Origin: Arthrobacter sp. PAMC25564 | GTDB taxonomy: Bacteria > Actinomycetota > Actinomycetes > Actinomycetales > Micrococcaceae | Direction: 5' to 3' | DNA: 64,000 nucleotides | Assembly: GCF_004798705.1 (NCBI RefSeq) | Contig: NZ_CP039290.1 | Span: 3,038,001-3,102,000, forward strand | In this document: one piece after another, positions 1-64,000 of the stretch | Layout: the number at the start of each line of letters is the position of its first letter | Numbering within the stretch: position 1 is the first letter of the stretch | Made by a program: the position numbers and the translations under genes | The notes under the pieces: model-generated | Told to the model about the DNA's origin: nothing | The model's database searches: none | The model's input: only the letters and a program-made list of their open reading frames with translations

Positions 1-25
1 TCCTGGACGCGGTCCCCGGGATCAT
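1..25 (-). CDS. Possible start of a plasmid relaxase gene (partial, cut by window edge)
   Basis: An ATG lies four bases after the stop of the mobC remnant on the same strand and opens a frame reading Met-Ile-Pro-Gly-Thr-Ala-Ser-Arg before the window ends. MobC genes are commonly followed at once by the relaxase, and many actinobacterial relaxases begin Met-Ile-Pro. Only eight codons are visible, so this rests on position and the first three residues. Confidence 0.3.
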
Positions 26-107
26 CGGCTACATCAGCCCCTCAATGGTCCGGTCAATCCGGTTTCGCGACCTCGCGAACATGGGCCAGCGCGGCCTTCG
101 CATCCTG

Positions 108-1694
108 GGGGGTGTCCCTATGTTCTTTGTCAAGCGTTCGGGGTGGATTTTTCTGGTCTGTGTGGCAGCGGGTTTGGGGCCAGGGGGTGTTGGCTGGCGA
201 GGATGCCTGCCAGCTGCAGGGAGCGGGAGGGTCAGGCGGCTTTGGGCTTGGGTGCTTCGTAGAGGGTCATGTCGCGGAGCATGGCGAACAGGACGTCGCA
301 GCGGCGCCGGGCGAGGGCGATGAGGGCCTGGTTGTGGCGTTTACCCTCGGCTCGTTTGCGGTCGTAATACGCCCGTGAGGCGGGGTCCTTCAGCGCGGCG
401 AACGCGGAGAGGAAGAAGGCGCGTTTGAGGATTTTGTTGCCTTTCCTGGAGGGGTGGTCGCCGCGGATGGACGTCCCGGATCTCCACGTCACCGGGGCTA
501 ATCCGGAGTAGGAGGCCAGGTGTCCGGCGGTGTTGAAGTCCTTACCGATGACCTCGGTGATGATCCTTGCCTCTGTCCTGGCGCCGACCGCCGGCATGGA
601 TGTCAGGACGGTGTGAAGAGGGTGGGCCTCCACGATGGCCTCGACCCGGGTCAGGACCTCGGCGCGGGCAGCGCGCAGTTGGGCCAGCTGTGCGGCCAGG
701 CGCGGCAGGACGATGCCGGCGGCACCGGTGCCGGCGACCACTACGGTCTGTTCGGACAGGGCGGTGAATATTTCTGCAGCCCAGCCCGTGCCGGCCCGCG
801 GCGCCCATTTGCGCAGGTACTCGCCGACCCTGGTCTGGCCGGCCTTACGCAGGGCCGCCGGGGTCGGGTACTTGATCAGCAGCTCGGCCATCGCCGGGTG
901 GTCCAGGTGCGGGCCGATGACCCGCTCCAAGGCGGGGTGGATCTGGGTCAGGAGCCCGCGGATCCGGTTCGAGGTTGCGGTGGCCTGTTGGGCCAGGTCG
1001 TCGTCGAAGCCGCAGAGCATGGACAGTTCCGCGGTCTGTTCGTCGGCAACCGCGATCGAGCGCAGGGTGTGCGGCATGGTGCGGGCGGCCTCGGCAATGA
1101 TGAACGAGTCGCGGGCATCGGTCTTCGCCTCGCCGGGGTGCAGGTCGGCGATCCGGCGCATCGCCAGCCCGGGCAGGTAGCCGACCATGATCCCGGCGGC
1201 CTGCGCGACGGCGACAGGAAGGGCGCCGATGGTCGCGGGCTGATCCACAACCAGCAACAGCGTCCCGTGTTTGGTCAGGGAACCGATGATGGAGCGCAGT
1301 TTCGCCTCGTCCTGGGGCAGCGCCTTATCGAGGAGCTTCTTGCCCTCCCGGTTCAGCGCCACCGCGTGGTGGTTGGTCTTGCCGACGTCGACGCCGATGA
1401 AGACATCGACGAGATGGTGGTCCTTGATCACCGCTACCTCCAGTCATGAAACCCAATAAGAGAACGCCGGTCTGTCCTGCGGCCCCAGAGCTCGGCATCC
1501 ACGTTACGGTCCGGCCTGCCACGGTCGAGTCTGCGACTGGTCTTGTCCCCATCAGCGATCCCCTGGCGCCTATCGCACCCCGGTGACAACACCCCCCGGA
1601 TCATACGGTCGACTGGGGGTAAGAACCATGCCGGGACCGACAGGCCAGCAACCCCGATTCTTGCTCGTTCAGGGGCTATAAGAAAGGTAACGGG
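108..1694 (-). mobile_element. IS110-family insertion sequence inserted in mobC
   Basis: The element is delimited by the point where the mobC reading frame breaks on each side: TTCCCC before it and CCCCAG after it on the minus strand. The run of C/G at 107-112 and 1691-1695 makes the exact end ambiguous by about four bases. It carries one transposase gene and a noncoding 5' stretch of about 260 bases (1432-1694) in which I see no gene. No terminal inverted repeat is evident, as is usual for this family. Confidence 0.7.
232..1431 (-). CDS. IS110-family transposase
   Basis: A 399-residue DEDD-type transposase. The N-terminal RuvC-like domain (residues 1-160) shows IGVDVGK with Asp15, VVDQPA with Asp63, and KTDARDSFIIA. 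The C-terminal Tnp20 domain (about 250-399) begins LTSMPAVGARTEARIITEVI and contains SYSGLAPVTWRSG and KGNKILKRAFF. The serine expected in the C-terminal motif is within that block. IS110 enzymes move a circular intermediate and do not use DDE chemistry. Length is normal for the family and the frame is intact, so the enzyme may be active. It reads in the same direction as the mobC gene it interrupts. Confidence 0.95.
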   Translation of the reverse strand: MIKDHHLVDVFIGVDVGKTNHHAVALNREGKKLLDKALPQDEAKLRSIIGSLTKHGTLLLVVDQPATIGALPVAVAQAAGIMVGYLPGLAMRRIADLHPGEAKTDARDSFIIAEAARTMPHTLRSIAVADEQTAELSMLCGFDDDLAQQATATSNRIRGLLTQIHPALERVIGPHLDHPAMAELLIKYPTPAALRKAGQTRVGEYLRKWAPRAGTGWAAEIFTALSEQTVVVAGTGAAGIVLPRLAAQLAQLRAARAEVLTRVEAIVEAHPLHTVLTSMPAVGARTEARIITEVIGKDFNTAGHLASYSGLAPVTWRSGTSIRGDHPSRKGNKILKRAFFLSAFAALKDPASRAYYDRKRAEGKRHNQALIALARRRCDVLFAMLRDMTLYEAPKPKAA

Positions 1695-2008
1695 GAACTC
1701 ATCGTCGGCGTTCGCGTGCCGGGCCATCTGGTTCACGTTGTTCGACACCCGCGCCAACAGCGTCTGCAGGGCCATCAGTTCCGCCATGGCTGCTTTAGCG
1801 CTCCGTCGGCGTCTCCGACGTCTCGGACAATGCCGAGGACACCATCAGGTTCCTGACCGTCACCCGCTCCCTCGCGGCACGGGCAACCAGCGCCTGCTCT
1901 TCCCCGGCGGTGACCCACACCTCGCGGCGCTTCTTTGTCCCCGCCGGCGAATTCGCGCGGCGGCGCTTGGACAGGAGCGGACGAGACTCATTCGTGGCCC
2001 GCGCAGTT

Positions 2009-2512
2009 TCAGCGGACCGTTGACGGTGGACCAGGTAATATGCCGGTCGAAGCGTTGAAGTCGGTAGACCCGGACACAATGGCCGAATTGGCCGCGCCGA
2101 TCGTAAGAGCAATCGTCGGGACGCCGGTGGATGCGTGATTGACCACCGAGGCGCCCACGGTGCCGTTGCGGTACTGTTCAACGACAAAGCCCCAGGAGAG
2201 GCCGCCGGTGCCGGTGAGTGAAACGGTGGCGGACGCGGACGCCGTCGTGACGGTGCCGCTCCAAAGTTTGAGGTCGCCGTAGCCGGTAGCGGAGACGGAC
2301 TTCTGAAGAATCCAGGTCACCGCTCCCGCCGACACGCTGGGGTTGGTGCCCATCCCGGAGGACGGGCCACAGGCCCCACCGCATACAACGAAAATGTCCC
2401 CCACGGCAATGTTCAGCGCCGCGGTGATCTTGGGTGTAGTAGCGGTGGTCTTGGGTGTAGTAGCGGTGGTCAGCGCAACCGAGACGCCGGTGACGCGGGT
2501 GGGGGCAGCCAA
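2009..2512 (-). pseudogene. Phage-like structural protein, 3' truncated
   Basis: An open frame of 167 codons starts at a TTG. It contains a degenerate internal repeat (TTATTPKTTATTPK), then Gly/Ser/Thr-rich beta-structure such as TWILQKSVSATGYGDLKLWS and GGLSWGFVVEQYRNGTVGAS. This is the style of phage tail or minor structural proteins and of actinobacterial surface proteins. No named domain is recognised. The last dozen residues (LPGPPSTVR and before) come from the mobC remnant read in another frame, so the true C-terminus is missing. The chimera marks a recombination junction near 2050. Confidence 0.45.
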
Positions 2513-2532
2513 GGTGAACTACCCCCGTCCCT

Positions 2533-4167
2533 TTACGGCGTCACTTGCGAAGTGGTCACTACGTTCAGCCAGGGGCCGGCGGGTACGTTCGCCCGGTCGA
2601 TCCAGCTCCAGGAGACATGGTCGCTGTCGCCGTCCAGGTCAGCGAAACCCAGGCACCCGTTCAGCGAGGGCGAGACGTCCATGCCTGCGCCCTGGGTGGG
2701 GTCACCTGAGAACTGTTTGTTGACGGGCCGGGCGTTGTTCTGACCGAACACGTAGCCCTTGTCGTGGTAGAGACTTCCCGAGGAAGGCCCTGCGTCTTCG
2801 ATCTGGCCGTAGCAGGTGTGCCCGTTCGGGCCGGTGATCGCCACCCAGCGATTCTTCATGTACGAGTAGTTCGAGTTCGCGCAGTTGTTCTTTCCGGTAG
2901 CTGCGTTGTCGGCCGCCGCCCAGGTGATCACTGAGCAACGTTCCGCAAAGGCGGTGGCGTCGTTCACGTCGTCATAGGGGAGATCCAGGTAGAACGCGTT
3001 TTCCTTCGGCATTCCGGCGGACGGTTCGAAGTCGTTCGTCGCTGTCCGTGCTTCGGTAGCGCACTTGAATGCCGTGCCCGTACCAGACCCCGTGCCGTCA
3101 CATGAGCCGTACACCGAACCTGCACAACCGGATGCCAAGGCGGGCGTGGTGCCAGTGTTCTTACCGCCCCAGTGCATGGCCCACTGGCTGTCGTAGGTGG
3201 AGCACACCTGCGAGCCGTCCGCCAGGTTGGTATTGAAAATCTCGCCCACCCAGAAACTCGTGGACACGATGTTGGTATGGAGCGGATAGGAACTCTGCGC
3301 AGGGGGAACCGGCGTCGGCGTGGGTGTCGGCGCAGGGGGAACCGGCGTCGGCGTGGGTGTCGGCGCAGGGGGAACCGGCGTCGGCGTGGGTGTCGGCGCA
3401 GGGGGAACCGGCGTCGGCGTGGGTGTCGGCGCAGGGGGAACCGGCGTCGGCGTGGGTGTCGGCGCAGGGGGAACCGGCGTCGGCGTGGGTGTCGGCGCAG
3501 GGGGAACCGGCGTCGGCGTCTCGGCGGGTGCCGGTGCCGGTGCAAACAGAGCGTCTACGAAGTAGTTTGCGCCCGATCCGTCGTCCCGGGGAATCGTCCC
3601 GTGCAACCCGGCCGTCTCGTACATGTAAACGCCGTTCGCGTCGGTCGTGGTGCGCGTGACCGTTTCCATAAGGTTGTTCGAAATGTTCCGGCCCATCGGG
3701 AAATAACCGGCGGTGAACGCAAAGTGGCCGTCGCCCGCGCCATAGCTAACCGTGTAGTCATGGCCCGGCGTTGCTAAGAACGGCGTCGAAAAATAGCCGA
3801 ACTGCCACCCGGACGCAGACTGATCGGTGATGACCAGATCACGGATACTGTAGCCGGTGGCCGTGTCCCAAAGGTGGGCAACATGGGAATTGTCAGTTGC
3901 ACCAACAGCTTTGTAGAACGCGATTCCGCCAATCGTCCCGGGCGCGTCGGTTTTGAACCGAAGCCCAAGTTCCACCTGTGCGCCGGAATAGCCGTTGTTC
4001 GGGCCGGCCCAGCCGGGATCCGAGAAAATGCCATGGTAGGCCGTTGCGGCGCTCGCGGGCTGCGCGTGAACCGTCCCGATCCCGACGAGTGCCGCCAGGC
4101 CCAGCAGGACCGCAGCAATAATCGCTGCAAGCCGTTTCGTGGACAACGCCCTTGCGTGTGTGTGCAT
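2533..4167 (-). CDS. Secreted DUF4082-like protein with Pro/Thr repeat linker
   Basis: A 544-residue predicted secreted protein. It has a lysine-containing N-terminus, a hydrophobic stretch LAAIIAAVLLGLAALVGI and a likely signal peptidase site after the Ala-rich PASAATA (about residue 42). Residues 43-210 resemble DUF4082: YHGIFSDPGWAG, ELGLRFKTDAPGTIGGIAFY, GHDYTVSYGAGDGHFAF. Residues 215-290 are an 11-residue Pro/Thr repeat (VPPAPTPTPTP), probably a rigid linker. The C-terminal 250 residues have about ten cysteines and blocks such as CYGQIEDAGPSSGS and LGFADLDGDSDHVSWSWID, whose family I do not recognise. AGAGGAAG precedes the ATG. The role is unknown; extracellular binding or carbohydrate-related activity is a guess. 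Confidence 0.75.
   Translation of the reverse strand: MHTHARALSTKRLAAIIAAVLLGLAALVGIGTVHAQPASAATAYHGIFSDPGWAGPNNGYSGAQVELGLRFKTDAPGTIGGIAFYKAVGATDNSHVAHLWDTATGYSIRDLVITDQSASGWQFGYFSTPFLATPGHDYTVSYGAGDGHFAFTAGYFPMGRNISNNLMETVTRTTTDANGVYMYETAGLHGTIPRDDGSGANYFVDALFAPAPAPAETPTPVPPAPTPTPTPVPPAPTPTPTPVPPAPTPTPTPVPPAPTPTPTPVPPAPTPTPTPVPPAPTPTPTPVPPAQSSYPLHTNIVSTSFWVGEIFNTNLADGSQVCSTYDSQWAMHWGGKNTGTTPALASGCAGSVYGSCDGTGSGTGTAFKCATEARTATNDFEPSAGMPKENAFYLDLPYDDVNDATAFAERCSVITWAAADNAATGKNNCANSNYSYMKNRWVAITGPNGHTCYGQIEDAGPSSGSLYHDKGYVFGQNNARPVNKQFSGDPTQGAGMDVSPSLNGCLGFADLDGDSDHVSWSWIDRANVPAGPWLNVVTTSQVTP
3297..3521. repeat. 33-bp tandem repeat, seven copies, coding for the Pro/Thr linker
   Basis: A unit beginning GCGCAGGGGGAACCGGCG recurs every 33 bases at about 3297, 3330, 3363, 3396, 3429, 3462 and 3495 with almost no divergence. 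Each unit encodes 11 residues on the minus strand, so copy-number change preserves the frame and only alters linker length. Confidence 0.9.
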
Positions 4168-4182
4168 GACTTCCTCTCGCTG

Positions 4183-4690
4183 CTAAGCGCCGAGCAGCGT
4201 CTGGGTCCAGGTAATCGTCAGCGTGTCTGATGCACCCTTTGACCCAATGCCGCCGAACAGGATGCGCGCGATTGTGTTCGCCGCCGTGCTTGTTGCGTCA
4301 GCAAGGAAGTCAAGGACGATGACAGCCTCCGTTTTGGCGGAGGCCGTGGTGGCCTTGCCTGCTGGGTAGGTTACCTTGTAGGTGACCACTTGCCCGCCGG
4401 ACGTGCCGGAGGTAGACGGAAATGTCGCGTCAAACGCCTGGTGGGAGTTGGACAGTTACGTTTACAGCGCCGCGCCTGTGCCTGACTTCACCGCTGCTGT
4501 TGAGCTTGCCTGCGTGCCGATCCTCATGCCCGAAGCGATCGGAATGGACTGGCCGGTGGCGGTGCCGAACGCGGCGCCTGCGCCCAGCGCAGTGCCCACG
4601 TAATTGCCGAACGTTGCGGCGGACGGGATGGACACAATGGCCCGGCGGCCGGAGTGACGCCCGCCAGCACAACAGTGTCACCGACGTTGA
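4183..4690 (-). pseudogene. Phage tail-like protein gene with several frameshifts
   Basis: Reading the minus strand across three frames gives a continuous-looking protein: LNVGDTVVLAGVTPA, then SIPSAATFGNYVGTALGAG, SIPIASGMRIGTQASSTAAV, NVTVQLPPG, FDATFPSTSGTSGGQ and finally a C-terminus ending TLTITWTQTLLGA. Frame changes are needed near 4640, 4468 and 4433. The composition (Gly/Ala/Thr/Ser-rich, beta-prone) matches phage structural proteins. The longest unbroken piece is 4183-4389 (68 codons). It lies 15 bases upstream of the DUF4082-like gene on the same strand. Confidence 0.5.
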
Positions 4691-4696
4691 GTTGCG

Positions 4697-4795
4697 GAGT
4701 TCGCCAACTGGCGCGTGCTGTTCTGGGGCGCGGGCGGCCTGGCGCTGGTCGCCGGAATCTTCATGTACTTCGTCCTCCCGGAGGTCCCACATGCA
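4697..4795 (+). pseudogene. MFS transporter fragment (one transmembrane helix)
   Basis: About 33 codons read EFANWRVLFWGAGGLALVAG followed by IFMYFVLPE. This matches the end of the sixth helix of drug-efflux MFS proteins (typically W-R-x-x-F-W). Nothing else of the gene is present on either side, so it is a relic at a recombination junction. Confidence 0.35.
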
Positions 4796-4931
4796 CGGCG
4801 GGTACTTTCTGATGCAGGTGAAAGATACAGGGCGCGTCGCCACCGTAATTGTTTCCGGACTGCCGCAAAAAGCCGACCACGACCTGATCGTGGAGGCATT
4901 GACAATATTCCGAGACCGCAACAAGCCCTGA
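4791..4931 (+). CDS. Small hypothetical protein (46 aa)
   Basis: ATG at 4791 is preceded by CGGAGG seven bases upstream. The product reads MHGGYFLMQVKDTGRVATVI, then a segment containing LIVEALTIFRDRNKP before TGA. It has no membrane segment or signal peptide and looks like a small soluble alpha/beta protein. I do not recognise the family. It overlaps the end of the MFS fragment in another frame. Base composition and ribosome site favour a real gene, but it is short. Confidence 0.4.
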   Translation: MHGGYFLMQVKDTGRVATVIVSGLPQKADHDLIVEALTIFRDRNKP

Positions 4932-5150
4932 GAAGGCTCGCGCCAGCCAGTTGTGCCGGCGAAATGTTGGCCTGAGTCCGCACGCAAAAAGCCCGGTGGC
5001 TAGCACCGCAAGCAGACGTAGTCTGCGGCAACCGGCACCGCTTCAGGGAAGTGCCGGCCACGTCAGAGAACGGTGTTGCCGCCTGAATCCTCGCCGGCGG
5101 CTTGAGGCACCCCGCGGCTTCACCGGGCCCCTGGCCGTCAGCCCGTGGAC

Positions 5151-5903
5151 TTATTCGGCGGTGCCTGTCTTCGCGGCGTAGGCGATGGCTTGGGCCCGCA
5201 CCTGGCGAATGTAGGGATCGGACTGGTTGTAGGAGTAGATGGCATCGGTCCATCCTTGCGCGGTTGAGAGGTCGCGGCCGTGGGCGCACAGATAGGTCGC
5301 CGCGCTGAGGGCTGCGTCGTCGATATTGAACGGGTCGGCTTTGCCGTCCCCGTTCCCGTCCCGCCCTACAAGCTGCCAGGTGGAGGGAATGAACTGCATG
5401 GGTCCGACGGCGTGGTCCCAGCGGGCGTCGCCGTCCAGGGCACCCGCGTCCGTGTCGGCGATGGCGGCGAATCCGGCGCCGTTGAGGCTCGGGCCCACAA
5501 TTGTGCCGCTCGCCTGCCCTGCGGTGTTGAGGCTGCCGCCGCCGTATGTTCCGTGCGCGGATTCGACGAAGCCGACAGCTGCCACGGTGTTCCAGCCGAT
5601 CCCGCACGTCGGAGCGGAATCGTTGGCCGTGGCTACCGCAGCAACGTAGGCCCGGAGCGCGCGGGCAGGGATCCCGGTCTGCGCGGCAGCCCGGGTCAGC
5701 CACTGAGCATCCGGACTCGGGGTCACGTTCACGGCGGTGGTGATGCCGGTGGAGAGCATGTCAAGTTCCGCCCCCGCCCGCGGAGGTGCAGAAAGGGCCC
5801 CGCGGGCGTCTGCGCCGGGCTGCCGGGTTGCCCAGAACGAGAATGCGGTGATAACGCAAACCGCGAACAGGCTGAAAACCACAAGGCGTTTTAGACGAAG
5901 CAC
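5151..5903 (-). CDS. Lytic transglycosylase-like murein hydrolase, membrane-anchored or secreted
   Basis: A 250-residue protein with an N-terminal membrane segment (LVVFSLFAVCVITAFSFW, residues 7-24) and an extracytoplasmic domain. It contains the family's signature blocks: GWNTVAAVGFVESAHGTYGG with the likely catalytic Glu, GPMQFIPSTWQ, DGNGDGKADPFNIDDAALSA (which may bind Ca2+) and ATYLC, then AIYSYNQSDPYIRQV near the end. Such enzymes cleave the MurNAc-GlcNAc bond of peptidoglycan. Length is typical of actinobacterial lytic transglycosylases. It stands alone between decayed genes and the MBL operon, with no visible operon partner. Confidence 0.85.
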   Translation of the reverse strand: MLRLKRLVVFSLFAVCVITAFSFWATRQPGADARGALSAPPRAGAELDMLSTGITTAVNVTPSPDAQWLTRAAAQTGIPARALRAYVAAVATANDSAPTCGIGWNTVAAVGFVESAHGTYGGGSLNTAGQASGTIVGPSLNGAGFAAIADTDAGALDGDARWDHAVGPMQFIPSTWQLVGRDGNGDGKADPFNIDDAALSAATYLCAHGRDLSTAQGWTDAIYSYNQSDPYIRQVRAQAIAYAAKTGTAE

Positions 5904-5910
5904 GGACTAA

Positions 5911-6091
5911 TCAAACCATCCACGCCCCGTGACCGGTCGACGAAACGGTGCTCAGCGCGAAGTGATCGCTCGTGCGACGGATAGTGACCACCGACCAGCC
6001 CCGCGTCGCCGTCACTGTAAGGACGAGCTCATCAGTGTCGAGTGCCGCCGGAGCGGCCCCTCGCGGTTCGACGAGGCCGTTGTGCGGTCTG
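5911..6091 (-). pseudogene. Possible C-terminal gene fragment
   Basis: The minus strand upstream of the transglycosylase has an open frame ending ELVLTVTATRGWSVVTIRRT and then SDHFALSTVSSTGHGAWMV before TGA. Third-position GC is fairly high, which suggests former coding sequence. No start or family is identifiable and it abuts the stop of the MBL gene. It may be a relic or chance. Confidence 0.2.
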
Positions 6092-6092
6092 T

Positions 6093-7385
6093 TTACGGTG
6101 CCGGGAAAGTGATCTCGCTCCAAAGGTTTCCGGGTCCGATGTGAACGCGGGTGTCGGCGACTGGGGCATCCGCCCTGACGATGTGGGCGTTCATGGTGGT
6201 TAAGGCGGTCAGCAGATTCTCGTTCGGGATGTCTCCCCACTGCTCGACTTTTCCGTACGGGAGCATTGCGTAGGTGCCTTGGTTGCCGATGGCGTTGGTG
6301 GCGTATTCGCGTGGTGTGGCGTTGTGGGAGCCGTGGTGGCCGATCTTGTAGAAGGCGGGGGCTGATACAAGGGCGCGGGCTGCGGGGTCTTGAAGGACGT
6401 GGTCCCAGGCGCCTTGTTGTGAGTCACCGACGAAGACGAGTCTGGTGCCATCGACGTCGAGAACGAAGTAGATGCTGGTGTTGTTCACGGAGCGCTCAAG
6501 GATGGATGCCGCTGCCAGAAGTTCGCTCGCGTCGTCGAGCAGTGCCGGGAGGTTCAAGGTTGCTAGGGTGCTGACGAGTTCGATTCCGATGTTACCCGCG
6601 ATTTCGTCGGGAGTGACACTGTAGATCTCGTCGAAGAGGGGCTTCGCCGGCGCCTGACCGACGGCGAAGTCGCTTTCGGATTCGGCGTCCAAAGCCTGTT
6701 GCATAGCGAGCCATCGGGCGGACGCGGGAGGGTTCATTAGTTTGAGCTGATCAGGATCACGTGAGGGTCCGAGGACATGCACCGTGGCGTTCGGTAGTGA
6801 CGTTCGGATGATGTTCAGTTCGCCGACCCTGTCCGGGAGGTAGCGGATCGCCGGGACATTGAGGAAGTGTTTGCCGTTGCGTCCGAGCAGACGGTCCATG
6901 GCGTCCTCGTTGCCGAGAGAGTTCAAGGCCAGAGTGCCGGCAATCCCGAGAGCCAGGGCTCGTGCTTCATCGTTCAGCGCAGCGGGCGCACGACCGATCA
7001 GGGTGTTCAAGTTTGTTGCTGCTCGGGCGAGCCCGTTCTTCAGCGTCTTGGCGTCCTCGTCGGAATCGTCTTCGACGAACGAGACCCAGACTTCGCCGAC
7101 GTGGACCTCTGCCCAGTCGTCGAAGGCGAATCCGGTGATGTGGTCGGCGTGGTGGTGAGTTGCCACGACGACGTCGAGGGTCGGTGGTGTTCCTGGTTCG
7201 GCCGCCTCCGTGAGGTCGGAGATGATCGCATTGACGACGTCGAGGAGGGGCCGGGCCTTGCCCAGGCTATGGACGCCGCAGTCCACCAGCATCCGCCAGG
7301 CCTGATCGTCCTGTTTAACGGTGATCAGGAAAGCGTCCCCGAAGCCGACGTCATACATGCGGATCGTGACGGAGGATGCGGGCAT
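6093..7385 (-). CDS. ComEC-like metallo-beta-lactamase-fold hydrolase
   Basis: A 430-residue stand-alone MBL-fold protein. Motifs in order are DVGFGDAFLI (strand 1), VDCG (34-37), THHHADHITG with the metal ligands HHHADH at 77-82, then towards the C-terminus FVGDSQQGAWDHVL (Asp ligand) and KIGHHGSHNATP (His ligand). This ligand layout is that of the cytoplasmic MBL domain of ComEC/Rec2 proteins, but there are no membrane segments. About 200 residues between the motifs are insertions I cannot assign. It is the third gene of a leftward operon, starting two bases after the metalloprotease stop. It is probably a metal-dependent hydrolase of a phosphoester or nucleic acid; the substrate is unknown. 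Confidence 0.85.
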   Translation of the reverse strand: MPASSVTIRMYDVGFGDAFLITVKQDDQAWRMLVDCGVHSLGKARPLLDVVNAIISDLTEAAEPGTPPTLDVVVATHHHADHITGFAFDDWAEVHVGEVWVSFVEDDSDEDAKTLKNGLARAATNLNTLIGRAPAALNDEARALALGIAGTLALNSLGNEDAMDRLLGRNGKHFLNVPAIRYLPDRVGELNIIRTSLPNATVHVLGPSRDPDQLKLMNPPASARWLAMQQALDAESESDFAVGQAPAKPLFDEIYSVTPDEIAGNIGIELVSTLATLNLPALLDDASELLAAASILERSVNNTSIYFVLDVDGTRLVFVGDSQQGAWDHVLQDPAARALVSAPAFYKIGHHGSHNATPREYATNAIGNQGTYAMLPYGKVEQWGDIPNENLLTALTTMNAHIVRADAPVADTRVHIGPGNLWSEITFPAP

Positions 7386-7387
7386 GG

Positions 7388-9331
7388 TCAGGGTCCGTCC
7401 TGGCTGGCGTGCAGGCGCGCGAAGGAGAGTCGGAGTGTTGCGGGTTCAACGGTCCATGCCGAGAGGGCGTCCATGTCTTCGACGTCGCCCATCCAGTCGC
7501 GGATCGAGCGCAACCGTTCGGTGCCGGCCTTGTCGAACTCGAGGGCGCACTCCTTGAGGTCCCCGGACAGGTCCTCGAGTTTAGTGCGGTCCGAAAGCGG
7601 CAACGGTTTGGTGACGAGGAATTCGACCGGGCCATCCACGCGGGCAATGACGGTTGTGCCAGCGCGAATCGCTGCCCGCTGGCTCCGTGGGATCTGCGCC
7701 CCTGTCTCGTCGGTCCGCTGATCTTCCAGGTCGTCCCGACGTTGGGCGAACTGGATGACGACGATCGGCCGGGGTTGCCCGTCGGAGCCCCGGAGGTAGG
7801 CAGCTTGGGAGCTGACCACCTCAATCATCCCTGCGGCTTTGTCCAAGCCAAGTTCGTAGGCATGCTCCTCGCCCCAGCCATGAATGAGTTCCCGAAGACG
7901 TCTGCCATTGGGGTGCGAGTTCAAGTGAGCACGCGCGGTCCGTCCAGGGACCGCCAGTGCAGGCGTTGCATCCCGCGAGGGAGGGATGGTAGCCGGGTCG
8001 TCGGCGAAGGGAACCGTGCTGCCGGGGTCGAGTTCGAGGGTTGCCGCCAGGAACAGCGATGCTAAATCGATGCCATCCGTTCCACCGCTCAAGCTCAGGG
8101 CGTGTGGCGGTTTAGGCCAGAGTAGTGCCTCGTCGGCGAGGGAGGTCACTCCTGGTGGATAGATACCGCGTCGACGGAATGCCTCGACAAGAATGGCCCG
8201 GAGTTGTCCGGCGTCATCGGGGTAGAGTCCGTGGTCGGCGGTGACGATCGCCCGGACGACATCACCGAAGGTCACGTCGACGACGGGGAGGTACTCGAAC
8301 GCCCGGACCACCATTTCCAGGAACCGGTCGGCATTCGTCGCCGCCGCAGCGGTGACGCGTTTGACCAGGTCCGTTGGGAGGGCCCCTGGCGGGAGGACGC
8401 CGGTGCCGGCGCTGGCGATACGTCGGAGATCTGCGATCTGCGATTTGTAGCTGTCAATAAACGCGTCGAAGACGGCGGCGACGAAGCATGAACCGCGGTC
8501 GTGTGGTTCAACCGCTTTCAGGAACGCGTCCGGGGTGCGGGGGGATCCGACCGCGGACCTCAGCGCTGCGCCACGACCGGTGGACTGACCGAACTCGATT
8601 GCGAGATCCAGGAGTGCCGACCCCTCCTCGAGTGTCCCTTGCGATGTCGCTACGGCGTCGGAGACGACTTCGGGGAAGCTGAAGTGGTTAAACAGCGCAA
8701 CGAGGTCCGCGATTGCTTCATGCCATGCGAGCACGTCAGGGTGAGTAGGTTCGGAAAAGTACGGGCGCATACGGTGCACGATTGCGTGGGTGACTTCATG
8801 TGCAATTACGTCAACGGACAGGCAGGTAAACATCATCTGCCCCGGCAGGTTGGGACCAGGGTCCCTCGAGTCGGCACGGAAGTAGCCGAAAAGGACGGCC
8901 CGCCGATCTTTGTCGAAGTAAGCGTTTCGTCCCTCGAACGCATGCGGGACGATGCGGAGTTTATCGTCGCCTCGCCAGCGGAAGCGGAAGCCGCCGAACC
9001 GTTCGAAGCGTTCGATCACGCTCATGGCCACGGCATAGACAACTTGCTGGTGGGTTCTGGGGTCGCTTTCCACTGGCCGCATACCCCGTTGAGCGAGGAT
9101 GGCGGCGTCGTTGAGGTCAACTGGCAGATACCAGAGGTCTCGAGCCACATCATAATCGACGACCTTTAAGAGCCGGCCGGACGGCCCGGGCCTAAGGTCT
9201 GTCTCGAATGCGATGTCGATGGTGAGGAACCTGCCCGACAGGCGGGTCGACATGGGATCGAACGCATGCGCACGAAGCAGCCGCCGGGCCGGCAGCACAG
9301 GCTCGGGCCGGTCTCTTTTCGTGGCAGTCAT
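7388..9331 (-). CDS. Gluzincin-type zinc metalloprotease, large, uncharacterised
   Basis: A 647-residue protein. Zinc ligands fit the gluzincin plan: HEVTH at 178-182 and HEAIADL at 204-210, giving His178, Glu179 (base), His182 and Glu205. The surrounding VDVIAHEVTHAIVHRM resembles M4-like peptidases, but the N-terminal 150 residues and the C-terminal 350 residues match nothing I know. The C-terminal part looks regulatory: an Arg-rich GRTARAHLNSHPNGRRLREL and a beta-rich FLVTKPLPLSDRT. No signal peptide is visible, so it should act in the cytoplasm. Its ATG overlaps the stop of the DUF2235 gene by four bases. Conserved catalytic residues suggest an active protease. Confidence 0.75.
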   Translation of the reverse strand: MTATKRDRPEPVLPARRLLRAHAFDPMSTRLSGRFLTIDIAFETDLRPGPSGRLLKVVDYDVARDLWYLPVDLNDAAILAQRGMRPVESDPRTHQQVVYAVAMSVIERFERFGGFRFRWRGDDKLRIVPHAFEGRNAYFDKDRRAVLFGYFRADSRDPGPNLPGQMMFTCLSVDVIAHEVTHAIVHRMRPYFSEPTHPDVLAWHEAIADLVALFNHFSFPEVVSDAVATSQGTLEEGSALLDLAIEFGQSTGRGAALRSAVGSPRTPDAFLKAVEPHDRGSCFVAAVFDAFIDSYKSQIADLRRIASAGTGVLPPGALPTDLVKRVTAAAATNADRFLEMVVRAFEYLPVVDVTFGDVVRAIVTADHGLYPDDAGQLRAILVEAFRRRGIYPPGVTSLADEALLWPKPPHALSLSGGTDGIDLASLFLAATLELDPGSTVPFADDPATIPPSRDATPALAVPGRTARAHLNSHPNGRRLRELIHGWGEEHAYELGLDKAAGMIEVVSSQAAYLRGSDGQPRPIVVIQFAQRRDDLEDQRTDETGAQIPRSQRAAIRAGTTVIARVDGPVEFLVTKPLPLSDRTKLEDLSGDLKECALEFDKAGTERLRSIRDWMGDVEDMDALSAWTVEPATLRLSFARLHASQDGP

Positions 9332-10434
9332 TGGTCAGTTCCAGCCGGCGCAGGTAGCCGTGGTTGCCCGACCCAGTCCGGATCGGCCCAGAGGACATTG
9401 GTCGGCGCCTTGAACGTTGGATCGGTCAAAGCCCGGGTGTTCACGCTTGCGTGGACAGAGGCACCGGCGGGGATCTTCCTGTCGCGCGTTCCCAGGAGAG
9501 CCCATGCCCGGCCGCGGCGGTGCAGCTTCGAAGTCGCGTCAGCAGGCGTGACCGTGCAGGCGGCGATCGGGGCACGGGATCGAACCAGCAACCCCTCCGC
9601 AATAGCCCCCTCGATGATCCACTTCAAGGTGATTCTCGACAGCCGAGGGGCATGAGTATTCTTCCCCGGGCGGGTTATCTGGCCGGGGGGTGGGTCGTCG
9701 ACAAAGGTTCCTCCGACATCACTGTGCACCCCGGCGAACCAAACCTCCTCCAGCGTACCGTCCGTGCGGGCGTCGACCAGGTACTCCTTGAAGGGTGCCC
9801 GTTGCTCATTGATCGACACAGCGTGGCGGATGCGCGCGGCGTTGGGGAGTTCCCGGGTGAACGGCCAAGTGACCTCCCATCGGAGGAACCCGGCGGCCTT
9901 GACGGTGTCCCACAAGCCCAAATACTTCACCGGTATCGTTGATTTGCCGTCGACATGCTGCGCGAACACTTCTGAGGTGAGGTGGACTTCGTCCCAGTCG
10001 ATCGTCGTCTCGCCGGCCCGGCGGGCATAGGCCGCGACCACATACGGAACGAGGTTCTCAGACCCTGGTCTCAACACACCGATGGCGCGAAGAATCCCCA
10101 CGAGGGAACGAGCCGTGTAGGCGCCGCGGCTGAACCCGAAAACGAAGACCTGATCACCGGGCGCCCAGTTCTGCATCAGCCATGTGTAGGCCTCCCCTAA
10201 GTTCTGCCGCAGGCCCCACCCGAATGCGAGGCCGCCTAGTCGCGAAATCGCTCTCGCGAGCGGAGTCCACGCGCCGGCCGACGAGAACGTGCCCACCCCA
10301 GGGTCGTAGTAAGCGATCTGCTTGATGGGATCGGAATGATCGAGTAACTCGTATAGAAGCACGACGTTGGTGTTGCCCTTGGCCCGCAGCTGCGCACCGG
10401 TCCCGTCCAGACACACCACCAGATTCCGGGACAT
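9328..10434 (-). CDS. DUF2235 alpha/beta hydrolase
   Basis: A 368-residue protein starting RNLVVCLDGTG (residues 3-13), the hallmark of DUF2235. The nucleophile elbow is GFSRGAYTARS at 100-110 with Ser102. Later come LGLWDTVKAAGF and WFAGVHSDVGG, which carry the acid and His positions. DUF2235 domains include the Tle1-type phospholipase effectors of type VI secretion, but many bacterial copies are stand-alone and uncharacterised. There is no signal peptide and no T6SS gene nearby; this looks like a Gram-positive. GGAGGTGTTAG directly precedes the ATG. It is the first gene of the three-gene operon with the metalloprotease and MBL protein. Confidence 0.85.
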   Translation of the reverse strand: MSRNLVVCLDGTGAQLRAKGNTNVVLLYELLDHSDPIKQIAYYDPGVGTFSSAGAWTPLARAISRLGGLAFGWGLRQNLGEAYTWLMQNWAPGDQVFVFGFSRGAYTARSLVGILRAIGVLRPGSENLVPYVVAAYARRAGETTIDWDEVHLTSEVFAQHVDGKSTIPVKYLGLWDTVKAAGFLRWEVTWPFTRELPNAARIRHAVSINEQRAPFKEYLVDARTDGTLEEVWFAGVHSDVGGTFVDDPPPGQITRPGKNTHAPRLSRITLKWIIEGAIAEGLLVRSRAPIAACTVTPADATSKLHRRGRAWALLGTRDRKIPAGASVHASVNTRALTDPTFKAPTNVLWADPDWVGQPRLPAPAGTDQ

Positions 10435-10573
10435 CTAACACCTCCGCTCCGGCCACCCGCCGCACCTGAAACCGATCATCCCCCTAGAGTGCGGCCAAGG
10501 GAAGATCAAGCCACAAAATGTGGACCAGCACTGAACTTACGTTGTCCCGGGGCTTCTGGCCGCCGGGGTCATC

Positions 10574-10876
10574 GTGGGCCTGCTGCCCCGAAGCGTTGCC
10601 GGGTTCGACGCCGTGTGCCCGTCGGTACGTGGTCATCTGACCGGCGCTGTCATCCCGCTGCAACCTGTCGCGGACCAGCCGACCAGCGCGCCGTGCGTCA
10701 CGTACGAGGGTCAGATGATGGCCTGGATAGGCATCCTTCTCGGCAGCGCAGCTGTTGTCCTCATCGCCGGGTTGATCGCCGAATCAAGGGCGCGCCGGCT
10801 TCGTTCGGTGCCCCCCGGCGACCGGCACAGCACCAGCCCTCCCGGAGCCGACGCACTTTCCCCTGTGGACCGGTGA
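10574..10876 (+). CDS. Small membrane protein, probably 5'-truncated
   Basis: The frame reads LLAAGVIVGLLPRSVAGF from upstream of a possible GTG start, then a short extracytoplasmic segment with two Cys (VCPSVRG and APCVTY), then WIGILLGSAAVVLIAGLIAE and a basic tail. Two helices with a Cys-containing loop resemble small two-helix membrane proteins seen in Arthrobacter. The first helix begins upstream of the GTG and no ATG is available, so the N-terminus may be lost. Confidence 0.4.
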   Translation: MGLLPRSVAGFDAVCPSVRGHLTGAVIPLQPVADQPTSAPCVTYEGQMMAWIGILLGSAAVVLIAGLIAESRARRLRSVPPGDRHSTSPPGADALSPVDR

Positions 10877-10886
10877 CCAGGACGCC

Positions 10887-11516
10887 ATGGCGGATGGCTG
10901 CGGGTTGCCGTGGTCGTCGCGGTGGGCACCTGTCGGAGTTTGTCGTCCGGCCGGTGCCGGGGCCCACGCATCACGCATCGCCCGCCCTGGGACGTTTCCG
11001 GCGGTTGCACCCCCGGTCATTCCCGTTGCCCCGGGTGCCTCCCGGACAGCGGTGTCCGTTCCGGCCGGCAGCCCGCAGACAAGGGCCCGCCGGGCTGCCG
11101 GCACCGTTCCCGTCGAGGAGACAACAGGCGCAGCAACCGCAGGCACGAGCCCCTCCCCTGTACCCGCCCCGACAACAACGCCCGACGCAACGAAGCAGTT
11201 CGCCCCCAGCCACTGCGGGCTGTCCGTATCTGGCTGGTTCCTGGCTGTTGGTCTGGGCGGTCTGCTTTTTGCCGGCCCAGGGATGCCGCGCCTCAGGCGA
11301 CCTCAAGAGGCTTTGGGCGGACCTGATGCGGTATCCAGGACAGCCGGAAAGCCGCCCTGGCGGTGCGCGCGTCCGAGGGAACCGGGATCTCCGGTGTTCA
11401 CGGGTTCCTTCCCCGCCATGTGCTCGTCCACGGGCGGGAAAGCGCGGTCAGCGTGCCTTGAGGGTGGAGATCACCGCATGCCGGTGCCCGCCTGCCTGCT
11501 TAGAGTCCGGAGTTGA
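10887..11516 (+). CDS. Hypothetical Pro/Thr/Ala-rich protein with one membrane segment
   Basis: An open frame of 209 codons. The middle is rich in Ala/Pro/Thr/Ser (GAATAGTSPSPVPAPTTT) and is followed by a hydrophobic stretch SGWFLAVGLGGLLFAGPG and basic residues. This looks like the stalk and anchor of a surface protein without an LPXTG motif. No domain is recognised. Several long ORFs overlap it in other frames. The last 60 codons overlap the sedolisin end, so the frame may be a relic or partly spurious. Confidence 0.25.
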   Translation: MADGCGLPWSSRWAPVGVCRPAGAGAHASRIARPGTFPAVAPPVIPVAPGASRTAVSVPAGSPQTRARRAAGTVPVEETTGAATAGTSPSPVPAPTTTPDATKQFAPSHCGLSVSGWFLAVGLGGLLFAGPGMPRLRRPQEALGGPDAVSRTAGKPPWRCARPREPGSPVFTGSFPAMCSSTGGKARSACLEGGDHRMPVPACLLRVRS

Positions 11517-13092
11517 TCGCCGCGAGCAGGGCTGTCCCGTCAGGGCTGCCGAGCCCGGTGCAGGGATCCCAACCGGTCGCGGCCTGGTACGTGCCGTTGT
11601 TTCCCGTGGTGACGTCGTGGAATCCGGCGTTCCGGCTGTAGAGCAGAGGCTGGATTTGGCCGAACCGCCGGCCTGTTGACTGGGCGAATAAGGCGATCAG
11701 TGCCGCCCAGAGGGGTGCGACGGCGCTCGTGCCGCCGATGACCATGTCTTTGCCGTCAACCCTGACCCTGTACCCGGTCTGCGGATCGGCGACGCCGCTG
11801 ACGTCGGGGACGCCGCGGCCGTGTACCCCGGGGGTGGGCTTTGGTGCCGGTTTGTGGTGGCGGGCATGGGCGGGCAGACTGCTCTGCCAGGCCGGTACGG
11901 GGAACGTGTCGCTGTAGCCGCCGCCCGTGGCCGAGTTCGGTCCGTCATTCCAGACGGTTTCTGATCTGATACTGCCGGTGGCCGGGTCGGCGTCGAGGCG
12001 GGTACCGCCGCAGGCCAGTACGTGTGGGCTGGAGGCCGGAAAGTCTGCGTGGTCTTTGCCGTCCGTGGCCGCGTCGGCGCTGCCGTTGTCCCCTGCCGCT
12101 GCGGTGACGGTCACGCCCATCGCCGCGGCGTCGGCGATGGCCTGGTCAAACGCTGTCCGGGCCTGAGCGGTCCAGGCGTCTTCGTTCTGACCCCAGCTAA
12201 TGCTGATCGAGGCCGGTGCCGGTGCGGCGTGGGAGGCGTTGATGATCGCGTCGAGGAACCCGGCGTCAGTGTTCGGGGCGAAGTAGACGAGGACGTCCGC
12301 CTTCGGTGCCAAGGCGCCGACCACTTCGATGTCGAGCAGCACTTCCCCGTCGGCCCCCGCCGGGTCCTGCCCGGGCTGGCTGACGGCGCCGTCGACTCCT
12401 ACTGCAGTCACCTTTGGCCCGGCGATCCCCAAGCCTTGGAAATAGGCGTCCAGGTCACCCTGACCGAAGCCGCCGCCGAGTTCGATGATCGCCACGCTCT
12501 GACCGCTGCCGTCCGCCCCGGGAGGGAAATTGTAGATTCTGGCTAGTTCTGGCGGGGTGTAGCTAATCCCGGCGGCGGCCAGCGGGATCGCATGGAATTG
12601 CGCCCGGGCCTGGGGGCGGTCGTCAAGGCCAAGGACGGCCGTGACGATTCCGTCAAGCTCCGCCGGTATTTGCAGGCCCCCGGTCCGGTGCCGGTGGGTG
12701 ACGTCGTGACCGTGGGGTCCGCTGCTGGTTACTTCTTCCAGGCTGGTGCCGAAGATCCGGCTTAGCTCTTCGACGGTTCCCGCCAGCCGCAACCGGCGGG
12801 AGGCCGGGTCCGCTTCGAGGATGTCCGCCCCGAGCCGCGTGAACGTATCGGTGGCAAGGCGCAGGTCCCCGGAGGAGGCCCCGTGGCGGGCCGCGAGATC
12901 GGTGCGGGAGATCGGTTCGGCGGGCATTTGTGTCAGCGGTACCTGACGGCGCAGGATCACGGTTATCTCAATCCTGCGAGAAGGATCGACGGGACCGTGC
13001 GTGGCCTGGATCCTTGCAGCCGCCGGGCGTTCCGAGCCGGCAAGCGGGACGCTGTCTCCGGCGGGCTTCGGTGTGGTGTTCTGGTCAGACAT
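11500..13092 (-). CDS. Sedolisin-family (S53) acid serine protease, kumamolisin-like
   Basis: A 530-residue protein with S53 architecture. The N-terminal activation domain covers residues 30-170 (LGADILEADPASRRLRLAGT, FGTSLEEV). The catalytic domain starts near YTPPELARIYNFP. Catalytic residues fit the sedolisin triad: Glu250 and Asp254 in GEVLLDIEVVG, and Ser456 in GGTSAVAPLWA. The oxyanion Asp lies in AAGDNGSADAATD. The C-terminal CTGLGSPDG is the usual start of the Ca2+ site. No classic signal peptide is visible, as in several kumamolisins. Family members are secreted and active at low pH after self-removal of the prodomain. GGAGCA precedes the ATG. Confidence 0.95.
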   Translation of the reverse strand: MSDQNTTPKPAGDSVPLAGSERPAAARIQATHGPVDPSRRIEITVILRRQVPLTQMPAEPISRTDLAARHGASSGDLRLATDTFTRLGADILEADPASRRLRLAGTVEELSRIFGTSLEEVTSSGPHGHDVTHRHRTGGLQIPAELDGIVTAVLGLDDRPQARAQFHAIPLAAAGISYTPPELARIYNFPPGADGSGQSVAIIELGGGFGQGDLDAYFQGLGIAGPKVTAVGVDGAVSQPGQDPAGADGEVLLDIEVVGALAPKADVLVYFAPNTDAGFLDAIINASHAAPAPASISISWGQNEDAWTAQARTAFDQAIADAAAMGVTVTAAAGDNGSADAATDGKDHADFPASSPHVLACGGTRLDADPATGSIRSETVWNDGPNSATGGGYSDTFPVPAWQSSLPAHARHHKPAPKPTPGVHGRGVPDVSGVADPQTGYRVRVDGKDMVIGGTSAVAPLWAALIALFAQSTGRRFGQIQPLLYSRNAGFHDVTTGNNGTYQAATGWDPCTGLGSPDGTALLAAINSGL

Positions 13093-13099
13093 GAAAGTG

Positions 13100-13465
13100 C
13101 TCCGTTCGTGGGCCGGTCATCGTTCAGGGCTTTGTTGTTGTCGGGGGAACATCTTTTCGGTGGCGAGTTCGTGCCGAAGCCGCTGCCATGGTTTTCGAAG
13201 AACTCACCGGTCAGCGCCAGGTATGCGTCGAACGGGATCGCCGGCTTCGTGTCGAACTGGGCGCGGGTCGCTTCTTGCTCTGCGCTGAGCCACTTGTAGC
13301 GAGCGTGCCGATCCCGGGGCTGATCCGACGTCGACGGGTCGCCCGGATCGGCCGGTCCGATGCAACGCTGGCCACGAACCGGGCCAAGCCCCGAAAGTTA
13401 TTATCGGTCGCGTGGTTCTCCTGGACCAACACCACAACGCGTTTATTTCTGTTGTCCGCCATGAC
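13100..13465 (-). pseudogene. Phosphoesterase (AcpA/phospholipase C family) remnant, frameshifted
   Basis: The minus strand carries KRVVVLVQENHATDNNFRGL, the start of the phosphoesterase family catalytic domain (QENH and the Asp are metal-site residues). After a shift near 13360 it continues as GDPSTSDQPRDRHARYKWLS, FDTKPAIPFDAYLALTGEFF and ENHGSGFGTNSPPK. Only about the first 110 residues of a protein of 300 or more remain, with an internal deletion and a frameshift. The remnant runs into the leader of the sedolisin gene, so that gene's promoter may lie inside it. Confidence 0.6.
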
Positions 13466-13539
13466 ATCCCCGTTGCCTCGGCCGGATCTCCCGGACGTTT
13501 GATCGGTCATCAACGAGACTACGCCCACGCTGCCCCTCG

Positions 13540-13853
13540 CGGCAGAACCGTACTAGCCTTTTTAGGGAACTATTCACGTTCGCCGCCATCGCACCAGCAG
13601 GACCCCAGCCGGGCACCAACAAGCGCTTATGCCAGAAATTGCGCATTCAACCCGCACACGGGTTGGTGACGCAACGCAGTTGTCGTGTAGACGTCAGTCA
13701 CCGGTCCCTGGACAACTTCACGGTGCATCTCCATGCGTCGCAGTTACGCCCTGGAACCGGTAAACAGCAACGATCGACACACGTCATCGGCGATTGTCGG
13801 GATTCATGCGACGCCGCGCGATACTCCACTCAATTGGCGAAGCTCCAGTCCGA
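13540..13853. other. Intergenic stretch with no recognisable gene
   Basis: About 310 bases between the phosphoesterase relic and the IS3 left end. ORFs here are short, overlap on both strands and show no family resemblance. I see no RNA gene, terminator or repeat. Confidence 0.5.
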
Positions 13854-13895
13854 GGTGTGTCAAGGATGTGAGACGTCGGTTGGTTTTTTCAGGGT

Positions 13896-14787
13896 TTAGG
13901 CAGCGGCCGGAACTCGGCTGCTGCCGGTCTTGAAGCCGGCCATCGCGGTGGCCGGCGGCAGCCCGGCGTTGTTGCTGTGGGGCCGCCAGCGGTTGTAGAA
14001 CACCTCGATGTAGCGCATGACGCCGCGCCGGGCTGAGTGCCTCGTGGTGAAGTTGTGGTGATGGTATAACTCGTTCTTCAACGACGAGAACAGCGGTTCG
14101 GCCACGGCAATGTCCCAGCACACGCCGGTTTCTCCCATGGACTGACGGACACCCGGTTTCCCCGGCACCAGGCACCCATTTCCCGGGATGTGTACTGGGT
14201 TCCGCGGCCCGAATGGAAAATCGCGTCGGGCTGCAGGTGCCCGCGGTCCCTGGCCATCTTCAGCGCGCCCGTGACGAGGGAGGCACGCATATGGTCCGCC
14301 ATCGCCCAGCCGACGACCAAGCGCATGCACAGGTCGATGACGGTGGCCAGATACAGCCAGCCCTCATCGGTGCGCAGATAGGTGATGTCGCCGACCAGCC
14401 GGGTCCCGGGAGCCTCTGAGGTGAAGTCCCGGCCGATGAGATCGGCGAAGACCTTGTCCGGATCCGAGGGGATCGTGGTGCGTTTGAACGCGCGCATCCG
14501 CTTCGCGGCCCACCCGTTCTCCGCCATGATGGCAGCGACGGTACCCACGGAGTCCCGGATGCCGTCGGCGGCCAGTTCCTTGTGGACCATCCGGTGTCCG
14601 AAGATCCCGTCCGAGGAATCGAACATCGTCTTCACCTGTTCTGTCGGCTCCAGATGCCTGAGGGCCGTCGGGGATTCCTCCGCGTCCAGCCACCGGTAAT
14701 ACGAGGCCCTGGAAATGTCCGGCCGGCGGCACATCCACTGGATGGGAAACTGCGCGTCCTTCGCCTGAACGAGACGGTAGAGATCCT
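13896..14787 (-). pseudogene. IS3-family transposase orfB, frameshifted, catalytic Asp lost
   Basis: The rve-type integrase core is recognisable: CRRPDISRASYYRWLDAEES (HTH_21), GDITYLRTDEGWLYLATVID with the first catalytic Asp, FHSGRGTQYTSREM, and after a frameshift near 14150 ETGVCWDIAVAEPLFSSLKN with the Glu region. The second catalytic Asp, normally in HSDRGSQYT, is Gly here (codon GGC). The frameshift plus the Gly substitution make the enzyme inactive. The C-terminus HSNNAGLPPATAM is otherwise intact. Confidence 0.85.
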
Positions 14788-14825
14788 CTACCGTTGTTCT
14801 TTGGCGAAGAACGCGGAAACCTTTT

Positions 14826-14855
14826 TTAGGTTATGCCGATGTCGGCATAACCTAA
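14826..14855. repeat. Extra palindrome at the left end of the RIT element
   Basis: TTAGGTTATGCCGA, a two-base TG centre, then TCGGCATAACCTAA: a 14-base perfect inverted repeat. The same core TTATGCCGA recurs inside both long terminal repeats. It lies between the IS3 target (TTAGG) and the left 90-bp repeat and has no counterpart at the right end. Likely a recombinase recognition or crossover site. Confidence 0.7.
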
Positions 14856-14940
14856 ATTATTCTGATGTCCGGATTATTCCGATGTCTGCCTGAACCCGCA
14901 GCTCAGGGCCGGGTGGGTGCCGGAATGTTCGGCATAATCC
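14851..14940. repeat. RIT left terminal inverted repeat, 90 bp
   Basis: Starts CCTAAATTATTCTGATGTCC and ends TTCGGCATAATCC. It matches the reverse complement of 18168-18257 at 89 of 90 positions; the only difference is GGATTATTCC here against GGATTATGCC at the other end. It contains nested inverted copies of a TTATGCCGA core. Confidence 0.9.
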
Positions 14941-14941
14941 C

Positions 14942-15937
14942 TCACAGCTTTTCCAGGAATTCCAGCAGGGTGTCTGCCGGTGTGTAGCGTCCGGGCATGG
15001 TGTCCGGCGGCGCGGTCCGGTCCAGCGCCCGTTGCTTGATGCCCAGGTCGGCGTGCAGGTATGCCTGAGTCGATTCAATGGACTCGTGGCCCAGCCAGAG
15101 GGAAATGGTCGCGGTGTCGATGCCCGCGGCGAGCATCCGCATGGCGGTGGTGTGCCTGAGGACGTGTGGGGTAACGGTTTTTGCCGCCAGCGTCGGGCAG
15201 GTGGTGGCGGCAGCGGTCGTATGGACGCGGAGCCGCTGCGCGACCGCGTCGGTTGTCATCGGCCGGCCGCAGCCTTGGGCGGTGAAGACCGCGGACGCGG
15301 GAGCCGGTGACAGGTTTTCCTCATACCAGGCCTGCAGGGCCATGGCCGTGGCGGTGTCCAGCGGCGTGACCCGCTCCTTGCGGCCCTTGCCGTGGGAGGC
15401 AAGGTGCGCCGGACGGGCAAGCCGCAGATCGGCCCATGTCAGGTGTGTGAGTTCTGAGATCCGCAGGCCCGTGGTGACCAAGGTCAGGATGATCAGCCGG
15501 TCGCGACTGCCGACCAAGCGGGCTGCGGGCGGGGCCGCGAGCAGGGCATCGACCTCGGCGTCCGTGAGGTAGCTGATCTGTGCTTTGGGTGCGTTCTTGG
15601 CCCGGATAGCCAGAACCCTCCTGATCAGGTCGGCATGCTCGGGATGCAGGTACGCGGCGTAGCCGAAGAACGCATGGATGGCCGAGAGCCGGGCGTTTCT
15701 GGTCGCGGCACTGTTGCCTCGGTCTGTTTCCAGATAGGCCAGGAACCCGCTGACCGTCTCAGCATCGAGGTCGGTGAAATCGGCGGCGGCCGGGCGGCGG
15801 TGCCGGTGATCGCCGAGGTAGGTCAGTAGCAGCCGCCAGGTGTCCCGGTAGGCCGCGACAGTATGGGCGCTGGCGCCCCGCTGGCCGCTCAGGTAACCGG
15901 TGAAAAAGGATTGCAGGGTGGGGGCGAGCAGGCTCAT
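14942..15937 (-). CDS. RIT tyrosine recombinase, third gene
   Basis: A 331-residue phage-integrase-fold protein. The N-terminal SAM-like core-binding domain (residues 1-105) includes HTVAAYRDTWRLLLTYLGDH. The catalytic domain shows Arg in TTGLRISELTHLTW, the Lys-containing loop GKGRKERVTPL, HVLRHTTAMRMLAAG and WLGHESIESTQAYLH with the nucleophilic Tyr. All catalytic residues are present. Its start overlaps the stop of the second recombinase (ATGA), so the three are translated together. It ends just inside the left terminal repeat. Confidence 0.93.
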   Translation of the reverse strand: MSLLAPTLQSFFTGYLSGQRGASAHTVAAYRDTWRLLLTYLGDHRHRRPAAADFTDLDAETVSGFLAYLETDRGNSAATRNARLSAIHAFFGYAAYLHPEHADLIRRVLAIRAKNAPKAQISYLTDAEVDALLAAPPAARLVGSRDRLIILTLVTTGLRISELTHLTWADLRLARPAHLASHGKGRKERVTPLDTATAMALQAWYEENLSPAPASAVFTAQGCGRPMTTDAVAQRLRVHTTAAATTCPTLAAKTVTPHVLRHTTAMRMLAAGIDTATISLWLGHESIESTQAYLHADLGIKQRALDRTAPPDTMPGRYTPADTLLEFLEKL

Positions 15938-16872
15938 GACAGAAGCTTTCCGTGGGTTTGTGCGGTCTGGACTCTTTCGGTGACCAGGGCGAGCAGTTCG
16001 GGTGTAGAGCTCAGATACCAGTAAGTGCTGGCCGGGCTGACATGCCCGAGATAGGTTGCCAGGACAGCGATCCGGGCGTCGGCATCAGCGCCGCCGCGGT
16101 AGGCCTCAGTCAGAGACTCGGTGGCGAAGGTGTGACGGAAATCGTGCAGGCGCGGCGGTCCGGCCCCGGGCCGGGGTGTCAGGCCAAGGTCCGTGGTCAG
16201 GGACCGGAATGCTGTCTGCAGGTTTCCGGGGTGAGGGCGGGTACCGATGTAGGTGAGGAAGAACGCGTCCGGATCGCGGGCCGTGACCAGATCCCGGCTC
16301 GCGCTCAGATAGCCGGCCAGTGCACCGGCCGTGCTCGGGTGCAGCGGGACCAAACGTTCCTTCCCGTATTTGCCGGTCACCATGATCACACCGGCGCCCA
16401 GATCGACATCCTCCAGGTCCAGGGCCAGGGCTTCCCCGATCCGCATGCCGGTGGCGGCCATCAGCCCGATCACCGTGGACACCGTCAGCCCTCGGGCTGG
16501 CGGGCCCAGACTGAGGGCGGCGTCCATCAGCTCAACGGTTTGCCGTGGCGTATAGATGTACGGAATCGCATGAACGACTTTCGAAGGTATCAGCCCGGCA
16601 GGGATTATCGGGGCCAGTGCCGGATTCCGTGCGTGAACATAGGCGGCAAAGCCGCGGACCACGGCCAGCCGGTAGGCCCGCCAGCGGGGCGAGGCACCCG
16701 TCGGCAGGACCGCCCAGGCCACCGCCGCTTCAACCGTGATTGCTCCCTGGCCGGCGGTTTCGAGGCTGAGCAGGAAACCGCTGATTAGCCCCTCGTGCGC
16801 GTGCAGGGTGGCACCCATGAGCCGGCGTAACCGCAGATACTCCTGCTCATAGTCGTTCAGAACCGTGGTCAT
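15934..16872 (-). CDS. RIT tyrosine recombinase, second gene
   Basis: A 312-residue tyrosine recombinase. Catalytic motifs are ATGMRIGEALALDLEDVD (Arg), GKYGKERLVPLHPST (Lys loop), LHDFRHTFATESL (HxxR) and YLGHVSPASTYWYLS (His/Tyr). The N-terminal domain is short. It overlaps both neighbours by four bases. In RIT elements the three proteins belong to different subgroups and always occur in the same order, which suggests that they act as one complex. Confidence 0.93.
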   Translation of the reverse strand: MTTVLNDYEQEYLRLRRLMGATLHAHEGLISGFLLSLETAGQGAITVEAAVAWAVLPTGASPRWRAYRLAVVRGFAAYVHARNPALAPIIPAGLIPSKVVHAIPYIYTPRQTVELMDAALSLGPPARGLTVSTVIGLMAATGMRIGEALALDLEDVDLGAGVIMVTGKYGKERLVPLHPSTAGALAGYLSASRDLVTARDPDAFFLTYIGTRPHPGNLQTAFRSLTTDLGLTPRPGAGPPRLHDFRHTFATESLTEAYRGGADADARIAVLATYLGHVSPASTYWYLSSTPELLALVTERVQTAQTHGKLLS

Positions 16873-18116
16873 CGGACTCGCCCAGGAACGGTGACTGATC
16901 CGGGGGTGCCTCGTTCAGCACCCGGCCATGGTCTGGCCATGGTCCTCAGGGCGGCCAGATCGACTCTGGCATAAATGACGGTGGACGCGGGACTGGCATG
17001 GCGCAGCAGCTGGGACGCTTCGGTCAGCGTGCCGCCGGCGGCCAGGACACCGGTCGCGGCACTGTGGCGCAGTCGGTGAGCCCCGACCGGCGAAGCCATA
17101 CCTGCACGCTGTCCCAGCCGGCTGACTACGGCGCTGATGCCGGAACGGCCCAGCGGGGCATGCGGGGCCTTCGCCTGCAAGAACAGGTGGCGGTCAGGCA
17201 TGGCCGGGCGTTCATGTTCGAGGTATCCGGCGATCGCCGCGCCGGCATCGGCCGGTAAGGGCATGGGCTCCGCGAACCCGCCTTTCCCGTGCACGAGGAC
17301 GGTCCCGGCACGCCAGTTAAGGTCATCGAGGCGCAGACCGGCCGTCTCCCGTGCGCGCAACCCAAGCCGTGAGAGCAGCACGACGATGGCCCGGTCCCGG
17401 CACGGGCTCAGGCGTGAATCCGCGGTGTGGCTGATCAGGTCGCTGACCTGAGCCGGCGGCAAGGCTTTGGGCAGGGCGCCGAACGCGGAATACGAGACCG
17501 GGACGATTCCCTCCGCCAACGCCTCGTCGATGGTCCCGGAGAGATACAGCCATTTCAGCAGTGCTCGCAACGCTGTCACCGCGACCCGGACGGACCCGGC
17601 GGATTCCGCACTGCCGCGGACGACCAGGAAACCCATGACCTCGTTGACGGACAAGTTCCCCAGATCCGAATTCGTCCGACCGGCACGCCAGCGTAGGAAA
17701 GGCCGGACCTGGTTCAGGTAATTCTCGACGGTCGTCGGCGCCAGCGCCCGTTCGCGGGAGAGATACCGCCCGAACCGAACCAGGACCTGCTCCCAGCCAG
17801 GCAGGACGGACGGCGCTGCTGCCGCCCGCTCAATGTCTGAATCGGAGAGGAATTCGATGAACCTGTCCAGCGAGCGGACCGTGATCAGGTTTCTGTGGCT
17901 CTGGCGGCGATGCCGGAAGAACTCCTCGACCGCTTCCGGAGATAAATCGTGAATCGTAAGGCCCCGAGCGTGCATCCACCCGGACAAGTGGGCGAGCATC
18001 TGCAGCTGCTGGGCCGCGGTCCCCGGCGAATAGCCCAGCGCAGCCAGCCTGACGCGGAACTCTGGAAACAGTGAGGCCAGCGGGCCCCGGACACGTACCT
18101 TGGCAGGATCGCTCAT
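16869..18116 (-). CDS. RIT tyrosine recombinase, first gene
   Basis: A 415-residue tyrosine recombinase, the longest of the three. It has an extra N-terminal SAM-like region (residues 15-95) before a second core-binding domain starting VLVRFGRYLSRERALAPTTV. Catalytic motifs are LGLRARETAGLRLDDLNW (Arg), HGKGGFAEPMPL (Lys loop), HRLRHSAATGVLAAG (HxxR) and LLRHASPASTVIYARVDL (His/Tyr). It is the promoter-proximal gene, starting about 50 bases inside the right terminal repeat, so the repeat probably contains the promoter. Confidence 0.93.
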   Translation of the reverse strand: MSDPAKVRVRGPLASLFPEFRVRLAALGYSPGTAAQQLQMLAHLSGWMHARGLTIHDLSPEAVEEFFRHRRQSHRNLITVRSLDRFIEFLSDSDIERAAAAPSVLPGWEQVLVRFGRYLSRERALAPTTVENYLNQVRPFLRWRAGRTNSDLGNLSVNEVMGFLVVRGSAESAGSVRVAVTALRALLKWLYLSGTIDEALAEGIVPVSYSAFGALPKALPPAQVSDLISHTADSRLSPCRDRAIVVLLSRLGLRARETAGLRLDDLNWRAGTVLVHGKGGFAEPMPLPADAGAAIAGYLEHERPAMPDRHLFLQAKAPHAPLGRSGISAVVSRLGQRAGMASPVGAHRLRHSAATGVLAAGGTLTEASQLLRHASPASTVIYARVDLAALRTMARPWPGAERGTPGSVTVPGRVR

Positions 18117-18167
18117 GATCCTTGTCCTTCCGAGAGAAGACGGGAGGACAAGTATCAGACGGTAGCC

Positions 18168-18257
18168 GGATTATGCCGAACATTCCGGCACCCACCCGGC
18201 CCTGAGCTGCGGGTTCAGGCAGACATCGGCATAATCCGGACATCAGAATAATTTAGG
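18168..18257. repeat. RIT right terminal inverted repeat, 90 bp
   Basis: Reverse complement of 14851-14940 with one mismatch. It begins GGATTATGCCGAACATTCC and ends AGAATAATTTAGG at the junction with IS3 orfA. Confidence 0.9.
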
Positions 18258-18511
18258 AAATCGTTCTCCCGTTCGACCTCACGCAGCCGGGCCTCCAAAG
18301 CCTTGTACTTCGCGGCATCCACCGGGTCATCGGGCCTGCCGCCCGCCCCGGCCCCAGCGTCGCGGTGCAGCTGCACCCACCGCTTCAGCGCCGTGACGGA
18401 GACGCCGACTTCCGGGGCGACGGACATCGGTGACCGGCCGGAAGAAATCACAAGATCCACGGCATCGGCCTTAAATTCATCGGAATACGTTGGTCGAGCT
18501 GACATGAGCAC
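18215..18511 (-). pseudogene. IS3-family orfA, interrupted by the RIT element
   Basis: The frame encodes an HTH protein starting at SARPTYSDEFKADAVDLVIS with VSVTALKRWVQLHRDAG, then the leucine-zipper-like KALEARLREVERENDFL. At 18257 the RIT sequence begins and adds a foreign tail ending VRIMPMSA. The missing end, LKKVSAFFAKEQR and a TAG, is found at 14788-14830 on the far side of the RIT element. Rejoining the two parts gives a normal orfA. Confidence 0.85.
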
Positions 18512-18599
18512 AATCCTTTCAAGCTGTGTCTCACATCAGTAGTACACCTGCTGGCAGCAACGGTTGTGGACGTTTGAGACCCCGTGTCCGGCATGCCCG

Positions 18600-18706
18600 G
18601 CGTATGCAAAAGGCGGGGCGGGATGCATGACGAGCGTGAATGCCAGATGTTCGCGGTAAAAATTGATGGCGGCATCGACGATGTAGCGCACGCTTACCGT
18701 GGCCAT
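18600..18706 (-). pseudogene. Glyoxalase/VOC-family gene, 5' fragment only
   Basis: A good ribosome site (AAGGAGG) precedes ATG at 18706. The frame reads MATVSVRYIVDAAINFYREH and LAFTLVMHPAPPFA, the first beta-alpha-beta unit of a VOC-superfamily dioxygenase or isomerase. Homology then stops and the rest of the gene is missing next to the IS3 right end. Two residues in the first helix also appear to be deleted. Confidence 0.6.
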
Positions 18707-18739
18707 CAGGAGACCTCCTTGCTCTGCACCCAGGAACAC

Positions 18740-19039
18740 GCGCCACCTCGCGGCCTGTCAACGCGCCGAGCATCAGACACGCACGCGTGGTCGAACTGGA
18801 TTGATGCCATCGGTGATGAGGTGAGGCGGCAGCCAACCCGGGCGGCGGCTGGCACGGACAGATACTCAAGAAGCTGACGGAAACGCTGCGCAGACCGAGA
18901 AGTGGGTGCACGCCGGTCCGGGGTAGTCGAACCTTATAACATGGCCTGCCATTGTGGTTGAACGCCCGCCCCGAGCCAGCGTTTCTCCTCCGGAAGAGCA
19001 AGTCTCCTTGTGCCGGCGTTTCTGAGGATCCTTAAACGC
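18740..19039. other. Intergenic stretch with no recognisable gene
   Basis: About 300 bases between the VOC remnant and the aquaglyceroporin stop. Overlapping short ORFs on both strands show no family resemblance and no RNA gene or clear terminator is visible. Confidence 0.4.
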
Positions 19040-20017
19040 CTATGTTTCGGCCGTCTTTTTCGTTTCGGTCGCCGGAGGTGTCTCTCCGCCTGCCCGGCCC
19101 GGAGGTGTGGATTCCTGCAGCCTGACCCGCGCATGCAGGACGTCGCCGATAAACCAGTCGTAGATCAGGACACCGATCACACCACCGACCAGGGGGCCGA
19201 CGATCGGCACCCAGAAGTACCAGCTGAAGGCCCCGTCCACGGTGCCCGGCAGCGCCGTCTGCCCCCATCCGGCCAGCCAGGCAAACAGCCGTGGCCCGAA
19301 GTCACGGGCCGGGTTGATGGCGTAGCCGGCGTTCGCGCCGATCGACATGCCGATGGCTGCAACGGCCAGCCCGATCATGAACGGACCCAGGTTCGCCTGA
19401 ACCGCGGTGTTGCGCATGTCGATAATGGCCACCACGAACATGAGGAGGAAGGCCGTGCCGACAATCTGGTCGACCAGCGGTCCCACGGGGCTGCCGCTGA
19501 AGTAGGGTGCCGGGAAGGTGGCGAATATGGAGTAGCTGGCAAGCCCCTTCGGATCCGCACGCCCAGTCCCGACGGCTTTGTTGTAGGCGTCGATGGCGTC
19601 GTGATACAGCAGGTACACCATCGCGGCACCGGCGAAGGCGCCCAGAACCTGCGCGACGATATACGGCCCCACCTTGCCCCAGGGAAATTTACGCCGGGCC
19701 GCGAACGCCAGGGTCACCGCCGGATTGATGTGCGCGCCACTGACGCCACCGGCGACGTAGATTGCCAGCGTCACCGCCAAGGCCCATCCCCAGGTAATCA
19801 ACAGCCAGTCTCCGGCGGCCATGAAGATCGTCGTCGATGTCGCGGCCCGGCCGGATCCCGGCAAAGCGGCGACTGCCATGGCCACAACACCATCACCGAA
19901 AGAGATCAGCACAAACGTGCCGAGAAACTCTGCAAGAAGTTCACCCCAAGTGCCGCCCAACTGCTTAAGGCCACTGCCGTTACGGACCGCATTCCTAAGT
20001 GGACTGATATCGCTCAT
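19040..20017 (-). CDS. MIP-family channel, aquaglyceroporin / glycerol facilitator type
   Basis: A 325-residue six-helix channel. Both NPA boxes are present: GAHINPAVTLAFA (about residue 98) and YAINPARDFGPR (about 243). The Asp after the second box is characteristic of glycerol-conducting (GlpF-like) members. The N-terminal GELLAEFLGTFVLISFGDG is the first helix. A 30-residue Pro/Thr/Glu-rich tail lies in the cytoplasm. Likely substrate is glycerol or a small neutral solute. No glycerol kinase or dehydrogenase is adjacent, so this is a single-gene unit transcribed divergently from the repeat protein gene at 20272. Confidence 0.92.
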   Translation of the reverse strand: MSDISPLRNAVRNGSGLKQLGGTWGELLAEFLGTFVLISFGDGVVAMAVAALPGSGRAATSTTIFMAAGDWLLITWGWALAVTLAIYVAGGVSGAHINPAVTLAFAARRKFPWGKVGPYIVAQVLGAFAGAAMVYLLYHDAIDAYNKAVGTGRADPKGLASYSIFATFPAPYFSGSPVGPLVDQIVGTAFLLMFVVAIIDMRNTAVQANLGPFMIGLAVAAIGMSIGANAGYAINPARDFGPRLFAWLAGWGQTALPGTVDGAFSWYFWVPIVGPLVGGVIGVLIYDWFIGDVLHARVRLQESTPPGRAGGETPPATETKKTAET

Positions 20018-20271
20018 CGCGAGTGCCTCCTCGAGTCATCTGATCTACCTATCGAAATTGACAACCCCAGTACATTTATGCTACGCCGATAGTGTTCGTG
20101 GGCAACGGTCTAAGATCTATCCGCCGTGGGCAGCACCTTGGGCCGCCCCTGCCGCCCCGTCCCGGCAAACCCCCAGCAGGCGCGGAGGCGGATTCTGTCG
20201 AGGAGCGCGGTCCCTCGCCAGACTTGAATTGCGCCGCAAAGACGCGGATTTCGTTTGGGAAAGGCACCAAC

Positions 20272-20682
20272 ATGTCCGACAACAGCAGCATTGAAGACAC
20301 CCCGGATGAGGTAGGCCCAGAGAAGAAGCCGGAGGAACCAGACCTGCGCGGCCGGTATGTCGAAGGCAACTACGGCAAGGCCGGAGCGCAGGCCGGCCGC
20401 CATGCGGGCGACGAGGAAGGCCAATACATCGAAGGGGACTACGGGGCGGCCGGCAGCGAAGGCGGACTGCCCGAACCCCTCGGGGACAAGGCCAAGGAAT
20501 CGGGGCGCTACGTGAAAGCCAACTTCGGCGACGCCGGGTCGACCCCTGGCCGCACCGCTAAATCTGAAATTGGTCAGTATTCAGAGGGCAACTACGGAGC
20601 GAGCGGTTCCGTGGACCCGGCCCGCAAACCGCATATCGACACCGACACCGGGACCGGGACCGGGACCGATAATCAGGATTAG
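20272..20682 (+). CDS. Acidic repeat protein with YxEGxYG motifs
   Basis: A 136-residue hydrophilic protein. GGGAAAGG lies upstream of ATG at 20272. Four degenerate repeats occur about every 30 residues: GRYVEGNYGKAG, GQYIEGDYGAAG, GRYVKANFGDAG and GQYSEGNYGASG. The tail is a (GT)n-Asp run (DTGTGTGTDNQD). No signal peptide, membrane segment or catalytic motif is visible; the composition suggests an intrinsically disordered protein, perhaps stress-related. I know the motif only from uncharacterised actinobacterial proteins, so the role is unknown. Confidence 0.7.
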   Translation: MSDNSSIEDTPDEVGPEKKPEEPDLRGRYVEGNYGKAGAQAGRHAGDEEGQYIEGDYGAAGSEGGLPEPLGDKAKESGRYVKANFGDAGSTPGRTAKSEIGQYSEGNYGASGSVDPARKPHIDTDTGTGTGTDNQD

Positions 20683-20758
20683 TCCGGCACCTGCACCCCG
20701 CAGGACAGGAGCGCGGGCGGAGGCCCCCGAACAGGCGCCGGCCGTTCGGGCCGAACCT

Positions 20759-21112
20759 GCCGGCCTCCGCTGGGCGAGGGTAAACGCTCGCTCTGCGCCG
20801 CCGGGATCCGGGAATGCTGTCGTTGAAGCCGTCATTGCGGTCTTTACCAAGTTCGGTTTCGAACCTGAGACCGTGGGCAACGGGGTGCGAACGGAGCTGC
20901 GGCTGTACGCGTGTCCTTTCATGGATGTGGCACGGGAGCACCCGGAGGTGGTCTGCAGCGTGCATCTGGGCCTAATGAAAGGTCTGGTAGGCGGTTCCCC
21001 CGAAGGTTCTTCCGCCGCCACGCTCCAGCCTCTCGCCGGCGAGGGCTACTGCACCGCTTCCATCGAACTGACCAAGGACAGCACTTACCCGACCGGAAAG
21101 GGCGGACAGTGA
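20759..21112 (+). pseudogene. HTH-type regulator, C-terminal fragment
   Basis: The frame ends with VVEAVIAVFTKFGFEPETVG, ELRLYACPFMDVAREHPEVV and CSVHLGLMKGLVGG. This matches the ligand-sensing end of actinobacterial HTH regulators in which CPF and VCxxHLGLxxG are conserved. The N-terminal HTH is absent: upstream codons are low-complexity and overlap the repeat protein gene. Its stop overlaps a GTG start of the next decayed gene, indicating an old operon. Confidence 0.55.
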
Positions 21113-21554
21113 TTCTGGCCCGGATTCTTCAGTTGGCCATCTCGTTCCTTTGGCTCGGGCTGGTCGCGGCCATTTCGTTCATCGAAACGCCGCTCAAATT
21201 CAGGGCGCCCGGCATGACAGTGCCGCTGGCCGTTGGCATCGGCCGTCTCGTCTTCCGCGCACTGAACTGGGCGGAACTTGTGCTGGCCAGGGCGCTGGCT
21301 GTACTTGCGGCGGTGGCGGCAGGGCCTCCCTGGGCCACGGCGTGGCTGGCCGGTGTGGTGCTGCTGACCCTTGTGCAAGCGCTCGGCTCCGCCCGCGCAT
21401 GGATCGCCGGGCCCCCGGCACGCCCGAGGCGCACACCCATCCGGCAGGTCGGCGGCGCGCCGCCGCCCATCTGGTGTACTTCGGGCTCGAAGGCCTGAAA
21501 GTCGTTGCGCTGCCGGTCCTCGGCACGGCCTACGCGCTGCAGGCACTCGCGTGA
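21109..21554 (+). pseudogene. Four-helix membrane protein, frameshifted
   Basis: Begins GTG, ILARILQLAISFLWLGLVAA, then SFIETPLKFRAPGMTVPL and GIGRLVFRALNWAELVLARA. This resembles a conserved actinobacterial membrane protein family of unknown function. A shift near 21440 is needed to reach its expected C-terminus LVYFGLEGLKVVALPVLGTA before TGA at 21554. It lies between the regulator fragment and the haemoglobin gene with overlapping ends. Confidence 0.6.
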
Positions 21555-21980
21555 GCGCCACCGCAGGTGCCCGCGCGTCCCGAAACGACCTAGCCAACCG
21601 CGCAGATGTGGAGGTGCTCGTCACCACGTTCTACCGTCGGGTTTTTGAAGACGAACTGCTCGGGCCGGTGTTCACCGAGGTCGCGCGCATGGATCTTCCC
21701 GCGCACCTTCCGATCAAGTGCGACTTCTGGGAGACAGTGCTCTTTCGCGCCGGGCTATCCAAGCGGAATGCGCTGCAAGTACACTCGGCCCTCAATGACA
21801 ATTCCCGCTGCGCTGGGAGCTATTCGCCCGCTGGCTTGAACTGTGGGAGAGCACCGTGGACGAGCTGTTCATCGGCGAGAAAGCGGAACTCGCGAAGGCC
21901 CAGGCTGCACGCATCGGCGGATCGATACATGGCGTCATCTGCGGCGGTGAACCAAGCGAGTACAGCACCATACGGCGTGC
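21551..21980 (+). pseudogene. Group III truncated haemoglobin, frameshifted
   Basis: The first part reads DVEVLVTTFYRRVFEDELLG, VFTEVARMDLPAHLPIKCDF and WETVLFRAGLSKRNALQVHS, which carries the group III signature including the proximal-His region ALQVH. A one-base shift near 21800 then gives PLRWELFARWLELWESTVDE and LFIGEKAELAKAQAARIGGS. Both halves are well conserved, so inactivation is recent or is a sequencing error. Group III globins are usually linked to redox or NO chemistry. Confidence 0.75.
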
Positions 21981-25158
<3,178 letters not shown>

Positions 25159-25210
25159 CGCGGTCCGCCGGCCGGCGGTGCCACGCCCGGTGCCCGCCGG
25201 CGCCGGAGCG

Positions 25211-25993
25211 TCATATCCTGCGGGAGAGGATGGCCTGTTTGACCTCTGCGATGGCCTGCGTGACCTTTATGCCACGCGGGCAAGCCTCCGTGCAATTGAA
25301 CACGGTGCGGCACCGCCAGACACCTTCCTTGTCGTTAAGGATCTGAAGGCGCAAGTCGCCGGCGTCGTCGCGGGAGTCGAAGATGAAGCGGTGGGCGTTC
25401 ACGATTGCCGCCGGACCGAAGTATTGTCCGTCGGTCCAGAAGACCGGGCACGCGCCCGTACACGCGGCACACAGAATGCACTTGGTGGTGTCATCGAAAC
25501 GTGCACGCTCTTCGGGAGACTGCAGGCGCTCCTTCGTCGGCTCGTGGCCGGCACCGATAAAGTACGGCATGATCTCACGGTAGGACTGGAAGAACGGTTC
25601 CATGTCCACAATCAGGTCCTTCTCCACCGGCAGGCCCTTGATGGCCTCAACGGTCACCGGCTTGTCCAGGTTCAGGTCCTTGAGCAAAACCTTGCAGGCC
25701 AGGCGGTTGCGGCCGTTGATCCGCATGGCATCAGAACCGCACACCCCGTGGGCGCAGGAACGCCGGAAGGACAGCGAGCCGTCAATTTCCCATTTGATCT
25801 TGTGCAGCGCATCCAGGACCCGGTCCGTGCCGTACATGGTCAGCGGGTAGTCTTCCCAGCGGGCCTCCTCGGAGACTTCCGGGTTGTAGCGGCGGATCCG
25901 CAACGTGACTTCGAAGGTGGGGATCTCGCCGCTCCCAACAGAGTGCGGCAGATCTATTTTTGAGGGGGGTTCGGTGGCCTGCGGGCTGCTCAT
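25211..25993 (-). CDS. sdhB: Succinate dehydrogenase iron-sulfur subunit
   Basis: A 260-residue SdhB. The N-terminal 2Fe-2S domain contains RRSCAHGVCGSDAMRING. The C-terminal domain has CILCAACTGACPVFW (4Fe-4S and 3Fe-4S ligands) and FNCTEACPRGIKVTQAI. It normally passes electrons from the SdhA flavoprotein to quinone at SdhC/D. Start chosen at ATG 25993 (MSSPQATEPPS); the ORF is open further upstream. It follows sdhC on the same strand with a 52-base gap, and neither sdhA nor sdhD is present. Confidence 0.95.
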   Translation of the reverse strand: MSSPQATEPPSKIDLPHSVGSGEIPTFEVTLRIRRYNPEVSEEARWEDYPLTMYGTDRVLDALHKIKWEIDGSLSFRRSCAHGVCGSDAMRINGRNRLACKVLLKDLNLDKPVTVEAIKGLPVEKDLIVDMEPFFQSYREIMPYFIGAGHEPTKERLQSPEERARFDDTTKCILCAACTGACPVFWTDGQYFGPAAIVNAHRFIFDSRDDAGDLRLQILNDKEGVWRCRTVFNCTEACPRGIKVTQAIAEVKQAILSRRI

Positions 25994-26045
25994 GGACTCG
26001 TACACTCCCTGTTGGCGCTGTTCCGGTTTCCCGGGCTGGCGGACA

Positions 26046-26426
26046 TCAGTGGCCGCCAAAAACATGGGAAAGGTGGATGAAAAGGAAGGGGATCATCACC
26101 ACCGCCCATAGTCCGAGGACACCCCAAAGCATTTGGACATGATACTTGGGGCCTTTCTTCCAGAAATCGATGAGGATTATCCGCACTCCGCCGAACGCAT
26201 GGAAGACAACGGCCGCGACCAGGCCGGCCTCCCCTATGCCCATGACCGGGTTCTTATAGGTGCCTATGACGGCGTTATAGGCCTCCGGCGATACCCGGAC
26301 CATGGAAGTATCCAGAACATGCACGAGGAGAAAAAAGAAAATAGCAACGCCGGTAATCCGGTGGGCAACCCACGCCCACTGTCCCTGTTGCCCGCGGTAA
26401 AGAGTCCAAGATGCGGTCTTTGACAC
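26046..26426 (-). CDS. sdhC: Succinate dehydrogenase cytochrome b556 subunit
   Basis: A 126-residue three-helix protein starting at GTG (VSKTASWTLYRGQ). Family features are RGQQGQWAWVAHRITGVAIF, where the Ser/His/Arg region lines the quinone site, FFLLVHVLDTSMV, and FHAFGGVRIILID, where the His is the haem ligand. GGAGGGG lies just upstream. In actinobacteria the operon order is usually sdhCDAB; here sdhB follows directly, as if sdhD and sdhA had been deleted. Confidence 0.92.
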   Translation of the reverse strand: MSKTASWTLYRGQQGQWAWVAHRITGVAIFFFLLVHVLDTSMVRVSPEAYNAVIGTYKNPVMGIGEAGLVAAVVFHAFGGVRIILIDFWKKGPKYHVQMLWGVLGLWAVVMIPFLFIHLSHVFGGH

Positions 26427-26850
26427 TGGCCCCTCCTCGCTCCGTGAGCCGGCGACCAAAGGACGTACATGGTCTGACGGCGGCCTCACCTGTGAGTCTA
26501 CGACCGCGTAGGCAAAGGTCAACCCGCCGGGTTCATCCCGCCATGGGATTGCAGGTGCCGGCGGCTAATGATGCGGCAGACAAAGGTGATAATCGGGGCC
26601 GGCACGCCCGCATGGACGGGAAGCCGTTGAGTGACACAGCGGGCCATGGATCCCGGGCTGGATACCGCGACCCGGTATCCACGACAGCCGGATATTAATG
26701 GAGACGACGAAGCCGGCCACTGACGGCCGGCTGCCCCTGCGTTGCGTATAGCCCGGCAGCCCGTCGACTCCTACCGGCGGACCATGCGTCCGTCATCCCG
26801 GATCTTCCGTTGCCAGTCCGCGGCGGAAGCGTAATCTGGGATCAGGCATC
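26427..26850. other. Divergent intergenic region between sdhC and the Mo-oxidoreductase gene
   Basis: No gene is supported in these 420 bases. A perfect 8-bp hairpin, AGCCGGCC-ACTGAC-GGCCGGCT, occurs at 26711-26732 without a T tract, so a terminator role is doubtful. Promoters for both flanking genes must lie here. Confidence 0.4.
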
Positions 26851-28692
26851 ATGCATCCCGGAAGCCGCACGGGCATCAATGATCGAAAGCACATCGTGGC
26901 ACGTGAGGATAATCAGGACAACCCGGACGGTTCCCGGTCTGCTGTCCCCGCCACGGGTCCGAGAACGCCGGCCAGCTTCCGGGAGGAACTCTCAACGGAA
27001 GCGAACACCGTCGTCGATGACTCCTGGGCCGGGTCTGCCCCTGCGCAATACGGGGTGGCGCCGCGGGTGCGCATAGGGAACAGCAAATGGTTTAACCTGC
27101 TGTGGTTGCTGCCGATCGGCTTCGTGCTGCTGATCACTGCCGTGGCCGTCGCCAAGGGACTGCGCAGTGTCCCCGCCGTGGCGGAGTTCATCAGGGAATA
27201 TCCGGGCCGGGTTGTTCCGCCCGGGGCCGAAGCCCGGGCCGGGTTCCCTGCCTGGATCGGCTGGCAGCATTTCTTCAACATGCTGCTCCTGATCCCCATC
27301 ATCCGGGCAGGGTTAGCCATCCTTGCCGATCATCCCCGGCTGTACTGGACCCGGCACTCAACCCCGGGCAAGGAATGGTTCCGGATGCAGACGCCGGTAC
27401 CCGCGGACCCGCTGTATACGGCAAAGCAGGACTCCATCACCCTCCCCGACGGCGTGGGCTTGCCGGGCCGGCGGCACTCGATCGGGCTGGCACGCTGGTG
27501 GCACCTGGGTATGGACACGCTCTGGCTGCTCAACGGCCTGATCTTTTACCTTCTCATCTTCACCACGGGTCAGTGGCTCCGCCTGGTGCCCACCAATTGG
27601 GACGTCATCCCCAATGCCCTCTCGATGTCCATCCAGTACGCCTCCCTGAACTGGCCAGCCGACGACAGCTGGGTCGCCTACAACAGTCTCCAGGTCATGG
27701 CCTACTTCATCACGGTCTTTATCGCCGCACCGCTGGCGTTCATCACCGGCCTGGGCATGTCCCCGGCACTGTCCACAAAATTCAGGTGGATCAGCAGGGT
27801 CTTCAGCATCCAGGCCGCCCGGTCGCTGCATTTCCTGGTCCTGGTCTGGTTCCTGCTGTTCATCGTGATGCACGTCTGCCTCGTCGTCGCGACAGAGGCC
27901 TTGCGGAACTTCAACTACATGTACGCGGACCGCAACTCCGGCGACTGGTACGGGTTCTGGATCTTCGCCGCATCCCTGGCCATCATGATCGTGATCTGGG
28001 TGGGCGTCACCCCGCTCACCTACCGGCATCCGAGGATGGTCCAGCGGATCGGGTTTGCACTCATCGGCCCGGCGCAACGGCTGTTCGAGCACCTCGATTC
28101 AAAACCCGGCCGGTACACCGAAAAAGACATTTCCCCCTATATGTGGCACAACGGCAAGTACCCCGAATCCACCGACTACAAAACGCTCCTCGCCACAGGC
28201 TTCGCCGACTACCGCCTCCGTATCTCAGGCCTCGTAAAGAACCCGGTGGAACTCGACCTTGCCCAGCTACACGACCTGACGCACCACGAGCAGATCACCC
28301 AGCACTTCTGCATCCAGGGCTGGTCCAGCGTGGCCAAATGGGGCGGCGTCCCCATGCAAACCATCATCGACCTGGTGCAGCCGGACCCCGAGGCGAAGTG
28401 GGTGATCTTCTACTCCTTCGCCGAAGGATCCGACGGCGGCATCTACTACGACGCGCAGCCGATCGAACAGATGAGCTACCACCTCACCATGCTCGCCTAC
28501 GACATGAACAACGCGCCGCTGACCTACGGACACGGCGCACCGCTGCGACTGCGCAACGAAGTCCAGCTCGGCTTCAAACTCGTCAAATGGATCAAAGGCA
28601 TCGAATTCGTCAAAGACTTCTCCCACATCGGCGGCGGCGAAGGCGGATACAACAACGACCACGAATTCTTCGGCTACCGCCAATCCATCTAG
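26851..28692 (+). CDS. Cytochrome b/b6-like membrane domain fused to a molybdopterin oxidoreductase domain
   Basis: A 613-residue fusion. The first 75 residues are hydrophilic. Residues 76-400 form a five-helix di-haem cytochrome b-like domain with four His in the expected places: FPAWIGWQHFFNM, LARWWHLGMDTLWLL and SLHFLVLVWFLLFIVMHVCL. Residues 440-613 are a sulfite-oxidase-like (YedY/SUOX) Mo-cofactor domain: LRISGLVKNPVELDLAQL, HFCIQGWSSVAKWGGVPM with the Mo-ligating Cys near 487, and NAPLTYGHGAPLRLRNEVQL. There is no Tat signal, so the Mo domain probably faces the cytoplasm. Likely role is reduction of an oxidised S or N compound, or oxidation, with electrons crossing to quinone. Start could be later (GTG 26896). 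Confidence 0.85.
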   Translation: MHPGSRTGINDRKHIVAREDNQDNPDGSRSAVPATGPRTPASFREELSTEANTVVDDSWAGSAPAQYGVAPRVRIGNSKWFNLLWLLPIGFVLLITAVAVAKGLRSVPAVAEFIREYPGRVVPPGAEARAGFPAWIGWQHFFNMLLLIPIIRAGLAILADHPRLYWTRHSTPGKEWFRMQTPVPADPLYTAKQDSITLPDGVGLPGRRHSIGLARWWHLGMDTLWLLNGLIFYLLIFTTGQWLRLVPTNWDVIPNALSMSIQYASLNWPADDSWVAYNSLQVMAYFITVFIAAPLAFITGLGMSPALSTKFRWISRVFSIQAARSLHFLVLVWFLLFIVMHVCLVVATEALRNFNYMYADRNSGDWYGFWIFAASLAIMIVIWVGVTPLTYRHPRMVQRIGFALIGPAQRLFEHLDSKPGRYTEKDISPYMWHNGKYPESTDYKTLLATGFADYRLRISGLVKNPVELDLAQLHDLTHHEQITQHFCIQGWSSVAKWGGVPMQTIIDLVQPDPEAKWVIFYSFAEGSDGGIYYDAQPIEQMSYHLTMLAYDMNNAPLTYGHGAPLRLRNEVQLGFKLVKWIKGIEFVKDFSHIGGGEGGYNNDHEFFGYRQSI

Positions 28693-29288
28693 CAACACGC
28701 CCCACACCCGGCATACCCGACGAAATCCCGAAACCCGCCAAGAGGAGCGGGCGAGGTAGAACAACGCGGCGGCGCAGCTGCCGCCGGGGTCCAGCGGACT
28801 GGGCCCGAGCCGGCATGCAGCGGGTCGACGCGCAGATTGGTGTCGCGGTGACAAAACCCACTGATCCGCGCCTTGTCGCCACCCTGGTAAGGCGCTGCGC
28901 GGCACCACGTCCTGTTGGGGGTCTAAGGTCAGGAAGACCCGCCCCGGGTTTCGGCGCAAAACCACGCCACAGGTACCGGGCCATCGATGTGCTGGATTCA
29001 TCCGCTAGCAAAAAATCCGGTGGCATCCGCGAAGATTCCCAGAACTACCGTCCCCCGTGTTTCCTGGTCGGCGGAGAGGCCGACGCCGTGGAACCCGCTT
29101 CTGTGACGGCCCAATGCATTGCGGCCAGGGATTCGTACGATCCGTCCACCCCTACACGATCCTCGCACCATGCGCATTGCTCACCGCATGGTCGGGATCA
29201 GTTCCGGCCGCGTCAGTGGATCCCGTTCCCAGTCACTAATCGGGTCCTTCCCGAAGTCCTTCTCTTGGGCGCGCCGGACGTAAGCTGG
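28693..29288. other. Intergenic stretch with no supported gene
   Basis: About 600 bases. The long ORF through this region on the plus strand is a shadow of the Mo-oxidoreductase gene and has no protein-like content. I see no RNA gene, repeat or clear hairpin. Confidence 0.45.
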
Positions 29289-29651
29289 CTACCGTCCTAT
29301 CAGGTCGGCCAGGACATGGGCCTCACTGATGTAGGCGGCTTTGGTTGCTGTCAGCAACGTGAGCCGTTGGCCCTTAGCGAGTTCGCGCAGATGGTCAAGC
29401 GCCTGCGCCCGGGCCGGGTCTTTAAGCTCGGCCTTGTAGCGCTTGGCAAACTCGTCGAACTTGGCAGGGTCGTGGCCGTACCATTTGCGCAGCTCCGTTG
29501 ACGGGGAGACGTCTTTGCACCACTCGTCAAGTGCTGCCTTGGCCTTGGTCATCCCGCGGGGCCAGATGTGGTCTACCAGAACCCGTATGCCGTCGTCGTC
29601 CTTGGTCGCATCATAGACCCGGCGCACCTGAACATCCGTTGTAGTCGACAT
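29289..29651 (-). CDS. DUF488 family protein (YeaO-like)
   Basis: A 120-residue cytoplasmic protein with the family blocks VQVRRVYDATKDDDGIRVLV, DHIWPRGMTK, WCKDVSPSTELRKWYGHDP and LTLLTATKAAYISEAHVLAD. Length is standard for YeaO-type DUF488 proteins. The biochemical role is not established. It is a single gene with no operon partner. Confidence 0.9.
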   Translation of the reverse strand: MSTTTDVQVRRVYDATKDDDGIRVLVDHIWPRGMTKAKAALDEWCKDVSPSTELRKWYGHDPAKFDEFAKRYKAELKDPARAQALDHLRELAKGQRLTLLTATKAAYISEAHVLADLIGR

Positions 29652-29888
29652 TCCCCAGCCTCCTCACTGACTTGCGGCACGGCACTGATACCTCCCGGGG
29701 AAAAGTGACGCCCGAAGCGGCGACAGCCCCTGTGGGTCTTCGTCCTCGGTGACATTATGCTCTCCCAATCCGTGTAGGAGCCACATCACCATGAGGATGC
29801 ACCGGACGGCTCAGCAGGCCTGGGCGCGCGGCCCACCTGGCGAGTTCCCCCATTCCTCGGCAGGGCGGCCGACAGGTAAAGTCGTTCC

Positions 29889-30581
29889 GTGAGTATTCTC
29901 CCCGGCTTCCATGCGGCGGACCGGACGTTCTTCGCCCGCGACGTGCTCGACGTTGCACCGGAGCTTCTTGGCTGCGTCCTTCAACGCACGGATGGTCACG
30001 GAACCGTCTCCATCCGGATTACCGAGGTCGAAGCATATGCCGGCGAGCGGGACCCAGGGGCGCATGCCTACCGTGGCAAGACCAATCGGAACAAAACCAT
30101 GTTCGGCCCTGCGGGCCACATCTACTGCTACTTCACCTACGGGATGCACCACGCTATCAATCTCGTCACCGCGCAGCCGGATCAGCCCTACGGTTGCCTC
30201 ATCCGTGCCGGCGACGTCATCGAGGGCGCGGAGCTGGCCCGCGCCCGCCGAGAAGCGAAACCACGCAAAGCACCGCTTCCCGAGCGCCGGCTGGCGTCCG
30301 GTCCGGGCTGCGTAGCCCAGTGTTTTGCCGCGGACCTGACCAATGACGGTGACGACCTCTTCGACGGCCAGTGGCAGTTCCTCGTCCCGGACGACCACAC
30401 CATGGTCCCCCACATCACGGGTCCGCGGGTCGGTCTCAGCGGGCCCGGGGGCGACGGAGCAGTATTTCCCTGGAGATACTGGGTAGACGAGGCACCATCG
30501 GTCTCCGCCTACAAACCGGGGCGCTCCCCGTCATCGACCACCCGTCCACTCCGTACTACCCAGGCAGGAAGCATTGCCTGA
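29889..30581 (+). CDS. DNA-3-methyladenine glycosylase (AAG/MPG family)
   Basis: A 230-residue protein that excises alkylated purines in base-excision repair. It contains ARDVLDVAPELLGCVL, RITEVEAYAGERDPGAHAYR with the catalytic Glu, MFGPAGHIYCYFTYGMHHAI, LIRAGDVIEGAELARARR and GPRVGLSGPG. It starts at GTG 29889 with no other in-frame start nearby. The C-terminus after WRYWVDEAPSVSAYKPG continues for about 22 residues of low-complexity Ser/Thr/Arg beyond the usual end, suggesting the original stop was lost. Confidence 0.92.
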   Translation: MSILPGFHAADRTFFARDVLDVAPELLGCVLQRTDGHGTVSIRITEVEAYAGERDPGAHAYRGKTNRNKTMFGPAGHIYCYFTYGMHHAINLVTAQPDQPYGCLIRAGDVIEGAELARARREAKPRKAPLPERRLASGPGCVAQCFAADLTNDGDDLFDGQWQFLVPDDHTMVPHITGPRVGLSGPGGDGAVFPWRYWVDEAPSVSAYKPGRSPSSTTRPLRTTQAGSIA

Positions 30582-30699
30582 AGGCCGGACAACGCCCGTA
30601 CGGGCCACCGGCAGCGCCCTCGTGGGAGACTACTTCCGGCGGCGGCAGGGGCGTCCGGGCCGTGTGTAGCCGACTCCCCCAGTACTGCATGTAACCAGG

Positions 30700-30891
30700 G
30701 CCAAAGAATCGGCCGGGGCCAACCGCCCTGCGGCGGCCCCGCGGACCGCAGCAACGGAGACCCAGCTGGAACAGGCGCGGACAGCCGAACAAGGCCGCAG
30801 CGAGGCGGCCGCGGCGCGGGCAGACGCGCTGCAAAAGGCACACGAGGCGCTCCTGCCCCGCATCATGCCGGAAACCCCGGTCTCCGAATAA
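30700..30891 (+). pseudogene. Coiled-coil gene fragment, C-terminal
   Basis: The frame ending at TAA 30891 reads TQLEQARTAEQGRSEAAAAR and ADALQKAHEALLPRIMPETP, a charged Ala-rich coiled coil. No start or family can be assigned. Such sequences occur at the ends of plasmid DNA-binding proteins, but that is a guess. The rest of 30582-31000 shows nothing else. Confidence 0.25.
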
Positions 30892-31038
30892 TCCACTCCA
30901 GGCGAAAGTGAGCTTTCGGGGACGGCCGTTACGAAATATCCGTCCCTGCCTTCCAACGGAACGAGTATTACGAGGTCATAGTCGCGAGCCATCCTTCGAC
31001 GGTTGCTCGCAGCCCCCCTCGGTGACGTGCGCAAACGC

Positions 31039-31547
31039 ATGGACATGATGTCCGCCGACACCCGCTGCCTCACCCCGGCGCCCGCCTTACCGGCAGCGTC
31101 CTGCCCATCCAGGTCTGGGAAGGCGACAACCTCGCCATCCACCGCGGCCTCGATGAGCCCAAACCCGGCGACGTCCTTGTCAACGCCGTCACCAACCGGT
31201 CCGTCTTCGGCGGCATACTGGCCGAAATCTGCCTCAGCAAAGGCGTCACCGGAGTCATCATCGACGGCGCCGTCCGCGACATCGAAGAAATGAACGAAAT
31301 GGGCGTGGCCGTGTTCGCCCGCGGCACCGTACCGGCTGGTCCCTCCAAGAACGGCCCCGGTTACGTCGGCAAGCCCGTCGCCTGCGGCAACGTCGTCTGC
31401 AACCCCGGCGACGTCGTCATCCGCGGTGCAGACGGAATCGTCGTCGTCCCCCAGTCCGAACTCAACGAAACCGTTCAGGCACTGCCCGGCGAGGAAGACA
31501 TCGAACGACAGATCCGATCCCAAATCAAAGAAGCCGTGACGCACTAA
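31039..31547 (+). pseudogene. RraA-family aldolase-like protein, N-truncated and frameshifted
   Basis: From about 31090 the frame encodes TGSVLPIQVWEGDNLAIHRG, KPGDVLVNAVTNRSVFGGIL, GVTGVIIDGAVRDIEEM and VAVFARGTVPAGPSKNGPGY. These are the conserved RraA / 4-hydroxy-4-methyl-2-oxoglutarate aldolase blocks, with the metal and substrate Asp/Arg in DGAVRD. The start MDMMSADTRCLTP is in another frame, so a shift lies near 31085. The first 40-50 residues of the family are missing. Confidence 0.7.
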
Positions 31548-31573
31548 CCCCGCCGGGCAACCAACGAAACCAC

Positions 31574-31604
31574 GAGGCTGCGGCCGCACCGCGGCCGCAG
31601 CCTC
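31574..31604. terminator. Hairpin between the rraA relic and the DUF202 gene
   Basis: A perfect 14-bp stem, GAGGCTGCGGCCGC, with loop ACC and its complement. It lies between convergent genes, which fits a bidirectional terminator. The T tract is poor (TCCCTATTT). Confidence 0.6.
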
Positions 31605-31612
31605 TCCCTATT

Positions 31613-31750
31613 TCAGCCCCCGGAGAACAGCCCGTGAGTTGGCAACCAGCGCAAAGAGATGGCATTGGCGGCGAGAAGCGCCACCAATGTGCGGCCCCAA
31701 GCCAGTTCGGTTCGTTCTGGCTGGAGCCCGGGAGCGCTGTGCAGGGCCAC
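31613..31750 (-). CDS. Short DUF202-like membrane protein
   Basis: A 45-residue product from a GTG start, reading ALHSAPGLQPERTELAWGRT and LVALLAANAISLRWLPTHG. The block LQPERTxLAWxRT is the start of DUF202 proteins, which usually have about 100 residues and three helices; here only one is left. The start lies two bases beyond the stop of the 34-residue gene upstream, indicating coupling. Probably 3'-truncated. Confidence 0.55.
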   Translation of the reverse strand: MALHSAPGLQPERTELAWGRTLVALLAANAISLRWLPTHGLFSGG

Positions 31751-31752
31751 AG

Positions 31753-31857
31753 TCAGTTTTGCAGTATCAGAAAAAATGATAAGGCTGCGACGAGGGTTAC
31801 CCCGAAGGCGAGCAGCGGCACGATCAAAGGCGGCGGCAACGGCACGTTGGCGCGCAT
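31753..31857 (-). CDS. 34-residue single-helix membrane peptide
   Basis: GAAAGGAGC precedes the ATG at 31857. The product reads MRANVPLPPPLIVPLLAFGV and TLVAALSFFLILQN, one transmembrane helix. It is coupled to the DUF202-like gene. It could be a genuine small protein or the last helix of a damaged first DUF202 gene. Confidence 0.4.
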   Translation of the reverse strand: MRANVPLPPPLIVPLLAFGVTLVAALSFFLILQN

Positions 31858-32387
31858 GCTCCTTTCTACCGACAGCCAGCGCACGGCGGCTCAGGCCAAC
31901 CCCGGATCTACCGCTATTCCGACACTCCCCTCCGCTCTGGACGAATGTTCTCCGAAGCGTCGGTGGGCCGCTGAGTCCGGCCTTTGGACCCCGGATGCTC
32001 GGCCAAACATTCGCATTGCGTGCCTGAACGGGTTTTAGGCGGGCACTGGAAAGGTGAGTCAATCCAAGAAGTCGGGATAGATCGCATTGCCACGCGGCTC
32101 CGGCTTTGGGCCGATTCACTTCCAGGGTTCCCGGGTCCAGCCTCGGCTTCAGTCCTTGAGAAGCTGCTCCAGCAGCTCGTGCCTGTAGTGGAGCAAGAAC
32201 TCGTGCCGGTAGTGAAGTCCAATCCAGGGGGATGCAGTCAGTTCGTCAATATTGACAGCCTGTCGAGGTGCTGGTGCTTCTTCTGCGGAAGGAGTCCGAT
32301 CCGGCACACGTGACCGGAAAGCCTTCTGAACAGGGCCATTTGGAGGAACCCGACGTCCGTGCATGGTCGCTTCTCTCGTCTGTCGTG
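31858..32387. other. Intergenic stretch with no supported gene
   Basis: About 530 bases upstream of the small DUF202-type genes and downstream of pntB. ORFs in it are shadows or chance frames. No repeat or RNA gene was seen. Confidence 0.45.
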
Positions 32388-33863
32388 TTAGAAGGCGCGG
32401 AGGATGTCTTCGACGCGTTGTTTGGCGTCGCCGAAGAGCATCTGGGAGTTGTCTCGGTAGAACAGTGGGTTTTGGACGCCGGCGTAGCCGGCGGCCATCG
32501 AGCGTTTGAACACGACGACGTTGTCGGCTTCCCAGACCCTGAGGACTGGCATGCCGGCGATGGGGCTGGACGGGTCCTCGGCCGCGGCGGGGTTGACGGT
32601 GTCGTTGGCCCCGATGACGAGGACGACCGAGGTCCCGTCCAGGTCTTCGTTGATTTCGTCCATTTCCAAGACGATGTCGTAGGGGACTTTGGCTTCGGCG
32701 AGTAGCACGTTCATGTGTCCGGGCAGGCGTCCGGCGACGGGGTGGATGCCGAACCTGACGTTGACGCCGCGTTCGCGGAGCTGGTGGGCGAGTTCGGCGA
32801 CGGGGTACTGGGCCTGGGCGACTGCCATGCCGTAGCCAGGGGTGATGACGACGCTGGAGGCGTTGGTGAGCAGTTCGGCGGTGGCCTGGGCGGTGATTTC
32901 GCGGTGCTCGCCGTACTCTTTGTCCGCTGCGGCGGGGGCGGCGATGCCGAAGCCGCCGGCGATCACGGAGATGAAAGACCGGTTCATGGCCTTGCACATG
33001 ATGTAGGACAGGTACGCGCCGGAGGAGCCGACCAGGGCGCCGGTGATGATGAGCAGGTCATTGTTCAGGAGGAATCCCGCGGCGGCGGCGGCCCAGCCGG
33101 AGTAGCTGTTGAGCATGGACACGACGACGGGCATGTCGCCACCGCCGATGGACGCCACCAGGTGCCAGCCCAACCCCAGCGCCAGCACGGTGACCACAAC
33201 GAGCAGCCACAGCTGGGAGTCATTGACGTACCAGACCGTGAGGGTGATGAAGGCGGCGAGGGCGCCGAGGTTGATCGCGTTCTTGCCCGGCAGCATCAGC
33301 GGTGAGGACTTCATCCGGGCCGAGAGTTTCAGGAACGCCACGATCGAGCCGGTGAATGTCACCGCGCCGATGAACACGCCGACGAAGACCTCGGCGTGGT
33401 GGACAGCCATCAGGTCCGCGGACAGGGCCGGGGCTTCGAGGTGCCCGTTCCAGCCGACCAGTACCGCGGCGAGACCAACGAAGCTGTGCAGCAGCGCGAT
33501 CAGTTCGGGCATCCCGGTCATTTCCACCACGCGGGCACGCCAGAGCCCGATGGCCCCGCCGATGAGCACCGCGGCCACCAGCAGCACCAGCCCGGTCAGG
33601 CCGTGGCCGGTGCCCCAGGCGCCCTGGACGGTCAGCCAGATGGTCGCGGCCAGGGCGATGACCATCCCGGTGATGCCGTAGATGACCCCGGTGCGGGCTT
33701 TCTCGTGCTTGCTCAAACCGGCGAGGCTGAGGATGAACAGCAGGGCTGCGACGATGTAGGCCGCCCCCGCGATCGAGTCGGCGGTCAACGGACCGGAGAC
33801 GGTGTCAGACACGGTAAGGCTCCTCATAAGTGTTGCTGCTGCTGCTTCGGGTACGGCGCTCAT
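32388..33863 (-). CDS. pntB: NAD(P) transhydrogenase subunit beta
   Basis: A 491-residue PntB. Nine membrane helices come first ([20 protein letters not shown] onwards, with [20 protein letters not shown]), followed by the NADP(H)-binding domain [23 protein letters not shown] (nucleotide loop), [37 protein letters not shown] and [19 protein letters not shown]. With PntA it couples hydride transfer from NADH to NADP+ to proton entry. Start overlaps the pntA stop by four bases. Confidence 0.97.
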
Positions 33864-35416
33864 GAACGTGCCTTCTCACCGCGGGAGAACATTGCGAGCA
33901 TCCGCCGGGTGACGGCGAAGCCGCCGAAGATGTTTATACTGGCCAGCAGGACCGCGACGGCGGCGAGGACCTGCATGACCGGGTTCTCCGAGGTGACCTG
34001 CAGCAGTGCACCGACCACGATGATCCCCGAGATCGCGTTCGTCACAGACATCAGCGGGGTATGCAGGGCGTGGTGGACTTTGCCGATGACGTAGAAGCCG
34101 ACCACGATGGAGAGCATCAGCACCGTGAAGTGCTGCGGCAACGGCGCCGGGGCCACCGCATTCACCAGGAACAGCACAGCAATGCCCGCAGCAAACAAGC
34201 CCGCTTTGCCCGCGGCGCTCAGGCCCGCTTTCTTCTTCGGTGTCGTGCTTTCCGCTGCCGGGGCCTGGGTCTTGGCTGCCGGCGCGGCGGAGACCTGGAC
34301 CGGGGGTGGCGGCCAGGTCTTCTCCCCGTCCCGGACCACGGTCACCGAGCGCTGCACCACATCATCAAAGTCGATCCGCAGGACCCCATCCTTGTCCTTG
34401 GTCAGGAGCTTGATCAGGTTCAGCATGTTCGTCCCGAACAGCTGGGAGGCCTGGGCCGGCAACCGGGCCGGGAGATCCGTGTAACCCAGGATCACCACAC
34501 CGTTCTCCGTCACCACCCGTTCCCCGGCCACGGAGCCTTCGACGTTCCCGCCCTGCCCAGCAGCCATGTCAACGATGATGCTGCCGGCCTTCATGCCCGC
34601 CACATCGGAGGCGGTGAGCAGCTTCGGCGCCGGGCGCCCCGGGATCAGGGCCGTGGTGATGATGATGTCCACATCCCGTGCCTGCTCCGAGTAAATCTCC
34701 GCCGCGCGGGCGTTGTACGCCTCGGACGTAACATTCGCATACCCGTCCGAGGACTGCATCTCTTCGGCGACCTCAACCTTGAGGTAGGTCCCACCGATGG
34801 ACTTCACCTGGTCAGCGACCTCGGGCCTCGGGTCCGTCGCGCGCACGATCGCACCCAGGCTGCTCGCCGCCCCGATCGCCGCCAGACCCGCCACACCCGC
34901 ACCGGCGATCAGGACCTTCGCCGGCGGAACCTTGCCCGCAGCAGTCACCTGACCGGTGAAAAACCTGCCGAATTCGTGGGCTGCCTCGATCACGGCCCGG
35001 TAGCCGGCGATGTTCGCCATCGAGCTTAGGACGTCCATCGACTGTGCCCGCGAGATCCGCGGCACGGCATCCAGGGCAAGCGCCGTGATGGGACGTGCAG
35101 CCAATGCCTCCACCAGCTCAGGGCGCAGGCCCGGGCTCAGCGACCCGATCAACGTCGCCCCGTCAGCCAGACGTCCGATCTCATCCTCGCTCGGCGGGTT
35201 AATCCGCAGCACCACCTCGCTGCCCCATGCCTCATCAGCGCCCACAATCAGGGCACCCGCTTCGGCATAAGCAGGGTCAGGGAAGGACGCTGACTCCCCC
35301 GCACCTTTCTCGACCACGACGTCGTAGCCTAACTCCAACAGTTGCCTGACCGTGGTGGGCGTCGCCGCCACCCTTGTCTCGCGGCCCAGTTCGGCCACGA
35401 TCCCGATACGTGTCAC
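33860..35416 (-). CDS. pntA: NAD(P) transhydrogenase subunit alpha
   Basis: A 518-residue PntA with both halves in one chain. Domain I (residues 1-375) includes [19 protein letters not shown], the NAD-binding [20 protein letters not shown], and the RQD-type loop region. The linker at 380-400 is Ala/Pro-rich. The C-terminal membrane part has four helices ([20 protein letters not shown] and on). Many actinobacteria split this gene into pntAA/pntAB; the fused form here is the E. coli arrangement. First gene of the pntAB operon. Confidence 0.97.
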
Positions 35417-35694
35417 TTGCGCTCTCTCTCATCCATCTGGTTAGCCCGGAAGGGGTTCCGCTCCGGGCCCGGTCGGCCTCTGTTCAGTTCTCTCTGGAGA
35501 CCTCACCGCAACGCTTATGTGCCACCTCAGCTCCGGAACGGTCCCGAGCACCTCGTTGCCGAACGGCGACAATATTCTTACGAGGTACGGCGGAAGAGTG
35601 AAGCGAGGGCATGGCCGTCGCCGATGCAGCGCGGCTGCGGCCTTGTTTCCCGCTGATGAGTGTGGACGACGGCGCACGGAAAACGGCCAGGCTG
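35417..35694. promoter_or_regulatory. Leader region upstream of pntA
   Basis: About 280 bases between the small gene at 35695 and pntA, with no gene visible. The pntAB promoter is expected here. No specific operator was recognised. Confidence 0.3.
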
Positions 35695-35904
35695 TTAGCG
35701 ACTCTTTTCGTGGATAGTTCCGCAGGGCACGCTGGCGTCTACCTGCACGGTGTAGCTGGTCGCATCGTGTCTGGTGATCAGGATGCCGTGCCTGTGTTCC
35801 AGGGCAGCCGGTATCAGGTGATTCACCGCCTCGCCGAGTCGGTCGTCTCTGCTTTCGGCGGAATGAACGGCGACGTCGAGGGTAAATGGGGCAGATGAGT
35901 TCAT
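35695..35904 (-). CDS. Small conserved hypothetical protein (69 aa)
   Basis: ATG at 35904 gives MNSSAPFTLDVAVHSAESRD, a helix HLIPAALEHRHGILITRHD, then TSYTVQVDASVPCGTIHEKS. This beta-alpha-beta layout, with the GILITRHD and VDxxVPCG blocks, resembles short proteins I recall from Arthrobacter but that have no function assigned. The ORF extends upstream without family-like sequence. It lies upstream of pntA in the same direction; co-expression is possible but the gap is 278 bases. Confidence 0.6.
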   Translation of the reverse strand: MNSSAPFTLDVAVHSAESRDDRLGEAVNHLIPAALEHRHGILITRHDATSYTVQVDASVPCGTIHEKSR

Positions 35905-36132
35905 GGCTGTGTCGTTTCGGAGATTGGCGGTGGTGTGGTTGGCTAGGTGGCGGCATCCGGTTCCGGGTGTCCGGCTCGCTTCAGTGGCCTTGTCCTGCAG
36001 TGGTATCACGCTGGTGCTGAGTGGCTGCCCTCTTTGACGCTCCATGCCACGGGCAGGAGGCCGTGCCCGGGGTAAAGGGCCGAAACCGACGCATAGAGGC
36101 CGGCCTCGACCGTCAATTCAGACTAACAATCG

Positions 36133-37281
36133 CTAGAGCAGCCTCAGAAGCGTGGCGTTGGCCTGGCCGCCGCCCTCGCACATCGTCTGCAGTCCGTATT
36201 CAATTCCGTTGTCCCGCATGTGGTAGAGCATGGTGGTCATCAGACGCGCGCCGCTCCCGCCGAGGGGATGGCCCAGGGCGATGGCGCCTCCGTTCGGATT
36301 CAGCCGCGATTCGTCGGCTCCTGTCTCCCGAAGCCACGCCAGGACCACCGAGGCGAAGGCCTCATTGACTTCAAAGGTCCCAACGTCTCCGATCTTGATC
36401 CCCTTCCGGGCCAGCAGCTTTTCAGTAGCCGGGATGGGACCGGTGAGCATCGGCATCGGCTCCGACCCCACCACCGCGACCGTGTCGATGGCAGCGATGG
36501 GCGTCAGCCCGAGTTCGTGTGCCCGCTCGGCGGTCATGATCAACAAGGCGGCCGCACCGTCACTGATCTGTGAGGCGTTCGCCGCCGTGATCATACCGCC
36601 TTCGGTGAAGGCCGATCGTACTTCTGCCAGGCTGTCCAGGCTGCCGCCGCGCCGGATGCCTTCATCGGTGTCAAAGACACCGGCGTCAGTCTTCACCGGG
36701 ACAATCTGGGTCTTGAAGGCACCGCGGTCGATGGCAGCCGCGGCTTTCGCATGGGAGGTCAGCGCGAATTGATCCAACTCCTGCCGGGTCAGCCCCCACT
36801 TCCGGGCGATCTGTTCGGCTCCGATGCCCTGGTTCGGGAATTCGTCGCCGTAGCGTTCGATGTAGCCCCGGCCAAAGGGCGACTGGCCTTCGGGTACCGC
36901 CGACCACATCGGGATCCGCGACATGGATTCGACGCCGCCGGCCACGGCGATGTCACAATGCCCGGCGGTGACGCTCGCCGCTGCAAAGTTCACCGCTTGC
37001 TGCGACGATCCGCACTGCCTGTCGACCGTGGTCCCCGGGACATGCTCAGGCCAGTCGGCCGACAGGACCGCCGTGCGAGCGATATTGAAGCTTTGCTCCC
37101 CCACCTGACTCACGCAGCCCCATACAACGTCCTCGACCAGGCCTGGGTCGATCCCGCTGCGCGACGCTAATGCCCGCAGGACGGTGGCGGACAGGTCCGC
37201 GGGGTGGATGCCGGAAAGCGACCCGTTGCGCTTGCCGATGGGAGTGCGGACTGCTTCGACGATGACTGCTTCACGCTGCAT
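36133..37281 (-). CDS. Acetyl-CoA acetyltransferase (thiolase)
   Basis: A 382-residue type II/degradative thiolase. Catalytic residues are Cys in [18 protein letters not shown] (about 89), His in [18 protein letters not shown] and Cys in MCEGGGQANATLL. It should cleave 3-ketoacyl-CoA with CoA, or make acetoacetyl-CoA. It is the last gene of the leftward operon 42080-36133, 39 bases after the cytochrome b-like gene. It has clear similarity in all motifs to the thiolase at 46204, so the two are likely paralogues with different chain or branch preference. Confidence 0.95.
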   Translation of the reverse strand: MQREAVIVEAVRTPIGKRNGSLSGIHPADLSATVLRALASRSGIDPGLVEDVVWGCVSQVGEQSFNIARTAVLSADWPEHVPGTTVDRQCGSSQQAVNFAAASVTAGHCDIAVAGGVESMSRIPMWSAVPEGQSPFGRGYIERYGDEFPNQGIGAEQIARKWGLTRQELDQFALTSHAKAAAAIDRGAFKTQIVPVKTDAGVFDTDEGIRRGGSLDSLAEVRSAFTEGGMITAANASQISDGAAALLIMTAERAHELGLTPIAAIDTVAVVGSEPMPMLTGPIPATEKLLARKGIKIGDVGTFEVNEAFASVVLAWLRETGADESRLNPNGGAIALGHPLGGSGARLMTTMLYHMRDNGIEYGLQTMCEGGGQANATLLRLL

Positions 37282-37320
37282 GTCTGCCTTTCGGTTTGAA
37301 GTTGGTGGGAAGGGGGTATC

Positions 37321-38256
37321 TCAGCGCCCCACACGTCCGAACGTGCCGGCGATCGAGCGCAGCACGATGGGCTTGGCTGCGATCCAGGCGGCGACCATAA
37401 CGACGACAGATGCGGCGAAGATCCAGAATCCGACCCAGCCGTTGTCGTTGCGCGCCGCATACATGTGGTTGAGGTTGTTGAGCGCCCCGGTCGCCAGCAC
37501 GAGGGTTACGTGCACGACGATGAAGGCGACGAAGAACACCATCACCGGGAAGTGGACCTTGCGGGCCACCGGGAGGGGAAAAACTCTGTCCAGCGGGGTA
37601 AAGCGCACGGCGAGCCCCGGCGACATCCGGATTCCGGTGACAAGCGCGAGCGGGGCAGCGACGAACACAACGAGGAAATAGCTCAGCACCTGCAGCGCGT
37701 TGTAGTTGACCCAGCCGTTCTCGACCGGCCAGTTGAGCGAGGCGTACTGGAGCCCCGCGGACAAGGCGTTGGGGAAGATGTCCCAACGGGTAGGGATGAT
37801 GCGCGCCCACTGCCCCGTCGAAAAGAGGAGCACATAGAACAGCACCCCGTTGACCACCCATAGGGTGTCAAGGCAGATGTGCATCCACAGATTCAGGCTG
37901 ATCCGCACAGGTTTACCGGCTGTCCTGATTGGGCCCGAGTTGTTGCGTGTCCAGAAGGCGTCAGGGCGTTGGATCGTGCGAACGAGCCAACCACTGCGGA
38001 TGATGAACAGCAGGAAGAATGCGTTGAGGCCGTGCTGCCACGCGAGCCAGGCCGGAAATCCGACCGGCGTGAACGACGGCAGTTCCGAGGCTCCCGGGTA
38101 CGTTTCCAGGAAGGACTGGCCCCCGTCACTGGCACGGATTCCCTTCGCGGCGAGAACCAGAAGCAAGAGCACCACGAGCACAGCGGGCGCGGTCCAGACC
38201 AGCTTGAACCACCGGCTCGTGCGCAGGCCTGTCATCGTGTCCGAGAACGCCATCAT
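37321..38256 (-). CDS. Cytochrome b/b6-like di-haem membrane protein in an ETF operon
   Basis: A 311-residue protein with five helices. It keeps four His matching a di-haem cytochrome b: FPAWLAWQHGLNAFF, LNLWMHICLDTLWVV and ARKVHFPVMVFFVAFIVVHV. It parallels the N-terminal domain of the Mo-oxidoreductase at 26851 almost block for block (NALS, YASLNWP, STGQW) but has no Mo domain. Its ATG overlaps the etfA stop (ATGATGG), so it is translated with ETF. Inference: it takes electrons from reduced ETF, directly or via a partner, to the quinone pool, in place of the usual ETF:quinone oxidoreductase, which is not in the window. Confidence 0.85.
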   Translation of the reverse strand: MMAFSDTMTGLRTSRWFKLVWTAPAVLVVLLLLVLAAKGIRASDGGQSFLETYPGASELPSFTPVGFPAWLAWQHGLNAFFLLFIIRSGWLVRTIQRPDAFWTRNNSGPIRTAGKPVRISLNLWMHICLDTLWVVNGVLFYVLLFSTGQWARIIPTRWDIFPNALSAGLQYASLNWPVENGWVNYNALQVLSYFLVVFVAAPLALVTGIRMSPGLAVRFTPLDRVFPLPVARKVHFPVMVFFVAFIVVHVTLVLATGALNNLNHMYAARNDNGWVGFWIFAASVVVMVAAWIAAKPIVLRSIAGTFGRVGR

Positions 38257-39227
38257 TGTGCTCGTTTGCCGAGGGCGTCGATGAGCTGAGGAACCACGGT
38301 GAAGACGTCCCCGACGACCCCGAAGTCTGCGATGCCGAAGATCGGCGCATCGGGGTCCTTGTTGATCGCGACGATGGTCTTGGCAGTCTGCATGCCCGCT
38401 CGATGCTGGATCGCGCCGGAGATTCCGAGCGCGATGTAGAGCTGCGGGGAGACCGTGATGCCGGTCTGACCGACCTGGCTGGTCTGGGGCACGTATCCCG
38501 CATCGACGGCAGCGCGCGAGGCACCGACGGCGGCGCCCAGGGCGTCTGCGAGTTTTTCGACAAGCGCGAAGTTTTCTTGTGAGCCGAGTCCCCGTCCTCC
38601 GGAGACGACGCGGGCGGCTCCCCGCAGTTCGGGCCGGTCGGACGCAACGGCGGCCTCATGAACCGCGTCGATGACCGCAGCCGGGGCGGCGCCGACCGTG
38701 ATCGGCTGGGTCGTGAGGGTCGGCGACGCGGCATCAGCCCTGGCGTCGATCGCGCCCTGTCGCACCGTCACGATCGCGGGACCGCCGCCGGGAACTGTCG
38801 CCTCGACGGTGTACGCGCCCCCGAAGACGGAGTGGATGCCCGTGACGGCATCGCCGTCCGCCCGCACGTCGACGACATCCACGAGCAAGCCGGTCTTCAG
38901 CCGGACCGCGAGCCGGCCCGCGATCTCCCGTCCGTCAATCGAATGGGCGACCACGATGGCGGAAGGCTGCAGTGCCGCGGAAGCCGCCACGAGCGCCTCG
39001 AGCTGGGGAGCGACGAGAAGTGTCCCGACCTGATCGCTCTCGGCCACGAAGACCTGGGCGGCTCCGAGCGCGCCGAGTTGCGCAGACAACGTATCGCCCG
39101 CGCCGGGGGCCGCAACCACGACGGCGACGGGAGTGCCGAGTTGCGCGGCGGCGGCGATGAGCATCGCCGCGGTGTTTCGGACCTCGCCGTTCGCGGAGGT
39201 TTCGATAAAGGCTAGTGCAAGTGACAT
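38253..39227 (-). CDS. etfA: Electron transfer flavoprotein subunit alpha
   Basis: A 324-residue FixB/EtfA. The C-terminal FAD domain shows [60 protein letters not shown] and [20 protein letters not shown]. The N-terminal half is Ala/Val-rich and more divergent, as usual. It works with EtfB to accept electrons from acyl-CoA dehydrogenases. A 14-base gap separates it from etfB. Confidence 0.96.
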
Positions 39228-39241
39228 GGTGATTCCTCTGC

Positions 39242-40012
39242 TCAGATTAGGCGGCCGGCGGCCAGGAACTCCGCGATCTCATTGCCCGCGTTCCCCTCAT
39301 CGATGTTCTTTGTGCCGGCGGTGCGGGCCGGCCGCTCGGTCGTGTTGACGACCACTGTGCTTGGGGCGAATCCGGAATCGTCGAGCCCGAGATCAGCCAG
39401 GGACCATACATCCAGCGGCTTCTTCTTCGCCTTCATGATTCCCCGGAAATTGGGGAAACGTGGTTCGGCGGACGCTTCGGTGATTGAGATGACAGCGGGA
39501 AGGGCGGCGTGCACTGCAACAGTGCCGTGCTCGTCGGCCCGAACGCCGCTGACTCCGTCGCTGGTGATCGCCACCGAGTCGAGGTAGGTCATGCTCGGCG
39601 TTCCGAGGTGCTCGGCGATCATCGCCGGGATGACGCCACCGCGACCGTCCGTCGCTTCGTTCCCGGCTATCACAATGTCGAAGCCGCTCTTGGCGATCGC
39701 GGCGGCGAGCACGGCGGCCGTGCGTGAGAGATCCGAGCCGGAAAGCGCATCATCCTGCACGTGCAGGGCGGAGTCGGCGCCCATGGCGAGCGACTTGCGC
39801 AGCATCTCGGTCACGGACGATGGGCCCATCGACAGAGCGATCACCTCGGCGTCCTGCGCATCCTTGTATTGGAGGGCGACTTCGAGAGCCCGTTCGTCGA
39901 TCTCATCGATCACGGCGTCGCTCGCCGAGCGGTCCAGCTGACCCGTTGCTTTGGTGAGCTTACGCTCGCCCCACGTATCGGGGACCTGCTTGACGAGTAC
40001 GATAATCTTCAT
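39242..40012 (-). CDS. etfB: Electron transfer flavoprotein subunit beta
   Basis: A 256-residue EtfB starting MKIIVLVKQVPDTWGERKLT at ATG 40012; an ATG six codons upstream is less likely because the family starts at MKI. AMP-binding features include VIDEIDERALEVALQYKD, VIALSMGPSSVTEMLRKSLA, and FDIVIAGNEATDGRGGVIPA. The loop near PRFPNFRGIMKAKKKPLDV matches the recognition-loop region that contacts dehydrogenases. Confidence 0.96.
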   Translation of the reverse strand: MKIIVLVKQVPDTWGERKLTKATGQLDRSASDAVIDEIDERALEVALQYKDAQDAEVIALSMGPSSVTEMLRKSLAMGADSALHVQDDALSGSDLSRTAAVLAAAIAKSGFDIVIAGNEATDGRGGVIPAMIAEHLGTPSMTYLDSVAITSDGVSGVRADEHGTVAVHAALPAVISITEASAEPRFPNFRGIMKAKKKPLDVWSLADLGLDDSGFAPSTVVVNTTERPARTAGTKNIDEGNAGNEIAEFLAAGRLI

Positions 40013-40026
40013 TGATTTGCCTGTCT

Positions 40027-41628
40027 TCATTGATTCGTCCTTTCCTCGAATACCGGGCGATCTGAAGCGCCGGATTCAGCCGTCAGCTGTCGCTTGAGGA
40101 TCTTGCCGGTTGCTGTCATGGGCAGCGAGGTCACGATCTCGATGACGCGTGGATACTTGTACGCCGCCATCTGGATCTCGCTCCATGAGCGCAACTCTTC
40201 GGCCGTGAGAGTCGAGCCCTCCTTGAGGATCACAAACGCCTTGACCTCCTCGCCGTGCACCTCGTGGGGCACGCCGATAACGGCAGCCAGGGATACCTCG
40301 GGGTTGGTGAGGAGTACTTCTTCGATCTCACGCGGATAGACGTTGTAGCCGCCTCGGATGACCATGTCCTTGGCGCGGTCGACGATGTAGTACCAGCCGT
40401 CCTGGTCGCGTTTGGCCAGGTCCCCGGTTCGCAGCCAGCCATCCTTCATGACCTCGGCCGTCGCCTCGGGGCGGCCGAAGTAGCCTTTCATGACGTTGTG
40501 CCCGCGCACCGCGATCTCGCCGACGACGTCCGCACCATCAAGGGTGTTCCAGTCATAGTCGATAAGCCGGACCTCGATGCCCCAGATCGGGAGACCCACC
40601 GAGCCGGGCCTGGGCTCGGAGCCCGGCGGCTCGGAGAGCACCGACGGCGAAGTTTCTGAAAGCCCGTATCCCTCGAGCACGTGAATTCCGAAGCGCTTCT
40701 CGAACCGGTGCAGGACGTCGACCGGCAGGGGCGAACCTCCGGACAGCGCCAGGCGGAGGTTCTTTGCGATCCGCTCGACGTCGACGTCGTCGGTGACGGA
40801 ATTGAGCAGGCTCCAGTACATGGTCGGGACGCCGGAGAAGAAAGTGATCTCCTCGCGCTCCATCAGGGCGAGCACCCGCTTGGGCTCGAACCTGGGGAGC
40901 ATAACGAGGGTGGAGCCGGTGGCGAACCCGGCATTCTGCGTCATCGTCTGCCCGAACGAGTGGAAGAGCGGCAGCGTGACCAGAAAGCGGTCGGGGCGAT
41001 CCGGCGAGGAGCCGCAAAGCCGGTTGGCTGCCAGCGCGTTGAGGACCATGTTGCTGTGGGTGACCTCAGCGCCCTTCGGTTGCCCCGTGGTGCCCGAGGA
41101 GTAGAGGATGACCGCGGTGTCGTCCGGCTTGGTGGCTACCGGTTCAAAGGTGTTCGACCGGCCGGCAATGGCCTGCGCCACGGTCTCCACGCCGCCGAGC
41201 GATGTTGCCCCCTCCGGCCCGGACGGAATCGCAAAGAAGCTCTCGCACGTACTGGTGGCCCCAAACGCCTCCCGCCCCGTTTCCCCGGTCGGCAGTTGGT
41301 CGGAACCGTCGAAGCAGAAGTACACGCGGGCACCACTGTCCTCCAAGTGGTAGCGCACCTCGCGTGTGCGCAACAAGACGTTGAGCGGCACGACCACACC
41401 CCCGGCCTTGAGGATTCCGTTGTATATCACTGGGAACCACGGCACGTTCGGACATGTGAGAGCAACCCTGTCCCCCGGCTGGATCCCGCGCGCGAGAAGG
41501 AGGTGCGCAACCTGGTTGGCGAGCGACTCAAGCTCGGCGTACGTCAGCCGCTGGTCCCCGAAGGCGACGGCATCGCGATCCGGGAAACTGCGCGCACTGT
41601 CCTCGAGCAGCATCGACAGGTTTAGCAT
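40027..41628 (-). CDS. Acyl-CoA ligase, FadD type
   Basis: A 533-residue adenylate-forming enzyme. Motifs: A3 VILYSSGTTGQPKGAEVTHS, A5 VLEGYGLSETSPSV, A7 LRTGDLAKRDQDGWYYIVDR, A8 KDMVIRGGYNVYPREIEEVL and A10 lysine near TATGKILKRQL. It should activate a carboxylic acid with ATP and CoA. The first gene of its operon is a thioesterase, and the ATG overlaps that gene's stop by one base. Medium-to-long-chain or branched acids are likely, but substrate cannot be read from sequence. Confidence 0.93.
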   Translation of the reverse strand: MLNLSMLLEDSARSFPDRDAVAFGDQRLTYAELESLANQVAHLLLARGIQPGDRVALTCPNVPWFPVIYNGILKAGGVVVPLNVLLRTREVRYHLEDSGARVYFCFDGSDQLPTGETGREAFGATSTCESFFAIPSGPEGATSLGGVETVAQAIAGRSNTFEPVATKPDDTAVILYSSGTTGQPKGAEVTHSNMVLNALAANRLCGSSPDRPDRFLVTLPLFHSFGQTMTQNAGFATGSTLVMLPRFEPKRVLALMEREEITFFSGVPTMYWSLLNSVTDDVDVERIAKNLRLALSGGSPLPVDVLHRFEKRFGIHVLEGYGLSETSPSVLSEPPGSEPRPGSVGLPIWGIEVRLIDYDWNTLDGADVVGEIAVRGHNVMKGYFGRPEATAEVMKDGWLRTGDLAKRDQDGWYYIVDRAKDMVIRGGYNVYPREIEEVLLTNPEVSLAAVIGVPHEVHGEEVKAFVILKEGSTLTAEELRSWSEIQMAAYKYPRVIEIVTSLPMTATGKILKRQLTAESGASDRPVFEERTNQ

Positions 41629-42080
41629 CAGCTCTCACTTTCATGCCTGGGACGTCCCAGTGCCATCATCGTCGACTGCACGACGACGATCAGCTGACCG
41701 TCGGAGCGCGACACCGTTGTGCTGTAGACGCTGGTACGACCGGCGGAGGCAATCGGTCCCGTGCAGACGGCGCGCAACTTATCACCCAACGGACCGGCCG
41801 CGAGATAGGTAATGGTCGCCGACGATGTCACGTTGGTAACGTTCCCAAGGTTCGCGGCAATGCCGACCGCAGTGTCGGCGAGGAAATAGCTAAGGCCACC
41901 ATGAGCGATCCCGACACCGTTGGCGTCGTCCTCGCCGATCACGAAGACAACCTCGACGGCGTCCTCGGTTACGGCGGCGATCTCGACACCGCGGGAACAT
42001 GAAGCCGGATCCTTGGCCAAGAAGCGCCGCGCCGCGCCCCAACGTTGCTCGACCAGCTGTTGGTCTACCACCCGTAACAC
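41628..42080 (-). CDS. PaaI-type hotdog thioesterase
   Basis: A 150-residue protein from a GTG start. The hotdog core has GVGIAHGGLSYFLADTAVGI, with the HGG motif and the downstream Asp expected of PaaI thioesterases, and NVTSSATITYLAAGPLGDKL. It probably hydrolyses stalled acyl-CoAs in the pathway. It is the first gene of the operon with fadD, etfBA, the cytochrome b-like gene and thiolase, and is divergent from the TetR gene. The shared 18-bp element lies 23 bases upstream of its start. Confidence 0.88.
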   Translation of the reverse strand: MLRVVDQQLVEQRWGAARRFLAKDPASCSRGVEIAAVTEDAVEVVFVIGEDDANGVGIAHGGLSYFLADTAVGIAANLGNVTNVTSSATITYLAAGPLGDKLRAVCTGPIASAGRTSVYSTTVSRSDGQLIVVVQSTMMALGRPRHESES

Positions 42081-42103
42081 TCCCTTTCGCAGTCCTTTTG
42101 ATA

Positions 42104-42121
42104 AATCTAATCTAAATTAAA
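42104..42121. promoter_or_regulatory. Candidate operator A (18-bp shared element)
   Basis: AATCTAATCTAAATTAAA. The identical 18 bases occur in reverse orientation at 46092-46109. It is in the TetR/thioesterase intergenic region, where AT-rich sequence stands out strongly against the GC-rich background. Probably bound by the TetR protein encoded beside it. Confidence 0.65.
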
Positions 42122-42179
42122 ATAAATTGTCGGTCAAGGTGTGTCAGGCTTCATGGCTATGTCCCACTCCCAGGTGTTG

Positions 42180-42197
42180 ACGTACCGTAAGATACGT
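42180..42197. promoter_or_regulatory. Minor inverted repeat just upstream of the TetR start
   Basis: ACGTA, eight bases, TACGT, ending three bases before ATG 42201. It may be an autoregulatory site or chance; arms are only five bases. Confidence 0.25.
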
Positions 42198-42200
42198 TTC

Positions 42201-42824
42201 ATGCCAACAAGCGTCGCCAAAAAAACGAAGCAGACGGGGCGAACCGGTCCCGATACGCGGCAACGCATCCTGGACGCTACGGCGCGGGTGCTCAGTGAGA
42301 ACGGGTACGCCGGCACCAAGCTTTCGGCGATTGCGGAGCACGCGCAGCTCCAGGCACCCGCGATCTATCACTACTTTGCTTCGCGCGAAGTGCTCATCGA
42401 GGAGACCATGTGGACAGGTCTCGCCCAGATGAACGTCGTCATGCGGGAGAGACTCGCCGCCCTGCCCGAGGATGCAGATCCGTTTCAGCGGCTCCTGTCG
42501 GCGGTGGAAATTCACTTGACCTACATGTTCTCCACCAGCGACTACGCAGTGGCCTACCTTCGCAATCATGCCCAACTCCCACCCGACATCCGCGAACGCC
42601 AGGCCCAGGAGGCGACAAAGCTCGCCGTGCTGTGGCGCGAGCTCTTCCAGGCCGCGGCCGCTGGTGGCTATATCCGCAAGGATCTCGACCTGACGATGAT
42701 GCGTCTGAGTGTCGTCAGTTCGCTTAATATCACCTCGGAATGGTGGACCCCCCGCCACGGGACCGTGAGCGAACTGGTGGCGATGACCCAGGAAATGGTG
42801 CGTTCGGCCATCGCCGCCAGATGA
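42201..42824 (+). CDS. TetR-family transcriptional regulator
   Basis: A 207-residue regulator. The N-terminal HTH reads TRQRILDATARVLSENGYAG, TKLSAIAEHAQLQAPAIYHY and FASREVLIEETMW. The C-terminal ligand domain is helical with a long amphipathic segment (QRLLSAVEIHLTYMF). ATG 42201 (MPTSVAKK) was chosen; two upstream ATGs would put the intergenic inverted repeat inside the gene. It is convergent with the SDR gene and divergent from the thioesterase-fadD-etf operon. Likely ligand is an acyl-CoA intermediate. Confidence 0.92.
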   Translation: MPTSVAKKTKQTGRTGPDTRQRILDATARVLSENGYAGTKLSAIAEHAQLQAPAIYHYFASREVLIEETMWTGLAQMNVVMRERLAALPEDADPFQRLLSAVEIHLTYMFSTSDYAVAYLRNHAQLPPDIRERQAQEATKLAVLWRELFQAAAAGGYIRKDLDLTMMRLSVVSSLNITSEWWTPRHGTVSELVAMTQEMVRSAIAAR

Positions 42825-42827
42825 GGC

Positions 42828-43700
42828 TCAGCGTGCTGTGAGCTTAGTTGCGTACAGGAGCTGCTGCTCCTCAAGCGCACTTGCGGGCACCACATACTCG
42901 TCGGAGGCCATGACTTCGTCCCAGTGTGCCCGTAAGTCCTCAAGAGTGAGCTCGGGGTTGGTATAGCCACGCGTGGTGGCGATGAAGGTGCGCATCACCC
43001 GACCCGCTCCAGCGGTGATGATTTCTCCCGTGACAGGGCAGGATTCGCTGGCCAGGAGTGCCACGAGGGGAGATACCAGCTCAGGGCGTGAGGACGTCGC
43101 GGCAGATTCGTCCAGCAGGCCGTCGGTCATGGGAGTGTAGGCCATGGGTGCGATCGCGTTGGCCTTGATGCCCTTGCCCGCACCCTCGACGGCGAGCGTG
43201 CGGGTGAACCCCAGGAGGCCGGCCTTGGCAGCGGCGTAGTTCGCTTGCCCGAAGTTGCCGAAGAGTCCGGCGCCCGAGCTGGTGTTGATGATGCGTCCGT
43301 AGCCCTGCTCCCTCATGCGCAGGTAAGCCGGCTGCGTGACGTTGAAGGCCCCCTTAAGGTGCACGGCCAGGACCAGATCGATCATCTCCTCGGTCATGCC
43401 CGCGAAAGATTTGTCGCGGATAACGCCGGCGTTGTTGACCACGATGTCGATCGAACCGAATTCGGCCACGGCCCGCTCGACCATCGCCAGGCCGCCCTCG
43501 GCCGTGGTGACACTGTTCTCGTCAGCAACAGCCTCACCGCCGGCCGCCGTGATGGCGTCGACAACTTCCTGTGCGCTGCGCAGGTCGTTGACGACCACTT
43601 TGACTCCATAGCTGGCCAGCAGCTTGGCGTGCGAAGCGCCCAGACCGCCACCAGCTCCGGTGACGAGGGCGACGCGGCCCTTCAGTCCTACCTCAGACAT
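42828..43700 (-). CDS. SDR-family oxidoreductase, 3-hydroxyacyl-CoA dehydrogenase-like
   Basis: A 290-residue classical SDR. Nucleotide motif VALVTGAGGGLGASHAKLLA, NNAG in VVNNAGVIRDKSFAGMT, active-site Ser in IINTSSGAGLFGNF and YxxxK in NYAAAKAGLLGF. The extra C-terminal segment resembles the FabG/HSD17B4-like enzymes used in beta-oxidation. AAGGAGAATC precedes ATG 43700. It is the second gene after the fused acyl-CoA dehydrogenase (25-base gap). Confidence 0.9.
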   Translation of the reverse strand: MSEVGLKGRVALVTGAGGGLGASHAKLLASYGVKVVVNDLRSAQEVVDAITAAGGEAVADENSVTTAEGGLAMVERAVAEFGSIDIVVNNAGVIRDKSFAGMTEEMIDLVLAVHLKGAFNVTQPAYLRMREQGYGRIINTSSGAGLFGNFGQANYAAAKAGLLGFTRTLAVEGAGKGIKANAIAPMAYTPMTDGLLDESAATSSRPELVSPLVALLASESCPVTGEIITAGAGRVMRTFIATTRGYTNPELTLEDLRAHWDEVMASDEYVVPASALEEQQLLYATKLTAR

Positions 43701-43725
43701 GATTGATTCTCCTTCGTTATTGGGG

Positions 43726-46071
43726 TCATGGTCGAACGGCCGACGCGATGTCACGGAAAGCCACGGAGCGCGACGGGTCGAGCTCGCGGGGCAGGCCGAG
43801 CGCACGCTCCGCAATGATGTTGCGCTGGATCTCGTCGGTGCCGCCGTAGATGAAGGGTGCCGGCTCGTACAGGAGAATCTCGCGGGCCCACGCTTCGTCG
43901 GCCGTCACCGGCGTCGTACCCGTCGCGACGCCCAGGATCCGTGCGATCAGATCCCGGGCCAGACGAAGCGCGGTGTTGGAGTGGATCTTGCCGATGTTTG
44001 GCTCGGCGCCTGTGACGTCCAGGCCGCTCTTGAGCCGCCGCATACCCTCGACGCGCAGACTCGACATGTGGGCGAGCCGGACGAGGTCACGCCGGATCGC
44101 CACGTCGCTCACACCGCGGTCGGTGACGAGGCGCACCAGGCGGGCCACCGTCTCGTCGGTCACGACGCCGAGCGAGTGCGGGTCGAAGGCCTCGACGAAC
44201 TCTGTGGCAGGACGGTCGAGGTGGCCGGCGAGGATGCCTGGCATGGCCGGGGTCATCGTCGGTGAGGCCGCGATGCTGGAGCGCTCCACCGACAAGGTGA
44301 CATTGGCAAGTGCCCAGCCCTGACCAAGCTCGCCGAGCCGGCAGTCGTCAGAGACGTAGGCGCCATCCAGGAAGACGTCATTGAACATCATGTGGCCGTT
44401 CATCTCCCTGATGGGGCGCACATCAACGCCTTCCTGGCGCATGGGGAAGAGGAAATAGGTGATGCCTTGGTGCTTGGGCACACCCGGGTCGGTGCGGGCC
44501 AGGAGGATTGCGTAGTCCGCGACGTGGGCGTTGGAGGTCCAGGTCTTCTGGCCAGTGATGCGCCAGCCGTCGCCATCACGCTCGGCGCGGGTGCGCAAGC
44601 CGGCGAGGTCGGAGCCTGCGTCGGGCTCCGAGAAGAGCTGGCACCAGGCTTCTGTGCCCTCGAGGATACCCGGCAGGAAGCGCGCCTTCTGTGCGTCCGT
44701 GCCGGCGGCCGCGATGGTTGGCGCAGCGAGGGCGCGACCTATTCCGCCTGCTCCCAGCGTTACCCCGGCGGCGTTCATGGTGTCGGTAATAACGCCCTCG
44801 TCCGCTGAGGTCCACCCGCGGCCGCCCAGCTCCGCCGGAAGCGAGGGAAGGTTGAGCCGGGCCGCCGACATACGCCGCCACCACTCGCGCACGGTAAGGT
44901 CCGGCTGCCACTGCTCCGAGACGAACTCCTTGACGATCCGGACGACGTCGTCCGAGGTCTCGTCGGCCGAGTCCTTGTCGACGGACGTGGCGAGCCCGCC
45001 GCCGGACTCGATGGTCCCCCAGGCCCGGTCCAGCGCAGCGTTCCCGGCGTCGAGAAGGCCAGAGACCGCAAAGACACGGCGGTAGTAGAGGTGGGCGTCG
45101 TGCTCCCAGGTGTATCCCATGCCGCCGTGCAGCTGGATCATCTCGTCGACAAGGTTGCGGGCCTTATCGGCCGCCCACGCCAAGGCAAGGTCGGCGGCGG
45201 TGTCGAAGTCGTCGCCGTCATCCGCAACGACCGCGCTCGAGACGGCCGAGGCCAAGGTCTCGACATCGACCATCATGTCCGCGAGGCGGTGCTTGATCGC
45301 CTGGTAGCTGCCGATGGTGCGTCCGAACTGGGTACGCTCCTTGGCGTGTTGCACCGTCTGCTCCAGCGAGAAGCGTGCGACACCCAGCAGGGTCGCCGCG
45401 ACGCCCAGCCGGGCGAGCGCGAGGCCACGGCGCACGACGTTTTCTGCCTCGCCGCCAACCACGGTGCCGGCGGCGTTGTCGAAGCGAACCGTGCCGAGGG
45501 GAACGGACGCGTCGAGGCTGTTCACCGACTCGACGGAGACACCGGCCCCGTGGGCGTCCACGCTGATGAGCGCCATGGCACCGTTGACCGTTGCGGGGAC
45601 AAGAATGAGATCTGCCCCCTCAGCGTCGGGCACCACCGGCAGCTCTCCCGACAAGCGCACGCCGTCACCGGTGACAGTCGCAGAGAGCAGAGCCTCAGGG
45701 CCAGCCCAGACACCGGCCATGACGGCAATTTTCGTACCGTCCGCGATCCCGGCCAGCAGGCTCCCCTCCGCGCCCGCGGCGATGAGGGCGCCTGCGGCGA
45801 CGACCGAGCTCGAGAGGAACGGCACCGGGGCAAGCGAGCGGCCCAGCTCCTCGAGAACGACGGCGGCGTCGGCAACCGATCCCCCCGCCCCGCCGAACTC
45901 TTCCGGAATCAGCAATCCGGCGAGGCCCAGCTCCCCGGCGAAGCGGTCCCACAGGACGCCGGTATCCAGGCTTTTGCCGTCGAGGCTCTCGCGCAACTGG
46001 TCCCTCGACCATGCCGACTCGAAGAAATCACGTACCACCGTGCGCAGCTCTGCGCGTTCGTCCTGAACCAT
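43726..46071 (-). CDS. Fused double acyl-CoA dehydrogenase
   Basis: A 781-residue protein with two ACAD domains in tandem. The first (1-365) has GLLIPEEFGGAGGSVADAAV, ERTQFGRTIGSYQAIKHRLA and QLHGGMGYTWEHDAHLYYRR. The second (375-781) has LPAELGGRGWTSADEG, WCQLFSEPDAGSDLAGLRTR (FAD/substrate), QKTWTSNAHVADYAILLART and FIYGGTDEIQRNIIAERAL. In the second domain the position of the classical MCAD base (IYEG) is Gly. This resembles the two-subunit ACADs of steroid and side-chain degradation (FadE/ChsE pairs) joined into one chain. The candidate operator lies 21 bases upstream. Confidence 0.93.
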   Translation of the reverse strand: MVQDERAELRTVVRDFFESAWSRDQLRESLDGKSLDTGVLWDRFAGELGLAGLLIPEEFGGAGGSVADAAVVLEELGRSLAPVPFLSSSVVAAGALIAAGAEGSLLAGIADGTKIAVMAGVWAGPEALLSATVTGDGVRLSGELPVVPDAEGADLILVPATVNGAMALISVDAHGAGVSVESVNSLDASVPLGTVRFDNAAGTVVGGEAENVVRRGLALARLGVAATLLGVARFSLEQTVQHAKERTQFGRTIGSYQAIKHRLADMMVDVETLASAVSSAVVADDGDDFDTAADLALAWAADKARNLVDEMIQLHGGMGYTWEHDAHLYYRRVFAVSGLLDAGNAALDRAWGTIESGGGLATSVDKDSADETSDDVVRIVKEFVSEQWQPDLTVREWWRRMSAARLNLPSLPAELGGRGWTSADEGVITDTMNAAGVTLGAGGIGRALAAPTIAAAGTDAQKARFLPGILEGTEAWCQLFSEPDAGSDLAGLRTRAERDGDGWRITGQKTWTSNAHVADYAILLARTDPGVPKHQGITYFLFPMRQEGVDVRPIREMNGHMMFNDVFLDGAYVSDDCRLGELGQGWALANVTLSVERSSIAASPTMTPAMPGILAGHLDRPATEFVEAFDPHSLGVVTDETVARLVRLVTDRGVSDVAIRRDLVRLAHMSSLRVEGMRRLKSGLDVTGAEPNIGKIHSNTALRLARDLIARILGVATGTTPVTADEAWAREILLYEPAPFIYGGTDEIQRNIIAERALGLPRELDPSRSVAFRDIASAVRP

Positions 46072-46091
46072 GGAAAACCCTTCTTTAGTGA

Positions 46092-46109
46092 TTTAATTTA
46101 GATTAGATT
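46092..46109. promoter_or_regulatory. Candidate operator B (18-bp shared element)
   Basis: TTTAATTTAGATTAGATT, the exact reverse complement of 42104-42121. Extended by three bases it has perfect outer arms TTTAAT and ATTAAA, so it is palindrome-like. It lies between the divergent fused ACAD and thiolase genes and could regulate both. Confidence 0.65.
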
Positions 46110-46203
46110 AAACTGATGGGGTGGGTCAAACAGTTCCGCGCCCCGCCACACGCTGCCTCGTCATTGGCATTGGGGCAGCGACATCAATCGGAAGGAAGTT
46201 CCC

Positions 46204-47355
46204 ATGGCAGACGCCTACATCGTTGACGCGGTGCGCACCCCCGTCGGCAAGCGCAAGGGCGGGTTGTCCGGCGCACATCCCGCCGACATAGCCGCCCACG
46301 TCCTGTCGGGCCTGGTCGGACGCACCGGCATCGATCCTGCGGCCATCGATGACGTCATCCTCGGTTGCCTCGATCAGATTGGCTCCCAGGCTGGCAACAT
46401 TGCGCGCACGGCCTCGCTGGCTGCGGGGTTCCCCGAGAGTGTCCCGGGCGTCACGATCGATCGGCAGTGCGGGTCCAGCCAGCAGGCCGTGCATTTCGCG
46501 GCGCAGGCCGTCATGAGCGGCAGCCAGGATCTCGTCATTGCCGGCGGAGTGCAGAAGATGACGCAGTACCCGATCTTGAGCAGTTACCCCGCTGGCGCCG
46601 CTTATGGCCCCTCCGATCCGTTCACCGGGTCGCTGGGCTGGGCAAACCGCTTTGGTGACGCCGAAGTCTCACAGTTCCTCGCCGCCGATCGCGTCGCCGC
46701 GCAGTGGGGACTGACCCGGGAGGAGCTGGATACCTTCGCGCTCGAGAGTCACCGCCGGGCCGCTGTCGCGGCGGATGAACACCGTTTCGCGAACGAGATC
46801 CTGCCCTTCGGTGACATGAGGGACGACGAGGGAATTCGCCGCAACACCTCGCTGGAGCTGCTGGCCGGGCTCAACCCGATCCTCGAAGGTGGCCTTACGA
46901 CCGCCGGCGCGTCCAGCCAGATCTCGGATGCGGCCTCAGCGCTGCTCATCGCCTCCGGGGATGCTCTCAAGACGCACAACCTCAAGCCACGTGCGCGGGT
47001 CCACCATATGACGGTGCTCGGCGCCGATGCACTGATGCTCCTCACCGCACCAATTCCGGCCACCCGTCGGGCTTTCGAACGCACCGGGTTGACCGCGGAC
47101 GACATCGATCTCTTCGAGTGCAATGAGGCGTTCGCCCCCGTCGTGCTCGCCTGGATGAAGGAGCTGGGTGTCAGTCACGAAAAGGTCAACGTCAACGGTG
47201 GCGCGATCGCGCTGGGCCATCCCACCGGCGCCTCGGGCGGAAGGATCATGACCACCCTGCTCAACGAGATGGAGCGGACAGGTGCCCGCTACGGATTGCA
47301 GACGATGTGCGAGGGCGGCGGCATCGCCAATGTGACGATCCTCGAACGACTCTGA
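46204..47355 (+). CDS. Acetyl-CoA acetyltransferase (thiolase, FadA-like)
   Basis: A 383-residue thiolase. Catalytic residues: Cys in [20 protein letters not shown] (about 91), His in [18 protein letters not shown] and Cys in [20 protein letters not shown] lies upstream of ATG 46204. It is divergent from the fused acyl-CoA dehydrogenase and shares the candidate operator region with it, so both should respond to the same signal. A strong terminator follows. Confidence 0.95.
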
Positions 47356-47398
47356 CAATTCGCGCCGGCTGACCCGACTGACCCGGCAGAACCGCCAG

Positions 47399-47429
47399 AA
47401 GGCCCCACCCCGCATTGGGGTGGGGCCTT
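47399..47429. terminator. Bidirectional terminator between thiolase and hmgA
   Basis: AAGGCCCCACCCC, a five-base loop, then GGGGTGGGGCCTT: a perfect 13-bp stem with A and T ends. It lies between the convergent thiolase and homogentisate dioxygenase genes. Confidence 0.9.
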
Positions 47430-47464
47430 CGCCGTGAACCTGCTTTACGCCGCCGTCAACAATC

Positions 47465-48661
47465 TCAGAGAGCGCGGCCGCCCTGCGCTGCCTTCGCCCA
47501 ACTCCAGGCATAGGCGCCATCATCGCTGGCCCGGCCGGCCTCACCGAGTTCGAGAGGGGCGAACGTGTCAACCATCACCGCCGTCTCGTCGAAGAACTCT
47601 GCGCCCAGTGACCCCTCGGCCGCGCCCGGCTGCGGCCCGTGCGAGTGCCCGCCCGGGTGGAGGCTGATGGAACCGGCACTGATGCCGGAGCCCTTCCGGG
47701 CTTCGTAGTCGCCCGCGACGTAGAACATCACCTCGTCCGAGTCAACGTTGGAGTGATAGTAGGGAACCGGGATCGCCAGCGGGTGGTAGTCGACCTTGCG
47801 GGGCAGGAAGTTGCAGATCACAAAGTTGTGTCCCTCGAAGACCTGATGCACGGGCGGCGGCTGATGAACTTTGCCCGTGATCGGCATGTAGTCCTCGATG
47901 TTAAAGGTGTAGGGGTAGATGCACCCGTCCCATCCGACGACGTCGAAGGCGTGGGTCGCGTATACCAGCCTCGTCCCCACGACTCCAGCGCTGGTCCGGT
48001 GTTTGACGAGGACTTCGACGTTCTCACCCTCCACCAGCAAGGGTGCCACGGGTCCGTGCAGATCCCGCTCGCAGTAGGGTGCGTGCTCCAGGAGCTGCCC
48101 GAACCTCGACAGGTAGTTCTTCGGCGGATGAATGTGGGAATTGGCTTCGACCGGAAAGAGTCGAGAACTGACGCTGGGTACCCACTGGTGATCGGTGCCC
48201 CGAGGGATCATCACGTAATCGCCGGCGCGGTAGGGCACAACCCCGAACACCGTACGCACGATCCCCTCCCCCGACTCCACATACACACACTCGTCGCCGA
48301 TCGCGTTGCGGTAGATCGACGAAGGCTCGGTGCCCGTGACGACATAGGCCATGCGCACGTCGTTGTTGCCGAGGACCAACCGTCGGCCGGTCACGGCGTC
48401 CGCGGTCTCACCCTCGAAGAGCGTATGCAACGGAAAGTGCAACGGTCGGAGCGGGTGGTTTGGTGTGAGCGTCTGATCCGGCAGCTCCCACACGTCGCTT
48501 GCTACGATCGCGGACGGGATACCCCGGTGGTAGAGCAACGAGGAGTTCGATGAGAACCCTTCCTCACCCACCAGCTCCTCGCGGTAGAGGTTGCCATCAG
48601 AATCACGGTGTTGGGTATGGCGTGTGCGGGGCACTTCGCCGATGCTGCGGTAATGGACCAC
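47465..48661 (-). CDS. hmgA: Homogentisate 1,2-dioxygenase
   Basis: A 398-residue cupin-fold Fe(II) dioxygenase that opens the homogentisate ring to 4-maleylacetoacetate. Family blocks are VVHYRSIGEVPRTRHTQH at the N-terminus, YRAGDYVMIPRGTDHQWV, NSHIHPPKNYLSRFG and SLHPGGHSHGPQPGAAEG, with metal-ligand His/Glu region in PVPYYHSNVDSDEVMFYVAG. The GTG start at 48661 follows the thiolase-fold gene stop by one base, with GAGGAAG as ribosome site. It is the last gene of the 15-gene operon. Sequence is closer to the actinobacterial form than to proteobacterial HmgA. Confidence 0.93.
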   Translation of the reverse strand: MVHYRSIGEVPRTRHTQHRDSDGNLYREELVGEEGFSSNSSLLYHRGIPSAIVASDVWELPDQTLTPNHPLRPLHFPLHTLFEGETADAVTGRRLVLGNNDVRMAYVVTGTEPSSIYRNAIGDECVYVESGEGIVRTVFGVVPYRAGDYVMIPRGTDHQWVPSVSSRLFPVEANSHIHPPKNYLSRFGQLLEHAPYCERDLHGPVAPLLVEGENVEVLVKHRTSAGVVGTRLVYATHAFDVVGWDGCIYPYTFNIEDYMPITGKVHQPPPVHQVFEGHNFVICNFLPRKVDYHPLAIPVPYYHSNVDSDEVMFYVAGDYEARKGSGISAGSISLHPGGHSHGPQPGAAEGSLGAEFFDETAVMVDTFAPLELGEAGRASDDGAYAWSWAKAAQGGRAL

Positions 48662-48662
48662 G

Positions 48663-49802
48663 TTACTTCCTCTTGCCTCTGGTGAATATTTGCGTGTAGC
48701 ACACTCCGCCGACGCCCACGAGCTGCACCAGGCCGACCTGGTCTCCGTGGTTGCGGAAGCGTCGCAGGGTCTCGTGGACCTGGGCCAGCCCGGTGCCGCC
48801 GCTCGCGTGCCCGCGGGCAATCAAGCCGCCGTCCGTGGAAACTTCGGCGAGGCCGAACTTCTCACGGGATCCGGGCCCGAATGCTCCCCGCTCGAGGAGT
48901 TCCTCGGTCTCGCCGGGAACACTCAGGCCAATCTGCTCGCAGTAGACGATTTCCTCGACGGCGAACGCGTCGTGGACCTGCACCACGTCAAGGTCCTTCG
49001 GGCCGACGCCGGCGATCGTGAGGGCCGCCTGGGCACCGGCGCCCGTGATCGTCGCCGAACCGATGATCGCACCTTCGAGGATGAGGCCATCTTCGTAGAC
49101 CTCCGTGTTCGAAACCGACGCGGAGATCTTCGCGACGTACGGGCTCGCGCCCCGGGTACGTGCCAGCATCTCGGCCGACATCAGCACCGCAGCGCCGGCA
49201 CCATCGCCCCATGGGGTGCACATCATCGATGTGATGGGTGCGGCGATCAGGCGCGAGCCGAGCACCTTCTCGACCGTTACCGTTTCGGTCGGCTGCCGCA
49301 GCGCGTTCGGATTGCCAGCCGCGTAGTTCCAGTTCTTGGCAGCCACGAGGGCCAGGTGGCGCTCGGTCGTGCCGACCTCCTGCGCGCGGCGGTTCGCCCA
49401 CATGGAGAACAGGCTCACCGGCGGTGCGAAGCCCTGGGCGGCAATGGCCATTTCTGCTGATCCGGTCGCTTCCGGCGCGTCGTAGCCAATCACCAACACG
49501 ACCTCGTGGAGCCCCGATGCGATTGCCAACCAGGCATCGTGCATGGCGGCCAGGCCACTGGCCGAGGCGTTCGTGACATGGTGCACCGGCACCCCGGTCA
49601 TGCCCAACTCACGGGCGAGGTAGATCGCACGCGGGCTGTTGGGGAGTGCCGAGCCGCCATATACCGCCTCAACGGCGGCGAAATCGATGCCCGCGTCGAG
49701 GAGGGCCGCCCGGCCGGCGTGCCGGCCGAGCATACGACCGCTGCCTGCCTCATATTTTTTGAACGGAGTCAGGCCCGTTCCTGACACAAAGACATCACGC
49801 AC
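48663..49802 (-). CDS. Thiolase-fold lipid-transfer (SCP-x/Ltp2-like) protein
   Basis: A 379-residue thiolase-superfamily protein of the Ltp2/SCP-x N-terminal type. It has VSGTGLTPFKKYEAGSGRML, VTNASASGLAAMHDAWLAIA (where true thiolases have the nucleophilic Cys, here Ala/Ser), VQVHDAFAVEEIVYCEQIGL and LIARGHASGGTGLAQVHETL. Loss of the nucleophile and pairing with an OB-fold DUF35 protein fit retro-aldolases that remove the last side-chain piece in steroid degradation. GTG 49802 overlaps the stop of its DUF35 partner; an ATG at 49820 is the alternative. Confidence 0.88.
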   Translation of the reverse strand: MRDVFVSGTGLTPFKKYEAGSGRMLGRHAGRAALLDAGIDFAAVEAVYGGSALPNSPRAIYLARELGMTGVPVHHVTNASASGLAAMHDAWLAIASGLHEVVLVIGYDAPEATGSAEMAIAAQGFAPPVSLFSMWANRRAQEVGTTERHLALVAAKNWNYAAGNPNALRQPTETVTVEKVLGSRLIAAPITSMMCTPWGDGAGAAVLMSAEMLARTRGASPYVAKISASVSNTEVYEDGLILEGAIIGSATITGAGAQAALTIAGVGPKDLDVVQVHDAFAVEEIVYCEQIGLSVPGETEELLERGAFGPGSREKFGLAEVSTDGGLIARGHASGGTGLAQVHETLRRFRNHGDQVGLVQLVGVGGVCYTQIFTRGKRK

Positions 49803-50091
49803 CTTGAAAGCTCCATCCATTCTCGTCACCAATGAGCCGGTAGGCGTTTCCGATCACCGGATCACCCGGCGCCAGCTCAGCCTGCAGGCGAACGCCGTCG
49901 GGCAGGTCAATCAGCCCGTATGTGGTGTCGCCGACCACGGCGAAGGAGTAGAGGACGCCGGTCGTCGATAGCTGCACTTCTTCCAGGGCGCGCAAGGCGC
50001 CGTCGACGCTGAACGCCCGGGGCGGAAAGAACACTTCCCCCGTGAGCTTGTCCCTGGACCCGGTCAATGCGAACGTGCTCGCGTCTGTCAT
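49795..50091 (-). CDS. DUF35 OB-fold protein without zinc ribbon
   Basis: A 98-residue protein: LTGEVFFPPRAFSVDGALRA, VLYSFAVVGDTTYGLIDLPD and GDPVIGNAYRLIGDENGW. This is the OB-fold half of the DUF35 family; the Cys4 rubredoxin-like ribbon is absent. DUF35 proteins form complexes with SCP-x/Ltp2-type thiolase-fold proteins and are needed for aldolase activity. It overlaps both neighbours. Confidence 0.75.
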   Translation of the reverse strand: MTDASTFALTGSRDKLTGEVFFPPRAFSVDGALRALEEVQLSTTGVLYSFAVVGDTTYGLIDLPDGVRLQAELAPGDPVIGNAYRLIGDENGWSFQGA

Positions 50092-50903
50092 GGCTTTGGC
50101 CGTTCTATGATTCGATACGTCAACCGGGCCCGCACGGCTCCGGCGTCGTCACGGATGATCAGGTGAGCATCCGCTAAGTTCATCAATCCTTGCCGGCCCT
50201 CGACGGCACGACGTCCCGAGTGGCCCTCGGTCACCCAGAGCCGTTCCCCGACCCGGATCGGCTGGTCACCGAACTCGAGCTCGGTGCTGCCATGGACGAC
50301 CCTGGTGAAATCGAAGTCGAGCCGCTGCACGAAGTCACGCGACGAAGGCGTCCAGCGCATCGCCGTTGGCAGGAATGCCGGGTGGATTTCCGTTTCATCC
50401 GCGACGCGTCGGGTGTCCCCGACCGCGACGGCGAACAGGCGGGCCGCTCCTTCTTCGACCGGCCAGCGGAACGGGTTCCCCAGAGCGGTGAAGTCCGGCG
50501 GCAGGGTCGCCAGTTCCAGGAAAGGTCCGCCGAGGACCACCGCACCGTCCATGACCACGGAATCCCCCTCGGTCACTCGGGTCCCGATCGTTGAGGTGCC
50601 GTCGGCGTCGGCGATCGGATCGTCGAAGCTGACGGCGAGCTGCGCACCAGCCAAGGCCGGTGCCTTGAACCGGACCGCGACGCGGCGCAGGTCTGTGAGG
50701 TCATGGGCGCTGTGCAGCTCCGTCAGGAGCAAGGCCGTCATCATTGACCCCACCACGACGGGTCGGTCGAAGCCGGCGGCCCGGGCGGCCTGCTGCTCGT
50801 AGTGCAGTGGGTTGAAATCGCCGCTCGAGCCGGCGTAGCGGACCAGGCGCTCAATAGTGATCGGGCCGCCGAACGTGGGTCGTTCGGTCTGCGTCGCACT
50901 CAT
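50088..50903 (-). CDS. MaoC-like double-hotdog hydratase
   Basis: A 271-residue protein. The first hotdog (residues 10-130) carries the hydratase motif VRYAGSSGDFNPLHYEQQAA with the catalytic Asp/His, followed by VVGSMMTALLLTEL. The second half (150-271) is a degenerate hotdog (FVQRLDFDFTRVVHGSTEL). It should hydrate an enoyl-CoA. The order, active domain first, differs from eukaryotic-type MFE2 hydratases. It overlaps the SDR stop by four bases. Confidence 0.8.
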   Translation of the reverse strand: MSATQTERPTFGGPITIERLVRYAGSSGDFNPLHYEQQAARAAGFDRPVVVGSMMTALLLTELHSAHDLTDLRRVAVRFKAPALAGAQLAVSFDDPIADADGTSTIGTRVTEGDSVVMDGAVVLGGPFLELATLPPDFTALGNPFRWPVEEGAARLFAVAVGDTRRVADETEIHPAFLPTAMRWTPSSRDFVQRLDFDFTRVVHGSTELEFGDQPIRVGERLWVTEGHSGRRAVEGRQGLMNLADAHLIIRDDAGAVRARLTYRIIERPKP

Positions 50904-51868
50904 GCCTGCTCCGAAGGGGCGAACTCGCGCAGTGCTGGGGTCAGTTCCACGATCTTTTCCGCGGCGTCATCGAGCTCCTCAAAGCTCCACCGGTGACCGG
51001 CGCGGAGCTCGGCCACTTGGGGCCAGACCTCGAAGAACTGGATTCGATCGCCCTCGACGCCGTACACCGAACCGGACGGGGCCGGGCAATTCTCGATGCC
51101 GAGCCACGTTACGAACGGCGCCACGTTACCGGCATCCCAGTAGTCGAAGGTGCCCTCTGCCACCGGCTTGCCTACGTTTTCGGCGGCATCCGGCGTGCCC
51201 ATCGTGAGACGCGTTCGCGCACTCGGCGCGATCGCGTAGCTGCGCACCTTGAGGCGCTCATTGAGTTCGCGGTGCGCGACCAGCGCGAAAGTCGCGAGGC
51301 CGCCCTTTGCCGCGCCGTAATTCGCCTGGCCCGGGATGCCCAGCATCCCCGACATGCTGGTCGTGGAGATGAGAACCCGGTCTTGGAGGTCGCCCGCCTT
51401 GGATCGCTCCCGCCAGAAACCGGCCACGGCGCGTGTCGTCGAGAAGTGGCCGCGCAGGTGGACGTTGATGACGGCGTCCCATTGTTCCGGCTCCATCGTG
51501 ACGAGCATCTTGTCGCGCAGGATACCGGCATTGTTGATGAGCACGTGCACGTCGCCGAACGCATCGACAGCGCTCCTGACCACGCCTTTCCCGCCGTCGG
51601 TCGTGGAGATGTCGTCGGTGTTGGCGACGGCCGTGCCGCCAGCCTCCTCGATCTCATTGACGACCAGTTGGGCGGCGCCTGCGTTGCGGCCCTCGCCGTC
51701 CAGGGCCGTGCCGAGGTCGTTCACGACGACCTGGGCACCGTGGGCCGCCGCGAGCAGCGCGTACTCCCGGCCGAGGCCTGATCCGGCACCAGTGACGATG
51801 ACGACTCGGCCAGCGAGTCGGGAAGTTGTGGGCACGATGATGTTCCTTTTCTGCAGTGGACTACTCAT
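50900..51868 (-). CDS. SDR-family oxidoreductase
   Basis: A 322-residue SDR starting at ATG 51868, which overlaps the fumarylacetoacetase stop. NAD motif VVIVTGAGSGLGREYALLAA, VLINNAGILRDKMLVTMEPE, Ser in LISTTSMSGMLGIPG and YxxxK in NYGAAKGGLATFAL. The 3-hydroxyacyl-CoA dehydrogenase-like domain matches the HSD17B4/FabG4 group. Likely role is oxidation of a 3-hydroxyacyl-CoA formed by the adjacent hydratase. Confidence 0.9.
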   Translation of the reverse strand: MSSPLQKRNIIVPTTSRLAGRVVIVTGAGSGLGREYALLAAAHGAQVVVNDLGTALDGEGRNAGAAQLVVNEIEEAGGTAVANTDDISTTDGGKGVVRSAVDAFGDVHVLINNAGILRDKMLVTMEPEQWDAVINVHLRGHFSTTRAVAGFWRERSKAGDLQDRVLISTTSMSGMLGIPGQANYGAAKGGLATFALVAHRELNERLKVRSYAIAPSARTRLTMGTPDAAENVGKPVAEGTFDYWDAGNVAPFVTWLGIENCPAPSGSVYGVEGDRIQFFEVWPQVAELRAGHRWSFEELDDAAEKIVELTPALREFAPSEQA

Positions 51869-53045
51869 GGGTGGGCCTCCTTGCGGGGCGCACGGTTCCT
51901 GTGACGTCGCCGAGGCCAATCCGGCGACCTGAAGCACCGAGGGCCGTAGCGGTAATGGTGACGTTGTCGCCGTCCTCAAGGAACGTCCTGTTCTCACCGT
52001 TCAACGTCACGGGCTGGGCACCGTTCCACGACAGCTCGATGAAGGAGCCACGCTGGTCGGGTTCGGGCCCGGAGATGGTGCCGGATGCGAACAGGTCGCC
52101 GGTTCGGGCACTGGCGCCGTTGCTGGTCATGTGAGCGAGCATCTGGGCCGGCGACCAGTACATGTCCCGGTAGTTCGGCGAGCTGACAGCGACGCCGTTC
52201 CACTCGACGGTGAAGCCGATGTCGAGGCCCCAGTCCTGCGACGCCCGGAGGTGCGGCAGCACCTGGGGTTGCTGGAGCGTTGTGGGGATCCGGGCGGCCT
52301 GGAGCGCCGCGAACGGCACAACCCACGCACTGATCGACGTAGCGAAGCTCTTGCCGAGGTTGGGGCCCAGCGGCACGTACTCCCAGGCCTGGATGTCGCG
52401 TGCCGACCAGTCGTTGACGACGACGACGCCGAAGACGTGCTTGTCGAACTCGTCGGGGGCAATGGGGTCATCTGCGGGTGTTCCGACGCCGACGACGAAT
52501 CCGAGCTCGACCTCGATGTCCAGTCGGCGGGACGGACCGAAGGTCGGCGTCGCGTCGGCCGGAGGCTTGCGCTGTCCGCTGGGGCGCGCGATGTCGGTGC
52601 CCGAGACGACGACCGTGCCGGCGCGCCCGTGGTACCCCACCGGGAGGTGCTTCCAGTTCGGCAGCAATGGCGCCGAGTCTGGTCGGAAAAGTCGGCCGAG
52701 GTTTGTTGCGTGATGCTCGGAGGCATAGAAGACGACGTAGTCGGCGACATCGAATGGCAGGTGGAGCCGCACGTCCGCGAGGGAATGGGAAACAGCCGGA
52801 TCGATCTCGTCCCGGACCGCCTCCATCACACCCGCACGAACCTCGGCCCACCGCTCTGGCCCCTGGGCCATGAAGGGGTTGAGGGTGCTGGTCGCGAGCG
52901 ACGCGTCGCCAAGTAGGGCGGCCACATCAAGCACATCATCGCCCAGCCGTACGCCGATCCGGGGCGATCCACCCGGAGGCGAGAAGACACCGTACGGGAG
53001 GTTGTCCGGACCGAATAGGTGGCCGGCACTTGTTGTGGGTGTCAT
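51861..53045 (-). CDS. fahA: Fumarylacetoacetase
   Basis: A 394-residue FAH that cleaves fumarylacetoacetate to fumarate and acetoacetate, last step of the homogentisate pathway. The N-terminal SH3-like domain has LPYGVFSPPGGSPRIGVRLG. The C-terminal domain has DYVVFYASEHHATNLGRLFR with the catalytic His, LPVGYHGRAGTVVVSGTDI, RLDIEVELGFVVG and VVVNDWSARDIQAWEYVPLG with metal ligands. Length and motifs are normal. It overlaps genes on both sides. Confidence 0.95.
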   Translation of the reverse strand: MTPTTSAGHLFGPDNLPYGVFSPPGGSPRIGVRLGDDVLDVAALLGDASLATSTLNPFMAQGPERWAEVRAGVMEAVRDEIDPAVSHSLADVRLHLPFDVADYVVFYASEHHATNLGRLFRPDSAPLLPNWKHLPVGYHGRAGTVVVSGTDIARPSGQRKPPADATPTFGPSRRLDIEVELGFVVGVGTPADDPIAPDEFDKHVFGVVVVNDWSARDIQAWEYVPLGPNLGKSFATSISAWVVPFAALQAARIPTTLQQPQVLPHLRASQDWGLDIGFTVEWNGVAVSSPNYRDMYWSPAQMLAHMTSNGASARTGDLFASGTISGPEPDQRGSFIELSWNGAQPVTLNGENRTFLEDGDNVTITATALGASGRRIGLGDVTGTVRPARRPTHE

Positions 53046-53926
53046 GAGTCCTCACTTTCGATCGGCACGAGTAAGCCCAACCCCATCAGGTCGCTCAGCG
53101 GGTCGATGACGCTGCAGCTGCCGAAGGACGTGAAGTGTCGTCTGGCGCGTTCCACACCGGCGGTGCCGAGTTGCTGGACGAGGGCAGCAATTCGCTCGGC
53201 GCTTCGTTCGGCCAGGAGCGATACAAGGTCGTCGCGGCTCGCCCCACCGGCGCCTGCCTCGGCGGCGAGCAGAAGGTTGAGAAAGCCGTGCTGCTCGAAA
53301 CCGGTCTCGGGGTCGGTGTTGCGCAGGGCCCGATGCAGGCCGGCGGTGGCCTTGAAACTGACGCCCGCGGCGAGAACAGCGCGCAGGGTGGTAGCGAGCT
53401 CAACCTCCGTCGGATAGAGCTCCCGGCGATCACCGCCGGTGCGGAGCTTGGCGCGTGCGCCCGCCGCAGCGACCTCGGCGAGCACTGCGTCCCGACGCTC
53501 GTCGCGGGGGATCTCGACCGCGGTCTCGATCGCACGCCCGCCGAGCGCCGAGGTGATGCGCGAGACAAGACCCTCTACGGTCTCACCTGGCGGCACAGCC
53601 ACTTCGACCGCGCCGACTTCAACGAGGGCAGGGGTCACCGCCAGAGTCTCGGCGATCGTGCCGGGCCCTGCCGGAAACGTGAAGCAGACCGGGAGCGGCC
53701 TCCCGGCCGGACTGACCAGCGCCCTGAGTGACTCCGCTGCCGTTCCGGGCAGCACCAGCGGGCCGACCATGTCGGCATACCAGGAGCTCCGATATTCGCC
53801 GTGCCACATGACAGCATCGGGCAGCGTCGCCGAACCGGGCGGAAACACTGCGGCGTCGTCGACCAGGCCGGCGGTGAGCGCGGCCTGGAACTCGATGTCA
53901 GGGGTGGTGCGGCTGTCAGCGCGCAT
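53042..53926 (-). CDS. Unknown conserved protein in the homogentisate operon
   Basis: A 294-residue soluble protein. Start ATG 53926 overlaps the acyl-CoA dehydrogenase stop. Sequence is Ala/Glu/Val-rich with alternating strands and helices: VDDAAVFPPGSATLPDAVMW, LPVCFTFPAGPGTIAETLAV, VEVAVPPGETVEGLVSRITS, SFKATAGLHRALRNTDPETG. This looks like a TIM-barrel protein in which FKATAGLH and KLRTGG could be active-site strands. I do not recognise a family. Its position directly before FAH, with a four-base overlap, suggests a role in the same pathway. Confidence 0.6.
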   Translation of the reverse strand: MRADSRTTPDIEFQAALTAGLVDDAAVFPPGSATLPDAVMWHGEYRSSWYADMVGPLVLPGTAAESLRALVSPAGRPLPVCFTFPAGPGTIAETLAVTPALVEVGAVEVAVPPGETVEGLVSRITSALGGRAIETAVEIPRDERRDAVLAEVAAAGARAKLRTGGDRRELYPTEVELATTLRAVLAAGVSFKATAGLHRALRNTDPETGFEQHGFLNLLLAAEAGAGGASRDDLVSLLAERSAERIAALVQQLGTAGVERARRHFTSFGSCSVIDPLSDLMGLGLLVPIESEDS

Positions 53927-56186
53927 CGGTGGCCTCGCTACCGTAAGCGGCCTTTTCCTCGGCCCATGACAGCCCGGATCTGCCGCGTGGCTCCGGCGGG
54001 AGGCCCAAGACCCGCTCGGACAGCACGTTCTTCTGGATCTCTTCGGTGCCACCACCGATGAGAAGTCCGACAGCGCCGATGACGTATTCGTTCCAGTCGG
54101 GCTCCCGGAGCACCTCTGGACCCAGCAATCGACTCACGAAGTCTGCCACTCCCAGGGCGGCGCGGCCCGTGAGGAGCTTGTTGATCGAGCCCTCGGGGCC
54201 GGGCTCCACGCCCGCACGGACGCCTTCGAGGATCTGCTCGGACAGCGAGTGAAGTGCTCGGTAGAGCGAATAGAGATCGACGAGCTGAACGCCCAGGTCG
54301 GCCGGCAGGTGACCGTCGTACTGGCGGGCGGCCTGGAATGCGCGCTGGAAGGGAACCCCGTCACCGGTGAGGGCAAGCCGCTCGTTCATCAGCGTCGTGA
54401 TCGCGACACGCCAGCCGTTTGCTACCCCGCCGACAACCGCCTCGTCGGGCAGGAAGACGTCGTCCAAGAAGGTCTCGGAGAAGAGTGTCGAGCCAGAGGC
54501 CTGCACGATCGGGCGCACGGTCACACCCGGCGCGTCCATCGGAACGATAAAGACCGTCAGCCCCTTGTGCTTCGGGGCGTCCGGGTCGGTGCGGGCGACC
54601 AAAAGGCCGAAGTCAGCGTTGTCCGCACCGGAGTTCCATACCTTCTGGCCCTGGACGCGCCAGCCGCCATCGACCTTGGTGGCCTTCGTCGAGGCCATCG
54701 CGAGGTCGGACCCGGCGCCGGGCTCGGAGAAGAGCTGGCACCACAACCCGGTGCCGTTCAGCATCGGGGGGACGTAACGGCTCTTCTGCTCCTCGGTGCC
54801 CCAGCTGATGATCGTCGGCATGATCATGCCGAATGTGATTCCGAAGATCCAGTGCGGCAAGTCGTACACGTGCTCATGCGCTTGAAAGGTGAGCGCCTCG
54901 AACTGGAACTTGCCCTGTCCACCAAGCTCCTTCGGCACAGCGATGCCAGCAAAGCCGGACTCTGACTTCAATCGCTCCCACTCGCGGGCCCGGCGCAGTT
55001 GGTCGGCAGCCTCATCCTCTGCGAGCACAGCGAAGTGTCCGACATGGTCGCGACGGCCGACGAACACCGGTGCGTTGGCAGCGAGCCACACAGCGCCAGC
55101 GTCCTGCGCCGTGGGCTGCGTTGTTTCCGCCGCGGAGGTCGAGAGCGCGTTCGCCACGGAACGAACGAGGAGATCGTCATCGCCGAAGAGGAACCGATCA
55201 GTCATCGAGCGCCTCATGAAACGGTGAGCCCCGAGCTCCCAAGTGAAGCCGATCGCACCGTGGAGTTGGATGCCGCGTATGGCGACGAGCGCAAGCGCTT
55301 TGCTGGCCTGGATCTTGGCGAGCGAGGCACTGAGCAGGACCTCCGGCGATGCGGCGTCCTTCGCGGTGATCTCCTCGACGGCATCCCGCAACAGCGCCCT
55401 CGCATGCGCAATCTCGGTGTAAAGGTCGGCGGCAGTGTGCTTAACAGCTTGGAACTGACCGATCGGGCGGCCGAATGCCCAGCGCTGCTTGAGATAGGCG
55501 ATGGTCTGGTCGAGAAACTCGTCAGCCGCGCCGACCAGTTCGGCCGAGAGACTGACCAGCCCGACCGTCAGTCCCCGCCGAACGGCAGACAGCGCGATCT
55601 CGCCCGATGCCAGGACGCGTGCGTCCGCGTCGGCGAAAACGACGTCCGCGATCGGCCGTGACGGGTCGGCGCCCTCGACTGCTGCCACCGCGACGCCCGT
55701 GGCGTTCGCTTCCACGAGCAGCAGGCCATTTGTTGCCGGCACCAGGAAGTAGGCCGCCTGTGCGCCGTTCAGGACGCCGATGATCGACCCCGAAACCGTC
55801 CAGTGCTCTCCACGCCGGGTGGCCACCGGGCAGCCAGCGAGCGGATCCCACGCGGACGTGCTCAGGGGCACGGCGAGCACTCCGACCTCGCCGGAAGCAA
55901 GGCGTTCGCCGAGCTCGGAACGAACCTCGTCGTCGAGACCCGAGATGACGGTCGCCCCCACCACGGCACCCGAGAGGTAGGGAGCCGGGCTCAGTGCTCG
56001 ACCTGTCTCTTGGGCGATCGCGGTGAGGAGGTGTCCCGCGGGGATGTCGAAGGAGTCGTCCGTCCCGATGGAGGCGAATCCGTTGTCGGCGAGGGCTTCC
56101 CAAGCGACGTCCGCGTTAGGCGCGTCTGTGAGGATCCGGCTGACGCTCTCAGCAACGGTGGAGAGCTCGTCTGTGTAGGCTGTCAT
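53916..56186 (-). CDS. Fused double acyl-CoA dehydrogenase
   Basis: A 756-residue tandem ACAD. First domain (1-355): AWEALADNGFASIGTDDSF, QRWAFGRPIGQFQAVKHTAA and RGIQLHGAIGFTWELGAHRF. Second domain (365-756): GIAVPKELGGQGKFQFEA, WCQLFSEPGAGSDLAMAST, VQGQKVWNSGADNADFGLLV and IGGGTEEIQKNVLSERVLGL. The classical base position is Gly again. The architecture equals that of 43726-46071 but identity is moderate, implying a different substrate. It sits 15 bases after the OYE homologue. Confidence 0.92.
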   Translation of the reverse strand: MTAYTDELSTVAESVSRILTDAPNADVAWEALADNGFASIGTDDSFDIPAGHLLTAIAQETGRALSPAPYLSGAVVGATVISGLDDEVRSELGERLASGEVGVLAVPLSTSAWDPLAGCPVATRRGEHWTVSGSIIGVLNGAQAAYFLVPATNGLLLVEANATGVAVAAVEGADPSRPIADVVFADADARVLASGEIALSAVRRGLTVGLVSLSAELVGAADEFLDQTIAYLKQRWAFGRPIGQFQAVKHTAADLYTEIAHARALLRDAVEEITAKDAASPEVLLSASLAKIQASKALALVAIRGIQLHGAIGFTWELGAHRFMRRSMTDRFLFGDDDLLVRSVANALSTSAAETTQPTAQDAGAVWLAANAPVFVGRRDHVGHFAVLAEDEAADQLRRAREWERLKSESGFAGIAVPKELGGQGKFQFEALTFQAHEHVYDLPHWIFGITFGMIMPTIISWGTEEQKSRYVPPMLNGTGLWCQLFSEPGAGSDLAMASTKATKVDGGWRVQGQKVWNSGADNADFGLLVARTDPDAPKHKGLTVFIVPMDAPGVTVRPIVQASGSTLFSETFLDDVFLPDEAVVGGVANGWRVAITTLMNERLALTGDGVPFQRAFQAARQYDGHLPADLGVQLVDLYSLYRALHSLSEQILEGVRAGVEPGPEGSINKLLTGRAALGVADFVSRLLGPEVLREPDWNEYVIGAVGLLIGGGTEEIQKNVLSERVLGLPPEPRGRSGLSWAEEKAAYGSEATDAR

Positions 56187-56201
56187 CTCTTGTGCTCCAG
56201 T

Positions 56202-57350
56202 TCAGTATGTGCGTGCGTCAGGCTTCGGGCGCCGGGCTGGCGTCTCGTAGGCGATGACAGGATCGGGGTCGATTCCGGCGTTCTTGTTGACCCAGGCGGG
56301 ATCCCCGAGCAGTGCCCGGCCGAGCGCGACCACGTCGTATTCGCCGTCCTCAAATTGCTGCACCAGGATGCGCAGTCGTTCCTGGTCCGAGTCGTCGGCA
56401 GGGGCCTCGGCGCCGAACGGTGTGTCAATGCCGACCGAGCCGACCGTAATCACGGGGAGGCCTGTGACCTTCTTCGTCCATCCGGCGAGGCTCAACTCAC
56501 CGTGGTCGGGGAACTCCGGCCGCCAATGGCGCCGGCCGGACGCATGCACAATGTCCACGCCTGCCTCGGTAATGGGGCGGAGGATCGCCTCGAGTTCGTT
56601 CGGGTCCTCGGCGATGCGGGAGTCATAGCGATTGACCTTCCACTGCGAGAACCGGTAGCCGACCGCCATGTCGGGGCCGACGGCATCGCGCACCGCACGC
56701 ACCACCTCGACGGGGAATGTTGTGCCGTGGTCGTCGTTCAGTCCGTACCTGTCGGTGCGGTGGTTGGTGCGACGCCAGACAAACTGGTCTGGCAGATAGC
56801 CGTGGGCGCCATGCAGTTCGACGCCATCGAATCCGATGCGCCGGGCGGTCGCCGCTGCACGGGCATAGGACCCGATGATCGCCTCGATCTGCTTGGTGGT
56901 GAGCTCCTCACCGAACCGGTTGCCATCGAGGTCGATGCCCGAAGGGCTGCGCGCCGGGACACCCGGGTTCGGGATCTGGTCGGTGCCGCGCAGGACACCG
57001 CCGTGCCAAAGCTGCACCATGATGGAGCTCCCGGCCGCGTGAACACTGTCGACGACGCGACGCCAGCCCGCTTCAGCGTCGTCGCCGTAGATCGTAGGGA
57101 TGTGGTCGCTAAATCCCGCCGCAGGGTCGTCGATGAAGGTGCCTTCGGTGATAATCAGCGCCGCACCGCCCCGGGCCCGGGCAGAGTAATAGTCAGCGCT
57201 TTCCTGGGTCGGCACCCCACCGGGCGTCTTGCGCCGCGACATCGGAGCCATCGCGAAGCGGTTGCGCAGGGTCATGCCTGCGACCGTGAACGGCGTAAGC
57301 AGTCCGTCGATCAAGGGAACGGTTGACGTACCCATCCTTGAGTCTTCCAT
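56202..57350 (-). CDS. Old yellow enzyme-family NADH:flavin oxidoreductase
   Basis: A 382-residue FMN TIM barrel. Blocks are TLRNRFAMAPMSRRKTPGGV, VQLWHGGVLRGTDQIPNPGV, ATARRIGFDGVELHGAHGYL with the substrate His, PDQFVWRRTNHRTDRYG, and VTGLPVITVGSVGIDTPFGA (FMN phosphate site). No C-terminal FeS/FAD extension, so it is a simple ene-reductase type. It may reduce an activated double bond of a ring or side-chain intermediate. Start at 57350 has AAGGAAC upstream; an ATG 15 bases later is the alternative. Confidence 0.9.
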   Translation of the reverse strand: MEDSRMGTSTVPLIDGLLTPFTVAGMTLRNRFAMAPMSRRKTPGGVPTQESADYYSARARGGAALIITEGTFIDDPAAGFSDHIPTIYGDDAEAGWRRVVDSVHAAGSSIMVQLWHGGVLRGTDQIPNPGVPARSPSGIDLDGNRFGEELTTKQIEAIIGSYARAAATARRIGFDGVELHGAHGYLPDQFVWRRTNHRTDRYGLNDDHGTTFPVEVVRAVRDAVGPDMAVGYRFSQWKVNRYDSRIAEDPNELEAILRPITEAGVDIVHASGRRHWRPEFPDHGELSLAGWTKKVTGLPVITVGSVGIDTPFGAEAPADDSDQERLRILVQQFEDGEYDVVALGRALLGDPAWVNKNAGIDPDPVIAYETPARRPKPDARTY

Positions 57351-57353
57351 TCG

Positions 57354-58901
57354 TCAGTTCCTTGTTCCTATCGAGCCCGGGTAGCCGCCGCCCCCATGAT
57401 TGCGGTCGAGCTGGTCGTAGTCGACCGACCCGCCTGACCGGGGCAGCGGTCCATCCACGAAGATGACACTGCGCGGCTTCTTATACGACGCGATCTTCGA
57501 GGCGACGTGCGCGATGACGTCGTGCTCGGCCACCGCGGAACCTGGCGTGCGTACGACGACCGCCCGCACCGATTGTCCCCATTTCTCGTCGGGAACACCG
57601 ATCACGCCGACCTCGGCGACCGCGTCAAGATCGCGAATCGCCGCCTCGACCTCAACCGGGTAGATGTTCTCGAGGCCGGACTTGATGAGACGTGCCATCG
57701 GGCCGATAAAGATGAGCCGGCCGTCGGCTCCGATTCGGCCGAGGTCGCCGGTGTGCCACCAGCCGTCGCGGAACCGCTCGCGGTTTACCTCAACACGATT
57801 CCAGTATCCGGCGTGGACCAATGGGCCCCGGATGAGTATCTCCCCGACCGAACCGGGAGCTCCACTAATGCCGTCTTCGCTCCGCATCGCGAGCTGCATC
57901 AGCGGAGCCGCCAGGCCCATGCCGAGCGGGAGTGGGCCCTCGCCGAGCAGCGCACCGTGCGCTACGTTGCCGGACAGCTCGGTCTGGCCGTAACCGTTCG
58001 GCGACTGACCCCACGGCGTCGCGTCACGCTGAACCAGTTCGCTCCACCCCGGGAGGTCCAGGGGTGATCGGAACGACGAGAGGTCCGCGCCGGTCTCCCC
58101 CGCCCGGGCCGCCACCTGCTCGGCGACTTGGGGAAGCAGGAAGGCTGATGTGCAGTGCTCAGTCTCGATGGCCCGGCAAATCAGGTCGGGGTCCGCCCGC
58201 GGGATCACGACGTTGAGGCCGCCGTACTCCAACGTGGCGATGGCCACCATCATCGTGGCGATGTGGCAGAGCGGCCCGGAGTTCAGGTAGACGAAACTGC
58301 GGTCGATCTGCATCAGGTGACCAAGGTGCATCCCCTGCGTAAGCAGGTTCGAACTCGTGAGCATGGCACCACTCGGACGGCCGGTGAAGGCGCCGGTGTA
58401 GAGGATGAGCGCTGGAGCGTGCGCGTCTTCCGCCACCCCGTTCGGAGGATCGAGCGGCATTTCCAGCTGCGCCTTGTAGCGCTCGGTGTCGTGCGCTAAC
58501 ACCCAGTGAGTGTCCGCAGGCGTGGTCTCCATGAGGAAGTCGACATCAACGCCGTCGAGCGGCTGCCAGAGCACGACCTTCGGGGCGAGGTCGGCGAGCA
58601 GGAATTCCAACTCCTGCGTCGACTGGCGCCAGTTGAGCGGGGCCAGCAGCGCACCGAGTTGCGACGCCGCCAGCAGCGCTTCGAAGAGGAGGTGGCAGTT
58701 CTGTCCCAGCCAGACGACGCGGTCGCCCGGACCCACCCCCATGCTCTCGAAGACGGCAGCGAGCTGGCCGGTCCGCTCGGCGAGCTCGGCGTATGTCAGC
58801 CGGACGTCAGCGCAGACGAGCGCCGGTGCGTCGGGGCGATTCTGCGCGATGCCATGAAGGACACCCGCGAGTGTGGGGAGACGGGAGATATCAACGGTCA
58901 T
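57354..58901 (-). CDS. AMP-dependent acyl-CoA ligase
   Basis: A 515-residue adenylating enzyme. The phosphate loop LILYTGAFTGRPSGAMLTSS is degenerate (usual YSSGTTGxPKG), but NGYGQTELSGNVAHGALLGE, WWHTGDLGRIGADGRLIFIG, ENIYPVEVEAAI and IASYKKPRSVIFVDGPLPRS are well formed. The C-terminal Lys near the end is replaced by SGGSVDYDQL, so the usual lysine that contacts the adenylate is missing. It may act on an unusual acid or have lost ligase activity. ATG 58901 overlaps the upstream stop. Confidence 0.82.
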   Translation of the reverse strand: MTVDISRLPTLAGVLHGIAQNRPDAPALVCADVRLTYAELAERTGQLAAVFESMGVGPGDRVVWLGQNCHLLFEALLAASQLGALLAPLNWRQSTQELEFLLADLAPKVVLWQPLDGVDVDFLMETTPADTHWVLAHDTERYKAQLEMPLDPPNGVAEDAHAPALILYTGAFTGRPSGAMLTSSNLLTQGMHLGHLMQIDRSFVYLNSGPLCHIATMMVAIATLEYGGLNVVIPRADPDLICRAIETEHCTSAFLLPQVAEQVAARAGETGADLSSFRSPLDLPGWSELVQRDATPWGQSPNGYGQTELSGNVAHGALLGEGPLPLGMGLAAPLMQLAMRSEDGISGAPGSVGEILIRGPLVHAGYWNRVEVNRERFRDGWWHTGDLGRIGADGRLIFIGPMARLIKSGLENIYPVEVEAAIRDLDAVAEVGVIGVPDEKWGQSVRAVVVRTPGSAVAEHDVIAHVASKIASYKKPRSVIFVDGPLPRSGGSVDYDQLDRNHGGGGYPGSIGTRN

Positions 58902-60048
58902 TGCCGAGTACCACGCATTCATAGTGATGGGTTGCCGACGCACTCGACGTTGCCAACGCCAGGTTCACGTCCGGGATCTGGTTAACTGCCGTGCCGCGGA
59001 GTTGTCGAACTGCCTCGATGACCTTGAGGGTCATCTGCTGCGCACCAAGCCAGGTGTAGCTGAGCAGGCCTCCGTCGGGGTTTACCGGCGTGGCGCCGCC
59101 GAGGCCGATGTTCGCCGGCGTGCAGTATGCACCGCCCTCACCCTTGCCACACAGGCCGAGCATCTCGACCTGGCGGATCACCTCGAACGAGGTTGCGTCG
59201 TAGAGCATAAAGGCGTCGATCTCGGCGGCTGTGCAGCCGGCCAGCCTGAAGGCGCGATCGATCGCGGGCTGGCCTAGCCACCCGGTGCGGTCGAGCCGCG
59301 GCGGTTGTGTGTAGTGCGGGTCGGTGACGTCCATGCCGCCTCCGAGGAGGTAGACCGGCTTACAGTCCAGGTCCGTCGCACGCTCGGCGGAGGTGAGCAC
59401 GATGGCCGCGCCGCCTTCGGCCACCAGACAACAGTCGAGCAGGTGGAGCGGTGTCGAGATCACGCGGGACGCGAGGACATCGTCCGCGGTATATGGCCCG
59501 CGACCGTACATCACGGCCTCCGGATTAATGCTTCCGTGGTTCCGGATTGTCGCCGAGACCGTCGCGAGCTGTTCCGGGGTGGTCCCGAACTCGTGCATGT
59601 GACGCTGCGCGGCCAGAGCGAACTGGGTCATAACGTAGGCGCCGACGTAGTCGGTGAACTCGAGCACGTCGCCGGAGCCGATGGGTTCGGACCCGACTCG
59701 ACGGGCGACCTGTCCGCCACCTACTACGGCGACCGAGCACAGCCCGGCGGAGATCGCTGCCGCCGCCTTCAGCACGCCCCGCGGCCCACTGTTGTCGAAA
59801 AGTCCATCCGAGGTCCACGCCATCGGGTGACCGAGCACGCGCGCCCAGGAAGCGCCGTCGTGACGCTGGAGGCCGCCCGGGCCGGGCCACTCGACAGCGA
59901 TGCCATCGACGTCGTCGATGGCAAGCCCCGCGTCGCCGACGGCTCCGTGGATCGCCTCGAGCGCGAGGTCAAGCGAGGTGCGATCGGGAAGCTGCTTTGC
60001 CTGCTTAGTGGCGTATACGCCGACGATGGCGACGTCCCTGAGGCTCAT
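58891..60048 (-). CDS. Thiolase-fold lipid-transfer protein, second copy
   Basis: A 385-residue Ltp2/SCP-x-like protein. The nucleophile region reads DNSGPRGVLKAAAAISAGL with no Cys. Later blocks are FMLYDATSFEVIRQVEMLGL and LLSYTWLGAQQMTLKVIEAV. It resembles the first copy only in the fold-defining positions, so it serves another substrate or step. It follows its DUF35 partner with a four-base overlap. Confidence 0.85.
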   Translation of the reverse strand: MSLRDVAIVGVYATKQAKQLPDRTSLDLALEAIHGAVGDAGLAIDDVDGIAVEWPGPGGLQRHDGASWARVLGHPMAWTSDGLFDNSGPRGVLKAAAAISAGLCSVAVVGGGQVARRVGSEPIGSGDVLEFTDYVGAYVMTQFALAAQRHMHEFGTTPEQLATVSATIRNHGSINPEAVMYGRGPYTADDVLASRVISTPLHLLDCCLVAEGGAAIVLTSAERATDLDCKPVYLLGGGMDVTDPHYTQPPRLDRTGWLGQPAIDRAFRLAGCTAAEIDAFMLYDATSFEVIRQVEMLGLCGKGEGGAYCTPANIGLGGATPVNPDGGLLSYTWLGAQQMTLKVIEAVRQLRGTAVNQIPDVNLALATSSASATHHYECVVLGNDR

Positions 60049-60455
60049 GCCGCCACCGCCGACTCAAAAGCCGGGACGCGGCGTGCGCCCACCGGTCGGA
60101 ACGTGACCTGCACACGATCTCCGTTCTGCCACTTCCCGGGGTCCCTACCGACGAGGTTGGTGAGCATCGACCAGCCGTCATCGAGTTCAACCACGGCAAT
60201 GACGTACGGCGCCTCGAACTCCGGGCGCGGTGCGCGCTGGACGACCGTAAGGCTGTAGACGTGTCCGGCGCCCGGGCTCTCGACCCACGCCCACACCGGC
60301 GAGGTGCAGTGAATGCAGATCGCCTCAGGCGTGAACCACCGCTGCCCGCAGGCACCGCACTCCTGGACAAGGAGACGCTGCCCGTCACACGCAGACCACC
60401 ATGGGGCCGTGAGTTCTGTCGGCGCAGGGAGCATCGCCGGGTCGTATGTCGTCAT
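60045..60455 (-). CDS. DUF35 zinc-ribbon OB-fold protein
   Basis: A 136-residue protein with the full family layout: WWSACDGQRLLVQECGACGQ, a Cys4 ribbon (ECGACGQRWFTPEAICIHC) and the OB-fold half GHVYSLTVVQRAPRPEFEAP. Start ATG 60455 overlaps the stop of the 226-residue gene. It probably forms a complex with the adjacent thiolase-fold protein, as ChsH2 does with Ltp2. Confidence 0.9.
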   Translation of the reverse strand: MTTYDPAMLPAPTELTAPWWSACDGQRLLVQECGACGQRWFTPEAICIHCTSPVWAWVESPGAGHVYSLTVVQRAPRPEFEAPYVIAVVELDDGWSMLTNLVGRDPGKWQNGDRVQVTFRPVGARRVPAFESAVAA

Positions 60456-61132
60456 CCCGCGCCGCCGAGCACGACCTGGGCACGGCGCCCACAAACGCAC
60501 GCGGCGTCACTAACCCCGCCGACGACGCCGGTCTCGAATACGGCTCCGGCAACAGCACGCTGCGGGCTGGCGAAGACGACGAGGCCCTGTGTATCTGTGC
60601 CGAGCGACCACTGGGCGTCGTCGTAGTGCAACGCTCCCTGGCTGCAGTCGATAGCGATCGCCGGGCCAAGCGGCAGCCAGCGCACCGCGGCGACTCCGTG
60701 TTCGCGCAGATCGTCCACGAGATCAGCTTCGGCGGCCACGACCCGGGCGCGTTTGAGCACCCCGTACGCGTCGCCCATCTCGCTGAGGCCCTTCATGACT
60801 TCGGCGTTGACCCCGACGATCGTGTCGATGTCGATCCGGCGAGTGAACATCTCGGTCCGGTTCGCGTCGAAGGCGGTCGCGTCGGCGAAATATACGGCGC
60901 GCGAACCCCGGGCGCTGGCAACGGCGAATGGCCATACCGTCGCGATGCCAGGGAGCGTCGAGATGAGCAGGATGTTCGCGTCGGCCGGCACATCGAGCGC
61001 GTTGAGTGCGGCTCCAGCGGCGACTGCATCACTGTCGATGTCGTGGTACGACACCGGCACCTCTCGTCCATTGTCAAGGAACCCCACGCCCCACAGGGCT
61101 GCGGCGCCTAGAGAAGTCGTCCAAGTTTTCAT
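60452..61132 (-). CDS. Hypothetical protein resembling a half AMP-binding enzyme
   Basis: A 226-residue protein of uncertain family. It has Rossmann-like alternation: NILLISTLPGIATVWPFAVA, SARGSRAVYFADATAFDANR, IDIDTIVGVNAEVMKGLSEM and GLVVFASPQRAVAGAVFETG. These echo the N-terminal subdomain of adenylate-forming enzymes, but the P-loop, A5 and A8 motifs are absent. It is placed directly after the PaaK-like ligase (10-base gap). It may be a regulatory or scaffolding partner of that ligase. Confidence 0.6.
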   Translation of the reverse strand: MKTWTTSLGAAALWGVGFLDNGREVPVSYHDIDSDAVAAGAALNALDVPADANILLISTLPGIATVWPFAVASARGSRAVYFADATAFDANRTEMFTRRIDIDTIVGVNAEVMKGLSEMGDAYGVLKRARVVAAEADLVDDLREHGVAAVRWLPLGPAIAIDCSQGALHYDDAQWSLGTDTQGLVVFASPQRAVAGAVFETGVVGGVSDAACVCGRRAQVVLGGAG

Positions 61133-61142
61133 CTGCTACCCC

Positions 61143-62498
61143 TCAGGCCTTCACGATTCGCGGGATCTTGTGTGGCGGACCGAGTCTCAGTAGCGACTCC
61201 TCGCTGACGAGGTCGATCTCGACCGGGACACCAATAGCAGCCTCCAGCGAGCCCGTGAGCGCGGAGACGATGTCATCGCTGGAACGCGTCGACGCGTCGC
61301 CCTTGCCGACCCGAAGGCGCAATGACTCCATCGATTTGCCTGAAGCGATGATCTGGAAGAGGCCGTTGCGCGTCTCAGGTACCGATTCCACGCAGCGCCA
61401 GACGTCGGCCGGCATGACCCGGACAGCCTTGACGACAACGCCGTCAGTTACACGGCCGACCGGCCAGATGCGCGCGTGGGAGCGACCGCAGCCACAGGAA
61501 TCCCAACCGACACGGACCAGGTCGTCGGAGCGGTAACGCACGAGCGGGATGCCGTCCCCGATCGAGGTGACCACCATCTCGCCGACCTCACCGCCAGCGA
61601 CCCTGGCGGACGATTCCGGAGCCAGGTGCTCGAGGAAGACCTGGTCCTCCGGAATGTGGCAGCCGTTCTGCTCGAGGCACTCGGTCGCGACCGCAATATC
61701 GCCGACAGCAGTGTGCTGGTAGAGCTTCATGCCCAGCTCGCCGGCGATGAAGGCGGCCCGGGCACCCAGCGGCTCACCACCGTAGATGAACGGAGTGCTC
61801 GCGAGCCATTCACGGACCCCGGCATCCTTCGCCTCGGCCATCTCAGCGAGTTCGAAGATCATGGCCTGACTCAACAGGAACAGGCATGACGGACGCAGCC
61901 GCTGGCCGATGTCGAGGAGGCGGCCCAGTTCGGAACCGTGATTGAAGAACACCGGCGTGGCACCGATGCGCTGCGGATTGGCCCAGACAGGGCCACGGAA
62001 GGTGAAGAGCGTCATGGCGACGAAGTCGCCGGGCCTTACGCCGAGCTCCCAGTACGCACGGGCGAAGCTCTCCGTGTAGGAGCCGGGGGTCTCAACGGAG
62101 TGACGATCGAAGAACGGCAGGAGCGTCGGATCGCTCGTCGTCCCCGAGGTCGACTGGGCGCCCCAGACGGACGGTGAAGGTCCGGCGCCCAGGCCGGAGT
62201 ATGCGTCGCCGCGCTCGTCGCGGTACTCCCGCAGCGAGTCCTTGTTAATGAAGGGCACCGACGTTTCGAAGTCGGCGAGCGTTTTGATGTCTTCTGGCCT
62301 GACGCCCGATTTCCCCCATGCCCAGCGGATCAGTGGCGAGCGCTCGTAGGTGCCCTGGAGGCTGTTGAGCAGTCGGGACGTGCGGTAGGCGTCGAGCTGG
62401 TCGCGCGACATCGTTTCCAGGACTGGGTCGAGGTAGCGTCCACCTCGGGCACCCGCCCCCACAAGGGGGGCGGTCTCGGCAACAGGTGGGGCAGTCAT
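61143..62498 (-). CDS. PaaK-like phenylacetate-CoA ligase family protein
   Basis: A 451-residue adenylate-forming protein of the PaaK group. Motifs: AQSTSGTTSDPTLLPFFDRH (P-loop), FIYGGEPLGARAAFIAGELG, LYQHTAVGDIAVATECLEQN (A5 region), VTSIGDGIPLVRYRSDDLVR and VGWDSCGCGRSHARIWPVGR, the last typical of PaaK enzymes. It likely activates an aryl or arylalkanoic acid as a CoA thioester, the entry step for this operon. Its ATG overlaps the stop of the SnoaL-like gene. Confidence 0.9.
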   Translation of the reverse strand: MTAPPVAETAPLVGAGARGGRYLDPVLETMSRDQLDAYRTSRLLNSLQGTYERSPLIRWAWGKSGVRPEDIKTLADFETSVPFINKDSLREYRDERGDAYSGLGAGPSPSVWGAQSTSGTTSDPTLLPFFDRHSVETPGSYTESFARAYWELGVRPGDFVAMTLFTFRGPVWANPQRIGATPVFFNHGSELGRLLDIGQRLRPSCLFLLSQAMIFELAEMAEAKDAGVREWLASTPFIYGGEPLGARAAFIAGELGMKLYQHTAVGDIAVATECLEQNGCHIPEDQVFLEHLAPESSARVAGGEVGEMVVTSIGDGIPLVRYRSDDLVRVGWDSCGCGRSHARIWPVGRVTDGVVVKAVRVMPADVWRCVESVPETRNGLFQIIASGKSMESLRLRVGKGDASTRSSDDIVSALTGSLEAAIGVPVEIDLVSEESLLRLGPPHKIPRIVKA

Positions 62499-62929
62499 CG
62501 GGTCTCCTCGACGGTGGAAGCGGCGGGTTCTGCAGTCGCGCTCAGGGGCGACGGATCGATATAGATCTGGTAGCGAGCAACGGTGCGCTGCCCCGTGAGG
62601 TGCACCGTTGAGGTGACAGGCAGTGGCCCGACAGTTGAGCCGTCCAGGCGGGTGTACGTGACCTCAGCTTGGACGCTGACGACCGTCCCCTCGCTCCACG
62701 TGCCGGTCGTCACGCCGAGTACCTCGTGACAGACGCCTGAGAGCGAGCCAAAGAACGATTCGAGGCTACGACGCACCCGTGCAGCTCCACGAGCCTCTCG
62801 GCCATTGCCGAAGCGCAGAATGCCGTCGGATTCGAAAGCGGCGGAAACGACGTCGGCATCCATCGCGTCGTTGGCCAGGATGAGCGCCAGAACGACTGCG
62901 ACGGCATCCTCATAGGGGGAATCTTGCAT
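62495..62929 (-). CDS. SnoaL/NTF2-like protein, first gene of the catabolic operon
   Basis: A 144-residue cone-fold protein: AVVLALILANDAMDADVVSA, DGILRFGNGREARGAARVR, TVVSVQAEVTYTRLDGSTVG, TSTVHLTGQRTVARYQIYI. Members include ketosteroid-isomerase-type isomerases and hydratases. Start ATG 62929 was chosen because upstream codons are in the LysR control region. Its catalytic residues cannot be assigned from sequence. It heads the 15-gene operon. Confidence 0.75.
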   Translation of the reverse strand: MQDSPYEDAVAVVLALILANDAMDADVVSAAFESDGILRFGNGREARGAARVRRSLESFFGSLSGVCHEVLGVTTGTWSEGTVVSVQAEVTYTRLDGSTVGPLPVTSTVHLTGQRTVARYQIYIDPSPLSATAEPAASTVEETR

Positions 62930-62930
62930 A

Positions 62931-62947
62931 GGACAATCATCCTGTCC
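62931..62947. promoter_or_regulatory. Candidate LysR operator
   Basis: GGACA, seven bases, TGTCC: an interrupted inverted repeat in the 70-base region between the SnoaL-like gene and the LysR gene, next to an AT-rich stretch. Spacing is plausible for a LysR-type recognition site. Confidence 0.4.
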
Positions 62948-62999
62948 GTCCATTCCAAAGAAAAGGACAAGTAAATTTTGAATGACATAAGATGAGCTT

Positions 63000-63935
63000 A
63001 TGAATAGGCCCAATTTCACTCTCCGCCAGCTGGAATACTTTGTCGCCATCGCGCAGGCCGGCACGCTGACCGAAGCAGCCCTCCAGTTGCACGTGTCACA
63101 ACCCGGGCTGTCCCAGTCGCTGACGGACCTTGAACACGCACTCGACGCCCGACTGACAGTCCGCCGTAAGGCTCGAGGCGTCACGCTCACCCCCGCCGGG
63201 GCGGAGCTGTTGCGGCAGGCCCGGGAGATTCTGCGCATTACCGAGGAGATGTCGCAGCTCGCCTCGGGCCGGAAAGAGCTCACCGGAGTGCTGTCCCTGG
63301 GCTGTTATGTGACGCTGGCGCCCACAATCTTGCCCGGCCTGCTCCAGGGATTCGCAGCGTTGCACCCGCACGTCAACATCAACTTCGTCGAAGGCGACCA
63401 GGACGAGCTCGAGCACAAACTGCACCGGGGCGAGATTGACCTCGCGATCGTCTATGACTTGGCGGTCCGACCCGATATGGCACACGAGGTCATCGACTCC
63501 ATGCGGCCCTACATCCTGCTGCCCGCCGACCATCGACTCGCCGGACGGCACACCATCTCGCTCCACGACCTCGAGGACGAGCCCATGGTCCTGCCGTCTG
63601 TGCCGCCAGGGGAGAACAACACTTTGCGGATGTTCGAGCAATTCGGGGTGAGCCCCGATGTGCGCTACCGGCCAAGAACGATGGAGCTGGCCCGATCCCT
63701 TGTGGGCCGAGGCATGGGGTACGCACTCTTCGTTCAGCACACGGCCAACGACCGCACCTACGAGGGCAACCCGGTCGTTAATATGGATATCGAAGAACCG
63801 GTTGGTGACCTCAACGTCCACGTCTCGTGGCTCAAACATGTCCGCCTCAACAGGCGCGCCCAGGCCTTCGTCGACTTTTGCCTGGAACGAGGGCAGGCGC
63901 CGTATCTTCACCCGCGTGCGTCCTCTCAGGCCTGA
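63000..63935 (+). CDS. LysR-family transcriptional regulator
   Basis: A 311-residue LTTR. HTH: FTLRQLEYFVAIAQAGTLTE, AALQLHVSQPGLSQSLTDLE. The effector domain includes GVLSLGCYVTLAPTILPGLL, EGDQDELEHKLHRGEIDLAI and PLPSVPP-like loops. Divergent from and 70 bases away from the 15-gene operon, so it is the probable regulator, with an aromatic or CoA intermediate as co-inducer. Confidence 0.93.
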   Translation: MNRPNFTLRQLEYFVAIAQAGTLTEAALQLHVSQPGLSQSLTDLEHALDARLTVRRKARGVTLTPAGAELLRQAREILRITEEMSQLASGRKELTGVLSLGCYVTLAPTILPGLLQGFAALHPHVNINFVEGDQDELEHKLHRGEIDLAIVYDLAVRPDMAHEVIDSMRPYILLPADHRLAGRHTISLHDLEDEPMVLPSVPPGENNTLRMFEQFGVSPDVRYRPRTMELARSLVGRGMGYALFVQHTANDRTYEGNPVVNMDIEEPVGDLNVHVSWLKHVRLNRRAQAFVDFCLERGQAPYLHPRASSQA

Positions 63936-64000
63936 GGCCTGTCTCGCACCAGAAGGTGATTCAGGAGGCTGCGCGCGTCGTCCAGCGTTTCAATGTCCGC
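63926..64000 (-). CDS. C-terminus of a gene cut by the window edge
   Basis: The minus strand from the right edge reads ADIETLDDARSLLNHLLVRD, RPQA and a TGA at 63926, overlapping the LysR stop by ten bases. Too short to assign. Confidence 0.35.
   Translation of the reverse strand, partial: ADIETLDDARSLLNHLLVRDRPQA

Follow-up and report, generated by a model that had tools for sequence, protein, structure and literature searches.

Results

A compact operon encodes a Tle1-like lipase, a gluzincin-type protease and an MBL-fold enzyme

The 64,000-nucleotide stretch of Arthrobacter sp. PAMC25564 DNA analysed here (contig NZ_CP039290.1; hereafter the window, whose positions are used throughout) carries three adjacent genes, termed A, B and C:

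10435-10537, minus strand: stretch upstream of A, of which about 70-100 bp are kept with the operon in relatives; probable promoter or leader
9328-10434, minus strand: gene A, 368 aa, Tle1-like/DUF2235 alpha/beta-hydrolase (phospholipase-like), Ser102 in GFSRGA, HSDVGG motif
7388-9331, minus strand: gene B, 647 aa, gluzincin-type zinc protease, HEVTH at 178-182, Glu205, C-terminal part less conserved
6093-7385, minus strand: gene C, 430 aa, ComEC-like MBL-fold hydrolase, probable gated nuclease; HHHADH at 77-82, Asp321, His350/351

By their ORF coordinates, A and B overlap by four bases (9328-9331) and a gap of two bases separates B from C (7386-7387), exactly as an initial annotation of the locus had described the three same-strand frames. 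That annotation had also considered the catalytic residues of all three products to be intact, and this is borne out: Ser102, HEVTH with Glu205, and HHHADH with the distal Asp and His are all present, those of B and C being invariant in our alignments. Its further remark that the three proteins lack signal peptides agrees with a hydropathy scan of A, B and C, in which mean hydropathy over 19 residues peaked at 1.31, the N-termini were not hydrophobic and neither a signal nor a membrane segment was detected. A promoter scan of 5900-10700 found no sigma-70 consensus in 10435-10537. Known sensors and NTPases are absent from the operon of the window. Upstream, at 14942-18116, Pfam identified three tyrosine recombinase genes that overlap one another, and no secretion gene, type VI included, was recognised by eye among the genes called in window positions 1-20000.

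The A protein matched the Pfam family T6SS_Tle1-like_cat (PF09994, which we take to be the former DUF2235) with an E-value of 8.1e-71 and 239 bits against a cut-off of 27 and carries GFSRGA, which identifies a Tle1-like catalytic domain; a phmmer search of the PDB returned the Tle1 phospholipase-domain protein 9j3f at E 3.6e-5. This domain is common to A and the Tle1 phospholipases acting as type VI effectors; unlike those, however, A is a 368-aa protein linked to B and C, and visual inspection of the called neighbours revealed no type VI gene.

B has the HExxH motif and downstream Glu third ligand of a gluzincin, H178, E179, H182 and E205 being invariant in 57 of 57 aligned rows, while HExxH followed by HE..[AS]D is found in all 79 rows of the B tree. 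Its best conserved part is the N-terminal ~400 residues. No Pfam, NCBIfam or PADLOC family matched B, and no sequence relative was found in the PDB at E-values up to 10. HExxH and a distal Glu at similar spacing are common to B and the thermolysin-type gluzincins (M4), but the B profile (57 rows) reaches these proteases solely around HExxH...E, with E-values (0.08-0.5) that fall short of significance, and no Pfam family fits B. At E 0.01, 2645 proteins matched B among 7998 candidates scored. In four of the loci surveyed below, an S8 subtilase precedes B within the same ORF (L063, L070 and L077 by Pfam, L075 by profile), the B ORF of L077 having a C-terminal GDPD domain as well; two plasmid copies of B (L139, L148) are S8 fusions too.

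All 41 aligned rows of C keep H77, H79, D81, H82, D321, H350 and H351, and HxHxDH is present in each of 75 C rows, as befits a ComEC-type MBL enzyme with an intact metal motif. C matched Pfam PF00753 (E 1.2e-5), and its profile matched ComEC (9vc6, E 1.8e-12; 9ic4, E 7.9e-11). PADLOC returned LmuA (1.1e-16), Avs1a (1.2e-11) and the DRT-associated MBL (4.1e-8), and hhalign aligned C to a canu-like MBL family, derived from the neighbourhood of the caspase genes in locus L060, with probability 97.1 and E 5.3e-11 over 290 columns. Judging from these matches, C is remotely related to ComEC and to the Avs1a/LmuA defence MBL enzymes. Membership of C in the Avs1a or 6A-MBL families was rejected, its scores lying far under the NCBIfam cut-offs (44.4 bits against 420 for Avs1a, 34.6 against 220 for NF058524, the 6A-MBL model); nor does the operon contain a STAND or trypsin partner.

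The interval between HxHxDH and HHG measures 273 residues in C and has a median of 263.5 in the C family (range 242-326, in the 58 of 75 rows with both motifs matched), against a median of 211 in the canu-like family (16 of 16) and 127 in ComEC 9ic4 (alignment counted by eye), which C exceeds by about 146. According to Tuck et al. (2025; PMC12799240), published gated MBL pro-nucleases bear two insertions that cover the active site. Since the spacing in C exceeds that of both its ComEC and its canu-like relatives, C has extra sequence in the interval where, in that source, the gating insertions lie.

B and C form a conserved, co-inherited pair

For the comparison of loci we took the best 80 of 294 B relatives in genome contigs, which are thus the best matches and not a random sample; genes of chromosomal loci were called by a simple script. 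C was counted as following B when its ORF, on the same strand, started no more than 400 bases past the end of B. This held for 75 of these best 80 loci, drawn from many phyla. The five others comprise two loci that stop at a contig end (L047, L072) and three that lack C (L033, L070, L077). On plasmids, C follows B in all 12 loci examined of 37 records. Conserved synteny across genomes, on which the initial annotation had made its proposal depend, is thus found for B and C.

The phylogenies agree with this. Tree distances of B and C correlate with r = 0.90 over 75 pairs, a value reached by 0 of 1000 permutations, and 24 starred splits occur in both trees, while among the 37 starred splits of B just one contradicts a starred split of C. 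The two genes are inherited together; common inheritance and co-evolution both fit the agreement of the trees.

The third gene is exchangeable

Partner genes were searched from -3.5 to +5 kb around B, with profiles seeded from the same 80 loci. At least one recognised partner was present in 43 loci: A in 21, patatin in 10, an S8 protease in 6, an astacin-like protease in 4, an alpha/beta hydrolase in 3 and GDPD in 1. The other 37 had none, some of these at contig ends. A and patatin never occurred together in any of the 80 loci. The same profiles matched nothing in 30 chromosomal control regions from the same genomes or in 12 plasmid control regions. In one plasmid locus, a gene annotated as PLD-like lies directly before B.

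Ten loci have A downstream of B and convergent with it, and in 8 it lies upstream on the same strand; of the other three, two have A downstream in the direction of B and one has it divergent. Because A stays near B while its position and strand vary, the linkage persists through rearrangement. Patatin is out of line with B in 2 of 10 loci, being divergent in L021 and two genes off on the other strand in L069. When one state was assigned to each of the 79 rows of the B tree, the presence of A changed at least 6 times and that of patatin at least 10 times, gains and losses being indistinguishable. All together, the conserved core consists of protease B and MBL enzyme C, and the lipase is interchangeable with patatin, an alpha/beta hydrolase, an S8 or astacin-like protease, GDPD or a gene annotated as PLD-like.

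The operon is a mobile cassette

A close B was found in 2 of 60 other genomes of the same genus, 8 more holding only a distant type (ORFs of 556-575 aa). At E 1e-60, B occurred only in its own genome among the 396 of a phylum sample (three candidates scored per genome, among the matches listed). We searched window positions 1-24000 with blastn at E 1e-20 to locate the edges of similarity. DNA similarity to L094 is confined to 6082-10537 and ends at both operon edges; that to L016 is confined to 6095-10505, again at both edges, the L016 contig ending soon after C. L095 matches only 7995-10505 though it encodes full A, B and C, so that only the upstream edge is visible there. The idea that the L095 operon took the place of a stand-alone 551-aa gluzincin was rejected after inspection of the genes. 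L014 is the closest relative; its operon shares 98.6% identity with that of the window, and the kumamolisin-like gene next to it 91%. Low GC is expected of Sporosarcina.

B was present on 37 plasmid records, 21 of them conjugative. Phage records gave 2 unannotated matches to B, and IMG/VR viral contigs gave 177 pattern matches, with no true relative among them. The operon is a mobile cassette with cassette-like spread. The initial annotation had pictured a three-gene conflict module beside mobile elements. A compact, mobile module with conserved synteny is borne out, and so is the pairing of a protease with an MBL enzyme, for which activation by proteolysis has been published in anti-phage defence (PMC12799240); the conserved core, however, is the protease and the MBL enzyme only, the DUF2235 lipase being one of several interchangeable partners.

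Defence genes in the neighbourhood

For chromosomes, 30 loci contributed at most their five nearest genes each, which were compared with an equal number from control regions of the same contigs, using PADLOC at E 1e-10; 4 large genes of 146 were left out of the test set and 1 of 144 out of the control set. The 142 neighbour genes matched 44 PADLOC families and the 143 control genes 45, hence no enrichment, and the control set includes CBASS genes. Single finds (AbiD, E1-E2/JAB genes with an MBL gene, the canu-like locus) were discarded as signs of enrichment given the equal control count. The last of these, in L060, is a caspase-MBL-caspase set that adjoins the B-C locus as a separate set. Chromosomal neighbours matched 180 Pfam families, and the 25 among the matches listed are mostly housekeeping. 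A DUF6603-type giant gene adjoins the locus in two genera.

On plasmids, we sampled 12 of the 37 records, picked for variety of organism before their own neighbours were known, and took as control one region of each same plasmid, about opposite the locus. Of 169 features listed around the loci, the test set took in 103, after removal of B and C themselves, the lipase partners, two IS genes and any genes that were short or cut; of 208 in the control regions, 139 were kept, after removal of short, cut and some small or IS genes. At E 1e-20, 118 PADLOC families were matched in the 103 neighbour genes and 38 in the 139 control genes, the families not being mutually independent. Counted by locus, partly by eye and from the families among the matches listed, defence genes stood beside 5 of 12 plasmid loci and 1 of 12 controls in a strict count (Fisher p = 0.155, not significant), and beside 8 and 3 of 12 in a loose count (Fisher p = 0.10, not significant). 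The loci and genes counted were:

L139, strict count: Dsr2
L141, strict count: IetS, E1-E2/JAB
L142, strict count: CBASS cyclase, Septu PtuA
L143, strict count: CBASS cyclase, Hachiman
L145, strict count: Hachiman
L140, L144, L146, added in the loose count: JAB or E1-E2 genes
L151, control, strict count: annotated Shedu, with SduA and IetA in the tally
L153, control, loose count: ThsA-like SIR2 gene
L161, control, loose count: ZorD/DpdE-like helicase

A gene of L138 annotated as NACHT had no PADLOC match and was left uncounted. In L146, B is preceded at a distance of 24 bp by an LmuB-like ATPase gene (E 2.2e-20), and L140 has, by annotation, an AAA ATPase gene at the same place. LmuB is a component of Lamassu. 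An association with defence genes, which the initial annotation had proposed to score, is therefore not shown on chromosomes and only suggestive on plasmids.

Comparison with known protease-MBL systems

In 2025, proteolytic switching of pro-nucleases was described with trypsin and with caspase as the partner. In that work (Tuck et al. 2025, PMC12799240), Hachiman and AVAST have MBL enzymes that are pro-nucleases, which a trypsin-like partner opens; in canu (caspase-nuclease), a caspase complex likewise opens the MBL nuclease. Lamassu is given there as one system said to use MBL-protease pairs, and related MBL nucleases are mentioned as occurring with proteases of "other diverse families" (fig. 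S2); B may thus already be among those of that figure.

Hachiman HamMAB and AVAST type 1, as presented in the same paper, have several traits in common with B-C: a ComEC-type MBL enzyme with extra residues between the motifs, a co-encoded and co-inherited protease, and pairs that move between contexts. However, B is a stand-alone gluzincin whereas their protease is a trypsin domain fused to a defence enzyme; here the MBL gene lies downstream, a lipase is added and the operon contains no HamAB or STAND gene. With canu, as described there, B-C shares a protease gene upstream of the MBL nuclease gene and stand-alone proteins, but the protease is a gluzincin here and a caspase in canu, and no caspase is encoded in the operon. 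B, with HEVTH...E205 and no Pfam match, is neither trypsin-like nor a caspase.

Lamassu (LmuA, LmuB), the DRT-associated MBL and 6A-MBL are linked to the locus by the remote sequence similarity of C, and L146 has the LmuB-like gene upstream; the window operon, in contrast, has no LmuB, reverse transcriptase or E1/E2/JAB gene and does not qualify as Lamassu. By sequence, B-C would be a variant with a different protease class, outside the trypsin and caspase groups. By analogy, it fits the principle of a gated pro-nuclease plus protease described in PMC12799240, with a gluzincin in place of the trypsin or caspase.

Literature searches found, among the papers listed, none on the A-B-C gene set, and term searches of the DefensePredictor (PMC13092281) and Lipocone (PMC12419801) papers, within the text that these covered, returned nothing on it. 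The initial annotation had known of no described system with this combination; among the papers listed this holds for the gene set, whereas a close principle, protease plus MBL pro-nuclease, had been published (PMC12799240).

Discussion

The locus is best explained as a mobile cytoplasmic conflict module, most likely directed against phages, in which B cuts the pro-nuclease C and the third enzyme is a second effector; we put the chances of this explanation at about even. The co-inheritance of B and C, their intact active sites and the extra residues of C match the precedent of PMC12799240, and for this reason B most likely cuts C, and C would then degrade DNA. Besides the defence role, we infer the cleavage of C by B, the DNase activity of C, the role of A and the carrier of the trigger, as follows. 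The gluzincin B and the MBL-fold pro-nuclease C would be the core, with C the dedicated partner of B. Upon a trigger, B would cut the extra loops predicted between the metal motifs of C, and cut C would degrade DNA. The exchangeable third enzyme (here the Tle1-like lipase A, elsewhere a patatin or another hydrolase) would attack membranes as a second effector, and B may also switch it on. The trigger could be carried by B itself or, in some loci, by a neighbouring ATPase.

More tentatively, and with doubt outweighing belief, we propose that zinc metalloproteases are a third class, besides trypsin and caspase, that drives MBL pro-nuclease immunity: the protease would sense infection, or be steered by an LmuB-like ATPase or Hachiman, and would free a DNA-degrading MBL enzyme together with an exchangeable, membrane-degrading phospholipase, and conjugative plasmids would have carried the cassette from one bacterial phylum to another. 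If true, a family found across phyla that pairs this sort of MBL enzyme with an unrelated zinc protease would mean that the principle also came about with another class of protease, and lipases of several folds swapped around an unchanging pair of protease and MBL enzyme would hint at control of two effector types by a single protease. Both points are directly testable with three genes.

Could the three hydrolase genes merely have come to lie together near mobile elements? The three recombinase genes upstream in the window would suit such a chance operon, which we nevertheless find scarcely credible: the synteny of B and C across phyla, their co-inheritance and the absence of any profile match in the 30 chromosomal and 12 plasmid control regions show that the A-B-C set is not due to chance, and we regard this explanation as refuted. 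The partner genes raise another alternative, in which the effector that kills through the membrane is a lipase (A or patatin) activated proteolytically by B, and C serves in regulation or hydrolyses a nucleotide signal. Indeed, the profiles for A, patatin and the alpha/beta hydrolase place lipase-type partners of differing folds in 34 of the 80 loci (35 with GDPD), the PLD-like annotated gene occupies the place directly before B on one plasmid, and the linkage of the lipase survives changes of position and strand. C, however, is the constant partner and the lipase is not, 37 of 80 loci having no recognised partner, and the nearest characterised relatives of C are DNases (PMC12799240); we consider a module centred on the lipase improbable.

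An activity other than immunity deserves slightly more weight, though it too is rather unlikely. The genes could encode a cytoplasmic hydrolase set for stress lysis, predation or turnover, or cargo exported by a route not encoded nearby, which would suit the lack of a defence-island signal on chromosomes, the mostly housekeeping Pfam families listed among the neighbours, the extra proteases of some loci (S8 and astacin-like, one with hemopexin repeats) and the DUF6603-type giant gene beside the locus in two genera. Against this reading, the hydropathy scan showed no signal peptide and no secretion gene was recognised by eye in the window below 20 kb. The patchy distribution of the set, its cassette-like spread and its presence on 37 plasmid records (21 conjugative) also speak against it, as do LmuB-like or Hachiman genes that immediately adjoin some of the plasmid copies. 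L143 and L145 have patatin, B, C, HamA, HamB and HamC in this order on one strand, with 130 and 114 bp, respectively, between C and HamA.

B-C loci adjoining defence genes

The pair formed by the gluzincin-type zinc protease gene (B) and the ComEC-like MBL-fold gene (C) was found beside defence genes on these plasmid loci:

L143, 6830-15920: patatin, B, C, then Hachiman HamA, HamB and HamC, all on one strand
L145, 6821-15913: patatin, B, C, then Hachiman HamA, HamB and HamC, all on one strand
L146 (Hymenobacter plasmid), 5571-11363: LmuB-like ATPase gene immediately 5' of B and C

On the Hymenobacter plasmid, a JAB gene lies 3' of C in convergent orientation, and a further plasmid locus (L140:5604-11351) has a comparable arrangement, with an ATPase gene ahead of B-C. 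The arrangement may represent a Lamassu-like version. Finally, at L060:2-7714 in Rhizobium sp. CF080 a canu-like set, in the order caspase, MBL, caspase, is divergent from a set composed of an alpha/beta-hydrolase gene, B and C.

Surroundings of the operon and unusual gene sets

Around the operon, which consists of the Tle1-like/DUF2235 lipase gene (A), B and C, the window contains:

11500-13092: gene for a protease of pro-kumamolisin type, on the upstream side of the operon
14078-14734: ORF resembling, by eye, part of an IS3-type transposase
14942-18116: three consecutive, overlapping tyrosine recombinase genes

The pro-kumamolisin-type gene is shared with another locus, L014, at 91% identity; the operon itself is 98.6% identical (blastn).

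Two giant genes, at L094 (13331-19796) and L039 (14878-21358), adjoin the A-B-C set next to C; this is seen in Arthrobacter as well as Cryobacterium, and the giant gene of L039 matches DUF6603. A Rhodococcus MAG has a patatin-B-C locus in which the second gene 3' of C (L034:14891-16354, 487 aa) looks LodA-like by eye. At L077 (4359-8867), S8 subtilase, B and GDPD domains are joined in a single 1502-aa ORF, and the C gene was not found within the range searched around it.

Distant relatives of B and records of doubtful assignment

A contig filed as Sporosarcina beigongshangi (L017), with 65.7% GC and a B gene at 70% identity, looks misassigned or contaminated. MT836994.1, a 9.5-kb human faecal record labelled 'Bacteriophage sp.' that may not be a phage, encodes at 4192-5880 a relative of B that is nearly full-length (42% identity; hit H21).

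Eight loci from Arthrobacter-type genomes (L096-L101, L103 and L104) carry a stand-alone gluzincin of about 551 aa, distant from B. It is adjoined by a gene that, judged by eye, is presumably mnmA-like and, at 7 of the 8 loci, by a caspase-like gene (250-281 aa) on the opposite strand.
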